Source: Halichondria panicea (lineage: Eukaryota; Porifera; Demospongiae; Suberitida; Halichondriidae). Taken from it: 64,000 nucleotides of DNA. Position numbers and translations under genes: made by a program. Under the pieces are notes generated by a model. The model did not search any database, was not told where the DNA came from, and saw nothing but the letters and a program-made list of their open reading frames with translations. This document shows positions 1-64,000 of this stretch, one piece after another; the stretch's first letter is position 1; each line of letters begins with the position of its first letter. The stretch is from contig NC_087383.1 in NCBI RefSeq assembly GCF_963675165.1, positions 2,882,979 to 2,946,978 of the forward strand, read 5' to 3'.

Positions 1-507
1 ACAATCAACTGGAGCTTTCGTGAGTCACAGGCTGACAGCAGCTTCTCCGTCACTTGCAGAGCCACACTCACATGCCTGGGGGGAGGGAGGGGCATGAAAA
101 TGGTATTTTGTACCACGTTTGTGAGAAAGCCATTGGATACTATAGTTGTATCATAGATATAACATTTAAAGTTCCCAGCCAAATAAGATACATCATTTTC
201 TGTTCCGGAGGTACGGGGATGGTCGATAAATTTCCCTAGCTATACATGACATGTCGACATTGTATACTGTACAGGTATGTCTCTGAAATAGTCGTCTAAC
301 CCGTTTCTCTCTCTTTTGCAGGCTCTGACGCAGTCTCAGAGCGAGGTACTCTCTAATATTGTCCAGATGGTCAGGGGAGGTTTGAACAAAGAAGAGCAGC
401 TTGTCTATATTAGCAGACACAGGTGTGGGTGTTTGAGGGTCCTCTGGGAAGAGCCCATCAACCAGCCGTTTGTAGCGAGGTTTGGGGCAGCAGAAGCACG
501 TCGCCAT
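1..507 (-). pseudogene. EFR3: EFR3-like 5' fragment (exons 1-2)
   Basis: This is a second copy of the first two exons of the EFR3-like gene at 11.1-15.4 kb. EFR3 proteins are plasma-membrane anchors for the phosphatidylinositol 4-kinase IIIalpha complex. The start codon lies at 505-507 and the N-terminus reads MATCFCCPKPRYKRLVDGLF, which matches the family's cysteine-rich, palmitoylated start followed by PRYKRLVD. Positions 1-75 are part of exon 2. The window edge cuts the copy, so it is unknown whether the gene continues to the left. Compared with the other copy the exon has only a few substitutions, for example IRE in place of IGE. It lies head to head with NLR-D, exactly as EFR3 lies next to NLR-A, so the two belong to one duplicated block. 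Confidence 0.75.
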
Positions 508-551
508 AGTTAGATCTAGTTCTGTGTCTTGATTGATTGTAGACCTAGCAT

Positions 552-1211
552 TTATTTGTAAAACGTAGAGCAGAGGTTTTTATGTAGTATGTTGGCAACC
601 CTGCGCTTTCTTCTGGGTTTCTCACCCGTATCGTTTGAGGTACCCCCGAACGAGTCGGGTAAGAACTCAGCTAGTTCGATAAATTCCCCTTTTTCCGATT
701 TTTTAGATAGTTTGTCGGGAATGGGGATGGCATTCTGGCCTACATTGACCGTATATGGAATAATGCTTGGTATCGTCGGTAATGTGGGGAGGCTCATGCG
801 GGTTTGAGTACGGGGGGCACTAGTGGATACGAGGGGAACATGTGCTAGTGAGGTACTTGACATACCTGCCGTTCCGGTGCTGACAACAGGGCCTGAGGTG
901 GGACTCCGTGGGGTACCCGAGCCGGAAGCAGAGATGGTTGGGATCGAGGGTGGGACTGATGGTGAGACTGATGAGGGGCCGGCTGTGGGACAGTGTTGTT
1001 GGACTGCTGCCTGAATCCGCTGGTCCATTGCGGTGATGATCGTTGGTAACACCGCGCCGAAGGCTGCCTGGACAGAATTGGCAATCATGGTGTTGAGAGT
1101 TGTCGGAGTTGTCGTCGGGTTGGTGGAACTGATCGGCGGTGTTCCAGTTGAGGATGTGCTCCAGGAGGTAGTGGTCATCTTCTTATAGAGAATTACAGGA
1201 TAGATCAGCAA
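552..1211 (-). mobile_element. Retroelement gag-like ORF fragment
   Basis: The reading frame is about 219 codons and is rich in Ser, Thr and Pro at its N-terminus. It ends with a short conserved-looking segment (IPDKLSKKSEKGEFIELAEF followed by a basic RRKRR stretch). That layout resembles the N-terminal part of gag-like proteins of repeated retroelements in sponge and cnidarian genomes. The region that should follow in such proteins is missing here, so it is a fragment. It sits between EFR3 exon 1 and the NLR start in this block and again at 15.6-16.0 kb. It could instead be a low-complexity cellular ORF. The retroelement call rests on recalled family resemblance and needs a search. Confidence 0.45.
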
Positions 1212-1376
1212 GAGAAATCTTGAGAATTATAGGATAGACCCAGAAGAGAAGTTTTCTAATTCGTTTGTTCTTTCACTGACTGCCTGACCACGTGTTCCTT
1301 GCGCATGCCAGTACCGTGTTGGTTGCAATTGGTATTCTGAGAGAGCTAGCTGCAAGGCACAGATTTATTTGCTGGA

Positions 1377-2005
1377 ATGGCCACTAAAGAGCAGAACCAA
1401 GGTATAAAGACTGTCATGTTTCCTATAAAGGATAAACCCAATGATTGCTAAAGCATAAAACCCTCATTGGTGATTGCTAACCTTGTGTGCTTGCTATCTA
1501 TTTCAGAGCTCACAATTGACGATCTGAAGACAGAAATGAAACTGACTGATGAGCAGCTCAATACAGCAATACAAGAACCAGATCTACCCGAGTTAGCAGC
1601 ATGTTTCGATAACACTGATGATTATCTTGAAAAGCTGGAGCTGTCAATGGAGCTGCCCTCTATCAACTTCTGAATACAAACAATTCCCTTGAATGTCTTA
1701 ATTTGTCTGGTAACACATTGACTAACTGTCGTCACATTGCTGCTGGACTTGCAGCCAATAAGACTCTGAGAAGATTGGACTTGTAAACTGACTGATCAGA
1801 GTATCGAGGAGCTATCAACTGGACTGATCAACAAGATTGAAACACTGCACATTTATGATGGAACAGAAGATGGAATGAAGACGCTTGCCAGACATCTAAC
1901 TGACACTATTGGTGATACCCGACCACCTAATTAATATTCTGTATCGAGACAGCATTCAGGGACGCTAACAAAGAGAGGAAGAGAAATGGACTGCCTGAGA
2001 TTTAA
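1377..2005 (+). pseudogene. NLR-D: deleted DEATH-NACHT-LRR pseudogene
   Basis: Exon 1 (1377-1401, MATKEQNQ) and the start of the DEATH exon (from 1507) are intact and nearly identical to the other NLRs. At about 1650 the DEATH domain, after YLEKLELS, joins directly to the middle of the LRR region. This deletes about 2.2 kb, including the rest of DEATH, an intron and all of NACHT. The join is out of frame and a stop follows at 1671-1673. LRR remnants continue to about 2005, where GLPEI is followed by TAA, with another stop after the third remnant repeat. Its remaining LRR codons still differ from those of NLR-A, B and C at the exposed positions, for example LNLSGN. No function is expected. Confidence 0.85.
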
Positions 2006-2285
2006 TGTGGTTGCATTCTTACCATGATTTTAATTATTTTTTGATAATCGATTTTATTTTCTGCCATAATTATATCACATTATAATAAATGACAATTTGA
2101 GAAAAGTAGCGAAGTACGTACTATAATAATATATAGTATATTATGTTGGAACATTAGGTCGTTAATAACGTGTCAATAGTACATGCAGATGATATAAATA
2201 ATTCATGCACTGCTGTGAATAGTCAATGAATACATGCAATTTGCTAATGGCAAATCCAATTTAACGCTCTGTCGATTTTTGTTCA

Positions 2286-3264
2286 TGAGGAAGATGAGCA
2301 GACTAACGTTCACTTTGGCCCTCCCAAACATCTTCATGATTGCCAGGTCCTCGTATTGCAGCTGAAGGAGGTCCTGTGTGGGGAGAAGAGAGGGCAGTGA
2401 AACACTTCAACTAGTATAAGACTAAGAATGCATGTATTTGTAAGACAAATGAATACATGTACTTACATACACCGTACAAGCATACCAACACTATACCTGA
2501 CACAAGGCAGTAAACTTCTTAAACACTTTACGTACCTACCATCTACCTGTACACACACCCTCACCTGGAGGACCAGCTCCACCTTCTCTATCTGCCTGAT
2601 GTGATCTCCAACACAACATTTCCGAACCTGAACCTGGACGAGTAAGAAATAATGTTTTCACATAATTATAGCATAACGTTGCACATAAGATCAAAGCTGT
2701 AGCAAGCGGTCAGGCTGGTCAGGTTTTGGCCTAACCACTTTTTGCAGCTGGGTAGGCAATGGTCGTAAATATTGTAAGTGATAATGCGCATGCTATTTTG
2801 GTGAGGAAAAGGGATGACCTTTTTCTTAGGTAAAAAATTCACCACTGTATAAAAGTTCCAATAGTAGAAAAGCAGCTGACCTTTAATTGCAAGTTGGCCT
2901 GACCACTTTAAAGTTGCTTGCTGCGCCCCTGCATGAAGATTGGGGCATAAAAATAAGTCAATAGCCTCACACTGGAGGAATTGTTAAGTCTAGATTAGTA
3001 GTAGAGTCTGAGCTTCAGTCAAACAGTGGACAAAGTACGTACCAGAGCAATTAATGGCACATGTGATGATTATCATGTTGTTTAATAGAAGTATGCTAGT
3101 ATAACGGCTACTCTCACTCAAGTATACGGAGACTTACAGAGTGGGTGGGGCATATCTCCATGGACACTGATGTATGGATGATTGGCTTGGTCACGTCAGA
3201 GTACGCGTCGATACCCAGCTATCTGTCCGGGGGGTCCACAGTCGATGCTTGCAAGAAGAACCCT
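2286..3264 (-). pseudogene. Coiled-coil gene exon fragments, copy F1
   Basis: Three exon-like pieces lie on the minus strand. An exon from 3264 to 3138 has a CCCCCACAG acceptor and a GTAAGT donor and encodes a segment with VDPLDR-like and DVTKPIIHTS-like motifs. An exon near 2640-2566 encodes KCCVGDHIRQIEKVELVLQ. A last exon from 2373 downward starts after CACACAG and encodes DLLQL(Q)YEG...MKMFGRAKVNVN. In this copy the middle exon is open (GGA), where copies F3 and F5 have TGA and F2 is frameshifted. The same exons recur at 6.3, 19.8, 34.6 and 41.2 kb. The protein family is not recognised. Exons found next to them suggest the 3' part of the kinesin-like gene. Confidence 0.45.
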
Positions 3265-3706
3265 CTGTGGGGGGGAACAGTGAGAGTCATAATTATTATT
3301 ATGATTCAGTTCCGGGAATAAATGTCATAGAAAGTCACTAATTGACTCACATTTTTTCCAGCCGAGGTAAATGGAGCACAGCTATAATAGGTTACGTCTC
3401 TGTGGGGCATGGAAAAATTGATTGACTGAAATTGTGTATCAGGTTTTAAGCAACTAATAAGGATTATCACTTATTGAGCGCACAATTCCCCGCCCACACA
3501 CACCTGGTCAGTAGACAGCTGATTGCCTATCCACAACATTGAAGGATTTTATCGCAGCTATGTACTTCATTGTACAGCTGCAAGGGGAGTGACGTGTGAT
3601 ACAGTGTGATTCAATGAAAGTCAGTACAACACAGTTAGTGTATGTTTACCAAAGAGGTACATGAGATTGTTCTGACAAATCATTCTTGTACTCTCTAATA
3701 CACTAA

Positions 3707-3875
3707 CAGGGTTTCATCTAGGATAACAAGTTGGGGGGGGATTTGGGAGTGCGTAAGCGCAAGTGTTTGGCTATGCCCACTTAAAAAAAGTTGATTTAAT
3801 ACTAATGTGATGATGTCATTATTCTACAAGATTTGGGGGGGGGAAGAACCACCCCCCCTACTAGATGAAACCCTG
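3707..3875. mobile_element. Small TIR element, CAGGGTTTCATCTAG family
   Basis: The terminal inverted repeats begin CAGGGTTTCATCTAG and end CTAGATGAAACCCTG. A 5-bp direct repeat ACTAA flanks both sides (3702-3706 and 3876-3880). G-runs and C-runs lie just inside the ends. There is no coding capacity, so it is a non-autonomous element. Relatives lie at 35876-36055 and 21131-21243. Confidence 0.8.
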
Positions 3876-4070
3876 ACTAACTGATACAGTACCAAAGATG
3901 CAACCTTTTACATGGCAAAATTAAAAACGGCCATTGTCAAAGTAATGTAGACGCAATCGGCATCATGTATAAATTGTGTATTTGGCCTAAGCCATATTCA
4001 GTACATACTATATAGCAGGTCATTTTCGTAGGTTATAACATTCAAAACAAAAAACGTCTACACACAGTAA

Positions 4071-4246
4071 GTGCAGTAGTAGTAGATCTAAGAGGTAGTC
4101 TAATGCTCAAGAATGATGGAACATCTTATATACATATAGTAGTCATCTGCAGAATTGTGTAGAGGAGATGTTTCACCATCTTTGAGCATTAGTTTACCTC
4201 TTAGATCTACTACTACTGCACTGCACTATACTGCACTTACTGTGTA
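4071..4246. repeat. Imperfect inverted repeat around an ATCTACTACTAC motif
   Basis: CACAGTAAGTGCAGTAGTAG at the left pairs with CTACTACTGCA...CACTTACTGTG at the right. The middle carries two complementary copies of a segment including TAATGCTCAA. A partial direct copy follows at about 4290-4380. Its duplicate is at 36243-36427. It is probably another non-autonomous hairpin element. Confidence 0.65.
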
Positions 4247-4519
4247 TATAGCTAGTAGGTATCTTCAAGACCAGCTAGCTCACTGACAGTTGACAAACTA
4301 ATGCTCAAAGATGGTGGAACATCTCTACACAATTCTACTACTACTGCATGCACTTACTGTGTATATAGTAGGTATCTTCAAGACCAGCTAGCTCACTGAT
4401 AGTTGACAAACACTCTCTGGGACAAAAACCATTGTGTAGCTCTTACTTCAATATTTTACAAACTTCCTTTATTTAGAATAATAGCGCATGCATTGCAGAA
4501 TGCAGAGGCTGCAAAATAA

Positions 4520-5990
4520 TATGGTGGGCCGTTTGTTTCAAAATTCAAATGTTACATTTTCATTCAAATCACAATACATTCATTCAAGATGTGAAATTTT
4601 CATTCAAGAGCATTCAAGATTATTCATTCAAGATTCAAGATTTTGATGGATGCATAAACATGCATAATTTCAGATGACTTTAGCCACACTTTGTGGTTTT
4701 ATTGCATGGTGTAGTTGTTTTAATTAACAGGAAATGGGGTTCACAATAATCAACTCCCTCCCTCAGTAGTGGTAAGGTGATTCCCAAACCAGAAACATGA
4801 CATTGATTGACGAAAATTAACAAGAGGTCAGGGGTTCGTTGCCGACCTTCGAGGCATTAAGCAAAGGACATCTTATAAATGTTGTGTTTTAATGACTGTA
4901 TATGCATGCATGGCATGCATATCTTGAATAATTATTGTCGACTTGAATGCATTAAAATCTTGAATGACAATTGCATGGTCTTGAATGGTCAGTGGATCTT
5001 TGGATCAATTTAAATTTGTTTTGGGCAGAATTTCAAATCGATAGAAATTTATATATTTTTTGATTTTGAATATTTTGAAACTGCAAGAGTACATGCAAAT
5101 GAGTGCATTCTATTTTCAATTCTTGAGGAAGAACTGGTCCTGAGTTTCGTGCAGAAAAAAGCAGTTTCATATTTTGCACCCACAGGGGTTAGCTTATAAT
5201 GACCTTTGTACTCTAAGAAGCTGTGCACTTTATAGTCTGTTATAAAATCAGTATTATGTGCACCTAGCTTGAATGCCTACAGGTTATGTTAACAGTTGTA
5301 TCCCACCCTGATTGACAATGACAATTACACCCCTGTCTGTATAGGTGTTCCAAGTACCATGGCCAATAGATGAGTGTTCCCAGCATACAGACGGTACTAT
5401 ACATATAATCATACAGTTGTTCGATTGCACACACACACACAATAATATCATAATTTAATTGATCCTTCAACATTGAAATGTTTAATAATATTAATTATGT
5501 ACAGTTAAGGAAGTACATTATTATATTATACATAGCAGAGTCGTGCAGTTGGCTAGCCTCGAGGAAGTGATTGGGATATCAAGGCTAGCAGTTGGCAAGG
5601 TTATATTCTGGCTATATTTAGCATTGCATTGGAGCATGGCTTCTCAAGAGTACAAAGGTCATTTTAAGCAAACCCAGTGGATGCTATAAGCGCTAGTGAT
5701 GGTCAAAAATTGAAAATGCTTTTTCTGCACGAAACTCAGGACCAATTCTTCCTCAAGAAATTAAAAGTAGAATGCACTCATTTGCATGTACTCTTGCAGT
5801 TTCAAAATATTCAAAATCAAAAAATATATAAAATTCTATCGATTTGAAATTCTGCCCAAAACAAATTTAAATTGATCCAAAGATCCACTGACCTTGAATG
5901 AATACTGTATATGCATCTTGAATGAATGTATTGTAATCTGAATGAAAATATAACATTAATTTTGAATTTTGAAACAAACGGCCCACCATA
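4520..5990. mobile_element. 1.5 kb foldback element
   Basis: The ends are inverted copies of TATGGTGGGCCGTTTGTTTC. The left arm runs to about 5220 and the right arm from about 5640. They pair over several hundred bases, including a segment around the CACGAAACTCAGGACC motif. The left arm carries an extra insert of roughly 250 bp near 4650-4900. The central part (about 5220-5640) shows no convincing gene. The same element sits at 36692-38171 in the duplicated block. Confidence 0.8.
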
Positions 5991-6319
5991 CACCATAGCA
6001 AAAACACATTGATTTTACAATGTAAAAGGGTGGGCCAGCTCAGCACAATTCAACAGGCTCTTAAACGAATAGGACTATTATATCATTCAATGACAATTTA
6101 GAGAAAAGTAGCGAAGTACATAGTATGTTAGAACATTAGGTCGTTAATTAATCAATTGCAACGTGTCAATAGTACATGCAGATGATATAAATAATTGAAG
6201 AATGCTCACATGCAATTGTCAATGAATACATGCAATTTGTTAATGAAATCCAATTTAACACTCTGAGGATTTTAAAAGTTCATGAGGGAAGATGAGCAGA
6301 TTAACGTTCACTTTGGCCC

Positions 6320-7870
6320 TTCCAAACATCTTCATGATTGCCAGGCCCTCATATTGCAGCTGAAGGAGGTCCTGTGTGGGGAGAAGAGAGGGCAGTGAAA
6401 CACTTCAACTGGTGTATAAGACAAAGAATGCATGTATTTGTAAGACAAATGAATACATGTACTTACATACACCGTACAAGCATACCAACACTATACCTGA
6501 CACAAGGCAGTAAACTTCTTGAACACTTTACGTACCTACCATCTACCTGTACACACACCCTCACCTGGAGGACCAGCTCCACCTTCTCTATCTGCCTGAT
6601 GTGATCTCAAACACACAACATTTCCGAATCTGAACCTGGGCGAGTAAGAAATAATGTTCACATAATTATAGCATAACTTTGCATAAGATCAAGGTCGTAG
6701 CAAGAGGTCAGGCTGGTCAGATTTTGGCCTAACCACTTTTTGCAGCTGGGTAGGTAATGGTCGTAAATATTGTAAGTGATAATGCGCATGCTGTTTTGGT
6801 GAGGAAAAGTGATGGCCTTTTTCTTAGGTAAAAAATTCACCACTGTATGCAAAAGTTCCAATAGTAGAAAAACAGCTGACCTTCAATTGCAAGTTGGCCT
6901 GACCACTTTAAAGTTGCTTGCTACGCCCCTGCATGAAGATTGGGGCATAAAAATAAGTTAATAGCCTCACACTGGAGGAATTGTTAAAGTCTAGATTAGT
7001 AGTATAGTCTGAGCTTCAGTCAAACAGTGGACAAAGTACGTACCAGAGCAATTAATGGCACATGTGATGATTATCATGTTGTTTAATAGAAGTATGTTAG
7101 TATAACGGCTACTCTCACTCAAGTATACGGAGACTCACAGAGTGGGTGGAGCATATCTCCATGGACGCTGATGTATGGATGATTGGCTTGGTCACGTCAG
7201 AGTACTTGTCGATACCCAGCCTTCTGTCCAGGGGGTCCACTGTCGATGCTCGCAAGAACTCTCTGTGGGGGGTACAATGAGTGTATGTATATTCATACCC
7301 TCTGCATGGCAACGAAAATAGCTAATGTGCAATTTAGATCATACGATACTTTAGTAGAAGGTAGAAACACACATGGCATCATCACATGACCATCATTCGT
7401 ACATACACACTTTCAACTATTTGACTACAAATTCAGTTTTGGTTATCACATTTCTTATACCTAAACTTCTTGAAGGCGTCCGAGTGTACGGGTTCATTAT
7501 TGACAGGGCAGCACTCTCAGCCTCAAACTGTGCAAAGGAACAGGAAAAACACGATAAACTCTTAAACCAACAGATATAACCAGACAATAATCATGGAAAG
7601 TTAATAATTTTCTGCTGATTTGGCGTTTTTTACCAACAAATAATTATCTAGTCCAGTACTAATTTATTGTACATAGATGCAGTGCATAATGTAGGCCATA
7701 ATCTGTACAGGTATACTGTACCACTTTTATCACCTGTTGTTTGTAGCACTCAAATATCTACCCCATCGGCACACTGCTCTGCTCCAACTCCTCACAGCGA
7801 TCCAGTGCCTTCTTGAGCTCTTCCTCCATCACAAGTCTCTCTTGAACAGCAGACTGGGTAATAGATTGCA
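6320..7870 (-). pseudogene. Coiled-coil gene exon fragments, copy F2
   Basis: This is a fuller copy of the exon set in F1. From 7870 downward there is an exon encoding MTTMQSITQSAVQERLVMEE and LKKALDRCEELEQ. Next comes an exon near 7536-7460 with FEAESAALSVMNPYTR, then one at about 7256-7138 with the VDPLDRRLGIDKYSDV motif, one near 6640-6565, and one from about 6390 downward with MKMFGRAKVNVN. Splice signals are seen at most ends. The exon near 6600 has a 2-bp gain (ACACAACA) that shifts the frame. The MTTMQSITQ exon is also present in both kinesin-like blocks (26.3 and 48.4 kb), linking this set to that gene. Family unknown beyond that. Confidence 0.5.
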
Positions 7871-8079
7871 TGGTGGTCATGTACACACACACAGGTATAC
7901 AGATACAACCATCACAACATCGTGGTAGTGGTACAGTAGTTATATAATTGCAGGTACATGTATTAATGAAAGCACCGCGGGTACTGATGCCTCGGTGAAG
8001 GTGCAAAACTACATAACATAAAGCTACACACATTATCATGATGAATATATTTGCATTTTTGCTGCATGCAAACTCAAAT

Positions 8080-8672
8080 TGCATGGTGGTCGATCATGTA
8101 CACACACACACAGGTAATACAACCACCATGTGGTAGTGGTACAGCTGTTTGCTCACTGCATTACCACAAAACAACAAATACCATACAATGTTGCTATGCA
8201 AACAACATGTGGTCCTAAGCAATGATGGCTTCTAGCACTTGTATGTTAAATGGGTACTTTTTGAGGGTTACAAAAATGGCTAATCTGCGAGACCCTCAAA
8301 AATTACCCGCTATAAGGTGGCCATCAATATTATAGTAAATGCTCTCACAATCTACTCTTAGTGGTATAATTTTTATATGGAAACTAATATACAAATGAAA
8401 GCACCGCGGGTGCTGATGCCTCGGTGGAGATGCCAAAGCTACATAACATAAAGCTACTAGAGTCTAATAGCTTTTATACACATGACATGATGAACAATTA
8501 ATTTTGCTGCATGCAAACTCAAGGAGTGGGTAATGATCGACCACGATTGTTGTTAAAAACGAGCGATGCCAAAAGTTCAAGTCTAAAATTAATGGCTGCA
8601 TTAGCAGAGCCTTGCAGCTCTCTTCTCACTCTTGCAGCTACCAATAGCTAGCGTTCTAGTGCAGAGCTAACT
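8080..8672. other. No gene seen; duplicated intergenic sequence
   Basis: This stretch is closely repeated at about 43040-43340. It holds short CA runs and a GAGGGTTACAAAAATGGCTA...GACCCTCAAAA inverted pair that may be the end of another small element. No exon or RNA gene was recognised. Confidence 0.5.
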
Positions 8673-9159
8673 ACAGTGGGGCCATAGGCAGTGCACGTAC
8701 ACAGTGGGGCCATAGGCAGTGCACGTACACAGTGGAGCCATAGGCAGTGCACGTACACAGTGGGGCCATAGGCAGTGCACGTACACAGTGGGACCATAGG
8801 CAGTGCACGTACACAGTGGGACCATAGGCAGTGCACGTACACAGTGGGACCATAGGCAGTGCACGTACACAGTGGGACCATAGGCAGTGCACGTACACAG
8901 TGGGGCCATAGGCAGTGCACGTACATAGTGGGACCATAGGCAGTGCACGTACATAGTGGGACCATAGGCAGTGCACGTACATAGTGGGGTCATAGGCAGT
9001 GCACGTACATAGTGGGACCATAGGCAGTGCACGTACATAGTGGGGGCATAGGCAGTGCACGTACATAGTGGGGCCATAGGCAGTGCATGTACATAGTGGG
9101 GGCATAGGCAGTGCACGTACATAGTGGGGCCATAGGCAGTGCATGTACATAGTGGGACC
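8673..9159. repeat. 28-bp satellite array 1 (about 17 units)
   Basis: Tandem units of 28 bp have the form GCAGTGCAYGTACAYAGTGG followed by GRCCATAG. Variants cluster: the left half carries CACGTACACAG, the right half CAYGTACATAG. All three minus-strand frames stay open because the unit has no stop in any frame and 28 is not a multiple of three. The array is cut at its right end by the element at 9164-9807 and resumes as array 2. Confidence 0.95.
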
Positions 9160-9163
9160 ATAA

Positions 9164-9807
9164 CCCTTTACAGGTCAAATTGTTGTAAATATTACAACAA
9201 CAAAGGAGCATGCTATTAACTTGTCAATATTGATCAATGTTGATATTGGATTGTGTGGTAGATTGTGAGAGCTTTGAAGTACTAGTTTTGCTGAGCTGCT
9301 TGACACTTGAAACTGGATTGGCTCTGGAAGCATTGTTGACTTTGTACTCTTTTTTTTTTCAGGTGATCTTAACTGCTTATTCTCCTGTTCAGCCATTGTC
9401 TGTTGGCTACTGCTTCCATCTACGTTTCTACACCACCTTTAAAGATGATAAGTTTACTATATACTTTCTCCAGACACAACTCATCTTTTGTGTGTCCTAC
9501 TGTGACCCTTTACCAGTCAAATTGAAGGTTTAGACCAGCTACAGCTTTTAAAGGCCACACATACTTCCATTGAGGCAAGCAGCAAGGCATAATCGACTGG
9601 TTAGTGTGTGTGTGTGTGACGTGGGTGTGCACAACCATTGTCCCACGCCCATCTTCTAAGCTAGTCTGGCCACGCCCTCCACAAAGAAGTCTTCATTGGG
9701 GGGCGGCGATCAAATCAAGCTAAGTTGGTGGGTTGGGCTGACCACAAATTCAAATTCAAACTAAAGTGATGACCCTTTTCCCGATTGAACGATTGACCGG
9801 TAAAGGG
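9164..9807. mobile_element. 644-bp TIR element inserted in the 28-bp array
   Basis: The ends are CCCTTTACAGGTCAA and TTGACCGGTAAAGGG, an inverted pair. A 4-bp direct repeat ATAA lies on both sides (9160-9163 and 9808-9811), and 28-bp units abut both copies. A further related motif, CCCTTTACCAGTCAA, lies inside near 9507. No transposase is seen. The second copy is at 44926-45519. Confidence 0.75.
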
Positions 9808-10158
9808 ATAAGCAATGCATGTACATAGTGGGACCATAAGCAGTGCATGTACATAGTGGGACCATAGGCAGTGCATGTACATAGTGGGACCATAAGCAGT
9901 GCATGTACATAGTGGGACCATAAGCAGTGCATGTACATAGTGGGGACCATAGGCAGTGCACGTACATAGTGGGACCATAGGCAGTGCATGTACATAGTGG
10001 GACCATAGGCAATGCATGTACATAGTGGGACCATAGGCAGTGCATGTACATAGTGGGACCATAGGCAGTGCATGTACATAGTGGGACCATAAGCAGTGCA
10101 TGTACATAGTGGGGCCATAAGCAGTGCATGTACATAGTGGGGCCATAAGCTCTGTACA
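9808..10158. repeat. 28-bp satellite array 2 (about 12 units)
   Basis: This is the continuation of array 1 beyond the inserted element, with the same orientation and unit. Most units are of the CATGTACATAG type. One unit near 9943 has an extra G. The array ends at the CTCTGTACACACAC flank. Confidence 0.95.
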
Positions 10159-10635
10159 CACACTAGAGGTCAATTTGAGTACCTTTTCTACTTTGCTTAA
10201 AAAAATGTTTTTTCAGGTGAGTTGAAGGTGTACAATGCAGTAAGGAACTAGACTGAATAGTTTTAAGCACAAAACCTCCAAATTGCACCTTAGACAATCA
10301 TTCCGCCAAATTTTTCCGGTTGCTGCCCCCCGAACCCCCCCCAAATGTTCAACAGCGTACGGCCGTCGTCATTTCCCCCCTTAGATAAAAATCCTGCTTG
10401 AAACCCTAACAATAGTGAGTATTTGTGACATACCGTATAAGTAGAGGTTGTATGGTGAAAATGTTCGTATATTTCGTACTGTAGAGCATCATACACTGTA
10501 CGAAAAATAAAACTACAAAACTATTCTACAGTAATAGGCTCAATGTGGCTGTATGAATATTTAAAATACGAAATATTTCCAGTCCTACAGTATTATAAAC
10601 TCTTTAACCACAACTTTGGTAAACATAATATTATT

Positions 10636-10790
10636 TCTTACCTAAACTTCTTGAAGGCATGAGTGAGTGTTCGGGTTCATTACTGACAGGGCATCATTCT
10701 CAGTCTCAACTCACATCAACCTCCAGCATGGGGTGGGTCGATCACAGTGACATAACACACACAAACTGTGCAAAGGAACAGGAAAACATG
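10636..10790 (-). pseudogene. Degenerate copy of the FEAES-type exon
   Basis: The segment TGCCCTGTCAGTAATGAACC and the downstream AAGAAGTTTAGGTAAG donor region match the exon at about 7536-7460 and 42480-42410. Roughly 60 bp of foreign sequence interrupts the start of the exon and breaks the frame. Similar short copies lie near 30640-30690 and 53300-53350. No function is expected. Confidence 0.5.
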
Positions 10791-11674
10791 ATAAACCGGC
10801 ATTACGGTAACTTAAACCAACAGATGATAAATGGACTAAAATCATGAAAACTCACTAATAATAACGAGTGTTGCAAACTGCGATGTGCTAATGCATGCCT
10901 CTCACTTATAGTTTCGATTAGGGGGGAGGGGCTAAATGAGGCTATTTATAGTATGTAAAATCGCCAGCTATGGACCCCAACTAGTACCTAAATGTAAATT
11001 TTAGGGGAGGGAGGATTGGAGCTAGAGGGGGATATCCCCCTTCCCCCCTGTATGACACCCTGCTCACCCTTTAGAAGACTGCCCCCCCCCCCCATACACA
11101 CACACTCACCCCTCTAGAAGAATGTCCCACCATAGCCTTCGGAGCTGTCTCCCTCCTCTTAGCAATCACTCCATCGATGTGTGTCTTGAGTACCTCGTTT
11201 CGACTAATCTTGGACGCTATATACCCGCCACTGTAGCATGTAGCACCACTCTGTGATGTGCCTCAAGACCTTTCTCCTTCACAGCAAGCTCTTGCAGCTG
11301 GTGTAGGAAGACCAGTATATTCGAGAGCCTTTGATAAGAGAATTCCAGTGTCAGGAGAAATACGAGTTGGTAGAAAGCGAGTGTGTTAGCAGGGCTAGTG
11401 CAGAGAGTTTTGGCCAGTTCCAGGAGATTGGTGAAGAGAGAGTTGACTGGTTTAGAGAGGAATCCTTTCAAAACCACACCCAGTGAGAACCCTACAGCCT
11501 CCAGACTCACCCAATCACTGCACAAGGGGAGGGTATAAATGCACGTACATGTAGCTGTAAGCACTGCACATGATTGTATACATAGTGAAAGTTAAGACAA
11601 AAGCTCATATGGACCTGTATAACTGACAAATAAAATCTAGTACGCCTCAAATGCACACTGAACATAGCAAGGTG

Positions 11675-11732
<58 letters not shown>
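11675..11732. repeat. (CA)n microsatellite
   Basis: About 28 CA dinucleotides run without interruption, next to the donor end of EFR3 exon 9 (on the minus strand the intron starts GTGCGTGG and then TG repeats). The orthologous introns at 24.35 and 47.15 kb have only short CA runs. Confidence 0.95.
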
Positions 11733-11734
<2 letters not shown>

Positions 11735-12553
11735 ACGCACGTGTTGAGAGGAATCTTGTCCTTGTTGGCATGGTGATCTACGAGACGATGCCAGAGTAGG
11801 GCCACATCCAGCTGTGTGCTGGGCTCTCGAATGAGGAGCAATTGGACGAGGGAGGTGAACAGTTGCCCTGGGAACGCCGTCTCTAGCACTGATGCGTGAC
11901 AGGTGTCAGCCACCGCCCTCAAACACTTCACCAGGGAGGTAGTCAACATGGGGCTGCATAATAAAGGAGACAATACAATTATGGAAGCATAAACACTTAG
12001 TAATGCACGCAGTCTATTGTGCATGGTCACATAATTATAAGCAGGTCATCCTCTATAATCTACTCAAAGGTTACTGCTATAAACAGGACTCACGAAGGCA
12101 CCAGAATCAGAGAACACGTACATGTACAAACAGTGTTTATGACAGGAAACTAAACACAAACAGCTACACAAATAGCTAAATAAAGCAACAGCTTTATAAT
12201 TACAATTCTCACCTGTTTGAGTGTCTTGAGGTGCCAGAGGATGTACAGACAGTCCAGTACTAGTGGTGGCTCCACTATCAAGACCCCCTGAGGCCACGGG
12301 TACATAAGAGTTGATGAGCCCCAGTATATCTGGCTTGTGATAGTCGGGAAGGACTCCTGCAAACTCCCCCACAGTGATAGTGATGGATTGCTGAAAGGTC
12401 AGAGAGGACGTGAGGTCGGAGGGGCCTTCTGAAACGGTTTCTATGGAGATACGAAGGTGGCGGACCAGTACAGACGGACCTGCATGAGTGGACACGAGCT
12501 AAGTAATGTAAATACATGTATGCAGATTTAAAGCGTGGAATTAAACCACACTA

Positions 12554-12770
12554 CCGTATTACTAGAATGTTTTGCGAGCATCAAACATTTGCGAATTTTG
12601 CGAGGGTTGATCAATTCGCAACAATAAAATCCGCAAAACCTAAATTATTACTAGTAAATACACACGATCTTTGCCAGAACGCAATAGTTAGATCGCAAAA
12701 GGTCAAATTTTCTGCTGATTTGGCTCATTCGAAAAGGTTTTTCACCCGCAAAATTATTCTAGTAATACGG
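12554..12770. mobile_element. 217-bp MITE in the EFR3 intron (CCGTATTACTAGAAT)
   Basis: The ends are CCGTATTACTAGAATG and ATTCTAGTAATACGG, with TA direct repeats on both sides. TTTGCG and CGCAAAA motifs lie just inside. It sits in the intron between EFR3 exons 7 and 8. TA duplication fits a Tc1/mariner-type mover, but that is inference. There is no coding capacity. Confidence 0.75.
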
Positions 12771-13134
12771 TACGTATAATTATAAAGATTAAGCCAGTGT
12801 CAAAACATACAATGCCATGTACAAACTTTAATAACAGCTATGAAAGTATCTACGAACGAAGAATAAATGCGTATAGCCTTCTTTAGAAAATGGCCCAAAA
12901 ATAGTGTGTGCAACCATACAAGTACTTTACCATGGAGACTCACCTAGAGAGCTGTCTGCTGCCACGGCAACACACTTAGAGAGTGTGCCGAGGATCCCTT
13001 GTTTGGTCTCCCAGGACTCCTTCACCTTGGTATCCAGGTGGTCCACTGGGGGGCTGTGGGGGTACATGATACATACTGTACACTGAGGGAGTCCATGTGA
13101 GTGGAAAGGTACAATACACATGTACATGTAGGTA

Positions 13135-13325
13135 CCGTATAGCGGGTAGTTTTCGTGGAGTAAAAAATTCGTTCAACTCGAAAAACGGTGGTTTTTGTGA
13201 GTAAAAATTGTTTAGTCTCGTTGCCTGCACTGCATTCCGGTAAGCCACGCCTACGTTAAAATTTCGTGGAGGTCAGCTTGCCCACGAAAATTACCTGCTA
13301 TAATTACCCGCTGTCTTCGTGGGGG
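13135..13325. repeat. Imperfect inverted repeat with CCGTATAGCGGGTA end
   Basis: The left end CCGTATAGCGGGTAGTTTTC and an internal CGTGGAG motif pair imperfectly with CCACGAAAATTACCTGCTAT and TTACCCGCTGTCTTCG at the right. It resembles an old member of the CCGTATAGCGGG group seen at 21.5 and 49.6 kb. It lies in the intron between EFR3 exons 6 and 7. Confidence 0.45.
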
Positions 13326-15585
13326 ATACACATGTCTACACTGGAGGGAACAATTGATCAAGAATAAATAAAGAGTATGTTGGACCTGAAAGCTATCAAT
13401 GTTACATAACAGAATAAAGCAGAGAGTATCGAAATACTGTTGACAGTCCGTTATGGACAGTCAAGTCAGAATTCCACAAATTTTTATCAAGCGTGACGCA
13501 CTATACACTATGGTGAGAACACTTGGCCACCAGTACATGTATATACGTGTACCTGCATGGCTTCCACGACGATGGCGTACACACCAGCTGTGAATTCCTT
13601 GTCCGATATCTATAGTTTGTTTAGGTCAAAGTGTCTACAAGGGGAGCAATGGAGTGTTACTAGGAAATGAGACAATGGTTGTCATGGTACTGGACCTGCT
13701 GAGACAACATTGCACAATAGGTCATAGCACTTTACTAACATCAGGAGTTCATTAAGAATCCTAATGAACTCCTGCTGAATGCAGTTCCATTTAAGTTACA
13801 CCTATTAGGGAAACCACCTTGCCTACAAGTACAGTGTTGTAACACATACGTACGCACAATGTATATATATACATTAGGAAACCACCTTGCCTACAAGTAG
13901 CACCGACGCACACAAGGCATTGACCGACTTACTGCAGTATTGGCTTGAGGACACTATCGATGGGAGAGAGTCCGGCAAAAGCGATAAGCTCCTGCAGTGA
14001 GACTATCCTGAGAGTACCCCCCCAGACTGTCCCCCTCCTCCACAACAGGCTGGATCTCACCAGACTCTCTGTCAGAGTGGGAGGGAGGTTACTATTGGCA
14101 CACACTGTATAAGTATCTAAGGCCATCAATAGGTAAGTTTGATACAGACTGAGGCTATCAACATTTACTCATTGAAGTATGTGTATTAGCCAGTGCTTCA
14201 GGAGTAGAACTGAAGAAAATTGTAGTGACTTTCCTAGACAGTATACCTTGACTGGCGACACTGTGACTGTGCATATTGAAGAGGAAGGGCGGCACTATCT
14301 TGTTCATGTGATCTAGGTCCCAAATGTTCATCTGGAGGTTGTCTTGCCGACCAATCTTCTTTATCACTCCCCTCAGCCCTTGCAACCCAGCCATCCGCGT
14401 CCTGTGTGAGGTGTAGTGGGGAGGGGTGGAGTTGGTGATGAAAGCAATGTTATCACAAGTTATGCATGTGGCAGAGCACCCTAAGGGCGGTACAGTTAAA
14501 ATATGACACCTAACACTTCGACCTGTGGCCACTCAAACTCATTTCATGTACACATACTCGTGATATTTATCGGCGTCGTCCACATTCTTGGTGAGGCTAA
14601 GAGAGGCAAAGCGGTGGATGAGGAAGTTGTACTGTCTGTGGTAGGGGGTGTTCCCTTCCTCTCGCTCGGCAAACTTCACAAACTGTGTGTGTGCGGAGGA
14701 AGGGTCGTCAATGTACACTATTAACAAAATGTAAAGTACATGTACATGCAATCTAATCGTGAAGATACACGTTCACTCTCTGCACTCACCCACCCACCCA
14801 CCCACACACTCTACTCACACACCCACTCCCACACCCACACACATCACACTCCCCCCTACTCACCGAATTGGTGGCCAGTTTTGTGTTGCTAGTTTCCAGC
14901 ATATTATGCAGTATATCCAGGTAGCTATCCACAATCAACTGGAGCTTTCGTGAATCACAGGCTGACAGCAGCTTCTCCGTCACTTGCAGAGCCACACTCA
15001 CATGCCTGGGGGGAGGGAGAGGCATGAAAATGGTATTTTGTACCATGTTTGGGAGAAAGCCATTGGTTGTCATAGATATAACATTTAAAGTTCCCAGCCA
15101 CATAAGATACATCATTTTCTGTTCCGGAGGTACGGGGATGGTCGATAAATTTCCCTAGCTATACATGACATGTCGACATTGTATACTGTACAGGTATGTC
15201 TCTGAAATAGTCGTCTAACCCGTTTCTCTCTCTTTTGCAGGCTCTGACGCAGTCTCAGAGCGAGGTACTCTCCAATATTGTCCAGATGGTCAGGGGAGGT
15301 TTGAACAAAGAAGAGCAGCTTGTCTATATTAGCAGACACAGGTGTGGGTGTTTGAGGGTCCTTTGGGAAGAGCCCATCAACCAGCCGTTTGTAGCGAGGT
15401 TTGGGGCAGCAGAAGCACGTCGCCATAGTTAGATCTAGTTTTGTGTCTTGATTGATTGTAGACCTAGCATTTATTTGTAAAACGTAGAGCAGAGGTTTTT
15501 ATGTAATATGTTGGCAACCCTGCGCTTTCTTCTGGGTTTCTCACCCGTATCGTTTGAGGTACCCCCGAACGAGTCGGGTAAGAAC

Positions 15586-16035
15586 TCAGCTAGTTAGATA
15601 AATCCCCTTTTTAGATAGTTCGTCGGGAATGGGGATGGCATTCTGGCCTACATTGACCGTATATGGGACTTCTGGTCGAAGTAACGGAATAATGCTTGGT
15701 ATCGTCGGTAATGTGGGGAGGCTCATGCGGGTTTGAGTACGGGGGGCACTAGTGGATACGAGGGGAACATGTGCTAGTGAGGTACTTGACATACCTGCCG
15801 TTCCGGCTGTGTAGCGGTGTTGTTGGACTGCTGCCAGAATCCGCTGGTCCATTGCGGTGATGATCGTTGGTAACACCGCACCGAGGGCTGCCTGGACAGA
15901 ATTGGCAATCATGGTGTTGAGAGTTGTCGGAGTTGTTGTAGGGTTGGTGGAACTGATCGGCGGTGTTCCAGTTGAGGATGTGCTCGAGGAGGTAGTGGTC
16001 ATCTTCGTATAGAGAATTACAGGATAGATCAGCAA
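15586..16035 (-). mobile_element. Shortened copy of the gag-like fragment
   Basis: This is the paralogue of 552-1211. It keeps the Ser/Thr-rich start but has lost about 130 bp in the middle (the Pro/Ser-rich segment) and ends early after IPIPDELSKKG because of a second deletion. It lies between EFR3 exon 1 and NLR-A, whose start codon is about 210 bp away on the opposite strand. Confidence 0.4.
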
Positions 16036-16248
16036 GGGAAATCTTGAGAATTATAGGATAGACCCAGAAGAGAAGTTGTTTTCTTGTTCTTTCACCGACT
16101 GCCTGACCACGTGTTCCTTGCGCATGCCCGTGTTGGTTGCAATTGGTATCTGTACATACTTCACCTGTTAACCACATTTAATCCTTCTGATTAAATTCCA
16201 TTATATTTCTGAGAGAGCTAGCTGCAAGGCACAGATTTATTTGCTGGA

Positions 16249-19207
16249 ATGGCCACTAAAGAGCAGAACCAAGGTATAAAGACTGTCATGTTTACTACAA
16301 AGGATAAACACAATGATTGCTAAAGCATAAAACCCTCATTGGTGATTGCTAACCTTGTGTGCTTGCTATCTATTTTCAGAGCTCACAATTGACGATCTGA
16401 AGACAGAAATGAAACTGACTGATGAGCAGCTCAATACAGCAATACAGGAACCAGATCTACCCGAGTTAGCAGCATGTTTCGACAATGTTCACAAAGGCTA
16501 TCTTGAAAAACTGGAGCTCTCACCTGGAGAACAAACTGACGTGAGGACTAGAGCATATGTAGATGGCACTCTGGCGGGAATGTTGCTGGCTCTGAAATTC
16601 TGGATACTGACCAACGGACAAGACGCCACCTTCCAAGCTCTGCTACTCATCATACTCTCCCTGCTCAAAGAAGACGTTGCTGTTCGAGTGTGCAAGTACT
16701 TGTCTGACAAATGTGAGTCTGTCATGTGAGAGTGTGGTCATTGTGGTACCATACGTTGTGGGAGTGATTGCAACCAAATAAGGGACTCTTCAACTTAATT
16801 GCTATTGTTACACATACAATTCTGTATTAACTATCACCATGTACCAGGAATAGTACTCACCTATTGTTTTGTTTCCCCAGACTCCACCACCTCGTGTCCC
16901 CCCTCCCGAGAGAGGGTCCTGCTGAACCACAAGCTGTCCTCGTACAGGGACTACCTACAAAGTCGCTACAGAGCACGAGTATCCACATCAGCCACACAAT
17001 GGCCTCCTGTTCCAACAAACAAAGTCTTCAAACTGGCCATGATTCAGAAGGAGAAAATACAGAGAGGAAGAATCGACGATGAATTTGTTAAACTAACAAT
17101 TACGGGGAAAATTGATGATATTTTGCTTCAAAAAACTCAAATTGACTTAATGAATATTTTCTCTGAGATTGGAAATAGACAGAACTTTGTGTTGATTGAA
17201 GGAGCTCCCGGCTCTGGCAAGAGCACCCTTGCTCTACACATCTGTCAGGAGTGGGCAAAGGGGAAACTGTTCCAAGAGTTTGATATTTCAATCCTCGTGA
17301 GACTGAGAGATCCCCTTGTTAAAGAAGCAAAAACAATAGAAGATCTTCTCCCTTGTAGGAATTCAACACTGGCGTGCCAAATAGGGGCAACAATTTCAGG
17401 GACTGATGGCAAAGGTGTACTGTGGGTGCTGGACGGATGGGACGAACTTCCTTCTGACCTCCCTAGAGACTCAATCATTAACAAACTAATTCGACCAGAC
17501 ATGTCACAAAAAGGAGCCCTACACGAATCAGCTGTGATTGTAACATCTCGACCGTCATCTTCGGCTGAGCTCCACCCACTAGTCTCGTCCAGGGTGGAGG
17601 TGTTGGGGTTCACTCCACATCAACTAGAACAGTATTTTACCGAGTGTCTGGAAGGTGACTCACAAGCTGTGCAGACTCTACTGGAGAGAATTCGAGAGAA
17701 CCCAGTGGTAGAAGGTAGCTGCTACCTCCCCCTCAATGCTTCCATTGTCGTTAATTGCTTCCTTTCTGACAACCACTCCCTCCCCACATCCAACCACGGG
17801 ATATTCACATCGGTTGTCCAAAGCTCTCTCAAGAGATACCTCCAGGAGAAGTTGGGGAAGACCACTCCAGTGGGAGACATCACATCCCCAGACTCACTGC
17901 CCTCGGAAATCAGAACACAGACCGTACAAATGTGTCAACTTGCATATCATGGGATTGAAGCCAACAAAGCAACATTTACTGACGGTGATTTGGCTGCTCT
18001 TCGCATTACGAAGGACATTTCAAACGTTGGATTATTACAAACTGTTCCCAGCATCATTAGCGATGGTGATCTGGTTTACTACTGCTTTCTCCATCTGTCT
18101 ATTCAAGAGCTACTAGCAGCAATCCACATCTCTCTCATGTCTCCCAAGCAACAAATTTCTGTATTCCAGAAGCTATTTGGTAGTCCTCGATTCAGTGCAG
18201 TCTTCCAATTTTATGCTGGTATCACCAAACTGAGAACTAGTAGACCAATCCTCAGCTTGCTACCTCGATTCTTGTGTCCAGTTCCAGCCACTGTTTTTGA
18301 TCTGGTCCAAAAGGTTGTCAAAACTGAGAAAGAGAAGTATGGTGAGCCAAAGCCCCTTTTGTTGTCCCTCATCAATTGTTTGTACGAAGCTGAAGACTCG
18401 CGACTGTGTGTGTTTGTGGCTAATCTTCTTAATCACAATCTACATCTTGATTACACTACAATGAATCCTATTGACTGCCTCTCTGTTGGATATTTCGTAT
18501 CAGCTTGTTCCAACACCAGTAATGGATTCACACTTAGCCTCAGCATTTGCTCTATTGATGACCAAGGCTGCAAATTTCTGGCCCGAGGACTCTCCAAGTG
18601 TCCCAACTCTAATAATGATATTCCTACAGCAGGGATACACATTGCCGAGATTATCGAGAACACTAGTTCAATATCTGAATTGAATTTGTCTTTTAATGCC
18701 ATTGGTAACAGTGGACTTTGCACACTCTGTGCGGCCTTGTCCACTAACACATCATTAAAGAGCCTGAACCTGACCAATTGCTCACTAACAATATCAGACG
18801 ACAATGGAGCTGCCCTCTATCAACTTCTGAATACAAACAATTCCCTCGAATATCTTAGTTTGTATGGTAACACAGTGACTAGCTGTCGTCACATTGCTGC
18901 TGGACTTGCAGTTAATAAGACTCTGAGAACATTGTACTTGGATGACTGTGAACTGACTGATCAGAGTATCGAGGAGCTATCAACGGGACTGATCAACAAG
19001 ATTGAAACACTGTACATTTATGCTAATGCCTCAATAACAGAAGATGGAATGAAGACACTTGCCAGACATCTAACCACCCACTGCTCTGAACTGACACTAT
19101 TGTTGATACCCGACCACCTAGAGTCCTGTATCGAGACAGTATTCAGGGACGCTAACAAAGAGAGGAAGAGAAATGGACTACCCGAGATTGGTGTGCATAC
19201 ATTATAA
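16249..19207 (+). CDS. NLR-A: DEATH-NACHT-LRR receptor
   Basis: Three exons give about 894 residues: 16249-16273 (MATKEQNQ), 16380-16712 and 16881-19207. All have GT-AG borders (GTATAA...CAG; GTGAGT...CCCCAG) and matching phases. Residues about 9-105 form a DEATH-fold module (LTIDDLKTEMKLTDEQL...ACFDN...ALLLIILSLLKEDVAV). A linker (RVLLNHKLSSYRDYLQ) leads to the NACHT domain, with P-loop GAPGSGKST near residues 227-235, Walker B VLWVLDGWDEL near 300 and sensor-like VIVTSRPSS. About five LRRs of the NLR type follow from near residue 670. The architecture is that of a cytosolic innate immune receptor that would oligomerise and signal by DEATH-DEATH contacts; the ligand is unknown. It differs from B and C in the NACHT segment after Walker A. 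It lies head to head with EFR3. Confidence 0.9.
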
Positions 19208-19790
19208 TACTTATATATACTAAATTATAATTACTTAATAAATGTTATTTATAATTACTGATTTTTAGTAATTATAATTATGTTTAGTTATAATTATATT
19301 ATGATTATATTGTTGTTATTAATTAATTAATAAATGTTAATTAATTTGTTGTGTTATGCATCTAATCTCTATCATTGGTCAATATAATTATAGCACATGT
19401 ACAGATGGTGACGAGTGAATTCAATGCTTCCCACTGACACGGAGAGCATGTCATGCACTAGCTGTATGTATGTAACTGAATACACTATTGTAATAATGCT
19501 ATAATCTCCACCTAGCTAGCCTCCTTCACAGGCTTTCAAGAGAAGTGCGGCCTGGGCCGGGATCGAGGCTAATCATTAATTTTATTCTAGAACAATTATT
19601 TGCTTCAGTGCACAGAAGACTAGAAGGATGTCAGCACATTACATAACTAAAAAACAAATCAGTTGGAATTGGTCAATATAGCACAGTAATAATGATGGTT
19701 TAAATTCAATTCTCCCTACAGTGTGTCACAGAGAGCTGTACGTATAAAACTGTCAATGAACACAATTTGCTAATGGGAATCCAATTTAAC
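19208..19790. other. AT-rich 3' flank of NLR-A
   Basis: No gene is seen. From about 19290 the sequence matches the 3' flank of NLR-B (about 34090-34590), including a TGTTATGCATCTAATCTC segment and a CACGGAGAGCATGTCATGCA segment. The AT-rich start holds repeated TAATTATAATTA motifs and possible AATAAA poly(A) signals near 19240 and 19330. Confidence 0.6.
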
Positions 19791-19794
19791 GCTC

Positions 19795-20160
19795 TGTCGA
19801 TTTTGTTAATGAGGAAGATAAGCAGATTAACGTTCACTTTGGCCCTCCCAAACATCTTCATGATTGCCAGGCCCTCGTATTGCAGCTGAAGGAGGTCCTG
19901 TGTGGGGAGAAGAGAGGACAGTGAAACACTTCAACTGGTGTATAAGACAAAGAATGCATGTATTTGTAAGACAAATGAATACATGTACTTACATACACCG
20001 TACAAGCATACCAACACTATACCTGACACAAGGCAGTAAACTTCTCGAACACTTTACGTACCTACCAAATTAATTCTACCTGTACAAACACCCTCACCTG
20101 GAGGACCAGCTCCACCTTCTCTATCTGCCTGATGTGATCTCAAACACAACATGTCTGAAC
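19795..20160 (-). pseudogene. Coiled-coil gene exon fragments, copy F3
   Basis: Only the two last exons of the F set remain: the LAIMKMFGRAKVNVN exon (start about 19905 after the CACACAG acceptor) and the QIEKVELVLQ exon near 20110. The latter is preceded by an in-frame TGA where copy F1 has GGA. It lies downstream of NLR-A on the opposite strand, as F4 does for NLR-B. Confidence 0.5.
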
Positions 20161-20164
20161 CTGA

Positions 20165-21125
20165 ACCTGGGCGAATCAGAATTCATAATTTCATTTCATT
20201 CATTATTTTTTACCAACAAATAATTATCTAGTCCTGTACTAATTTAATGTACATAGATGCAGTGCATAATGTAGGCCACCGGCAATTACGACACGTGATC
20301 CCAGAGTATACGTTGAAGTTAGCCGCTCCTTCTCTTATTTATGGGCTCCTGGTATTAACAAGGCAACAAAGCAATCTAAATCATAACTTGGAATTGCCTG
20401 TAAAATGTAAACCCCTTATAATAAGGAAATTTGATGGGTGTTTTAATTGGGCGATTTACTGAAAAATTCCCAAATTAAAATGTTCTGGTGGACACAACGT
20501 CACTGTATATAGTATTGTATTGCATTCGCCAAATAATTACCAAATTTCCAGCTGTACAGTACGTCAACTCTCCTCATACTTTGTTTAACTGAAGTGATTG
20601 CGATGGTACGTAGCTCAGCTAACTTGTTGCTTGATTCATTGTGGCAAAATGATATGAACTCAAACTTGTATGTATAGGGAGCTGAGGGCCTGTATTTACT
20701 ATCTTTACTATCTATGCATTTTATCCGGGTCTAACTACCGCTGCATATGTAGTGAATCAAATCCGAAAGGAACTTGTGTTGCTCAAAATTTGATTTTCCC
20801 AGAAGCAGCTTGTTGACCTCGAGCATCAAGTATAAATGAGTAGGAGGAATGATAATGCTGTGCAAGTAGAGTACATTCTTTAAGTTGTGTGAAAGTCTGC
20901 AGTATAGATAGTCTGTAAGATGCATCACTTTACTGTGATTTTGTGATGTGTGGGTGGTGCATGTGGGTGGATTAAAATAACACACAGACAGAGGTAATCA
21001 CTACATTGTGGTTGCAGTGCTCTTGCAAAGGAAAACCACTGTACTAGCAACAACTTCATTAGGAAGAGTATGCAACTCCACATACTTAAAACCGTAGTAG
21101 GCCGCCTGTTCAACCTTCGTCACAT
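20165..21125. other. No gene recognised
   Basis: This is mostly single-copy sequence within the window. A short piece near 20200-20275 matches 7640-7700. No exon with convincing splice sites or known motifs was seen on either strand. Confidence 0.4.
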
Positions 21126-21130
21126 GCTGT

Positions 21131-21243
21131 CAGGGTTTCATAGGATAAAAACTTGGGGGGGGGGAAGGTGTACGTGCACCGAAAAATGTTGACCACACCT
21201 CTTATTACTTATTACATCACTATACATAAAGGTATAAACCCTG
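21131..21243. mobile_element. Small TIR element, CAGGGTTTCAT family
   Basis: The ends are CAGGGTTTCATAGG and AAACCCTG, with 5-bp direct repeats GCTGT on both sides. A G-run lies inside the left end. It belongs to the same family as 3707-3875 and confirms the 5-bp target duplication with a different target. Confidence 0.7.
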
Positions 21244-21507
21244 GCTGTCGTGAAATCTTAAATTAGGATGTTTGCAATGAATTATCAAGTACCTTTACAA
21301 GGGGCTAGCACATTGTATCTCAAGTGGCTGTGGTTACAATCAGGGTTTCATGAAGATGGGTGGGAGCCCTCGGATTTCCCAAAATTCCCCCCTGGAAACA
21401 TGAAAAATTAAAGATGTACCAAATTGTACAGTGAGATCTAGTACATGTAGCTATAATGATTATTCTACATGTATCAGTCAGATCAGTTGAGAAAAAGCCT
21501 CTTACGT

Positions 21508-21692
21508 CCGTATAGCGGGTGTATTTCGAGGGTATAAATTTTTGTGGAAATGCCTTTAGAAAGGTTTTCGCGAATTTAATTTTCGTGGTATAGCGCCCTT
21601 TTTGCAGCATGCATGCAATATTAAATTCGCGGTTCATGCCTAATCCGCGAAAACACGAACATTTATACCCTCGAAATATACTCGCTATACGG
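21508..21692. mobile_element. MITE with CCGTATAGCGGGTRTATTT ends
   Basis: The left end CCGTATAGCGGGTGTATTTC and the right end ATATACTCGCTATACGG are inverted copies, followed inward by GAGGGTATAAATTT and CCGCGAAAA motifs. The right side is followed by TA; the left flank has GT, so the duplication is not clean. The same family is at 49561-49829. Confidence 0.75.
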
Positions 21693-21813
21693 TACATCAT
21701 ATCCATTTTGATCTAGCACATGGTACAGTTCAAAAGTTCAGACAGGAGATGTACATACATAAAATGGATGTGTACAATTATTATATGATACCCTTTCAAA
21801 TTTAAACCTTACA

Positions 21814-23628
21814 ACATAAGCAGTGCATGTACATAGTGGGACCATAAGCAGTGCATGTACATAGTGGGACCATAGGCAGTGCATGTACATAGTGGGACCA
21901 TAGGCAGTGCATGTACATAGTGGGACCATAGGCAGTGCATGTACACAGTGGGACCATAGGCAGTGCATGTACATAGTGGGACCATAAGCAGTGCATGTAC
22001 ATAGTGGGACCATAGGCAGTGCATGTACATAGTGGGGCCATAGGCAGTGCATGTACATAGTGCAGTGCATGTACATAGTGGGGCCATAAGCAGTGCATGT
22101 ACATAGTGGGGCCATAAGCAGTGCATGTACATAGTGGGGCCATAAGCAGTGCGTGTACATAGTGGGACCATAGGCAGTGCATGTACATAGTGGGGCCATA
22201 GGCAGTGCATGTACATAGTGGGACCATAGGCAGTGCGTGTACATAGTGGGGCCATAGGCAGTGCGTGTACATAGTGGGACCATAGGCAGTGCGTGTACAT
22301 AGTGGGGCCATAAGCAGTGCATGTACATAGTGGGGCCATAGGCAGTGCATGTACATAGTGGGACCATAGGCAGTGCATGTACATAGTGGGACCATAGGCA
22401 GTGCATGTACACAGTGGGACCATAGGCAGTGCATGTACATAGTGGGACCATAAGCAGTGCATGTACATAGTGGGGCCATAGGCAGTGCATGTACATAGTG
22501 CAGTGCATGTACATAGTGGGGCCATAAGCAGTGCATGTACATAGTGGGGCCATAAGCAGTGCATGTACATAGTGGGGCCATAAGCAGTGCGTGTACATAG
22601 TGGGACCATAGGCAGTGCATGTACATAGTGGGGCCATAGGCAGTGCATGTACATAGTGGGACCATAGGCAGTGCGTGTACATAGTGGGGCCATAGGCAGT
22701 GCGTGTACATAGTGGGACCATAGGCAGTGCGTGTACATAGTGGGGCCATAAGCAGTGCATGTACATAGTGGGGCCATAGGCAGTGCATGTACATAGTGGG
22801 GCCATAAGCAGTGCATGTACATAGTGGGGCCATAAGCAGTGCATGTACATAGTGCAGTGCATGTACATAGTGGGGCCATAGGCAGTGCATGTACATAGTG
22901 GGACCATAGGCAGTGCATGTACATAGTGCAGTGCATGTACATAGTGGGACCATAGGCAGTGCATGTACATAGTGGGACCATAGGCAGTGCATGTACATAG
23001 TGGGACCATAGGCAGTGCGTGTACATAGTGGGACCATAGGCAGTGCATGTACATAGTGGGGCCATAGGCAGTGCATGTACATAGTGGGACCATAGGCAGT
23101 GCGTGTACATAGTGGGGCCATAGGCAGTGCGTGTACATAGTGGGACCATAGGCAGTGCGTGTACATAGTGGGGCCATAAGCAGTGCATGTACATAGTGGG
23201 ACCATAAGCAGTGCATGTACACAGTGGGACCATAGGCAGTGCATGTACATAGTGGGACCATAGGCAGTGCGTGTACATAGTGGGGCCATAGGCAGTGCGT
23301 GTACATAGTGGGGCCATAGGCAGTGCGTGTACATAGTGGGGCCATAGGCAGTGCGTGTACATAGTGGGGCCATAGGCAGTGCGTGTACATAGTGGGGCCA
23401 TAGGCAGTGCATGTACATAATGGGGCCATAGGCAGTGCGTGTACATAGTGGGACCATAGGCAGTGCGTGTACATAGTGGGGCCATAGGCAGTGCGTGTAC
23501 ATAGTGGGGCCATAGGCAGTGCGTGTACATAGTGGGGCCATAGGCAGTGCGTGTACATAGTGGGGCCATAGGCAGTGCGTGTACATAGTGGGACCATAGG
23601 CAGTGCATGTACATAGTGGGACCATAGG
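21814..23628. repeat. 28-bp satellite array 3 (about 65 units)
   Basis: This is the longest array, in the same orientation as the others. Shortened 18-bp units (ACATAGTGCAGTGCATG junction) occur near 22061, 22499, 22855 and 22929. The first two are exactly 438 bp apart (15 full units plus one short unit) and the units after them match in order, so there is a higher-order repeat. The right half has many GCGTGTACATAG units. The right edge abuts GGATATCCCCCTTCCCCCC, which also precedes EFR3 exon 10 at 11.03 kb. Confidence 0.95.
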
Positions 23629-23703
23629 ATATCCCCCTTCCCCCCTGTATGACACCCTGCTCACCCTTTAGAAGACTGCCCCCCCCCATACACACACACT
23701 CAC

Positions 23704-24520
23704 CCCTCTAGAAGAATGTCCAACCATAGCCTTAGGAGCTGTCTCCCTCCTCTTAGCAATCACTCCATCGATGTGCGTCATCTTGAGTACCTCATTTCGA
23801 CTAATCTTGGACGCTAGATGCAGCACACCCGCCACTGTAGCATGTAGCACCACTCTGTGATGTGCTTCAAGGCCTTTCTCCTTCACAGCAAGCTCTTGCA
23901 GCTGGTGTAGGAAAGACCAGTATATCTGAGAGCCCTTGATAAAAGAATTCCAGTGTCAGGAGAAATACGAGTTGGTAGAAAGCGAGTGTGTTAGCAGGGC
24001 TAGTGCAGAGAGCTTTGGCCAGTTCCAGGAGATTGGTGAAGAGGAGTTGACTGTTTTAGAGAGGAATTCTTTCGAAACCATACCCAGTGAGAGCCCGACA
24101 GCCTCCAGACTCACCCAATCACTGCACAAGGGGAGGGAGGAGTTAACGGTGCAGTACTCTATAAATACGTGTACATGACCTGTAAGCACTGTACACCATA
24201 ATTATACACAACCACACTATCATTGATTGTGTACACGGTGAAAATTAAGACAAAGCTCAAAATATGCACACACATGTACTTACATGTATAACTGACAAGT
24301 ATGCCTCAAATGCACACTGAACATACCAAGGTACACACACACATGCACCACGTACGTGTCGAGAGGAATCTTGTCTTTGTTGGCATGGTGATCTACGAGA
24401 CAATGCCAGAGTAGGGCGATATCCAGCTGTTGCCCTGGGAACGCCGTCTCTAGCACTGATGCGTGACAGGTGTCAGCCACCACCCTCAAACACTTGACCA
24501 GGGAGGTAGTCAACATGGGG
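23704..24520 (-). pseudogene. EFR3: EFR3-like fragment (exons 9-10)
   Basis: Exon 10 (24121-23704) and exon 9 (24520-24356) of the EFR3-like gene lie on the minus strand with good splice sites. Exon 10 keeps the VLHLASKISRNEVLK segment that is deleted in the main copy but has an extra base near 23912 (GGAAAGACC against GGAAGACC), which shifts the frame. Exon 9 lacks 48 bp (16 codons, the SLVQLLLIREPST part), an in-frame loss shared with the copy at 47.2 kb. No other EFR3 exons are next to it, so it is a partial duplicate. Confidence 0.75.
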
Positions 24521-24794
24521 CTGCATAATAAAGGGGAAGTATATGGAAGCTTAAACACTAGTAATGCAGTGAAACCGTGCAGTCTATTGTGGTCACGCAG
24601 GTCATCCTCTATAATACAGCCACTATTAGTCTACTCAAAGACTACAATAATTAAGTTTTACAAAGGCGCCAGAATCACACTAAGTACTTTTACATAGAAC
24701 ACGTACATGTACAAACAGTGTTTATGACAGGAAACTAAACACATGCATGTACACAAATAGCTACATAAAGCAACAGCTAAACATTCCCTCTCAC

Positions 24795-25195
24795 CTCCTG
24801 ATCATGCAGGAACTTCATAAACCTGGTGTACTTAGGACTCGTCACATGATCTTAGAGCAAAAAATACGGACGTGGTCGAGGATTTGAGTGGGGCTAAAGT
24901 GAGAAAGGAGGTTGTGGGGGGAGGGGCCTCAGACCAGGGCTGGTGGGACGCAGTGTCATGTGAGAGAAGACTCGGACACATGGTCCTCCGTCTGGACAGC
25001 TGCTGTGAGGAGAATGAGAACTGTAAAGCACTGGATTTGAAACGTACTCTTTTGTACCACATAACTAATGACCTCACAAACACACCACTTGGTGTGCAAC
25101 CATTAATTGTACTCTTAAAGTGAGTGAGCTCACCTTTGGTAGCGCTGACTTATCACAGCTGTTTGTCTAATTCTCCAGAATTCTGAGCTTTCCCT
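24795..25195 (-). pseudogene. Kinesin-like gene fragment (two exon copies)
   Basis: 24795-25002 is a copy of the Ser/Pro-rich exon found at 27391-27612 and 50095-50316 (CPSLLS...HQPWSEAPPPTT...RSCDES). It is 14 bp shorter, so its frame is broken. A degraded copy of the LEGKLRVLENW exon follows near 25132-25190. A very short remnant of the first also lies near 47610-47660. Confidence 0.6.
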
Positions 25196-26197
25196 AGAGG
25201 TACGTGACAGAATATCTAATTATATATAAGACTTTAAGTTGTGAGGTTGAGAAAAGAGCTCCAATATACATTAATTAGTAGACACTGAATAAGCAGATGA
25301 CCAGATACTAATTCAGAAACAGACATACATGTTGGTAGTCCTAGGACATATTGCAGTGCTTACAATTATAGCTATTCGAGGGTGCTCTGTCAAAGTCAGC
25401 CATAAAGTTATTATTAATTTAATACATGTACATGTACCCGGGTATATAGGGAGCGAGTGCAGACAACTACACGTGTACATATATTATCGAGGGTGCAGAA
25501 GAACCAGGTATCTGGCACTCTTATATGCACATGATCAGTCTACTTGCTATTAGCGGCCTCTCAAAATTGCATGGCTAAGAAACTTGCAGCAATATACTGA
25601 AACCATTTTAAAGGAGCATATTAATGCGTACTGCTATAGGTGGACCTTTTGGGTGGGCACTTTGTATGGGTTACTTCTTGGAGAAAGGTCACAATCATGG
25701 TACATGCATGTATTTCTTATGTACACTTATACTATAGCGTGATGGCGTTGTTAATTGGACATGTTGTTAATACTAGTATGCTTGTAATGTAAGCCCACAG
25801 GCATAAATTTTAGGCACGTATTATCGGTATATTCATTTGTAAGAGTGAAACTTCTTACTACACTGTACACAGTCTCATACATACAGTAGACACTCACTTC
25901 TAGGGAATGATTACTCACGGAACAGACTCCATTGTGTATTTTGCCTAAGCCATAATCAGTACATACTGTATAGCAGGTCATTTTCGTGGGATAAAAAATC
26001 CGAGACAAAAACGTAGGCGTGGTGCACCAGTGATTTCGTGTGTACAAATTCCCTTTGCTTCACTGCATTGCATGCGTTCCGGTCAACCATGCCTACGTTT
26101 TCGTGAGTGATAAATATTCGTCAAGGTTTAGCTTGCCCACGGAAACTATACCCAGGACGCTATACGTACGGTACGGTATACTGTACCACTTTATCAC

Positions 26198-29100
26198 CTG
26201 TTTCAAGTACTCTTCCTTCTCCCGTTACTTTGTAGCACTCGAATATGTCCACCCCGTCCACTGCAGGCACACTGCTCTGCTTTAACTCCTTACAGCGATC
26301 CAGTGCCTTCTTGAGCTCTTCCTCCATCACAAGTCTCTCTTGAACAGCAGACTGGGTAATAGATTGCATGGTGGTCATGTACACACACAGGTATACAGAT
26401 ACAACCATCACAGCATCGTGGTAGTGGTACAGTAGTTATATAATTGCAGGTACATGTATTAATGAAAGCACCGCGGGTGCTGATGCCTCGTAGGAAGCGG
26501 GATGCTCATGAACACTACAATGAAAGTTATAAAAAAGGTAAACCGTTTTGTGAGCAAACACTGCTGTAGGATTACATTGTAATAGAGAGGAAATGATCGA
26601 TTCATTATCTTTATTTATTATCCTCGAGACAAAACCGCAAAATTAGTCATTAATATTCGAGGTAGGTTGATTTTAAGCCGCAGCTATTTTCTGAAATGCA
26701 AACTACCGCGCTCTTCTGGCCAAGTTGCACTGTCCCAAGGGTGGCCGGATTAACGAGAGTCTACTGTACATGTATTAATTATACAGTATTCACCGAGTGT
26801 ATACATGTACATGCTAAACTCACATCTGCCTTGCTGTTGGCCAGTTCCAATTCTCTCACCAGCTCAGCCATGACACCTGGGTCCATGATTTGAGACCTCT
26901 CGAGCAGCTTCTCCTCCAACTCCCGTCATCGTCTAGACCTCGAATGGTCTCACTCTTCTCCTTAACCTGACAAGGGAACATCAATAAGTTGCTGCCAGGT
27001 GGAGAATACTCGACATACAATAGTGATGTGCATGTACACTCAACTACTGAAAATCTGGCAATGAAATTTAACGGTATTCTCCCACTTTGAAATAAAGGTC
27101 AGCTTAAAGTTGGACTGTAGTTAGCAAATAGTAGATCGATTTTGATTGAATATTCTAACCACTGCACATGTGTATCTCTCACCTCTGTGGGTGGTATAGG
27201 AACGAGGGAGGCCCTCTGATACTGCCTAGAGGACTGGACTTCTTCTCACTGCCAATCTAGGAGGTATGAAAACATAATATGCATTTGGTAAAGATCTGCT
27301 CCCAAACAACATTGCAATTGATCCACATTTACAGGTAAAGGGTCATTAAAGTAAAATATGAAATTTGAGCACAAACATTCTTCCTCTCACCTCCTGCTCA
27401 TTCAGGAACTTCATGAACCTGGTAGGAGTGAAGTGCACTTTGAAGGACTCGTCACATGATCTTGGAGCAAAAGATACGGACTTGGTTGAGGATTTGAGTG
27501 GGGCTAAAGTGAGAGAGGAGGTTGTGGGGGGAGGGGCCTCAGACCAGGGCTGGTGGGACGCAGTGTCACGTGAGAGAAGACTCGGACACATGGTCCTCCG
27601 TCTGGACAGCTGCTGTGAGGAGAATGAGAATTGTAAGGCACTGGAATTGAACTGTGCACAAGCACGAAATACATGTACTATTTTACTCGTACCACATAAC
27701 TAACTAAAAATGCTCACCAATAAAACACCACACACCACTTGGTGTACAACATTTTAACGAATCTAAAAGTATACAAATGAACTTCTGCTCCTCTAGACAA
27801 CCTGCCCAACCCTCCACATACACACTGGCTGGATCATGCATAAAGAAAATGGCATCTATTTTCACAGCATTTGACCATCAAACGTATCAGAGAATAATCT
27901 CACGCCCATATTGCTGATTTGCTTGAAATGCCCACCACCATCTTAGCAATGTACCAGCAAGGGGCTTTTGTTGTGAGCATCAATGGTAGGCCATGGCATT
28001 CAGTTGCTATTGATGAGTCACATGAAATGCAGGTACTCTCTGATAAGAAGATTTTGTGCAATCAGATCTTAATTAGAAATGGGAGGCTCACTATCAAAGC
28101 CTATAAGGTGTTAGGTATTCTGAAAATAATTTTCTTCTACCAACTAGATCAAAACTATAAAAGAAACAACTTTACTTTTCCCTATAGTGAGATCTCAGCT
28201 CTCTCAACTCTGGCGACCAATACTGCTCAAAGACATTTATTCTTAAAGTGATTGAGCTCACCTTTGGTAGCGCTGACTTATCACAGCTGTTGGTCCAATT
28301 CTCCAGAACTCTGAGCTTCCCCTCGAGGTGCAACTGCAAGTGACAGAAGAGAAAATAGCTCCAATAATATTATACAATAATTAGTAGTATAGACACTGAA
28401 AGAGCAGATTACCAGGGACAAAATTATTGCAGTGCTTATAATTATAGCTGCTCAAAGTGGTCATAAAGCTTCAACAGAACAACCAACCTGTATATTAAAA
28501 TAGATGCATGTACCCTGGGAGCAATGCAGACGTCAATCAGTCAAGTATTTATTAACAGCTGTAGGCACACACTTGCCCAACCCACTCACCAGAGAGGACA
28601 CCCTGATAGTGCCGTCACTGTGTTCCTCATCTCTAACCCTGCTTTCAATGGTCAGCTTGTAAATCGAGGTATGGGAAAAACGCTCCAATGTAAACACTGA
28701 AAGAGTAGTACTTCAGATACAGACATGCAGGTTGGTTGTCCTATATTGCAGTGCTTGTACTTATAGCTAATACAAGGGTGTTCAGTCATGCAAAGTAGAC
28801 TACGTTACCATAACAACCAATCGTGATCTATTAATCTAAACATCTTCATACATACAAAATTCAGTCCATAATAAAATAGAGAGAGTATCGAACGTATAGC
28901 GTTACCTTGCATCAGATGTATTCGGAGTGTAACATTACACCCTGTCTGAACAACTTGTGGCATAAAATGTTTCTACCTCGAGGTAAGTAGCGGCTTCGGG
29001 TACTCTGATTGTTTGGTTAAAAAGCAGGAAGTTACGTCACTTTCCGAATACATTTGACGCAAGGTAATGCTACGTTGGATACTCCCTCTCTTTTATTATG

Positions 29101-29733
29101 GACTCTTGCTATTAGCGGCCTCTCAAAACTGGTAAGAAACTTAAGCAACTGTAATCACATGACGTACGTACATGTACCAACACTATTTTATGAAGGAGAG
29201 AGTATAATTATACAAAGCAGTACATTCAGCGTGGGATTAATATAAGGACTGTACATTTCCATGCAGTGCATACTGTACAATGTAACTATAGTAACTCACA
29301 CGGTTCACTCTGATACCTTAATTTGATATGATCTTCATCAAAAAAGCAACGGGAAGTTTTACTTGATTGGCTACTGTATCAGCTTGTCCCAAAACTGCTC
29401 ACCCGTGGCACCTGTTGCACTTACATGCTCTGACCCAGCCAGGTCAACCAGGCTCTGAACACAGAGAAGGAGGTAAAATCATCATAATAACAATAACTTA
29501 TATGTACATTTACACATACATAGTCTGTACGTGTAGATCAAATTAAAGCAAAATAGTCGACCTAGTGTGTTCACAGCTGTAGGCACACACTTGCCCAACC
29601 CCACTCACCAGAGAGGACACCCTGATAGTAGTGCCATCACTGAGTTCCTCATCTCTAACCTTGCTTTCAATGGTCAGTTTGAATATTGTGTGTGATCTGG
29701 AGTTGTGCTCGGTATATCCAAATGTCCGGTTCT
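26198..29733 (-). pseudogene. Kinesin-like motor and coiled-coil exons, copy A
   Basis: Kinesins are microtubule ATPases. The exon 29733-29609 encodes the switch I region (NSRSHTIFKLTIES, then GTTIRVSSL). The exon 29454-29403 encodes switch II (SLVDLAGSEHVSATGATG). The motifs resemble kinesin-7 (CENP-E type) most, which is a moderate inference. A second partial switch I exon lies near 28670-28591. Downstream come 28333-28262 (LEGKLRVLENWTNSCDK), 27612-27391 (Ser/Pro-rich, ends TRFMKFLNEQE), 27256-27183, 26966-26824 (coiled coil) and about 26375-26198 (coiled coil). No P-loop exon and no NxNRSL or RDSKLT segment was found. Lesions: TGA at 27246-27248 and a 7-bp deletion near 26924. It lies head to head with NLR-B. 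Confidence 0.65.
27849..28251 (+). pseudogene. Fragment of a repeated family with an AIDESHE motif
   Basis: The segment FTAFDHQTYQRIIS, a +1 frameshift near 27910, then IADLLEMPTT...GAFVVSINGRPWHSVAIDES and HEM recalls an uncharacterised, highly repeated protein family of sponge and cnidarian genomes with a conserved D-E-x-H-E stretch. It lies in a kinesin-like intron on the opposite strand and is followed by unrelated sequence. The function is unknown. A duplicate lies at 50553-50870. The family link is recalled, not searched. Confidence 0.4.
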
Positions 29734-30291
29734 CTGAGCAGAAGAGATTATACACATTACCAGCACATCAGGTGCACAGGCAGCATGCATGTACATGTAC
29801 ACACAAGGCTAAGGCTGAGAGGTCACACTAGGGCAGACCAACAGTGGCTGTAATAAAGAGGTGACATGCTAACACAGGTTGCATGAAACCAACCCTATGG
29901 AGAGACTGGGCCATTAACCTGGCTACAGGGTGATCACATTAGACAGACAGGTTCACAAAGGTGCACAAGTGATAGTGACTTACTCTCCCTGATCTCAATG
30001 AGACTAGTAAATATCTTGGGGGAGGGAAATCGACTCCTCAGACAACCCAACCAACTTATGAGTTAGCCTAGCTTGCACTAATACCTATTGATTTATTAGT
30101 CATAAAAGTGCCAAAGCTGTGCTGCCTAGCAGCAGCCATTGTGAACTTTGACCGCTTTGGAGATACATAATTATGGCAGGAAATGCAACTTCTGTTTCCT
30201 ATAATTATTGGACCAAAGCTAATTCTCCAGAGGTGCACACTTAATACACGGCAATTGGAGAGTGCCAAAACTCAACTCTGCAGTTCTGGTA

Positions 30292-30605
30292 CTGTAAGAC
30301 CTCTAATTAAGGTGACCCTCCAAATATGCGACACTCTCGAGCTTAGGTAATTTTCTGACTTCTACGACAGCTACGTTGACAATTATGTTTTAATGTCGCG
30401 TCCTAAATGAGGTAAATATAGCTAGCCACACCCTAGCATCGATTTTGGAAAACACGTTCTAGAAATTGAGGCAAGTATAGACTGAGTAGAGCTACCTATA
30501 ATTAGATGTGACATCAGGTTTTTAACATAATGTTCAACCTCCAAAAGAAGCGACATCTGGCTTAAAAAGTGTCACTTTAATTAAAGCTAGGTACATGTAT
30601 TACGG
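30292..30605. mobile_element. MITE with CTGTAAGACCTCTAATTAAG end
   Basis: The left end CTGTAAGACCTCTAATTAAG pairs with CACTTTAATTAAAG and TACGG at the right, with TA on both sides. About 14 bp (CTAGGTACATGTAT) interrupt the right repeat in this copy. The cleaner copy is at 52959-53262. Confidence 0.65.
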
Positions 30606-30869
30606 TAATCACATTTCTTACTTGAATACGTCGGGTTCATTACTGACAGGACAGCATTCTCAGCCTCATACTGTGCAAATTAAAGAACAGAAAACATGAT
30701 CCACGACCTTACAAGGTAACTTAAACCAACAGATTAACCAGACAATATTATTGATGAACCAGACAATAATCTATGGCTGATCAATTGACTCACAATCTTT
30801 CCATTCGGAGAATGCGGTAATACTTTAGCAATGGAGCCAGGTTTCATCTCGTGAAAATCAAATGTCTTT

Positions 30870-30971
30870 GGTGGGTGTGGTATTAAATGCAAAAAGTGGG
30901 TGTATCTCAGTCTTAGATATCTGAGATACACCCACTTTTTTTGCAAGTCATGCAAAAACAACAACACACCC
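30870..30971. repeat. Near-perfect hairpin upstream of NLR-B
   Basis: GCAAAAAGTGGGTGTATCTC pairs with GAGATACACCCACTTTTT and TTGC around a 10-bp loop (30911-30920). The pairing extends outward, weakly, to TGGGTGTGG and CACACCCA. It ends about 50 bp before the NLR-B start codon. NLR-C has only the right arm intact (about 53591-53643); NLR-A and NLR-D lack it. It may be a tiny hairpin element or a promoter element. Confidence 0.75.
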
Positions 30972-31020
30972 AATATATTTCTGAGAGAGCTAGCTGCAAG
31001 GCACAGATTTATTTGCTGGA

Positions 31021-33978
31021 ATGGCCACTAAAGAGCAGAACCAAGGTATAAAGACTGTCATGTTTCATAAAGGACAAACCCAATGATTGCTAAAGCATAA
31101 AATCCTCATTGGTGATTGCTAACCTTGTGTGCTTGCTTATCTATTTCAGAGCTCACAATTGACGATCTGAAGACAGAATTGAAACTGACTGATGAGCAGC
31201 TCAATACAGCAATAAAGGAACCAGATCTACCCGAGTTAGCAGCATGTTTTGATAACACTGATGATTATCTTGAAAAGCTGGAGCTGTCACCTGGACAGAA
31301 AACTGACGTCAGCGAAGTGAAAGCTAAAACACGTCTAAACCGCACTCAAGCCGGAATGAAACTTGCCCTAGAATACTGGCAGAGCAAGAACCAACTACAA
31401 GCCACCTTCCAAGCTCTGCTACTCATCTTACTCTCCCTGCTCAAAGGAGACGTTGCTGTTCAAGTGTGCAAGTACTTGTCTGACAAATGTGAGTCTGTCA
31501 TTTTTGAGAGTGTGGTCATTGTGGTACCATACGTTGTGGGAGTGATTGCAACTAAATAAGGGGCTCTTTAACTTAATTGATATTATTACACATATTCTGT
31601 ATTAAGATCACCAGGAATGGTACTCACCTATTGTTTTTCCCCCAGACTCCACCACCTCGTGTCCTCCCTCCCGACAGAGGGTCCTGCTGAACCACAAGCT
31701 GTCCTCATACAGGGACTACCTACAAAGTCGCTACAGAGAACCAGACTCCACATCAGTCACACAATGGCCTCCCGTCTCAACAAAAACAATTTTCAAACTG
31801 GCCATGATTCAGAAGGAGAAAATACAGAGAGGCAGAATTGACGATGAATTTGTTAGACTATCAATCACAGGAAAAATTGACGATATTTTACTTCAAAAAA
31901 CTCCACTTGACTTGATAAACATTTTCTCTGAGATTGGAGATAGACGAAACTTTGTGCTGATTGAAGGAGCTCCCGGCTCTGGCAAGAGCACCCTTGCTCT
32001 ACACATCTGTCAGGAGTGGGCAAAGGGGAAACTGTTCCAAGAATTCGATATTGCAATCCTTGTCAGACTGAGAGATCCCCTCGTTAGAGAAGCCATTACA
32101 ATTTCTGACTTACTTCCCTGCACAAGCAAAGCGATGGCTAATGAAACAGAGACTGCAATTATGTCATTGTACGGCAAAGGTGTACTGTGGGTGCTAGACG
32201 GATGGGACGAACTTCCTTCTGACCTCCCTAGAGACTCAATCATCAACAAACTAATTCGACCAGGCACGTCACAAGAACGTCCGCTACACAAATCCACCAT
32301 GATTATAACATCTCGACCATCATCTTCGGCTGAGCTCCACCCACTAGTCTCGTCCAGGGTGGAGGTGTTGGGGTTCACTCCACATCAACTAGAACAGTAT
32401 TTCACCGAGTGTCTGAAAGGTGACTCACAAGCTGTGCAGACTCTACTGGAGAGAATTCGAGAGAACCCAGTGGTAGAAGGTAGCTGCTACCTCCCCCTCA
32501 ATGCTTCCATTGTCGTTAATTGCTTCCTTTCTGATAACCACTCACTCCCCACATCCAACCACGGGATATTCACATCACTTGTCCAAAGCTCTCTCAAGAG
32601 ATACCTCCAGGAGAAGTTGGGGAAAACCACTCCAGTGGGAGACATCACATCCCCAGACTCACTGCCCTTGGAAATCAGAACGCAGACCGTACAAATGTGT
32701 CAACTTGCATATCATGGGATCGAAAAAAGCAAAGCGACATTTACTGACAGTGATTTGGACACTTTTCGCATTACGAAGGAGATTTCAAACGTTGGATTAT
32801 TGCAAACTGTTCCCAGTATCGTTAGCGACGGTCATCTGGTTTACTACTGCTTTCTCCACCTGTCTATTCAAGAGCTACTAGCAGCAATCCACATCTCTCT
32901 CATGTCTCCCAAGCAACAAATTTCTGTATTCCAGAAGCTGTTTGGTAATCATCGATTCAGTGCAGTCTTCCAGTTTTATGCTGGTATCACCAAACTGAGA
33001 ACTAATCGACCAATCCTCAGCTTGCTACCTCGATTCTTGTGTCCAGTTCCAGCCACTGTTTTTGATCTGGTCAGAAAGATTGTCAAAACTGAGAAACAGA
33101 AGAAGTTTGGTGAGCCGAAGCCCCTTTTGTTGTCCCTCATCAATTGTTTGTACGAAGCTGAAGACTCGCGACTGTGTGTGTTTGTGGCTAATCTTCTTAA
33201 TCACAATCTAGATCTTGATAACACTACAATGAATCCTATTGACTGCCTCTCTGTTGGATATTTCGCATCAGTTTGCTCCAACACCAGTAATGGATTCACA
33301 CTTAGCCTCAACAATTGCTCTATTGGTGACCAAGGCTGCACATTTCTGGCCCGAGGACTTTCCAAGTGTCCCAACTCTAATAATGATATTCCTACAGAAG
33401 GGATACACATCGCTGAGATTATCGAGAACACTAGTTCAATATCTAAATTGGTTTTGTCTAATAATGCCATTGGTAACAGTGGACTTTGCACACTCTGTGA
33501 GGCCTTGTCCACTAATACATCATTAAAGATCCTGGACCTGGACTCTTGCTCACTAACAATATCAGACGACAATGGAGCTGCCCTCTATCAACTTCTAAAT
33601 ACAAACAATTCCCTCGAATATCTTAATTTGTCATTTAACACAGTGACTAGCTGTCGTCACATTGCTGCTGGACTTGCAGTCAATAAGACTCTGAGAACAT
33701 TGAACTTGGATTACTGTGAACTGACTGATCAGAGTATCGAGGAGCTATCAACTGGACTGATCAACAAGATTGAAACACTGAACATTTGGGGTAATGCCTC
33801 AATAACAGAAGATGGAATGAAGACGCTTGCCAGACATCTAACCACCCACTGCTCTGAACTGACAGGATTGTCCATACCCATCTACCTAATATCCTGTATC
33901 GAGACAGTATTCAGGGACACTAACAAAGAGAGGAAGAGAAATGGACTACCCGAGATATCGATTGATATTGTGTGGTAA
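31021..33978 (+). CDS. NLR-B: DEATH-NACHT-LRR receptor
   Basis: Exons are 31021-31045, 31150-31488 and 31646-33978, giving about 898 residues with GT-AG borders in phase. The N-terminal half of DEATH is as in NLR-A, but from residue 60 or so it diverges sharply (SPGQKTDVSEVKAKTRLNRT against SPGEQTDVRTRAYVDG) and then returns to near identity. NACHT has GAPGSGKST and VLWVLDGWDEL; the stretch after Walker A (REAITISDLLPCTSKAM) matches NLR-C, not NLR-A. LRR exposed positions are its own: LVLSNN, LDLDSC, LNLSFN, LNLDYC, LNIWGN. The tail SIDIVW is unique. Role and location are as expected for the family: cytosolic sensing and DEATH-mediated signalling. The 5' flank is of the kinesin-block type, the 3' flank as in NLR-A. 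Confidence 0.9.
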
Positions 33979-34590
33979 TTGTTGTTTACCCGAGATTAAT
34001 TATGTTTATTAATTGATTGATTATTAATTGTGTATTCATTAGATTATTAATTTATAATTAATTGATTATTATTAATAATTAATGTTTAGTTATAATTATA
34101 TTATGATTATTGTTGTTATTAATTAATTAATAAATGTTAATTAATTTGTTGTGTTATGCATCTAATCTCTATCATTGGTCAATATAATTATAGCACATGT
34201 ACAGATGGTGACGAGTGAATTCAATGCTTCCTACTGACACGGAGAGCATGTCATGCACTAGCTGTATGTATGTAACTGAATACCCTATTGTAATAATGCT
34301 ATAATCTCCACCTAGCTAGCCTCCTTCACAGGCTTTCAAGAGAAGTGCGGCCTGGGCCGGGATCGAGGCTAATCTCGACATGATTTACTTTTGACAACAA
34401 TTATATTATTACTAGGACAATTTACAAAACAGTTAGTGTACAGAAGACTAGAAGTATGTCGGCACATTACATAACAATTACCTAAAAACAAATCAGTTGG
34501 AATTGGTCAATATAGCACAGTAATAATGATGGTTTAAATTCAATGCTCCCTACAGTGTCACAGAGAGCACATGCACTGTACGTATAAAAC
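33979..34590. other. AT-rich 3' flank of NLR-B
   Basis: No gene is seen. It matches the NLR-A 3' flank from about 34090 onward. TAATTAATTAATAAATG runs may hold poly(A) signals. Confidence 0.55.
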
Positions 34591-34639
34591 TGTCAATGAA
34601 TGTAGTGGAAATCCAATTTAACGCTCTGTCGATTTTTGT

Positions 34640-35430
34640 TTATGAGGAAGATGAGCAGATTAATGTTCACTTTGGCCCTTTCAAACATCTTCATGATTGC
34701 CAGGCCCTCGTATTGCAGCTGAAGGAGGTCCTGTGTGGGGAGAAGAGAGGGCAGTGAAACACTTCAACTAGTATAAGACAAAGAATGCATGTATTTGTAA
34801 GACAAATGAATACATGTACTTACATACACCGTACAAGCATACCAACACTATACCTGACACAAGGCAGTAAACTTCTTGAACACTTTACGTACCTACTAAA
34901 TTACACCACACCACTTTTTGTAGCTGGGTAGGTAATGGTCGTAAATATTGTGAGTGAAAATGTGCATGCTGTTTTGGTGAGGAAAAGTGATGACCTTTTC
35001 TGAGGTAAAAAATTCACCACTGTACAAAAGTTCCAATAGTAGAAAAGCAGCTGACCTTTAATTGCAAGTTGGCCTGACCACTTTAAAGTTGCTTGCTACG
35101 CCCCTGCATGAAGATTGGGGCATAAAAATAAGTTAATAGCCTCACACTGGAGGAATTGTTAAAGTCTAGATTAGTAGTATAGTCTGAGCTTCAGTCAAAC
35201 AGTGGACAAAGTACGTACCAGAGCAATTAATGGCACATGTGATGATTATCATGTTGTTTAATAGAAGTATGCTAGTATAACGGCTACTCAAGTATACGGA
35301 GACTCACAGAGTGGGTGGAGCATATCTCCATGGACGCTGATGTATGGATGATTGGCTTGGTCACGTTAGAGTACGCGTCGATACCCAGCTATCTGTCCGG
35401 GGGGTCCACAGTCGATGCTCGCTGGAAGAA
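34640..35430 (-). pseudogene. Coiled-coil gene exon fragments, copy F4
   Basis: This is the counterpart of F1 in the second block. It has the LAIMKMF(E/G)RAKVNIN exon (from about 34733) and the VDPPDR...DVTKPIIHTS exon (about 35425-35310). The QIEKVELVLQ exon is missing because of a deletion near 34900, where the sequence jumps into the following intron. Confidence 0.45.
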
Positions 35431-35875
35431 CCCTCTGTGGGGGGTACAGTGAGAGTCATAATTATTATTATGATTCAGTTCCGGGAATAAATGTCATAGA
35501 AAGTCACTAATTGACTCACATTTTTTCCAGTCGAGGTAAATGGAACACAGCTATAGGTTACGTCTCTGTGGGACATGTGAAATTGTGTATCAGGTTTTAA
35601 GCAACTAATAAGGATTATCATCTATTAATCTTGTTGAGCGCACAGTCCATTCTACCCCCCACCCACACACACCTGGTCAGTAGACAGCTGATTGCCTATC
35701 CACAACATCGAAGGATTTTATCGCGGCTATGTACTTCATTGTACAGCTGCAAGGGGAGTGACGTGTGATACAGTGTGATTCAATGAAAGTCAGTACAACA
35801 CAGTTAGTGTATGTTTACCAAAGAGGTACATGAGATTGTTCTGACAAATCATTCTTGTACTCTCTAATACACTAA

Positions 35876-36055
35876 CAGGGTTTCATCTAGGATAACAAGT
35901 TGGGGGGGGGGGGGGGAGATTTGGGAGTGCGTAAGCGCAAGTGTTTGGCTATGCCCACTTAAAAAAAGTTGATTTAATACTAATGTGATGATGTCATTAT
36001 TCTACAAGATTTGGGGGGGGGGGGAAGAACCACCCCCCCTACTAGATGAAACCCT
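35876..36055. mobile_element. Small TIR element, CAGGGTTTCATCTAG family
   Basis: This is the duplicate of 3707-3875, with the same ends and the same ACTAA flanks. It differs mainly in the lengths of its G-runs (up to about 17 G near 35903), so length slippage has happened since the block was duplicated. Confidence 0.8.
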
Positions 36056-36242
36056 GACTAACTGATACAGTATCAAAGATGCAACCTTTTACATGGCAAA
36101 ATTAAAAACGGCCATTGTCAAAGTAATGTAGACGCAATCGGCATCATGTATAAATTGTGTATTTGGCCTAAGCCATATTCAGTACATACTATATAGCAGG
36201 TCATTTTCGTAGGTTATAACATTCAAAACAAACAACGTCTAC

Positions 36243-36427
36243 ACACAGTAAGTGCAGTAGTAGTAGATCTAAGAGGTAGTCTAATGCTCAAGAATGATGG
36301 AACATCTTATATACATATAGTAGTCATCTGCAGAATTGTGTAGAGGAGATGTTTCACCATCTTTGAGCATTAGTTTACCTCTTAGATCTACTACTACTGC
36401 ACTGCACTATACTGCACTTACTGTGTA
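36243..36427. repeat. Imperfect inverted repeat, second copy
   Basis: This is the duplicate of 4071-4246, with the same arms and central complementary TAATGCTCAA motifs. The partial copy that follows has lost about 10 bp near 36490. Confidence 0.6.
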
Positions 36428-36691
36428 TATAGCTAGTAGGTATCTTCAAGACCAGCTAGCTCACTGACAGTTGACAAACTAATGCTCAATGGAACATCTC
36501 TACACAATTCTACTACTACTGCATGCACTTACTGTGTATATAGTAGGTATCTTCAAGACCAGCTAGCTCACTGATAGTTGACAAACACTCTCTGGGACAA
36601 AAACCATTGTGTAGCTCTTACTTCAATATTTTACAAACTTCCTTTATTTAGAATAATAGCGCATGCATTGCAGAATGCAGAGGCTGCAAAA

Positions 36692-38171
36692 TATGGTGGG
36701 CCGTTTGTTTCAAAATTCAAATGTTACATTTTCATTCAAATCACAATACATTCATTCCAAGATGTGCAATTTTCATTCAAGAGCATTCAAGATTATTCAT
36801 TCAAGATTCAAGATTTTGATGGATGCATAAACATGCATAATTTCAGATGACTTTAGCCACACTTTGTGGTTTTATTGCATGGTGTAGTTGTTTTAATTAA
36901 CAGGAAATGGGGTTCACAATAATCAACTCCCTCCCTCAGTAGTGGTAAGGTGATTCCCAAACCAGAAACATGACATTGATTGACGAAAATTAACAAGAGG
37001 TCAGGGGTTCGTTGCCGACCTTCGAGTTTTGAGCATTAAGCAAAGGACATCTTATAAATGTTGTGTTTTAATGACTGTATATGCATGCATGGCATGCATA
37101 TCTTGAATAATTATTGTCGACTTGAATGCATTAAAATCTTGAATGACAATTGCATGGTCTTGAATGGTCAGTGGATCTTTGGATCAATTTAAATTTATTT
37201 TGGGCAGAATTTCAAATCGATAGAAATTTATGTATTTTTTGATTTTGAATATTTTGAAACTGCAAGAGTACATGCAAATGAGTGCATTCTATTTTCAATT
37301 CTTGAGGAAGAACTGGTTCTGAGTTTCGTGCAGAAAAAAGCAGTTTCATATTTTGCACCCACAGGGGTTAGCTTATAATGACCTTTGTACTCTAAGAAGC
37401 TTGCACTTTATAGTCTGTTATAAAATCAGTATTATGTGCACCTAGCTTGTATGCGTACAGGTTATGTTAACAGTTGTATCCCACCCTGATTGACAATGAC
37501 AATTACACCCCCTGTCTGTATAGGTGTTCCAAGTACCATGGCCAATAGATGAGTGTTCCCAGCATACAGACGGTACTATACATATAATCATACAGTTGTT
37601 CGATTGCACACACACACACACAATAATATCATAATTTAATTGATCCTTCAACATTGAAATGTTTAATAATATTAATTATGTACAGTTAAGGAAGTACATT
37701 ATTATATTATACATAGCAGAGTCGTGCAGTTGGCTAGCCTCGAGGAAGTGATTGGGATATCAAGGCTAGCAGTTGGCAAGGTTATATTCTGGCTATATTT
37801 AGCATTGCATTGGAGCATGGCTTCTCAAGAGTACAAAGGTCATTTTAAGCAAACCCTGTGGATGCTATAAGCGCTAGTGATGGTCAAAAATTGAAAATGC
37901 TTTTTCTGCACGAAACTCAGGACCAATTCTTCCTCAAGAAATTAAAAGTAGAATGCACTCATTTGCATGTACTCTTGCAGTTTCAAAATATTCAAAATCA
38001 AAAAATATATAAATTTCTATCGATTTGAAATTCTGCCCAAAACAAATTTAAATTGATCCAAAGATCCACTGACCTTGAATGAATACTGTATATGCATCTT
38101 GAATGAATGTATTGTAATCTGAATGAAAATATAACATTAATTTTGAATTTTGAAACAAACGGCCCACCATA
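36692..38171. mobile_element. 1.5 kb foldback element, second copy
   Basis: This is the duplicate of 4520-5990 with the same TATGGTGGGCCGTTTG ends and the same internal insert in the left arm. It therefore travelled with the segmental duplication rather than by a separate insertion. Confidence 0.8.
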
Positions 38172-38356
38172 CACCATAGCAAAAACACATTGATTTTACA
38201 ATGTAAAAGGGTGGGCCAGCTCAGCACAATTCAAATAGCAATCAAAATTCCAGGCTCTTATATCATTCAATGACAATTTAGATGAAAAGTAGCGAAGTAC
38301 ATAGTATGTTAGAACATTAGGTCGTTAATTAATCAATTGCAACGTGTCAATAGTAC

Positions 38357-41119
38357 CATAGAGATAGTAAAGGGAAGGGATTGGAAACACAGGGATTTCA
38401 CGTGGCCCATGCGTGTCGCACCAGAAATTGACAGGAAGTTAATTTAATGGGAGGAGATTGGGGGAAAAGCTGCTTATTATAGATGCTGATCAACTACTTA
38501 GCTACTGTACATGTAGTTGCTCTGGTTGCTGCTGTACATCTGAATGACTGACATTTTTCTCTTTGCAAATACTTGAGTAGAGATTACACATTCTCAACAA
38601 ACCTTGAAAATAACAAGGCATGCATTTACAAAGAAATTAAATCTAGGAACTCGATAATTATTTATACTTTATGGTACTAGTACTAGGCACTGTTCATTAT
38701 AATAGACTGCCTCATAACATTATGACTTTCACACAATCACACAATTTTGATGTTTACATAAAAATGTTTACAAACACAAAACATAATTTTTATGAGCCTG
38801 ACGCCCTTTTAGGCAATGGTGTATTCTCGTCATCGGTCACTGTTTAGCTCTTGCAAAAGAATTTACTAATCATAATACATAACAGTGGGGTTATCATGTG
38901 TCCCTCCCCTCTGCCGTTGGCATAAAAGGGTCTTGGCAGATTTTCTGATTTTCTGAGTACCCCTGGGAAAAAATGTATGGGTAAGTTTGAATTAGTATAT
39001 TTCCAAAACGATAAACGTTAGCAAGGAAAATCTTTTCTTACTGCACATCGGGATCATTAAGCAACATGTAGAACTAAACAATAGTGATGTACAATTTATT
39101 GTTAACCAGTAGCTCCCCCGCAAAACAAGTTACTTTTGAATCCTTGTTTTCACACTTAAAAGTAAATATTCAACATTAAACAGCATAATGCTCAACTTGG
39201 CTATGCCTACTGCATATTTCAATGCTCCCTCTACACTCTGATCACTCTCAAGCAACCATGACTACTTCCTAGCTCAAGATATCCCCCCACAAAGTTTCTT
39301 ACTTACCAATTCTTAGCTAAATACATGTAAAACAGTGTAACATGGAGCTCTGATGATCAAATAAATGAGGTAAATGATGTAAACCATACATTTACTATGG
39401 ATAATGTACATACAGGATAGCTCTGCCAGTGCTTACTGCAGTTTTCTTCACTTTCTTCTCTTTTGTCTTTGCATCTGGCTCGCAATCAATCGCAATCAAT
39501 ACTTGCGGAATGCAACACGCATGGTGTCAGAATTCTCTAGGGCAATACATTGGCCACCTGAGATGTTTCCAATCCCTCCCCTCTACCATAGATGTAGGAG
39601 AGAGGGATTGGAAACGGAAGTAGATTTCAATGTACTTCACATATGACCTCGATAAACATCCGCGCCTCGCTGAGGGCTAATCTATTCCCCAGGAACTTCG
39701 CGGGTAACTGAGATTATTGCAAATCTAGGATTTTATGAGTTGTCACTAGTATTCTGTCAAGTTTTCCAGTATCCAATGCAACTGTGCTTTATATAGATAG
39801 TGAATAACCATTATTCAAGCTCTATTTACCGTTGCAACTATCTTCTTCATTGAATTTAGGTAAGTTTAATCTTGTATTGTACACATTTATCCCTTTTTCT
39901 CTGAAATGATTAATGTTTAGGTCGTATACTTCAATATGCTTGTTGGTAAATCATGTGGTATCACCCCAAGCCAAAGAAAATTAGTCATACATCAGCTGGT
40001 AAAATTTAGTGCTAGAAAAAAGTTGAATTAAAGAGCACCACTAAAGATCCCTTTTTTGGGAATACGCTAAGTGTTACAGAAATTTTAATTTTAGGCATAC
40101 ATTCCCTTATGATTGGTGATCACCCCAAAAGCATTAGTTTTGGATCAGGTGGATGTATAGCTTTTGTGTGCATGAATGTGTAGTCACCTATTTTTACCTC
40201 ATAATTGTTATTGGCCCGGTAGTTAGATTGTGGTGAAGGGCCTGTAGGCCCGAGATATTTAACTACTACAAATGCTGTTTCATCTATATTTTATATAGCA
40301 ATACCTCGCAAGCCAAAACTTACTGAGTACACTGAAGAAAAGAAGACAGAAGAATACCCCTCCTCTCTACACCCTACACGTCACCGCCCTCGTAAATGTT
40401 ATCGGCTGTTCCGGCTATATATACACCCTTGTATACCTCACCAGCTTCTCTCCATCTAAGACTGTCTGATTAGAGTGCTAAACTAATCATAATTATAGCT
40501 GTAATAATCATTTTTATCGTGTAAGTTTTTGTTAATGTTGTTCGGTTTGATCCCACTCGTTTTACACTTAGAAAGCAACTGGCAGTGCTGTGGAGTGTTT
40601 TGCTGTCTCCAAGTGTATGTAATTATACTTAATGAATTGGAAATTGAAATGTACGCTCACCAGCCTAGTATATATAGAAACTTCGTACAATTGATTCATC
40701 ACAATTATTAAGAAAGTTACATGGTGTATTATGTATCTTGTCGTATGAATGATCATGGTTATTGCCTCAAACTAGTGGATCGACTTCTTGATGGTTTTTT
40801 TTTCAGTTGGCAAAAGAGCCTCTGACAGTCACAAATACATTCACAATTTCAGGGAACTAAGCATCCTCTGATGATTTTGTATCTACTGTGAAACAAGTAT
40901 CCAATACCATTAGCTCTGCACATTCTCCTTACTATTACCATGTACCAATGCACTGTTGATTGTACATGTGTCTCTTTCCCTATTCTTTCACCGCTTATGC
41001 AATGAGTTTTCCTCATTTGAGGCAAGAAAAGAAGACAAGAAAGCGAGGCGCGGATGTTTTCCGAGGCCCGCTTCCGTTTCCAATCCCTCTCTCCTACATC
41101 TATGCCTCTACTATCTATG
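38357..41119. mobile_element. TIR element 1 (CATAG ends), host of a nested element
   Basis: It starts CATAGAGATAGTAAAGG and ends CTACTATCTATG. A GGGATTGGAAAC motif and its complement lie near the ends. A 7-bp direct repeat ATAGTAC flanks it (38350-38356 and 41120-41126). The paralogous site at about 6170 has a single ATAGTAC and no element, so this is a true insertion into an empty site. Without the nested element it is about 1.24 kb. Only short ORFs occur, none like a transposase, so it is non-autonomous. A 7-bp duplication is uncommon; the superfamily is not assigned. Confidence 0.85.
39587..41104. mobile_element. TIR element 2, nested in the end of element 1
   Basis: The ends are CATAGATGTAGGAGAGAGGG and its complement, followed inward by ATTGGAAACGGAAG and CATCCGCGCCTCGCT in inverted copies. 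A 7-bp direct repeat CCTCTAC flanks it (39580-39586 and 41105-41111); these bases belong to the right terminal repeat of element 1. The two elements share the CATAG start and the GGGATTGGAAAC motif, so they belong to one family. It is 1518 bp with no recognised gene. Confidence 0.85.
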
Positions 41120-41229
41120 ATAGTACATGCAGATGATATAAATAATTAAAGAATGCTCACATGCAATTGTCAATGAATACATGCAATTTGCTAATGGCAA
41201 TCCAATTTAACCCTCTGAGGATTTTAAAA

Positions 41230-42850
41230 GTTCATGAGGAAGATGAGCAGATTAACATTCACTTTGGCCCTTCCAAACATCTTCATGATTGCCAGGCCCT
41301 CGTATTGCAGCTGAAGGAGGTCCTGTGTGGGGAGAAGAGAGGGCAGTGAAACACTTCAACGGGTGTATAAGACAAAGAATGCATGTATTTGTAAGACAAA
41401 TGAATACATGTACTTACATACACCGTACAAGCATACCAACACTATACCTGACACAAGGCAGTAAACTTCTTGAACACTTTACGTACCTACCATCTACCTG
41501 TACACACACCCTCACCTGGAGGACCAGCTCCACCTTCTCTATCTGCCTGACATGATCTCAAACACAACATTTCTGAACCTGAACCTGGACGAGTAAGAAA
41601 TAATGTTCACATAATTATAGCATAACGTTGCACATAAGATCAAAGCCGTAGCAAGCGGTCAGGCTGGTCAGGTTTTGGTCTAACCACTTTTTGCAGCTGG
41701 GTAGGTAATAGCGTAAATATTGTAAGTGATAATGCGCATGCTGTTTTGGTGAGGAAAAGTGACGACCTTTTTCTTAGGTAAAAAATTCACCACTGTATGC
41801 AAAAGTTCCAATAGTAGAAAAACAGTTGACCTTTAATTGCAAGTTGGCCTGACCACTTTAAAGTTGCTTGCTACGCCCCTGCATGAAGACTGGGGCATAA
41901 AAATAAGTTAATAGCCTCACACTGGAGGAATTGTTAAAGTCTAGATTAGTAGTAGAGTCTGAGCTTCAGTCAAACAGTGGACAAAGTACGTACCAGAGCA
42001 ATTAATGGCACATGTGATGATTATCATGTTGTTTAATAGAAGTATGCTAGTATAACGGCTACTCTCACTCAAGTATACGGAGACTCACAGAGTGGGTGGA
42101 GCATATCTCCATGGACGCTGATGTATAGATGATTGGTTTGGTTACGTCAGAGTACTCGTCGATACCCAGCTTTCTGTCCGGGGGGTCCACTGTCGATGCT
42201 CGCAGGAAGAACTCTCTGTGGGGGGTACAATGAGTGTATGTATATTCATACCCTCTGCATGGCAACGAAAATAGCTAATTTGAAATTTAGATCATACAAT
42301 ACTTTAGTAGAAGGTAGAAACACACATGGCATCATCACATGACCATCATTTGTACATACACACTTTCAACTATTTGACCACAACTTCAGTTCTGGTAATC
42401 ACATTTCTTACCAAAACTTCTTGAAGGCTTCCGAGTGTACGGGTTCATTACTGACAGGGCAGCACTCTCAGCCTCAAACTGTGCAAAGGAACAGGAAAAA
42501 CACGATAAACTCTTAAACCAACAGATAACCGGATAATAATTATGGAAAGTTACTAATTCTCGCAAAGGGTCAAATTTTTTTGCTGATTTGGCTTTTTTTA
42601 CCAAAAATGATTATGGTTAAATTGACAGTCTAGTCCAGTAATGTACATAGATGCATAATGTAGGCCATAATCTGTACAGGTATACTGTACCACTTTTATC
42701 ACCTGTTGTTTGTAGCACTCAAATATCTACCCCATCGGCACACTGCTCTGCTCCAACTCCTCACAGCGATCCAGTGCCTTCTTGAGCTCTTCCTCCATCA
42801 CAAGTCTCTCTTGCACAGCAGACTGGGTAATAGATTGCATGGTGGTCATG
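41230..42850 (-). pseudogene. Coiled-coil gene exon fragments, copy F5
   Basis: This is the counterpart of F2. In gene order it has: exon MTTMQSITQ...ERLVMEEELKKALDR (about 42847-42720), exon FEAESAALSVMNPYTRKPS (about 42480-42410), exon with VDPPDRKLGIDEYSDVTKP (about 42210-42090), exon near 41575-41513 with TGA in the QIEKVELVLQ frame, and exon from about 41322 with MKMFGRAKVNVN. The FEAES exon is the best preserved of its copies. The gene family is not known. Confidence 0.5.
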
Positions 42851-42859
42851 TACACACAC

Positions 42860-43510
42860 ACAGGTATACAGATACAACCATCACAGCATCTTGGTAGTGG
42901 TACAGTAGTTATATAATTGCAGGTACATGTATTAATGAAAGCACCGCGGGTGCTGATGCCTCGGTGGAGGTGCAAAGCTACATACATAAACACACATTAT
43001 CATGATGAATATTTTTGCATTTTTGCTGCATGCAAACTCAAATTGCATGGTGGTCGATCATGTACACACACACACACACAGGTAATACAACCACCATGTG
43101 GTAGTGGTACAGCTGTTTGCTCACTGCATTACCACAAAACAACAAATACCATACAATGTTGCTATGCAAACAACATGTGGTCCTAAGCAATGATGGCTTC
43201 TAGCACTTGTATGTTAAATGGGTACTTTTTGAGGGTTACAAAAATGGCTAATCTGCGAGACCCTCAAAAATTACCCGCTATAAGGTGGCATCAATATTAT
43301 AGTCAATGCTCTCACAATCTACTCTTGGTGGTATATATGGAAACTCACATACAAATTATGGTGAGGATCTGAAATGGAGAATGGGCGGGGACTAGCTTGC
43401 ATATACCAGCAGATATGATATACATGTAGCTACTAACCGTCCACTGAATGTATGGAAAGCAGTCTGAAGGCTGAAAAACTGTTAGTACGAAGTACTGCAA
43501 AGGACATCAA
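42860..43510. other. No gene seen; duplicate of 7880-8400
   Basis: The sequence repeats the intergenic stretch before array 1, including the GAGGGTTACAAAAATGG segment. The last 150 bp before the array are different from the first block, so the left array edge was remodelled. Confidence 0.5.
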
Positions 43511-44927
43511 ACAGTGCACGTACATAGTGGGACCATAAGCAGTGCGTGTACATAGTGGGACCATAAGCAGTGCGTCTACATAGTGGGACCATAGGCAGTG
43601 CATGTACATAGTGGGACCATAGGCAGTGCGTGTACATAGTGAGACCATAAGCAGTGCGTGTACATAGTGGGACCATAGGCAGTGCGTGTACATAGTGGGA
43701 CCATAGGCAGTGCGTGTACATAGTGGGACCATAGGCAGTGTGTGTACATAGTGGGACCATAGGCAGTGCGTGTACATAGTGGGACCATAGGCAGTGCGTG
43801 TACATAGTGGGACCATAGGCAGTGCGTGTACATAGTGAGACCATAGGCAGCGCGTGTACACAGTGGGACCATAGGCAGCGCATGTACATAGTGGGACCAT
43901 AGGCAGCGCGTGTACATAGTGGGGCCATAGGCAGTGCATGTACATAGTGGGACCATAAGCAGTGCATGTACATAGTGGGACCATAAGCAGTGCATGTACA
44001 TAGTGGGACCATTGTGCATGTACATAGTGGGACCATAGGCAGTGCATGTACATAGTGGGACCATAGGCAGTGCATGTACATAGTGGGACCATAGGCAGCG
44101 CGTGTACATAGTGGGGCCATAGGCAGTGCATGTACATAGTGGGACCATAAGCAGTGCATGTACATAGTGGGACCATAGGCAGTGCATGTACATAGTGGGA
44201 CCATTGTGCATGTACATAGTGGGACCATAGGCAGTGCATGTACATAGTGGGACCATAGGCAGTGCATGTACATAGTGGGACCATAGGCAGTGCATGTACA
44301 TAGTGGGACCATAGGCAGTGCATGTACATAGTGGGACCATAGGCAGTGCATGTACATAGTGGGACCATAGGCAGTGCATGTACATAGTGGGACCATAGGC
44401 AGTGCATGTACATAGTGGGACCATAGGCAGTGCATGTACATAGTGGGACCATAGGCAGTGCATGTACATAGTGGGACAATAGGCAGTGCATGTACATAGT
44501 GGGACCATAGGCAGTGCATGTACATAGTGGGGCCATAGGCAGTGCATGTACATAGTGGGACCATAGGCAGTGCATGTACATAGTGGGACCATAGGCAGTG
44601 CATGTACATAGTGGGACCATAGGCAGTGCATGTACATAGTGGGACCATAGGCAGTGCATGTACATAGTGGGACAATAGGCAGTGCATGTACATAGTGGGA
44701 CCATAGGCAGTGCATGTACATAGTGGGGCCATAGGCAGTGCATGTACATAGTGGGACCATAGGCAGTGCATGTACATAGTGGGGCCATAGGCAGTGCATG
44801 TACATAGTGGGGACCATAGGCAGTGCGTGTACATAGTGGGACCATAGGCAGTGCATGTACATAGTGGGACCATAGGCAGTGCGTGTACATAGTGGGACCA
44901 TAGGCAGTGCATGTACATAGTGGGACC
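43511..44927. repeat. 28-bp satellite array 4 (about 50 units)
   Basis: This array is at the same place in the second block as array 1 but about three times longer. Short units with a GGGACCATTGTGCATG junction lie near 44011 and 44203, and GGGACAATAG variants near 44474 and 44671, both about 190-200 bp apart, indicating a higher-order repeat. GCGTGTAC-type units cluster in the first third. Confidence 0.95.
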
Positions 44928-45519
44928 TTTACAGGTCAAATTGTTGTAAATATTACAACAACAAAGGAGCATGCTATTAACTTGTCAATATTGATCAATG
45001 TTGATATTGGATTGTGTGGTAGATTGTGAGAGCTTTGAAGTACTAGTTTTGCTGAGCTGCTTGACACTTGAAACTGGATTGGCTCTGGAAGCACTGTTGA
45101 CTTTGTACTCTTTTTTTATTCTCCTATTCAGCCATTGTCTGTTGGCTACTGCTTCCATCTACACCACCTTTAAAGATGCTAAGTTTAATATTACTTTCTC
45201 CAGACACTACTCATCTTCCTACTGTATCCCTTTACCCGTCAAATTGAAGGTTTAGACCAGCTACAGCTTTTAAAGGCCGCACATACTTCCATCGAGGCAA
45301 GCAGCAAGGCATAATCGACTGGTTAGTGTGTGTGTGTGGATGTGCACAACCATTGTCCCACGCCCATCTTCTAAGCTAGTCTGGCCACGCCCTCCCCAAA
45401 GAAGTCTTCATTGGGGGGCGGCGATCAAATCAAGCTAAGGTGGGTTGGGCTGACCACAAATTCAAATTCAAACTAAAGTGATGACCCTTTTCCCGATTGA
45501 ACGATTGACCGGTAAAGGG
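44926..45519. mobile_element. Second copy of the array-splitting TIR element
   Basis: It matches 9164-9807 with several internal deletions. The left end has lost the ATAAC bases at the junction (GGGACCTTTACAGG), while the right end GACCGGTAAAGGG and the following ATAAGCAATG are intact. Confidence 0.7.
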
Positions 45520-45609
45520 ATAAGCAATGCATGTACATAGTGGGACCATAGGCAGTGCACGTACATAGTGGGACCATAAGCAGTGCATGTACATAGTGGG
45601 GCAATAGGC
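45520..45609. repeat. 28-bp satellite array 5 (3 units)
   Basis: This is the counterpart of array 2, with only three units against about twelve there, and identical flanks (AAGCAATGCATG at the left, CTCTGTACACACAC at the right). Confidence 0.9.
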
Positions 45610-45802
45610 TCTGTACACACACTAGAGGTCAATTTGAGTACCTTTTCTACTTTGCTTAAAAAAATGTTTTTTCAGGTGAGTTGAAGGTGTACAATGCAGT
45701 AAGGAACTAGACTGAATAGTTTTAAGCACAAAACCTCCGAATTGCACCTTAGACAATCATTCCGTCAAATTTTTCCGGTGGCTGCCCCCCGAACCGGGTT
45801 CT

Positions 45803-45928
45803 CAAATGAGGAGCAATTGAACGAGGGAGGCAAACAGTTGCCCTGGGAACGTCGTCTCTAGCACTGATGCGTGACAGGTGTCAGCCACCGCCCTCAAACA
45901 CTTGACCAGGGAGGTAGTCAACGTGGGG
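45803..45928 (-). pseudogene. EFR3: EFR3-like fragment (partial exon 9)
   Basis: The exon start after the GCAG acceptor encodes TTSLVKCLRAVADTCHASVL and keeps the SLVQLLLI segment that is lost at 24.4 and 47.2 kb. It breaks off at about 45800, where it joins sequence that follows array 2 in the first block. The join deletes the equivalent of about 10.3-11.8 kb. Confidence 0.65.
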
Positions 45929-46039
45929 CTGCATAATAAAGGAGAGAATACAATTATGGAAGCATAAACACTTAGTAATGCATGTAGTCTATTGTGCATG
46001 GTCACATAATTATAAGCAGATCATCCTCTATAATATTCC

Positions 46040-46520
46040 CCACTTGGGGTCTGTATCATAGCAACTGGCTGGGGTTTAACTACCATAAACCCAAGCCCTG
46101 GAGCACATTCCTCATAAACTCCCTTGCCTTGAGGGCGCACTGATTTTATACTAGATCTACACAGCCAAAAAGAAGCTAGACACTTGTTGACAAAGGCAGG
46201 ACAGATGGGTGGGGCTCACTGCTTGGACATTGACAAGTTAGTGTGTAGAGCTAGAAGCTTAGCACTGGCTAAAAGCTATACGCACAACCTTTTTGCCTCA
46301 ATAGTTTTTGAGACTGTTAGCTAGTTGTATCCAAGGTAAGGTAGCTTAGGTAACAAGTACTTTTCATTCAAGTGGGTATATAACACTTACTGTCCACTAC
46401 ATTCGAATTTATGGCAAACGTAAACCATCCTTGGCCTCGGAGCTTCACCCTCGTCCTCGGAGGTTTACTGCCATAAATTCTGATGTACGGACAATAAGTA
46501 TAACATAATATCATAGTCTA
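46040..46520. repeat. Insert with an inverted repeat, no gene
   Basis: This part interrupts the EFR3 intron compared with 12.04 kb. TTACTGTCCACTACATTCGA at about 46389 pairs imperfectly with ATTCTGATGTACGGACAATA near 46476-46495, with an AATTTATGGCA...TGCCATAAATT pair inside. It is probably a small hairpin element within a longer insert. Confidence 0.5.
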
Positions 46521-46669
46521 CTCAAAGGTTACTGCTATAAACAGGATTCACGAAGGCACCAGAATCAGAGAACACGTACATGTACAAACAGTGTTTATGA
46601 CAGGAAACTAAACACATACATGTACACAAATAGCTAAATGAAGCAAAAGCTGTATAATATCATTCTCAC

Positions 46670-47330
46670 CTGTTTTGAGTGTCCTGAGGTGCCAGAGGAT
46701 GTACAGACAGTCCAGTGGTGGCTCCGCTATCAAGACCCCCTGAGGCCACGGGTACATAAGAGTTGATGAGCCCCAGTATATCTGGCTTATGATAGTCGGG
46801 AAGGACTCCTGCAAACTCCCCCACAGTGATAGTGATGGATTGCTGAAAGGTCAGAGAGGACGTGAGGTCGGAGGGGCCTTCTGAAACAGTTTCTATGGAG
46901 ATACGGAGGTGGCGGACCAGTGTACGGAATATATCCAGTACAGACGGAGTTAACGGTGCAGTACTCTATAAATATACGTGTACATGTAGCTGTAAGCACT
47001 GTACACCATAATTATACACAACCACACTATCATTGATTGTGTACACGGTGAAAATTAAGACAAAGCTCAAAATATGCACACACATGTACTTACATGTATA
47101 ACTGACAAGTATGCCTCAAATGCACATTGAACATACCAAGGTACACACACACACACACCACGTACGTGTTGAGGGGAATCTTATCTTTGTTGGCATGGTG
47201 ATCAACAAGACAATGCCAGAGTAGGGCGATATCCAGCTGTTGCCCTGGGAACGCCGTCTCTAGCACTGATGCGTGACAGGTGTCAGCCACCGCCCTCAAA
47301 CACTTGACCAGGGAGGTAGTCAACATGGGG
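46670..47330 (-). pseudogene. EFR3: EFR3-like fragment (exons 8 and 9)
   Basis: 46947-46670 is exon 8. It includes an 18-bp stretch (PSVLDIFRTLVRHLRISIE) that is missing from the main copy; animal EFR3 has these residues. Its 5' acceptor is lost, because at about 46948 the sequence changes to the intron that follows exon 10 in the 24.1 kb copy. 47330-47166 is exon 9 with the 48-bp in-frame loss. In a normal gene exon 9 follows exon 8 at lower coordinates. Here it lies upstream, so two partial copies have been joined. Confidence 0.7.
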
Positions 47331-49560
47331 CTGCATAATAAAGGGGAAGTATAATTATGGAAGCATAAACACTAGTAATGCAGTGAAACCGTGCAATCTA
47401 TTGTGGTCACGCAGGTCATCCTCTATAATACAGCCACTATTAGTCTACTCAAAGACTACAATAATTAAGTTTCACAAAGGCGCCAGAATCACACTAAGTA
47501 CTTTTGCATAGAACACGTACATGTACAAACAGTGTTTATGACAGGAAACTAAACACATACATGTACACAAACAGCTACATAAAGCAACTGCTAAACATTC
47601 CCTCTCACCTCCTGATCATGCAGGAACTTCATAAACCTGGTGTACTTAGGACTTGTCACATGATCAGTCTACTTGCTATTAGCGGCCTCTCAAAATTGCA
47701 TGGCTTAGAAACTTGCAGCAATATACTGAAACCATTTTAAAGGAGCATGTTAATGCGTACTGCTATAGGTGGACCTTTTGGGTGGGCACTTTGTATGAGT
47801 TACTTCTTGGAGAAAGGTCACAATCATGGTACATGCATGTATTTCTTATGTACACCTATACTATAGCGTGATGGCGTTGTTAATTGGACATGTTGTTAAT
47901 ACTAGTATGCTTGTAATGTAAGCCCACAGGCATAAATTTTAGGCACGTATTATCGGTATATTCATTTGTAAGAGTGAAACTTCTTACTACACTGTACACA
48001 GTCTCATACATACAGTAGACACTCACTTCTAGGGAATGATTACTCACGGAACAGACTCCATTGTGTATTTTGCCTAAGCCATAATCAGTACATACTGTAT
48101 AGCAGGTCATTTTCATGGGATAAAAAATCCGAGACAAAAACGTAGGCGTGGTGCACCAGTGATTTCGTGTGTACAAATTCCCTTTGCTTCACTGCATTGC
48201 ATGCGTTCCGGTCAACCATGCCTACGTTTTCGTGAGTGATAAATATTCGTCAAGGTTTAGCTTGCCCACGGAAACTATACCCAGGACGCTATACGTACGG
48301 TACGGTATACTGTACCACTTTATCACCTGTTTCAAGTACTCTTCCTTCTCCCGTTACTTTGTAGCACTCGAATATGTCCACCCCGTCCACTGCAGGCACA
48401 CTGCTCTGCTTTAACTCTTTACAGCGATCCAGTGCCTTCTTGAGCTCTTCCTCCATCACAAGTCTCTCTTGCACAGCAGACTGGGTAATAGATTGCATGG
48501 TGGTCATGTACACACACACAGGTATACAGATACAACCATCACAGCATCGTGGTAGTGGTACAGTAGTTATAATAAAGGTACAGTAGACTCTCGCTATTCC
48601 GACTCTCTGAAGTACGACCTGAAATGTGGCCAACTTGCTATTCTGTATACCTGCTGCCCCAAACTAGTACACGTATACATTTTGGGTGTGGTTTAGCAGA
48701 AAAACTGTGTGTGGGGGGAGTGGTTGGGGTGTACAATGAGAGGTAGGAAGCGGGATGCTCATGAACACTACAATGAAAGTTATAAAAAAGGTAAACCGTT
48801 TTGTGAGCAAACACAGCTGTGGGATTACATTGTAATAGAGAGGAAATGATTCATTATCTTTATTTATTATCCTCGAGACAAAACCGCAAAATTAGTCATT
48901 AATATTCGAGGTAGGTTGATTATAAGCCGCGGCTATTTTCTGAAATGCAAACTACCGCGCTATTCCGGCCAAGTTGCACTGTCCCAAGGGTGGCCGGATT
49001 AACGAGAGTCTACTGTACATGTATTAATTATACAGTATTCACCGAGTGTATACATGTACATGCTAAACTCACATCTGCCTTGCTGTTGGCCAGTTCCAAT
49101 TCTCTCACCAGCTCAGCCATGACACCTGGGTCCATGATTTGAGACCTCTCGAGCAGCTTCTCCTCCAGCTCCCTCAGCAGGTCATCCTCTAGACCTCGAA
49201 TGGTCTCACTCTTCTCCTCAACCTGACAGGGGAACATCAATAAGTTGCTGCCAGGTGGAGAATACTCGACATACAATAGTGACGTGCATGTACACTCAAC
49301 TACAGAAAATCTGGCAATGAAATTTAACGGTATTCTCCCACTTTGAGATAAAGGTCAGCTTAAAGTTGGACTGTAGGTTAGGTATTAAATAGGCATCTGC
49401 TATCAGGGTTGTTGCAATAAAGAGATAGTACGTACGTGTAATCACACAGTACACCATCAGATCGACTACTCAGAGCATAGATCATACAGTATATACATGA
49501 TCAATTGCTAAATGCTCTGAAATGCAGCTCACTAGCAAAAAAAGTAATGCCTAGCAAATA

Positions 49561-49829
49561 CCGTATAGCGGGTATATTTTGAGGGTATAAATTTTCGCGG
49601 ATGGACCTCTACAAAGGATTTCGCGGATTATATTTTCGTGGTCTGAGTTCCAGCCTTTTGGCGCATGCGCACATCAACATGCAGCTGTACCTACACACCG
49701 TTAGCCTAGAATCCATAATACTGAACACGCCTACTATTATAAATTTTCGTGGGTATAAATTTTCGCGGTACAGGCTCAATCCGCGAAAACTGCGAACATT
49801 TATACCCTCGAAATATACCCGCTATACGG
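49561..49829. mobile_element. 269-bp MITE with an empty site in the other block
   Basis: The ends are CCGTATAGCGGGTATATTTT and AAATATACCCGCTATACGG, with TA on both sides. The paralogous sequence at 27125-27135 (GCAAATAGTAGATC) has one TA and no element. The family also appears at 21508-21692. Confidence 0.9.
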
Positions 49830-50552
49830 TAGTAGATCTATTTTGATTAAAGGACACTAAACACTGCACATGTGTATCTCTCACCTCTGTGGGTGGTATA
49901 GGAACGAGGGAGGCCCTCTGATACTGTCTAGACTGGACTTCTTCCCACTGCCAATCTAGGAGGTATGAAAACATAAATTATTATGCATTTGGTAAAGATC
50001 TGCTCCCAAATAACATTGCAATTGATCCACATTGACAGGTAAAGGGTAATTAAAGTAAAATCTGATATTTGAGCACAAACATTCCTCCTCTCACCTCCTG
50101 CTCATTCAGAAACTTCATGAACCTGGTAGGAGTGAAGTACACTTTGAAGGACTCGTCACATGATCTTGGAGCAAAAGATACGGACTTGGTTGAGGATTTG
50201 AGTGGGACTAAAGTGAGAGAGGAGGTTGTGGGGGGAGGGGCCTCAGACCAGGGCTGGTGGGACGCAGTGTCACGTGAGAGAAGACTCGGACACATGGTCC
50301 TCCGTCTGGACAGCTGCTGTGAGGAGAATGAGAATTGTAAGGCACTGGAATTGAACTGTGCACAAGCACGAAATACATGCACTATTTTATTCGCACCACA
50401 TAACTAACTAAAAATGCTCACCAATAAAACACCACACACCACTTGGTGTACAACATTTTAACGAATCTAAACGCATACAAATGAACGTCTGCTTCTCTAG
50501 ACAACCTGCCCAACCCTCCACATACACACTGGCTGGATCATGCATAAAGAAA

Positions 50553-50870
50553 ATGGCATCTATTTTCACAGCGTTTGACCATCAAACGTATCAGAGAGAA
50601 TAATCTCACGCCCATATTGCTGATTTGCTTGAAATGCCCACCACCATCATAGCAATGTACCAGCAAGGGGCTTTTGTTGTGAGCATCAATGGTAGGCCAT
50701 GGCATTCAGTTGCTATTGATGAGTCACATGAAATGCAGGTACTTTCTGATAAGAACATTTTGTGCAATCAGATCTTAATTAGAAATGAGAGGCTCACTAT
50801 CAAAGCGTTAGGTATTCTGAAAATAATTTTCTTCTACCAACTAGATCAAAACTATAAAGGAAACAATTAA
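50553..50870 (+). pseudogene. AIDESHE-motif fragment, second copy
   Basis: This is the duplicate of 27849-28251 with the same +1 shift, an extra GA that creates an early TAA in the first part, and a short deletion near the end. It was carried along by the block duplication. Confidence 0.4.
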
Positions 50871-52958
50871 TTTTTACTTTTCCCTATAGTGATCGAGATC
50901 TCAGTTCTCTCAACTCTGGCAATCAATACGGCTCAAAGACATTCTTAAAGTGATTGAGCTCACCTTTGGTAGCGCTGACTTATCACAGCTGTTGGTCCAA
51001 TTCTCCAGAACTCTGAGCTTCCCCTCGAGGTGCAACTGCAAGTGACAGAAGAGAAAATAGCTCCAATAATAATTAGTAGTATAGACACTGAAAGAGCAGA
51101 TTACCAGGGACATAATTATTGCAGTGCTTATAATTATAGCTGCTCAAAGTGGTCATAAAGCTTCAACAGAACAACCAACCTGTATATTAAAATAGATGCA
51201 TGTACCCTGGGAGCAATGCAGACGTCAATCAGTCAAGAATTTATTCACAGCTGTAGGCACACACTTGCCCAACCCACTAACCAGAGAGGACACCCTGATA
51301 GTGCCATCACTGAGTTCCTCATCTCTAACCCTGCTTTCAATGGTCAGCTTGTAAATCGAGGTATGGGAAAAACGTTCCAATGTAAACACTGAAAGAGTAG
51401 TACTTCAGAAACAGACATGCAGGTTGGTTGTCCTATATTGCAGTGCTTGTACTTATAGCTAATACAAGGGTGTTCAGTCCTGCAAAGTAGACTACCTTAC
51501 CATAACAACCAATCGTGATCCATTAATCTAAACATCTTCATACATACAAAATTCAGTCCATAATAGAGTATCGAGTGTATATCGTTACCTTCAGATGTAT
51601 TTAGAGTGTAACATTACACCTTGTCTGAACAACTTGTGGCATAAAATGTTTCTGCCTCGAGGTAAGTAGCGGCTTCGGGTACTCTGATTGTTTGGTTAAA
51701 AAGCAGGAAGTTACGTCACTTTCTGAATACATTTGACGCAAGGTATAATGCTACGTTGGATACTCCCTCTTTTATTATGGACTCTTGCTATTAGCGGCCT
51801 CTCAAAACTGGTAAGAAACTTAAGCAACTGTAATCACATGACGTACGTACATGTACCGACACCATTTATGAAGGAGAGAGTATAATTATACAAAGCAGTA
51901 CATTCAGCGTGGGGTTAATATAACTGCACATTTCCATGCAGTGCATACTGTACAATGTAACTATAGTAACTCACATGGTTCACTCTGATAACTTAATTTC
52001 ATATGATCTTCATCAAAAAAGCAACGGGAAGTTTTACTTGATTGGCTACTGTATCAGCTTGTCCCAAAACTGCTCACCCGTGGCACCTGTTGCACTTACA
52101 CGCTCTGGCCCAGCCAGGCTCTGAACACAGAGAAGGAGGTAAAATCATCATAATAACAATAACTTATATGTACATTTACACATACATAGTCTGTACGTGT
52201 AGATCAAATTAAAGCAAAATAGTCGACCTAGTGTATGTTCACAGCTGTAGGCACACACTTGCCCAACCCACTCACCAGAGAGGACACCCTGATAGTAGTG
52301 CCATCACTGAGTTCCTCATCTCTAACCCTGCTTTCAATGGTCAGTTTGGATATTGTGTGTGATTTGGAGTTGTGATCGGCAGATCCAAATGTCCGGTTCT
52401 CTGAGAAGAAGAGATTATACACATTACCAGCACATCAGGTGCACAGGCAGCATGCGAGTACACACAAGGCTAAGGCTGAGAGGTCACACTAGGGCAGACC
52501 AACAGTGGCTGTAATAAAGAGGTGACATGCTAACACAGGTTGCATGAAACCAACCCTATGGAGACTGGGCCATTAACCTGGCTACAGGGTGATCACATTA
52601 GACAGACAGGCTCACAAAGGTGCACAAGTGATAGTGACTTACTCTCCCCGATCTCAATGAGACTAGTAAATATCTTTGGGAGGGAAATCGGCTCCTTAGA
52701 CAACCCAACCAACTTATGAGTTAGCCTAGCTTGCACTAATTTAAAGCCCTATTGATTTATTAGTCAAAAAAGTGCAACAAAAGCTGTGCTGCCTAGCAGC
52801 AGCCATTGTGAACTTTTACCGCTTTGGAGATACATAATTATGGCAGGAAATGCAACTTCTGTTTCCTATAATTATTGGACCAAAGCTAATTCTCCAGAGG
52901 TGCACACTTAATACACGGCAATTGGAGAGTGCCAAAACTCAACTCTGCAGTTCTGGTA

Positions 52959-53262
52959 CTGTAAGACCTCTAATTAAGGTGACCCTCCAAATATGCGACA
53001 CTCTCGAGCTTAGGTAATTTTCTGACTTCTACGACAGCTACATTGACAATTATGTTTTAATGTCGCGTCCTAAATGAGGTAAATATAGCCACACCCTAGC
53101 ATCGGTTTTGGAAAACACGTTCTAGAAATTGAGGCAAGTATAGACTGAGTAGAGTTATCCATAATCAGATACGACATCAGGTTTTTATCAACCTCCAAAA
53201 GAAGCGACATCTGGCTTCGTAATTATTTAAAAAAAGTGTTGCTTTAATTAAAGGTCTTACGG
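52959..53262. mobile_element. MITE with CTGTAAGACCTCTAATTAAG end, clean copy
   Basis: The left end pairs with CTTTAATTAAAGGTCTTACG at the right, with TA on both sides. It matches 30292-30605 but has an uninterrupted right repeat, so the 14-bp interruption in copy A is secondary. Confidence 0.75.
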
Positions 53263-53723
53263 TATTAAATCATATTTCTTACTTGAAAACTTGAATACGT
53301 CAGGTTCATTACTGACAGGGCAGCATTCTCAGCCTCAAACTGTGCAAATTAAAGAACAGAAAACATGATCCACGACCTTACAACATAACTTAAACCTGTA
53401 GATTTAATAACCAGACAATATTATTGATGAACAAGACAATAATCTATGGCTAATCAATTGACTCACCCTCCTTCCATTCGGAGAATGCTGTAATACTTTA
53501 GCAATGCAATGGAGCTAAAAGCTAGCTAGCCAGGTTTCATCATAGATAAACTATGGTTTCACTCAAATGTCTTTGGTGGGTGTGGTAAATTCAAAAAGTG
53601 ATCATTCTTAGATATATCTGAGATACACCCACTTTTTTTGCAAGTCATGCAAAAACAACAACACACCCAATATATTTCAGAGAGATCTAGAGCTAGCTGC
53701 AAGGCACAGATTTATTTGCTGGA

Positions 53724-56717
53724 ATGGCCACTAAAGAGCAGAACCAAGGTATAAAGACTGCCATGTTTCCTATAAAGGATAAACCCAATGATTGCTAAAG
53801 CATAAAACCCTCATTGGTGATTGCTAACCTTGTGTGCTTGCTATCTATTTTCAGAGCTCACAATTGACGATCTGAAGACAGAAATGAAACTGACTGATGA
53901 GCAGCTCAATACAGCAATAAAGGAACCAGATCTACCCGAGTTAGCAGCATGTTTCGACAATGTTCACAACGGCTATCTTGAAAAACTGGGGCTCTTACCT
54001 GGAGAACAAACTGACGTGAGGACTAGAGCATTTGTAGAAGGCACTGTGGCAGGAATGTTGCTGGCTTTGAAATGTTGGATACTGATCAACAGACTAAACG
54101 CCACTTTCCGAGCTCTGCTACTCATCATACTCTCCCTGCTCAAAGAAGACGTTGCTGTTCGAGTGTGCAAGTACTTGTCTGACAAATGTGAGTCTGTCAT
54201 GTGAGAGTGTGGTTAGTGTGGTCATTGTGATACCATACGTTGTGGGAGTGATTGCAACCAAATAAGGGACTCTTCAACTTAATTGCTATTGTTACACATA
54301 CAATTCTCTATTAACTATCACCAGGAATGGTACTCACCTATTGTTTTGTTTCCCCAGACTCCACCACCTCGTGTCCTCCCTCCCGAGAGAGGGTCCTGCT
54401 GAACCACAAGCTGTCCTCGTACAGGGACTACCTACAAAGTCGCTACAAAGAACCAGACTCCACATCAGTCACACAATGGCCTCCCGTCTCAACAAAAACA
54501 ATTTTCAAACTGGCCATGATTCAGAAGGAGAAAATACAGAGAGGCAGAATTGACGATGAATTTTTTAGACTATCAATCACAGGAAAAATCGACGATATTT
54601 TACTTCAAAAAACTCCACTTGACTTGATAAACATTTTCTCTGAGATTGGAGATAGACGAAACTTTGTGCTGATTGAAGGAGCTCCCGGCTCTGGCAAGAG
54701 CACCCTTGCTCTACACATCTGTCAGGAGTGGGCAAAGGGGAAACTGTTCCAAGAGTTCGATATTGCAATCCTTGTCAGACTGAGAGATCCCCTCATTAGA
54801 GAAGCCATTACAATTTCTGACTTACTTCCCTGCACAAACAAAGCGATGGCTAATGAAACAGAGACTGCAATTATGTCATTGTACGGCAAAGGTGTACTGT
54901 GGGTACTAGACGGATGGGACGAACTTTCTTCTGACCTCCCTAGAGACTCAATCATCAACAAACTAATTCGACCAGGCACGTCACAAGAACGTCCGCTACA
55001 CAAATCCACCATGATTATAACATCTCGACCATCATCTTCGGCTGAGCTCCACCCACTAGTTTCGTCCAGGGTGGAGGTGTTGGGGTTCACTCCTCATGAA
55101 TTAGAACAGTATTTTACCGAGTGTCTGGAAGGTGACTCACAAGCTGTGCAGACTCTACTGGAGAGAATTCGAGAGAACCCAGTGGTAGAAGGTAGCTGCT
55201 ACCTCCCCCTCAATGCTTCCATTGTCGTTAATTGCTTCTTGTCTGATAACCACTCACTCCCAACATCCAACCACGGGATATTCATATCAGTTGTCCAGAG
55301 CTCTCTCAAGAGATACCTCAAGGAGAAGTTGAGGAAGACCATTCCAGTGGGAAACATCACATCCCCAGACTCACTGCCCTCGGAAATCAGAACACAGACC
55401 GTACAAATGTGTCAACTTGCATATCATGGGATTGAAGCCAACAAAGCGACATTTACTGACAATGATTTGACCACTCTTCGCATTCCGAAGGAGATTTCAA
55501 ACGTTGGACTATTACAAACTGTTCCCAGTATCATTAGCGATGGTCGTCTGGTTTACTACTGCTTTCTCCACCTGTCTATTCAAGAGCTACTAGCAGCAAT
55601 CCACATCTCTCTCATGTCTCCCAAGCAACAAATTTCTGTATTCCAGAAGCTGTTTGGGAATCCTCGATTCAGTGCAGTATTCCAGTTTTATGCTGGTATC
55701 ACCAAACTAAGAACTAGTAGACCAATCCTCAGCTTGCTACCTCGATTCTTGTGTCCAGTTCCAGCCACTGTTTTTGATCTGGTCAGAAAGGTTGTCAAAA
55801 CTGAGAAAGAGAAAGGGTATGGTAAGCAGCCCCTTTTGTTGTCCCTCATCAATTGTTTGTACGAAGCTGAAGACTCGCGACTGTGTGTGTTTGTGGCTAA
55901 TCTTCTTAATCACAATCTAGATCTTATTTGCACTACAATGAATCCTATTGACTGCCTCTCTGTTGGATATTTTGCATCTGTTTGTTCCAATAGCAGTAAT
56001 GGATTCACACTTAGCCTCGGAAATTGCTCTATTGGTGACCAAGGCTGCAAATTTCTGGCCCGAGGACTCTCCAAGTGTCCCAACTCTAATAATGATATTC
56101 CTACAGATGAGATACACATTGCTGAGATTATCGAGAACACTAGTTCAATATCTGAATTGGATTTGTTTAATAATGCCATTGGTAACAGTGGACTTGGCAC
56201 ACTCTGTGAGGCCTTGTCAACTAACCTATCATTAAAGACACTGAACCTGACCAATTGCTCACTAACAATATCAGACGACAATGGAGCTGCCCTCTATCAA
56301 CTTCTGGATACAAACAATTCCCTCGAACATCTTGATTTGTCTAAGAACACAGTGACTAGCTGTCGTCACATTGCTGCTGGACTTGCAGTCAATAAGACTC
56401 TGAGAACATTGTCCTTGTATTCCTGTGAACTGACTGATCAGAGTATCGAGGAGCTATCAACTGGACTGATCAACAAGATTGAAACACTGCACATTAGGGG
56501 TAATGACTCAATAACAGAAGATGGAATGAAGACGCTTGCCAGACATCTAACCACCCACTGCTCTGAACTGACATGGTTGTACGTACCCTATCACCTAAGA
56601 TCCTGTATCGAGACAGTATTCAGGGACGCTAACAAAGAGAGGAAGAGAAATGGACTACCCGAGATTAATTGTATAGTGAATTTCACCATAAGTGGCCATA
56701 ATTTGCATTGCGTGTAG
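53724..56717 (+). CDS. NLR-C: DEATH-NACHT-LRR receptor
   Basis: Exons are 53724-53748, 53855-54187 and 54358-56717, giving about 905 residues with GT-AG borders in phase. DEATH resembles NLR-A (PGEQTDVRTRAFVEGT), while the NACHT segment after Walker A resembles NLR-B (REAITISDLLPCTNKAM), so the gene is a mosaic of the two. GAPGSGKST and VLWVLDGWDEL are intact. LRR exposed positions are again distinct: LDLFNN, LDLSKN, LSLYSC, LHIRGN, LYVPYH. The C-terminus (INCIVNFTISGHNLHCV) is unlike A and B, because the 3' flank differs after GLPEI. It lies head to head with kinesin copy B. It is predicted to be a cytosolic innate immune sensor. Confidence 0.9.
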
Positions 56718-57470
56718 TAAACACATTTTTGTGGTAAAGTTAGTGTCAATCATCAGCTTTTGCAGAGCTCTATTTAATGGTTTTTTCGAAATTTCATTTG
56801 AGTAAGTATTTCTGGAGATATAGAGTAGCCCACCAAAAAAGGCAAAAATGTGTGGGCAATTATGACGCAAATGACGTCATCGCCATGGCAATGTATTTTT
56901 TCTTTTTAGATGTTTTTCACTAGCTCTGATTTAATAGCTAGAGCATAGATACTGTACACTCCGTGGATGTGAAACACTTCCGCCCACTACCAAAAGTCCT
57001 GAAACACTCATTGCAACGGATGACACGGACAGAGTATCCGAGATTTCGTATTAGTATACGGAATCTACTGCACAGATACAGTAAAACTGCGCATGTAGGA
57101 CCAGAAAGCCAGAAATCGGAAAATGCGGAAGTGAAAGGTAAATGAGTGGGCGTAGCAGGGCAATGCATTCCAAGGTTAACCCTTGATTTTGCACTGAGAT
57201 ATGCTCTTGCCTGATCACTCTACTAGTCTATGTAAGTAAGTAGAAAGCTGGCCAGCCTAGTTTTAAATAGACTCTCCATTGTCTGCAGTATAGACTTGAT
57301 ATAATAGCTAGCTACTTGCACATGTCTGCAGTAGACTCTAGCTAGCTACATGCACAATGAATTAATTAGGTCTGTACACTGAGCTAGATTTAGTATGATT
57401 ATCATTTTTAATTCAGCCAGTCACCTAACTCCTACTTATACTTCCCAATTTATTGTCCAGAGGTTATTTG
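56718..57470. other. No gene recognised
   Basis: This is the 3' flank of NLR-C, not shared with NLR-A or NLR-B. It has short AT-rich and GC-mixed stretches; no exon, RNA gene or clear terminal repeat was seen. Confidence 0.4.
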
Positions 57471-57479
57471 GCTCTATAC

Positions 57480-60330
57480 TGAAACACGCCGAGCCACTTT
57501 TCTGACTTTCTGAGAGCCATGATTATAGAGGGAACTGGAATAATTATGTTCAATCCTGGTCTATAATACAAGCAATTAAGTATATCAGCCAATAAGTTAT
57601 GTTGATATACTCAAGTTACTTTAATCGACTGGAACTTGCTGAGAAACTTTTCTGATTTTCCGAGAGCAGTGGTTCGTTAACGGGAACCCTGAAAAATAAT
57701 ATATTCAGTGCTGGTCTAGACATGCATGCAGATATCAGCCAGTATAATTATGTTGATATAATTATACTCAAGTTTACAATTCTGAGGTTACTTTAATCGA
57801 CTGGAACTTGCTGAGCAACTTTTCTGACTTTCCGAGAACAGTGGTTCGTTAACGGGAACCCAGAAAAATAATATATTCAGTGCTGGTCTATAGACATGCA
57901 TGTAGATATCAGCTAGTATATGTTGATATATACTCTTCTGAGGTTACTTGAATCGACTGGAACTTGCTGAGCAACTTTTCTGACTTCCGAGAGCAGTGGT
58001 TCGTTAACGGGAACCCTGAAAAATAATATATTCAGTGCTGGTCTAGACATGCATACGCAGATATCAGCCAGTATGTTGATATATACTCAATTCTGAGGTT
58101 ATTTTAATCGACTGGAACTTGCTGAGCAACTTTTCTGACTTTCTGAGAGCAGTGGTTCGTTAACAGGAACCCAGAAAAATAACATATTCAGTGCTGGTCT
58201 ATAGACATGCATGCATGCAGATATCAGCCAGTATAATTATGCTCAAGTTTACAATTCTGAGGTTACTTTAATCGACTGGAACTTGCTGAGCAACTTTTCT
58301 GACTTTCCGAGAGCAGTGGTTCGTTAACGGGAACCCAGAATATATTCAGTGCTGGTCTAGACATGCATGCAGATATCAGCCAGTATGTTGATATATACTC
58401 AAGTTTACAATTCTGAGGTTACTTTAATCGACTGGAACTTGCTAAGCAACTTTTCTGACTTTCCGAGAGCAGTGGTTCGTTAACGGGAATCCAGAAAAAT
58501 AACATATTCAGTGCTGCTCTATTAGACATGCATGTAGATATCAGCCAGTATGTTGATATATACTCAATTCTGAGGTTACTTTAATCGACTGGAACTTGCT
58601 GAGCAACTTTTCTGACTTTCCGAGAGCTGTGGTTCGTTAACGGGAACCCAGAAAAATAACATATTCAGTGCTGGTCTACTAGACATGCATGCAGATATCA
58701 GCCAGTATGTTGATATAATAATTATACTCTTTTGAGGTTACTTTAATCGACTGGAACTTGCTGAGAAACTTTTCTGACTTTCCGAGAGCAGTGGTTCGTT
58801 AACGGGAACCCTGAAAAATAATATATTCAGTGCTGGCCTATATAGACATGCATGCAGATATCAGCCTGTATGTTGATATATACTCAATTCTGAGGTTACT
58901 GGAACTTGCTGAGCAACTTTTCTGACTTTCCGAGAACAGTGGTTCGTTAACGGAAACCCTGAAAAATAATATAATTATTCAGTGTTGGTCTAGACATGCA
59001 TGCAGATATCAGCCAGTATGTTGATATATACTCATCTGAGGTTACTTTTATCGACTGGAACTTGCTGAGAAATTTTTCTGACTTTCCGAGAGCTGTGGTT
59101 TGTTAACGGGAACCCTGAAAATCAGTGCTGATCTAGACATGCATGCAAATATCAGCCAGTATAATTATGTTGATATAAGGCTTAATATACAATTCTGAGG
59201 TTACTTTAATCGACTGGAACGACTTTCTGAGAGCAGTGGTTTGTTAACGGTAACCCTGAAAAATAATATATTCAGTGCTATAGTCTGGATATGCATGCAG
59301 ATATATCAGCCAGTATGTTGATATATATACTCAAGTTTACAATTCTGAAGTTACTTTAATCGACTGGAACTTGCTGAGGAACTTTTCTGACTTTCCGAGA
59401 GCTGTGGTTCGTTAACGGGAACCCTGAAAAATAATATAATGTAGACATGTATGCAGGTATCAGCCAGTATGTTGATATACTCTTCTGAGGTTACTTTAAT
59501 TAATCGACTGGAACTTGCTGAGGAACTTTTTTGACTTTCCGAGAGCTGTGGTTCGTTAACGGAAACCCAGAAAATATATTTAGTGCTGGTCTTACAAGCA
59601 GGTAGCAGCCAAATTGAATACATTGATACACTGTTCTGAGGTTATTTTAATCGACTGGAACTTGCTGAGAAACTTTTCTGACTTTCCGAGAGCTGTGAAC
59701 GGGAACCCTGAAAAATAACATATATTCAGTGCTGGTCATGCAGATATCAGCCAGTATAATTAAATGTTGATATAATATACTCAAGTTTACAATTCTGAGG
59801 TTACTTTAATCGACTGGAACTTGCTGAGAAACTTTTCTGACTTTCCGAGAGCTGTGAACGGGAACCCTGAAAAATGACATAATTATATTCAGTGCTGGTC
59901 ATGCAGATATCAGCCAGTATAATTATATGTTGATATAATATACTCAAGTTTACAATTCTGAGGTTAATTTAATCGACTGGAACTTGAGAAACTTTTCTGA
60001 CTTTCCGAGAGCTGTGGTTCGTTAACGGAAACCCAGAAAATATATTTAATGCTGCATGGTCTTATACATGCAGGTAGCAGCCAATACGTTGATACACTCT
60101 TCTGCATGAGGTTACTTTAATCGACTGGGAACTTGCTGAAAAATTTTTCTGACTTTCCGAGAGCTGTGATTCGTAAACGGAAACCCTGAAAATATATTCA
60201 ATGCTGGTCTTAGACAAGCAGGTATCAGCCAATAATTATGTTGATATACCTAAGTTTACAATTATGAGGCTCCTTTAATTGACTGCATGGAACTTCCTGA
60301 GCAACTTTTCAGACTTTCCATGAGTTCAAC
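57480..60330. repeat. Tandem array of about 157-bp units (about 18)
   Basis: Each unit holds TTAATCGACTGGAACTTGCT, TTTTCTGACTTTCCGAGAGC, a GGTTCGTTAACGGGAACCC palindrome-like motif and GATATCAGCCAGTATGTTGA. The spacing of the CGACTGGAAC motif is mostly 145-172 bp. Units degrade at both ends. The array forms the outer part of the left foldback arm. Confidence 0.9.
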
Positions 60331-61455
60331 GGTAATTCATATAAAAAGCATTTCTCGGACAAGCAATGTAGGCAGTTAGTCATTCCATACCTTCAGGTAT
60401 TGTCAACTAGAACGACTTATGACGTTCCATGCATGGGCAGTAATTCATGACTCTCAAATATTGATTACAATTTCACTATGCAAGATTATTATTCAAGGCT
60501 CAGTGCCAATAAGATATAAGCCTTTTGAGTAAGTCCGTGACAGATCGAAGGTCCAATCATAATTATAGAGAAACTATATTGAGTTCTGACTAGAGATTGA
60601 ATCAAAGTGTACAGACTATATACATTAGACTCTATATACTATATAATTTCATTTCGCTGGGCTAGCTGATGTCTTGCATGGTGTGTACCTGGTCTCTAGA
60701 TGTATATGTCCTATAGCTGTAATGCAAGGCCTATATATATATAATTATAGGCGATTATTAAAATGGGAGTGAGGCTGAAGCCCCCCATGCATGCAGGGCT
60801 ATTTACAAGTGATTTTGATGCATCCAAAGCACTTCCTGAACAGTAATTTCCATACATTATGTTGTTTACATTTTATAGAAGGTAAGCATAATTATATCCC
60901 TACCAACGATCAGAGCGCCCCAATAAAAAAGACTTACTATTGTCGATATACATGCACATACCGTGACAATAAGTACGTAAAATTAATATGTCATAACTTT
61001 TTACACCATAAATACACCAAGCCACAGGTGTTTCAACCATTGACGAAGAGTCTGCATGTCGTCTGATTCGTCCAACCAGAAAAAAAGTACAATCATACTT
61101 TTCCAGGAAAACAAAGCGACGACCAAGAATTGAAGTTCATTTTGCTACAAATTCTATAATTATTACGATAGATCAAAGGGAGACGAGGAAAGAAAGAGAT
61201 TCCATGAAGTGTTCTGGCATTAGCGAAGATGAGGTGCAAAATCAATACTTCTCGACTCAATAATAATTATAATGCATGGACTATCCCGTAGACATACAAA
61301 GCAAGATAATAATACAACGCACATACCATGCAGACAGGCTTTAATATGGGGTGTTAAATGTTGTGTTGTTGAAACTTATCCAACTGATAGCCTCCCTTTA
61401 TATATACAGGGCAATATTCTTAACAGATACACCGGAGAGGGTATAGTGGATCAAC

Positions 61456-62179
61456 CAATCCATAATAATTAATTATACTATACGTATAATCGACTTTGAC
61501 AAAGAATTTGTTCGTGAACGGATTACCTCGTCTTCTCTTATTATTCAATTTAGAGGTGATGATATAAGGGGATGGCTTGGAAAGTTGTGACAGACAGACA
61601 GGCATCACTAATATGATGCCGCTGAGTGTAAAACACATGTATATAATTGTATTGGACAAACACATAACATAATTATATAGACAGATTGTTAACGCTATAT
61701 AGCTATATAGTTCTGGTAAGTTCTTATATGCATGCATGCAGTTCACGATACATCTGTTACAAGGGCATGTTTAGGTATAGTGCATGGATTTAGAGAACAG
61801 CTTTTTGGGGTTGGCTGCTATAGAGTTTGTGCTATAGGTTTGTGTCATATCAATTTTAGGATCAGGGATTGGTTTTGTAATTGCAGTTCCTCTAGTTTGC
61901 ATAGCTTGATAGTAGCGTGTTTCCTTTTCAGAGAGTGAATCCAAGTTTTTAATGTTATGTCTTATTCCTTGGTGAACCAGTTAAGGACGCTGTTGTGGCC
62001 GTTGGTATACATGTCTGCATAATAGATGATGTTATGTCTGTTTTTAGTTCTATATAATTATAACCAGGCAGTTTTCACATTTTGGGAGGCTTGGGGAAAT
62101 GATTGGGTAGAAGTCCATTATTAAAATCATATTGCTGAAGTTATAGCTTGAATTGTAAAAAAAAGAAATTATTTGTGGA
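61456..62179. other. Unpaired centre of the large foldback
   Basis: This is the spacer between the two arms. There are short ORFs on both strands but none with a recognisable domain. A CGACTTTGACAAAGAATTTG stretch and a GGAGGCTTGGGGAAATGATT stretch look less AT-rich than their surroundings and could be remnants of coding sequence; this is weak. Confidence 0.4.
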
Positions 62180-62935
62180 TCGAATAGGCGGCTTATAATA
62201 CCCTCTCCGGTGTATCTGTTAGAATATTGCCCTGTATATGTGAAGGAGGCTATCAGTTGGATAAGTTTCAACCACACAACATTTAACAGCCCCATATTAA
62301 AGCCTGTCTGGTATGTATACGTTGTATTATTATCTTGCTTTGTATGTCTACGGGATAGTCCATGCATAATGCTCATTATAATTATTATTGAGTCAAGCAG
62401 TAATGATTTTGCACCTCTCATCTTCGCTAATGCCAGAACACTTTATGGAATCTCTTTCTTTCCTCGTCTCCCTTTGATCTATCGTAATAAATTATAGAAT
62501 TTGCAGCAAAATGAACTTCAATTATGGGTCGTCGCTTTGTTTTCCTGGAAAAGTATGATTGTACTTTTTTCTGGTTGGGCGAATCAGACGACAGACTGTT
62601 CGTTAATGGTTAAAACACCTGTGGCTTGGTGTATTTATGGTGTAAAAAATTAATTTTACGATTAATTGTCACGGTATGTGTATATTGACAGTAGTAAGTC
62701 TTTTTTATTGGGGCGCTCCGATCTTTGGTAGGGATATAATTATGCTTATACCTTCTATAAAATGTAAACAACAGAAATTACTGTGTCAGGAAGTGCTTTG
62801 GATGCATCAAAATCACTTGTAAATAGCCCTGCATGCATGGGGGGGCTTCATCCTCACTCTCATTTTCCTATCGCCTATATATATATAGGCCTTGCATTAC
62901 AGCTATAGGACATATACATCTAGAGACGATGGTGT

Positions 62936-63363
62936 ACAATCTACAAGCTTAACTATAATAATAGCGATTATCCTCTACTTGCAATATAGTTTATGTTGTA
63001 ACTATATATATGCCTGTATATTTTTTATCCAGTGAGTTTTCTTCACTCTCTCTCATAACTGTCTTTCAATCGCAGCATCATCACTGCCTACTTCATCGTA
63101 ACTGCTTGTCTATATACCTATAAATTTATTGTATATATAGGACTGGTGTAGACTATACGTATATATACACTGCCAGGACTTGACTATAATGAGGATTTTT
63201 TGTGTATACTGTGTTGGATCCTAGTATAGAATCTAGTCTGCACCTATCAAATTAATGTAAAGATCAAGACAATACACAGTATACTATACATCTATTAAGC
63301 AAAACCTATAGTAATTATACTGCTGACAACAGACTATATATAGATAGTCATGCATGCAACAAA
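62936..63363. other. About 430-bp insert in the right foldback arm
   Basis: In the left arm the matching bases run without a break at about 60690 (GGTGTGTACCTGGTCTCTAG). In the right arm they are separated: TCTAGAGAC ends at about 62935 and CAGGTACACACC begins at about 63364. The insert is AT-rich with TATATA runs. No clean terminal repeats or target duplication were identified. Confidence 0.6.
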
Positions 63364-64000
63364 CCAGGTACACACCATGCAAGACATCAGCTAGCCCATG
63401 CAGCGAAATAAAATTATATAGTATAGAGTCTATACGTATATAGTCTGTACACTTTGATTCAATCTCTATAGTCAGAACTCAATATAGTTTCTCTATAATT
63501 ATGATTGGACCTTTGATCTGTCACGAACTTACTCAAAAGGTTGGCACTGAGCCTTGAATAATAATCTTGCATAGTGAAATTGTAATCAATATATTTGAGA
63601 GTCATGAATTACTGCCCATGCATGGAACGTCATAAGTCGTTCTAGTTGACAATACCTGAAGGTATGGATGGACTAACTGCCTGCAGTATATACTTGTCCG
63701 AGAAATACTTTTATATGAATTACCGTTGAACTCATGGAAAGTCTGAAAAGTTGCTCAGGAAGTTCCATGCAGTCAATTAAAGGAGCCTCATAATTGTAAA
63801 CTTAGGTATATCAACATAATTATTGGCTGATACCTGCTTGTGTAAGACCAGCATTGAATATATTTTCAGGGTTTCCGTTTACGAATCACAGCTCTTGGAA
63901 AGTCAGAAAAATTGTTCAGCAAGTTCCCAGTCGATTAAGGTAACCTCATGCAGAAGAGTGTATCAACGTATTGGCTGCTACCTGCATGTATAAGACCATG

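Follow-up and report, generated by a model that had tools for sequence, protein, structure and literature searches.

Whether the members of expanded invertebrate NLR sets are specific recognizers or redundant duplicates is the broader question to which this family speaks. LRR polymorphism in invertebrate NLRs has been cited in a review as a hint of specificity (PMC7308585). When NLR expansion was scaled to assembly span in a 2026 survey, Halichondria panicea ranked first of the sponges covered; the terms "selection", "hypervariab" and "gene conversion" are absent from the main text of that survey, and its abstract names species-specific selective pressures (PMC12909245). Individual-specific receptor expression was described for H. 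panicea immune genes in an article whose text lacks "selection" and "polymorphi" (PMC8242945). No codon-level test of sponge NLR LRRs was found in the literature searched, a search with most subscription papers outside its scope and Yuen 2014 as a possible exception. In a tandem array of this sponge, near-identical NLR genes were predicted to differ at the exposed x positions of the LxLxxN motif, through diversifying selection for ligand recognition or through a process that targets changes to these codons. Such a family holds its own control, with near-identical genes and with silent sites as a clock. In this study, the codons of the family were compared copy by copy.

NLR genes in the window and the family alignment

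The window is the whole 64,000-nucleotide stretch analyzed, C7:2882979-2946978 of the 131-Mb Halichondria panicea assembly. NLR-A, NLR-B and NLR-C lie on its + strand and share one layout: a short exon, an N-terminal exon (~113 aa) and a large exon with NACHT and seven LRRs, the LRRs being assigned by motif. The 5' exons of NLR-A (16249..16711) match annotated NLR proteins of H. panicea at their N-termini. They comprise a short exon 1, which starts at 16249 (MA[AT]KEQNQ), and an N-terminal exon at 16379-16711 (~113 aa). The 5' exons of NLR-B (31021..31487; exon 1 start 31021, N-terminal exon 31149-31487) include an N-terminal exon of a type unlike that in NLR-A and NLR-C. Those of NLR-C occupy 53724..54186 (exon 1 start 53724, N-terminal exon 53854-54186). 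A canonical tripartite NLR would carry a CARD, DEATH, PYD or BIR domain at its N-terminus. No Pfam match to the N-terminal exon was obtained for NLR-A, B or C or, up to E 0.1, in the five annotated relatives scanned, and Pfam filters can miss a diverged domain. The NACHT-LRR exons are located at 16877..19207 in NLR-A (ORF 16799-19207; PF05729, E 3.4e-19), 31642..33978 in NLR-B (ATG ORF 31804-33978) and 54354..56717 in NLR-C (ORF 54327-56717). PF05729 (NACHT) scored 69.7, 75.5 and 75.3 bits in NLR-A, B and C against a cut-off of 26.7, and PF13516 (LRR_6) was above its cut-off in all three. The three genes are therefore NLRs with C-terminal LRRs under the definition used for animals, NACHT plus LRR (PMC12909245).

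The concave codons were fixed beforehand from the motif LxxLxLxx[NC] as positions 3, 5, 7 and 8 of the seven LRRs, 28 codons in all. The LRR region aligns to ribonuclease inhibitor and NLRP chains, and the concave face was assigned by the motif, by this alignment and by a plant study that placed the same motif positions there (PMC8226289). From first to last, the concave codons span 18530..19114 in NLR-A, 33298..33882 in NLR-B and 56007..56591 in NLR-C (all + strand). The variable stretch had been predicted at 18530..19140; in NLR-A, the concave codons indeed begin at 18530, and their final codon ends at 19114. All the LxLxxN motifs quoted in the original prediction are present in NLR-A, B and C. 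The motif LNLSGN, attributed to a further gene called NLR-D, is present as well. NLR-D (1377..2008, + strand) was rejected as a fourth working receptor. It is a wrecked remnant with a broken frame, in which exon 1 and the first part of the N-terminal exon are joined at ~1646 to the final portion of an LRR.

A search with NLR-A identified at least 58 NACHT-LRR family members, 57 on C7 (1.80-4.19 Mb) and the remaining one on C1; the count is a minimum, as only 58 of the 341 candidates were scored. Among the loci retrieved by the NACHT search are more divergent members (L045-L047, L049). The codon alignment holds 47 of the 58 members (32 with the whole exon and 15 with the LRR part only). The 11 members with a longer LRR (L039-L044 and five others) were left out, and the distant L045-L049 were not used. 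Two near-duplicate pairs were found over 5.3 kb, in which L009 and L020 differ from their partners by 1 and 2 bases. These two were removed to give 45 copies, and were retained in the comparison of pairs with zero silent differences and in protein matching. An in-frame stop interrupts one of the 47 aligned copies, L035. Codon 745, at which Pro is invariant, was omitted from the pair comparison, simulations, association, entropy and matching analyses and third-base clock, which makes the concave averages slightly higher. It was kept in pN/pS, column counts, the three-gene comparison and the adenine test.

Variation at concave codons and exchange between copies

The LRR framework is near-identical from copy to copy, in its residues as well as in its silent sites. 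Across the 45 copies, pN was 0.370 and pS 0.123 at concave codons (NG86; raw pN/pS 3.0), against 0.033 and 0.051 at the other LRR codons, an ~11-fold excess of replacement diversity over the remaining LRR. At least four residues were found in 25/28 concave columns versus 14/196 other LRR columns (Fisher p = 4e-20, 45 copies). Entropy exceeded 1.5 bits, the threshold in use for plant highly variable NLRs (hvNLRs), in 20 of the 27 concave columns and in 3 of the 197 others, among paralogues and with the concave face assigned by motif. Concave positions 603, 663 and 745 vary little, and the strongly variable codons outside the concave set include 585, 718 and 749. The 28-residue concave string was distinct in every one of the 45 copies, and LRR5 alone had 41 distinct strings. 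The predicted concentration of changes at the x positions, copy by copy, is thus borne out. Over the 197 codons of the framework, four pairs showed zero silent differences. The near-duplicates L019/L020 make up one of them; in the remaining three, formed by L030, L032 and L050, the concave codons differ at 12, 17 and 19 of 27 positions.

The three genes of the window display the same distribution. Among NLR-A, B and C, 23/28 concave codons differ, every one with at least one residue change, and 15 of these 23 include a pair with a two- or three-base difference; multi-base changes in several codons, and changes that nearly always replace the residue, had been predicted. At the other LRR codons, 23/196 differ, 10 of them silently.

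The 5' part of the exon, codons 1-260 with NACHT, had a pN of 0.068 and a pS of 0.196 (30 copies). Within it, codons 151-175 of NLR-A (window 17327-17401, NACHT) had a silent diversity of 0.58 and a replacement diversity of 0.25, perhaps two old haplotypes exchanged among copies.

Mutual information between variable columns was raised within an LRR (mean z 1.65, 38% over 2) and close to zero between LRRs (mean z 0.10-0.38). L036 and L037 have identical concave residues in LRR1-3 and differ at 9 of the remaining 15. Judged from these sequence patterns, conversion or crossing-over may act at about the scale of a repeat. The window segments 27129-33956 and 49830-56665 (6.8 kb, including NLR-B and NLR-C) are 92.5% identical. 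The N-terminal exon types of NLR-B and NLR-C differ, with 98% versus 72% identity to P0017, as if the exon had been swapped between paralogues.

The 69 proteins P0001-P0069 were matched against the 47 copies. Thirty-three agreed at all 27 concave residues (18 of them from the reference contig), one agreed at 26, and 35 differed at 10 or more. No protein in the set fell between the 26/27 match and 10 differences, a gap that could stem from whole receptors being present in one haplotype and missing from another. Of the matched proteins encoded on other contigs, 16/16 showed 100% identity across the aligned length (5 over the LRR part only). They therefore probably derive from the same individual and are unusable as alleles.

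Silent change and the source of the variation

A mutator would ignore the reading frame; hence, the silent sites in the same codons serve as an internal clock. The third-base clock was taken as C versus T in NNY codons, which is always silent. Its value was 0.022 at concave codons, 0.021 in the framework and 0.026 at concave codons with a different residue. There is no clear rise of silent change in the concave codons of the C7 family. Fourfold LRR framework sites gave 0.049, and the 150 bases 5' of the exon differed by 0.044 (30 copies). The silent clock therefore looks neutral, and the LRR silent sites are not unusually quiet. The 3' flanks yielded no usable clock, with 306/1641 columns kept in a poor alignment. 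Codon difference given the same residue was 0.050 at concave and 0.035 at framework codons (ratio interval 0.32-3.34). Because these direct silent measures show no rise, the higher raw NG86 pS of concave codons was ascribed to path counting in multi-change codons.

The expected values were obtained by simulation with a separate coalescent tree per column and a uniform mutation rate set by the fourfold framework value. Replacement changes at concave codons would be accepted ~20 times as readily as silent ones, an omega obtained by a simple coalescent simulation that treats the columns as independent, rather than by a maximum-likelihood site model. At omega 20, the simulated base heterozygosities were.421/.444/.187 versus.405/.415/.174 observed, and the silent value was.015 versus.017. 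Mutation or time was also raised, with omega lowered to hold residue diversity. The mean clocks were then 0.10, 0.17 and 0.24 at x5, x10 and x20, and 0/120 runs at each setting had a different-residue clock no higher than the observed 0.026, compared with 3/120 at x3 and 17/120 at x2. A threefold rise of mutation or time in the C7 family is thus unlikely, and a twofold rise is possible.

The concave positions also stand out in other NLR families. P0076-P0120 are 45 more distant proteins with 61-66% identity (43 from ENA and 2 from NCBI contigs; one or several species, H. panicea possible). Their concave positions are the most variable (mean entropy 2.70 vs 0.88), with entropy above 1.5 bits in 27/27 concave columns versus 42/197 others. 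In the same genome, an NLR family on C13 was assembled from 11 copies (L007 and L066-L075; 58 places scored). Here too, the variation falls on the concave residues (entropy 1.81 vs 0.44), with a raw pN/pS of 0.97 at concave codons. The C13 third-base clock was 0.307 at concave codons versus 0.137 elsewhere, about twice as high; this value was reached by 3/5000 random column sets and by 0/80 simulations at each of ten settings. Codons adjoining the concave ones had a somewhat raised clock of 0.211. Selection alone therefore does not explain the C13 family, whose pattern is compatible with LRR pieces that are older or were imported, or with a mutator. The silent-site case for selection holds for the C7 family only.

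Several other sources of the variation were weighed. Exposed surface residues generally tolerate change, and under relaxed constraint such residues might drift freely; however, at omega 1 the simulated residue diversity had a mean of 0.10 and a maximum of 0.186 in 120 runs, against 0.649 observed, so that drift is refuted for C7 under the simulation and is highly improbable as an explanation. A frame-blind germline or somatic mutator that targets the concave codons would make the diversity directly and would leave two- and three-base changes beside unchanged neighbors, as are seen. The raised raw pS and the C13 clock also point that way. The flat third-base clock of C7, matched by no run from x5 upward, argues against it, as does the same-residue codon difference, which is 0.223 in simulations at x20 with omega 1; the x5 range of 0.048-0.150 just includes the observed value and is still compatible. 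We regard such a mutator as very unlikely. The codon-targeting process offered in the original prediction is accordingly unneeded in C7, where a strong frame-blind mutator would raise silent change several-fold and no such rise is seen. A milder form, in which sponge NLR arrays, in addition to ordinary selection, steer changes towards recognition codons through a modest local increase in mutation (up to ~3-fold in C7) or by LRR conversion from diverged donors, more strongly in C13, is quite unlikely. If it were true, focused change and LRR-by-LRR shuffling would give an early-branching animal a self-renewing, germline-encoded recognition repertoire.

The variable columns are often free at bases 1 and 2 with base 3 fixed; codon 690, for example, is NNC in 44/45 copies. 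Many are NNY, as expected from an AAY template, and the fixed third base first resembled template-directed mutagenesis of adenines like that of a diversity-generating retroelement. The simulations showed that selection on a young family produces the same. Changes were not confined to template adenines: 37 of the 56 variable base columns (minor frequency of at least 10%) have a non-A consensus and 7 lack any A, 11/185 consensus-A framework columns vary that much, and columns 741, 749, 711 and 685 are mostly NNA. The chance that this mechanism operates here is close to nil. Old receptor lineages could also be held by balancing selection, with gene conversion homogenizing the surroundings of the variable codons. 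The higher silent diversity of codons 1-260 relative to the LRR framework, the restriction of association to single LRRs and the extra silent change in C13 codons next to concave ones are all consistent with this. In C7, however, the third bases of variable codons look no older than the framework, and the clock is 0.008 one codon away from a concave codon and 0.000 two codons away. A longer history also acts like a higher mutation rate, which fails from x5 upward. We consider old lineages quite unlikely.

With high probability, the C7 genes are a young, homogenized tandem family with repeat-sized exchange, in which the predicted binding face of the LRRs has varied under very strong diversifying selection. 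Diversifying selection had been predicted, and in C7 the ~11-fold excess of concave replacement with no rise in the direct silent measures agrees with it. A dN/dS near 1, or equal divergence at synonymous and buried sites, had been named as the outcome that would speak against it; neither was found in the 45-copy alignment. The changes would be ordinary point mutations under very strong and repeated selection for ligand recognition. The association within LRRs suggests that gene conversion or unequal crossing-over shuffles pieces about as long as a repeat among the copies and maintains a uniform framework. The receptors may form a putative germline-encoded recognition repertoire, in which the LRRs would bind different microbial or non-self ligands.

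Comparison with known systems and tandem repeats in the window

In lamprey VLRs, hypervariable concave LRR residues lie on a conserved scaffold, and the receptors are assembled somatically. The sponge NLRs share the hypervariable concave face; unlike VLRs, their genes are whole and open in the genome. An expanded NLR set has reportedly been found in the sponge Amphimedon queenslandica, and the H. panicea set is similar in this respect.

The kind of pattern described here is known from plants, and the sponge family offers an unusually clean example that carries its own clock. Plant hvNLRs show the same variability of the concave LRR face, and 66% of the high-entropy residues in RPP13 are under positive selection (PMC8226289). 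They also resemble the sponge genes in NLR architecture and in recombination or conversion between close paralogues (PMC8226289). However, plant hvNLRs are NB-ARC alleles compared across ecotypes, whereas the sponge genes are tandem paralogues of one genome with NACHT and ribonuclease inhibitor-type LRRs. Zebrafish NLR-B30.2 genes likewise form a large clustered NACHT family with gene conversion and positive selection; their B30.2 domain is hypervariable and their LRRs are "not particularly variable" (PMC4852459). In the sponge, by contrast, the predicted concave positions of the LRRs are hypervariable, and the open frame stops after the LRRs. Fungal NLRs carry internally conserved WD, ANK and TPR repeats with positive selection on binding faces; a near-identical repeat scaffold, selected binding-face codons and suggested concerted evolution are shared with the sponge family (PMC4986451). 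Fungal NLRs are without LRRs and their repeats are alike within and between genes, whereas in the sponge the corresponding repeats of different paralogues are alike.

About 25 residues per receptor are marked as the target of intense selection, which provides a shortlist for swaps in binding tests. The silent-site test is simple and could be applied to any array of hypervariable paralogues to tell targeted mutation apart from diversifying selection.

Arrays of a 28-base minisatellite, with up to 51 copies, lie between the NLR genes (window 8673-9162, 9808-10150, 21815-23628 and 43512-44927). The long minus-strand open frames in these arrays probably derive from the repeat, and the arrays could favor unequal crossing-over in the NLR array. 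A second tandem array, with a period of ~156 bases and multiples thereof, occupies 57454-60319 and 63363-64000, and the array end is inverted at the end of the window.
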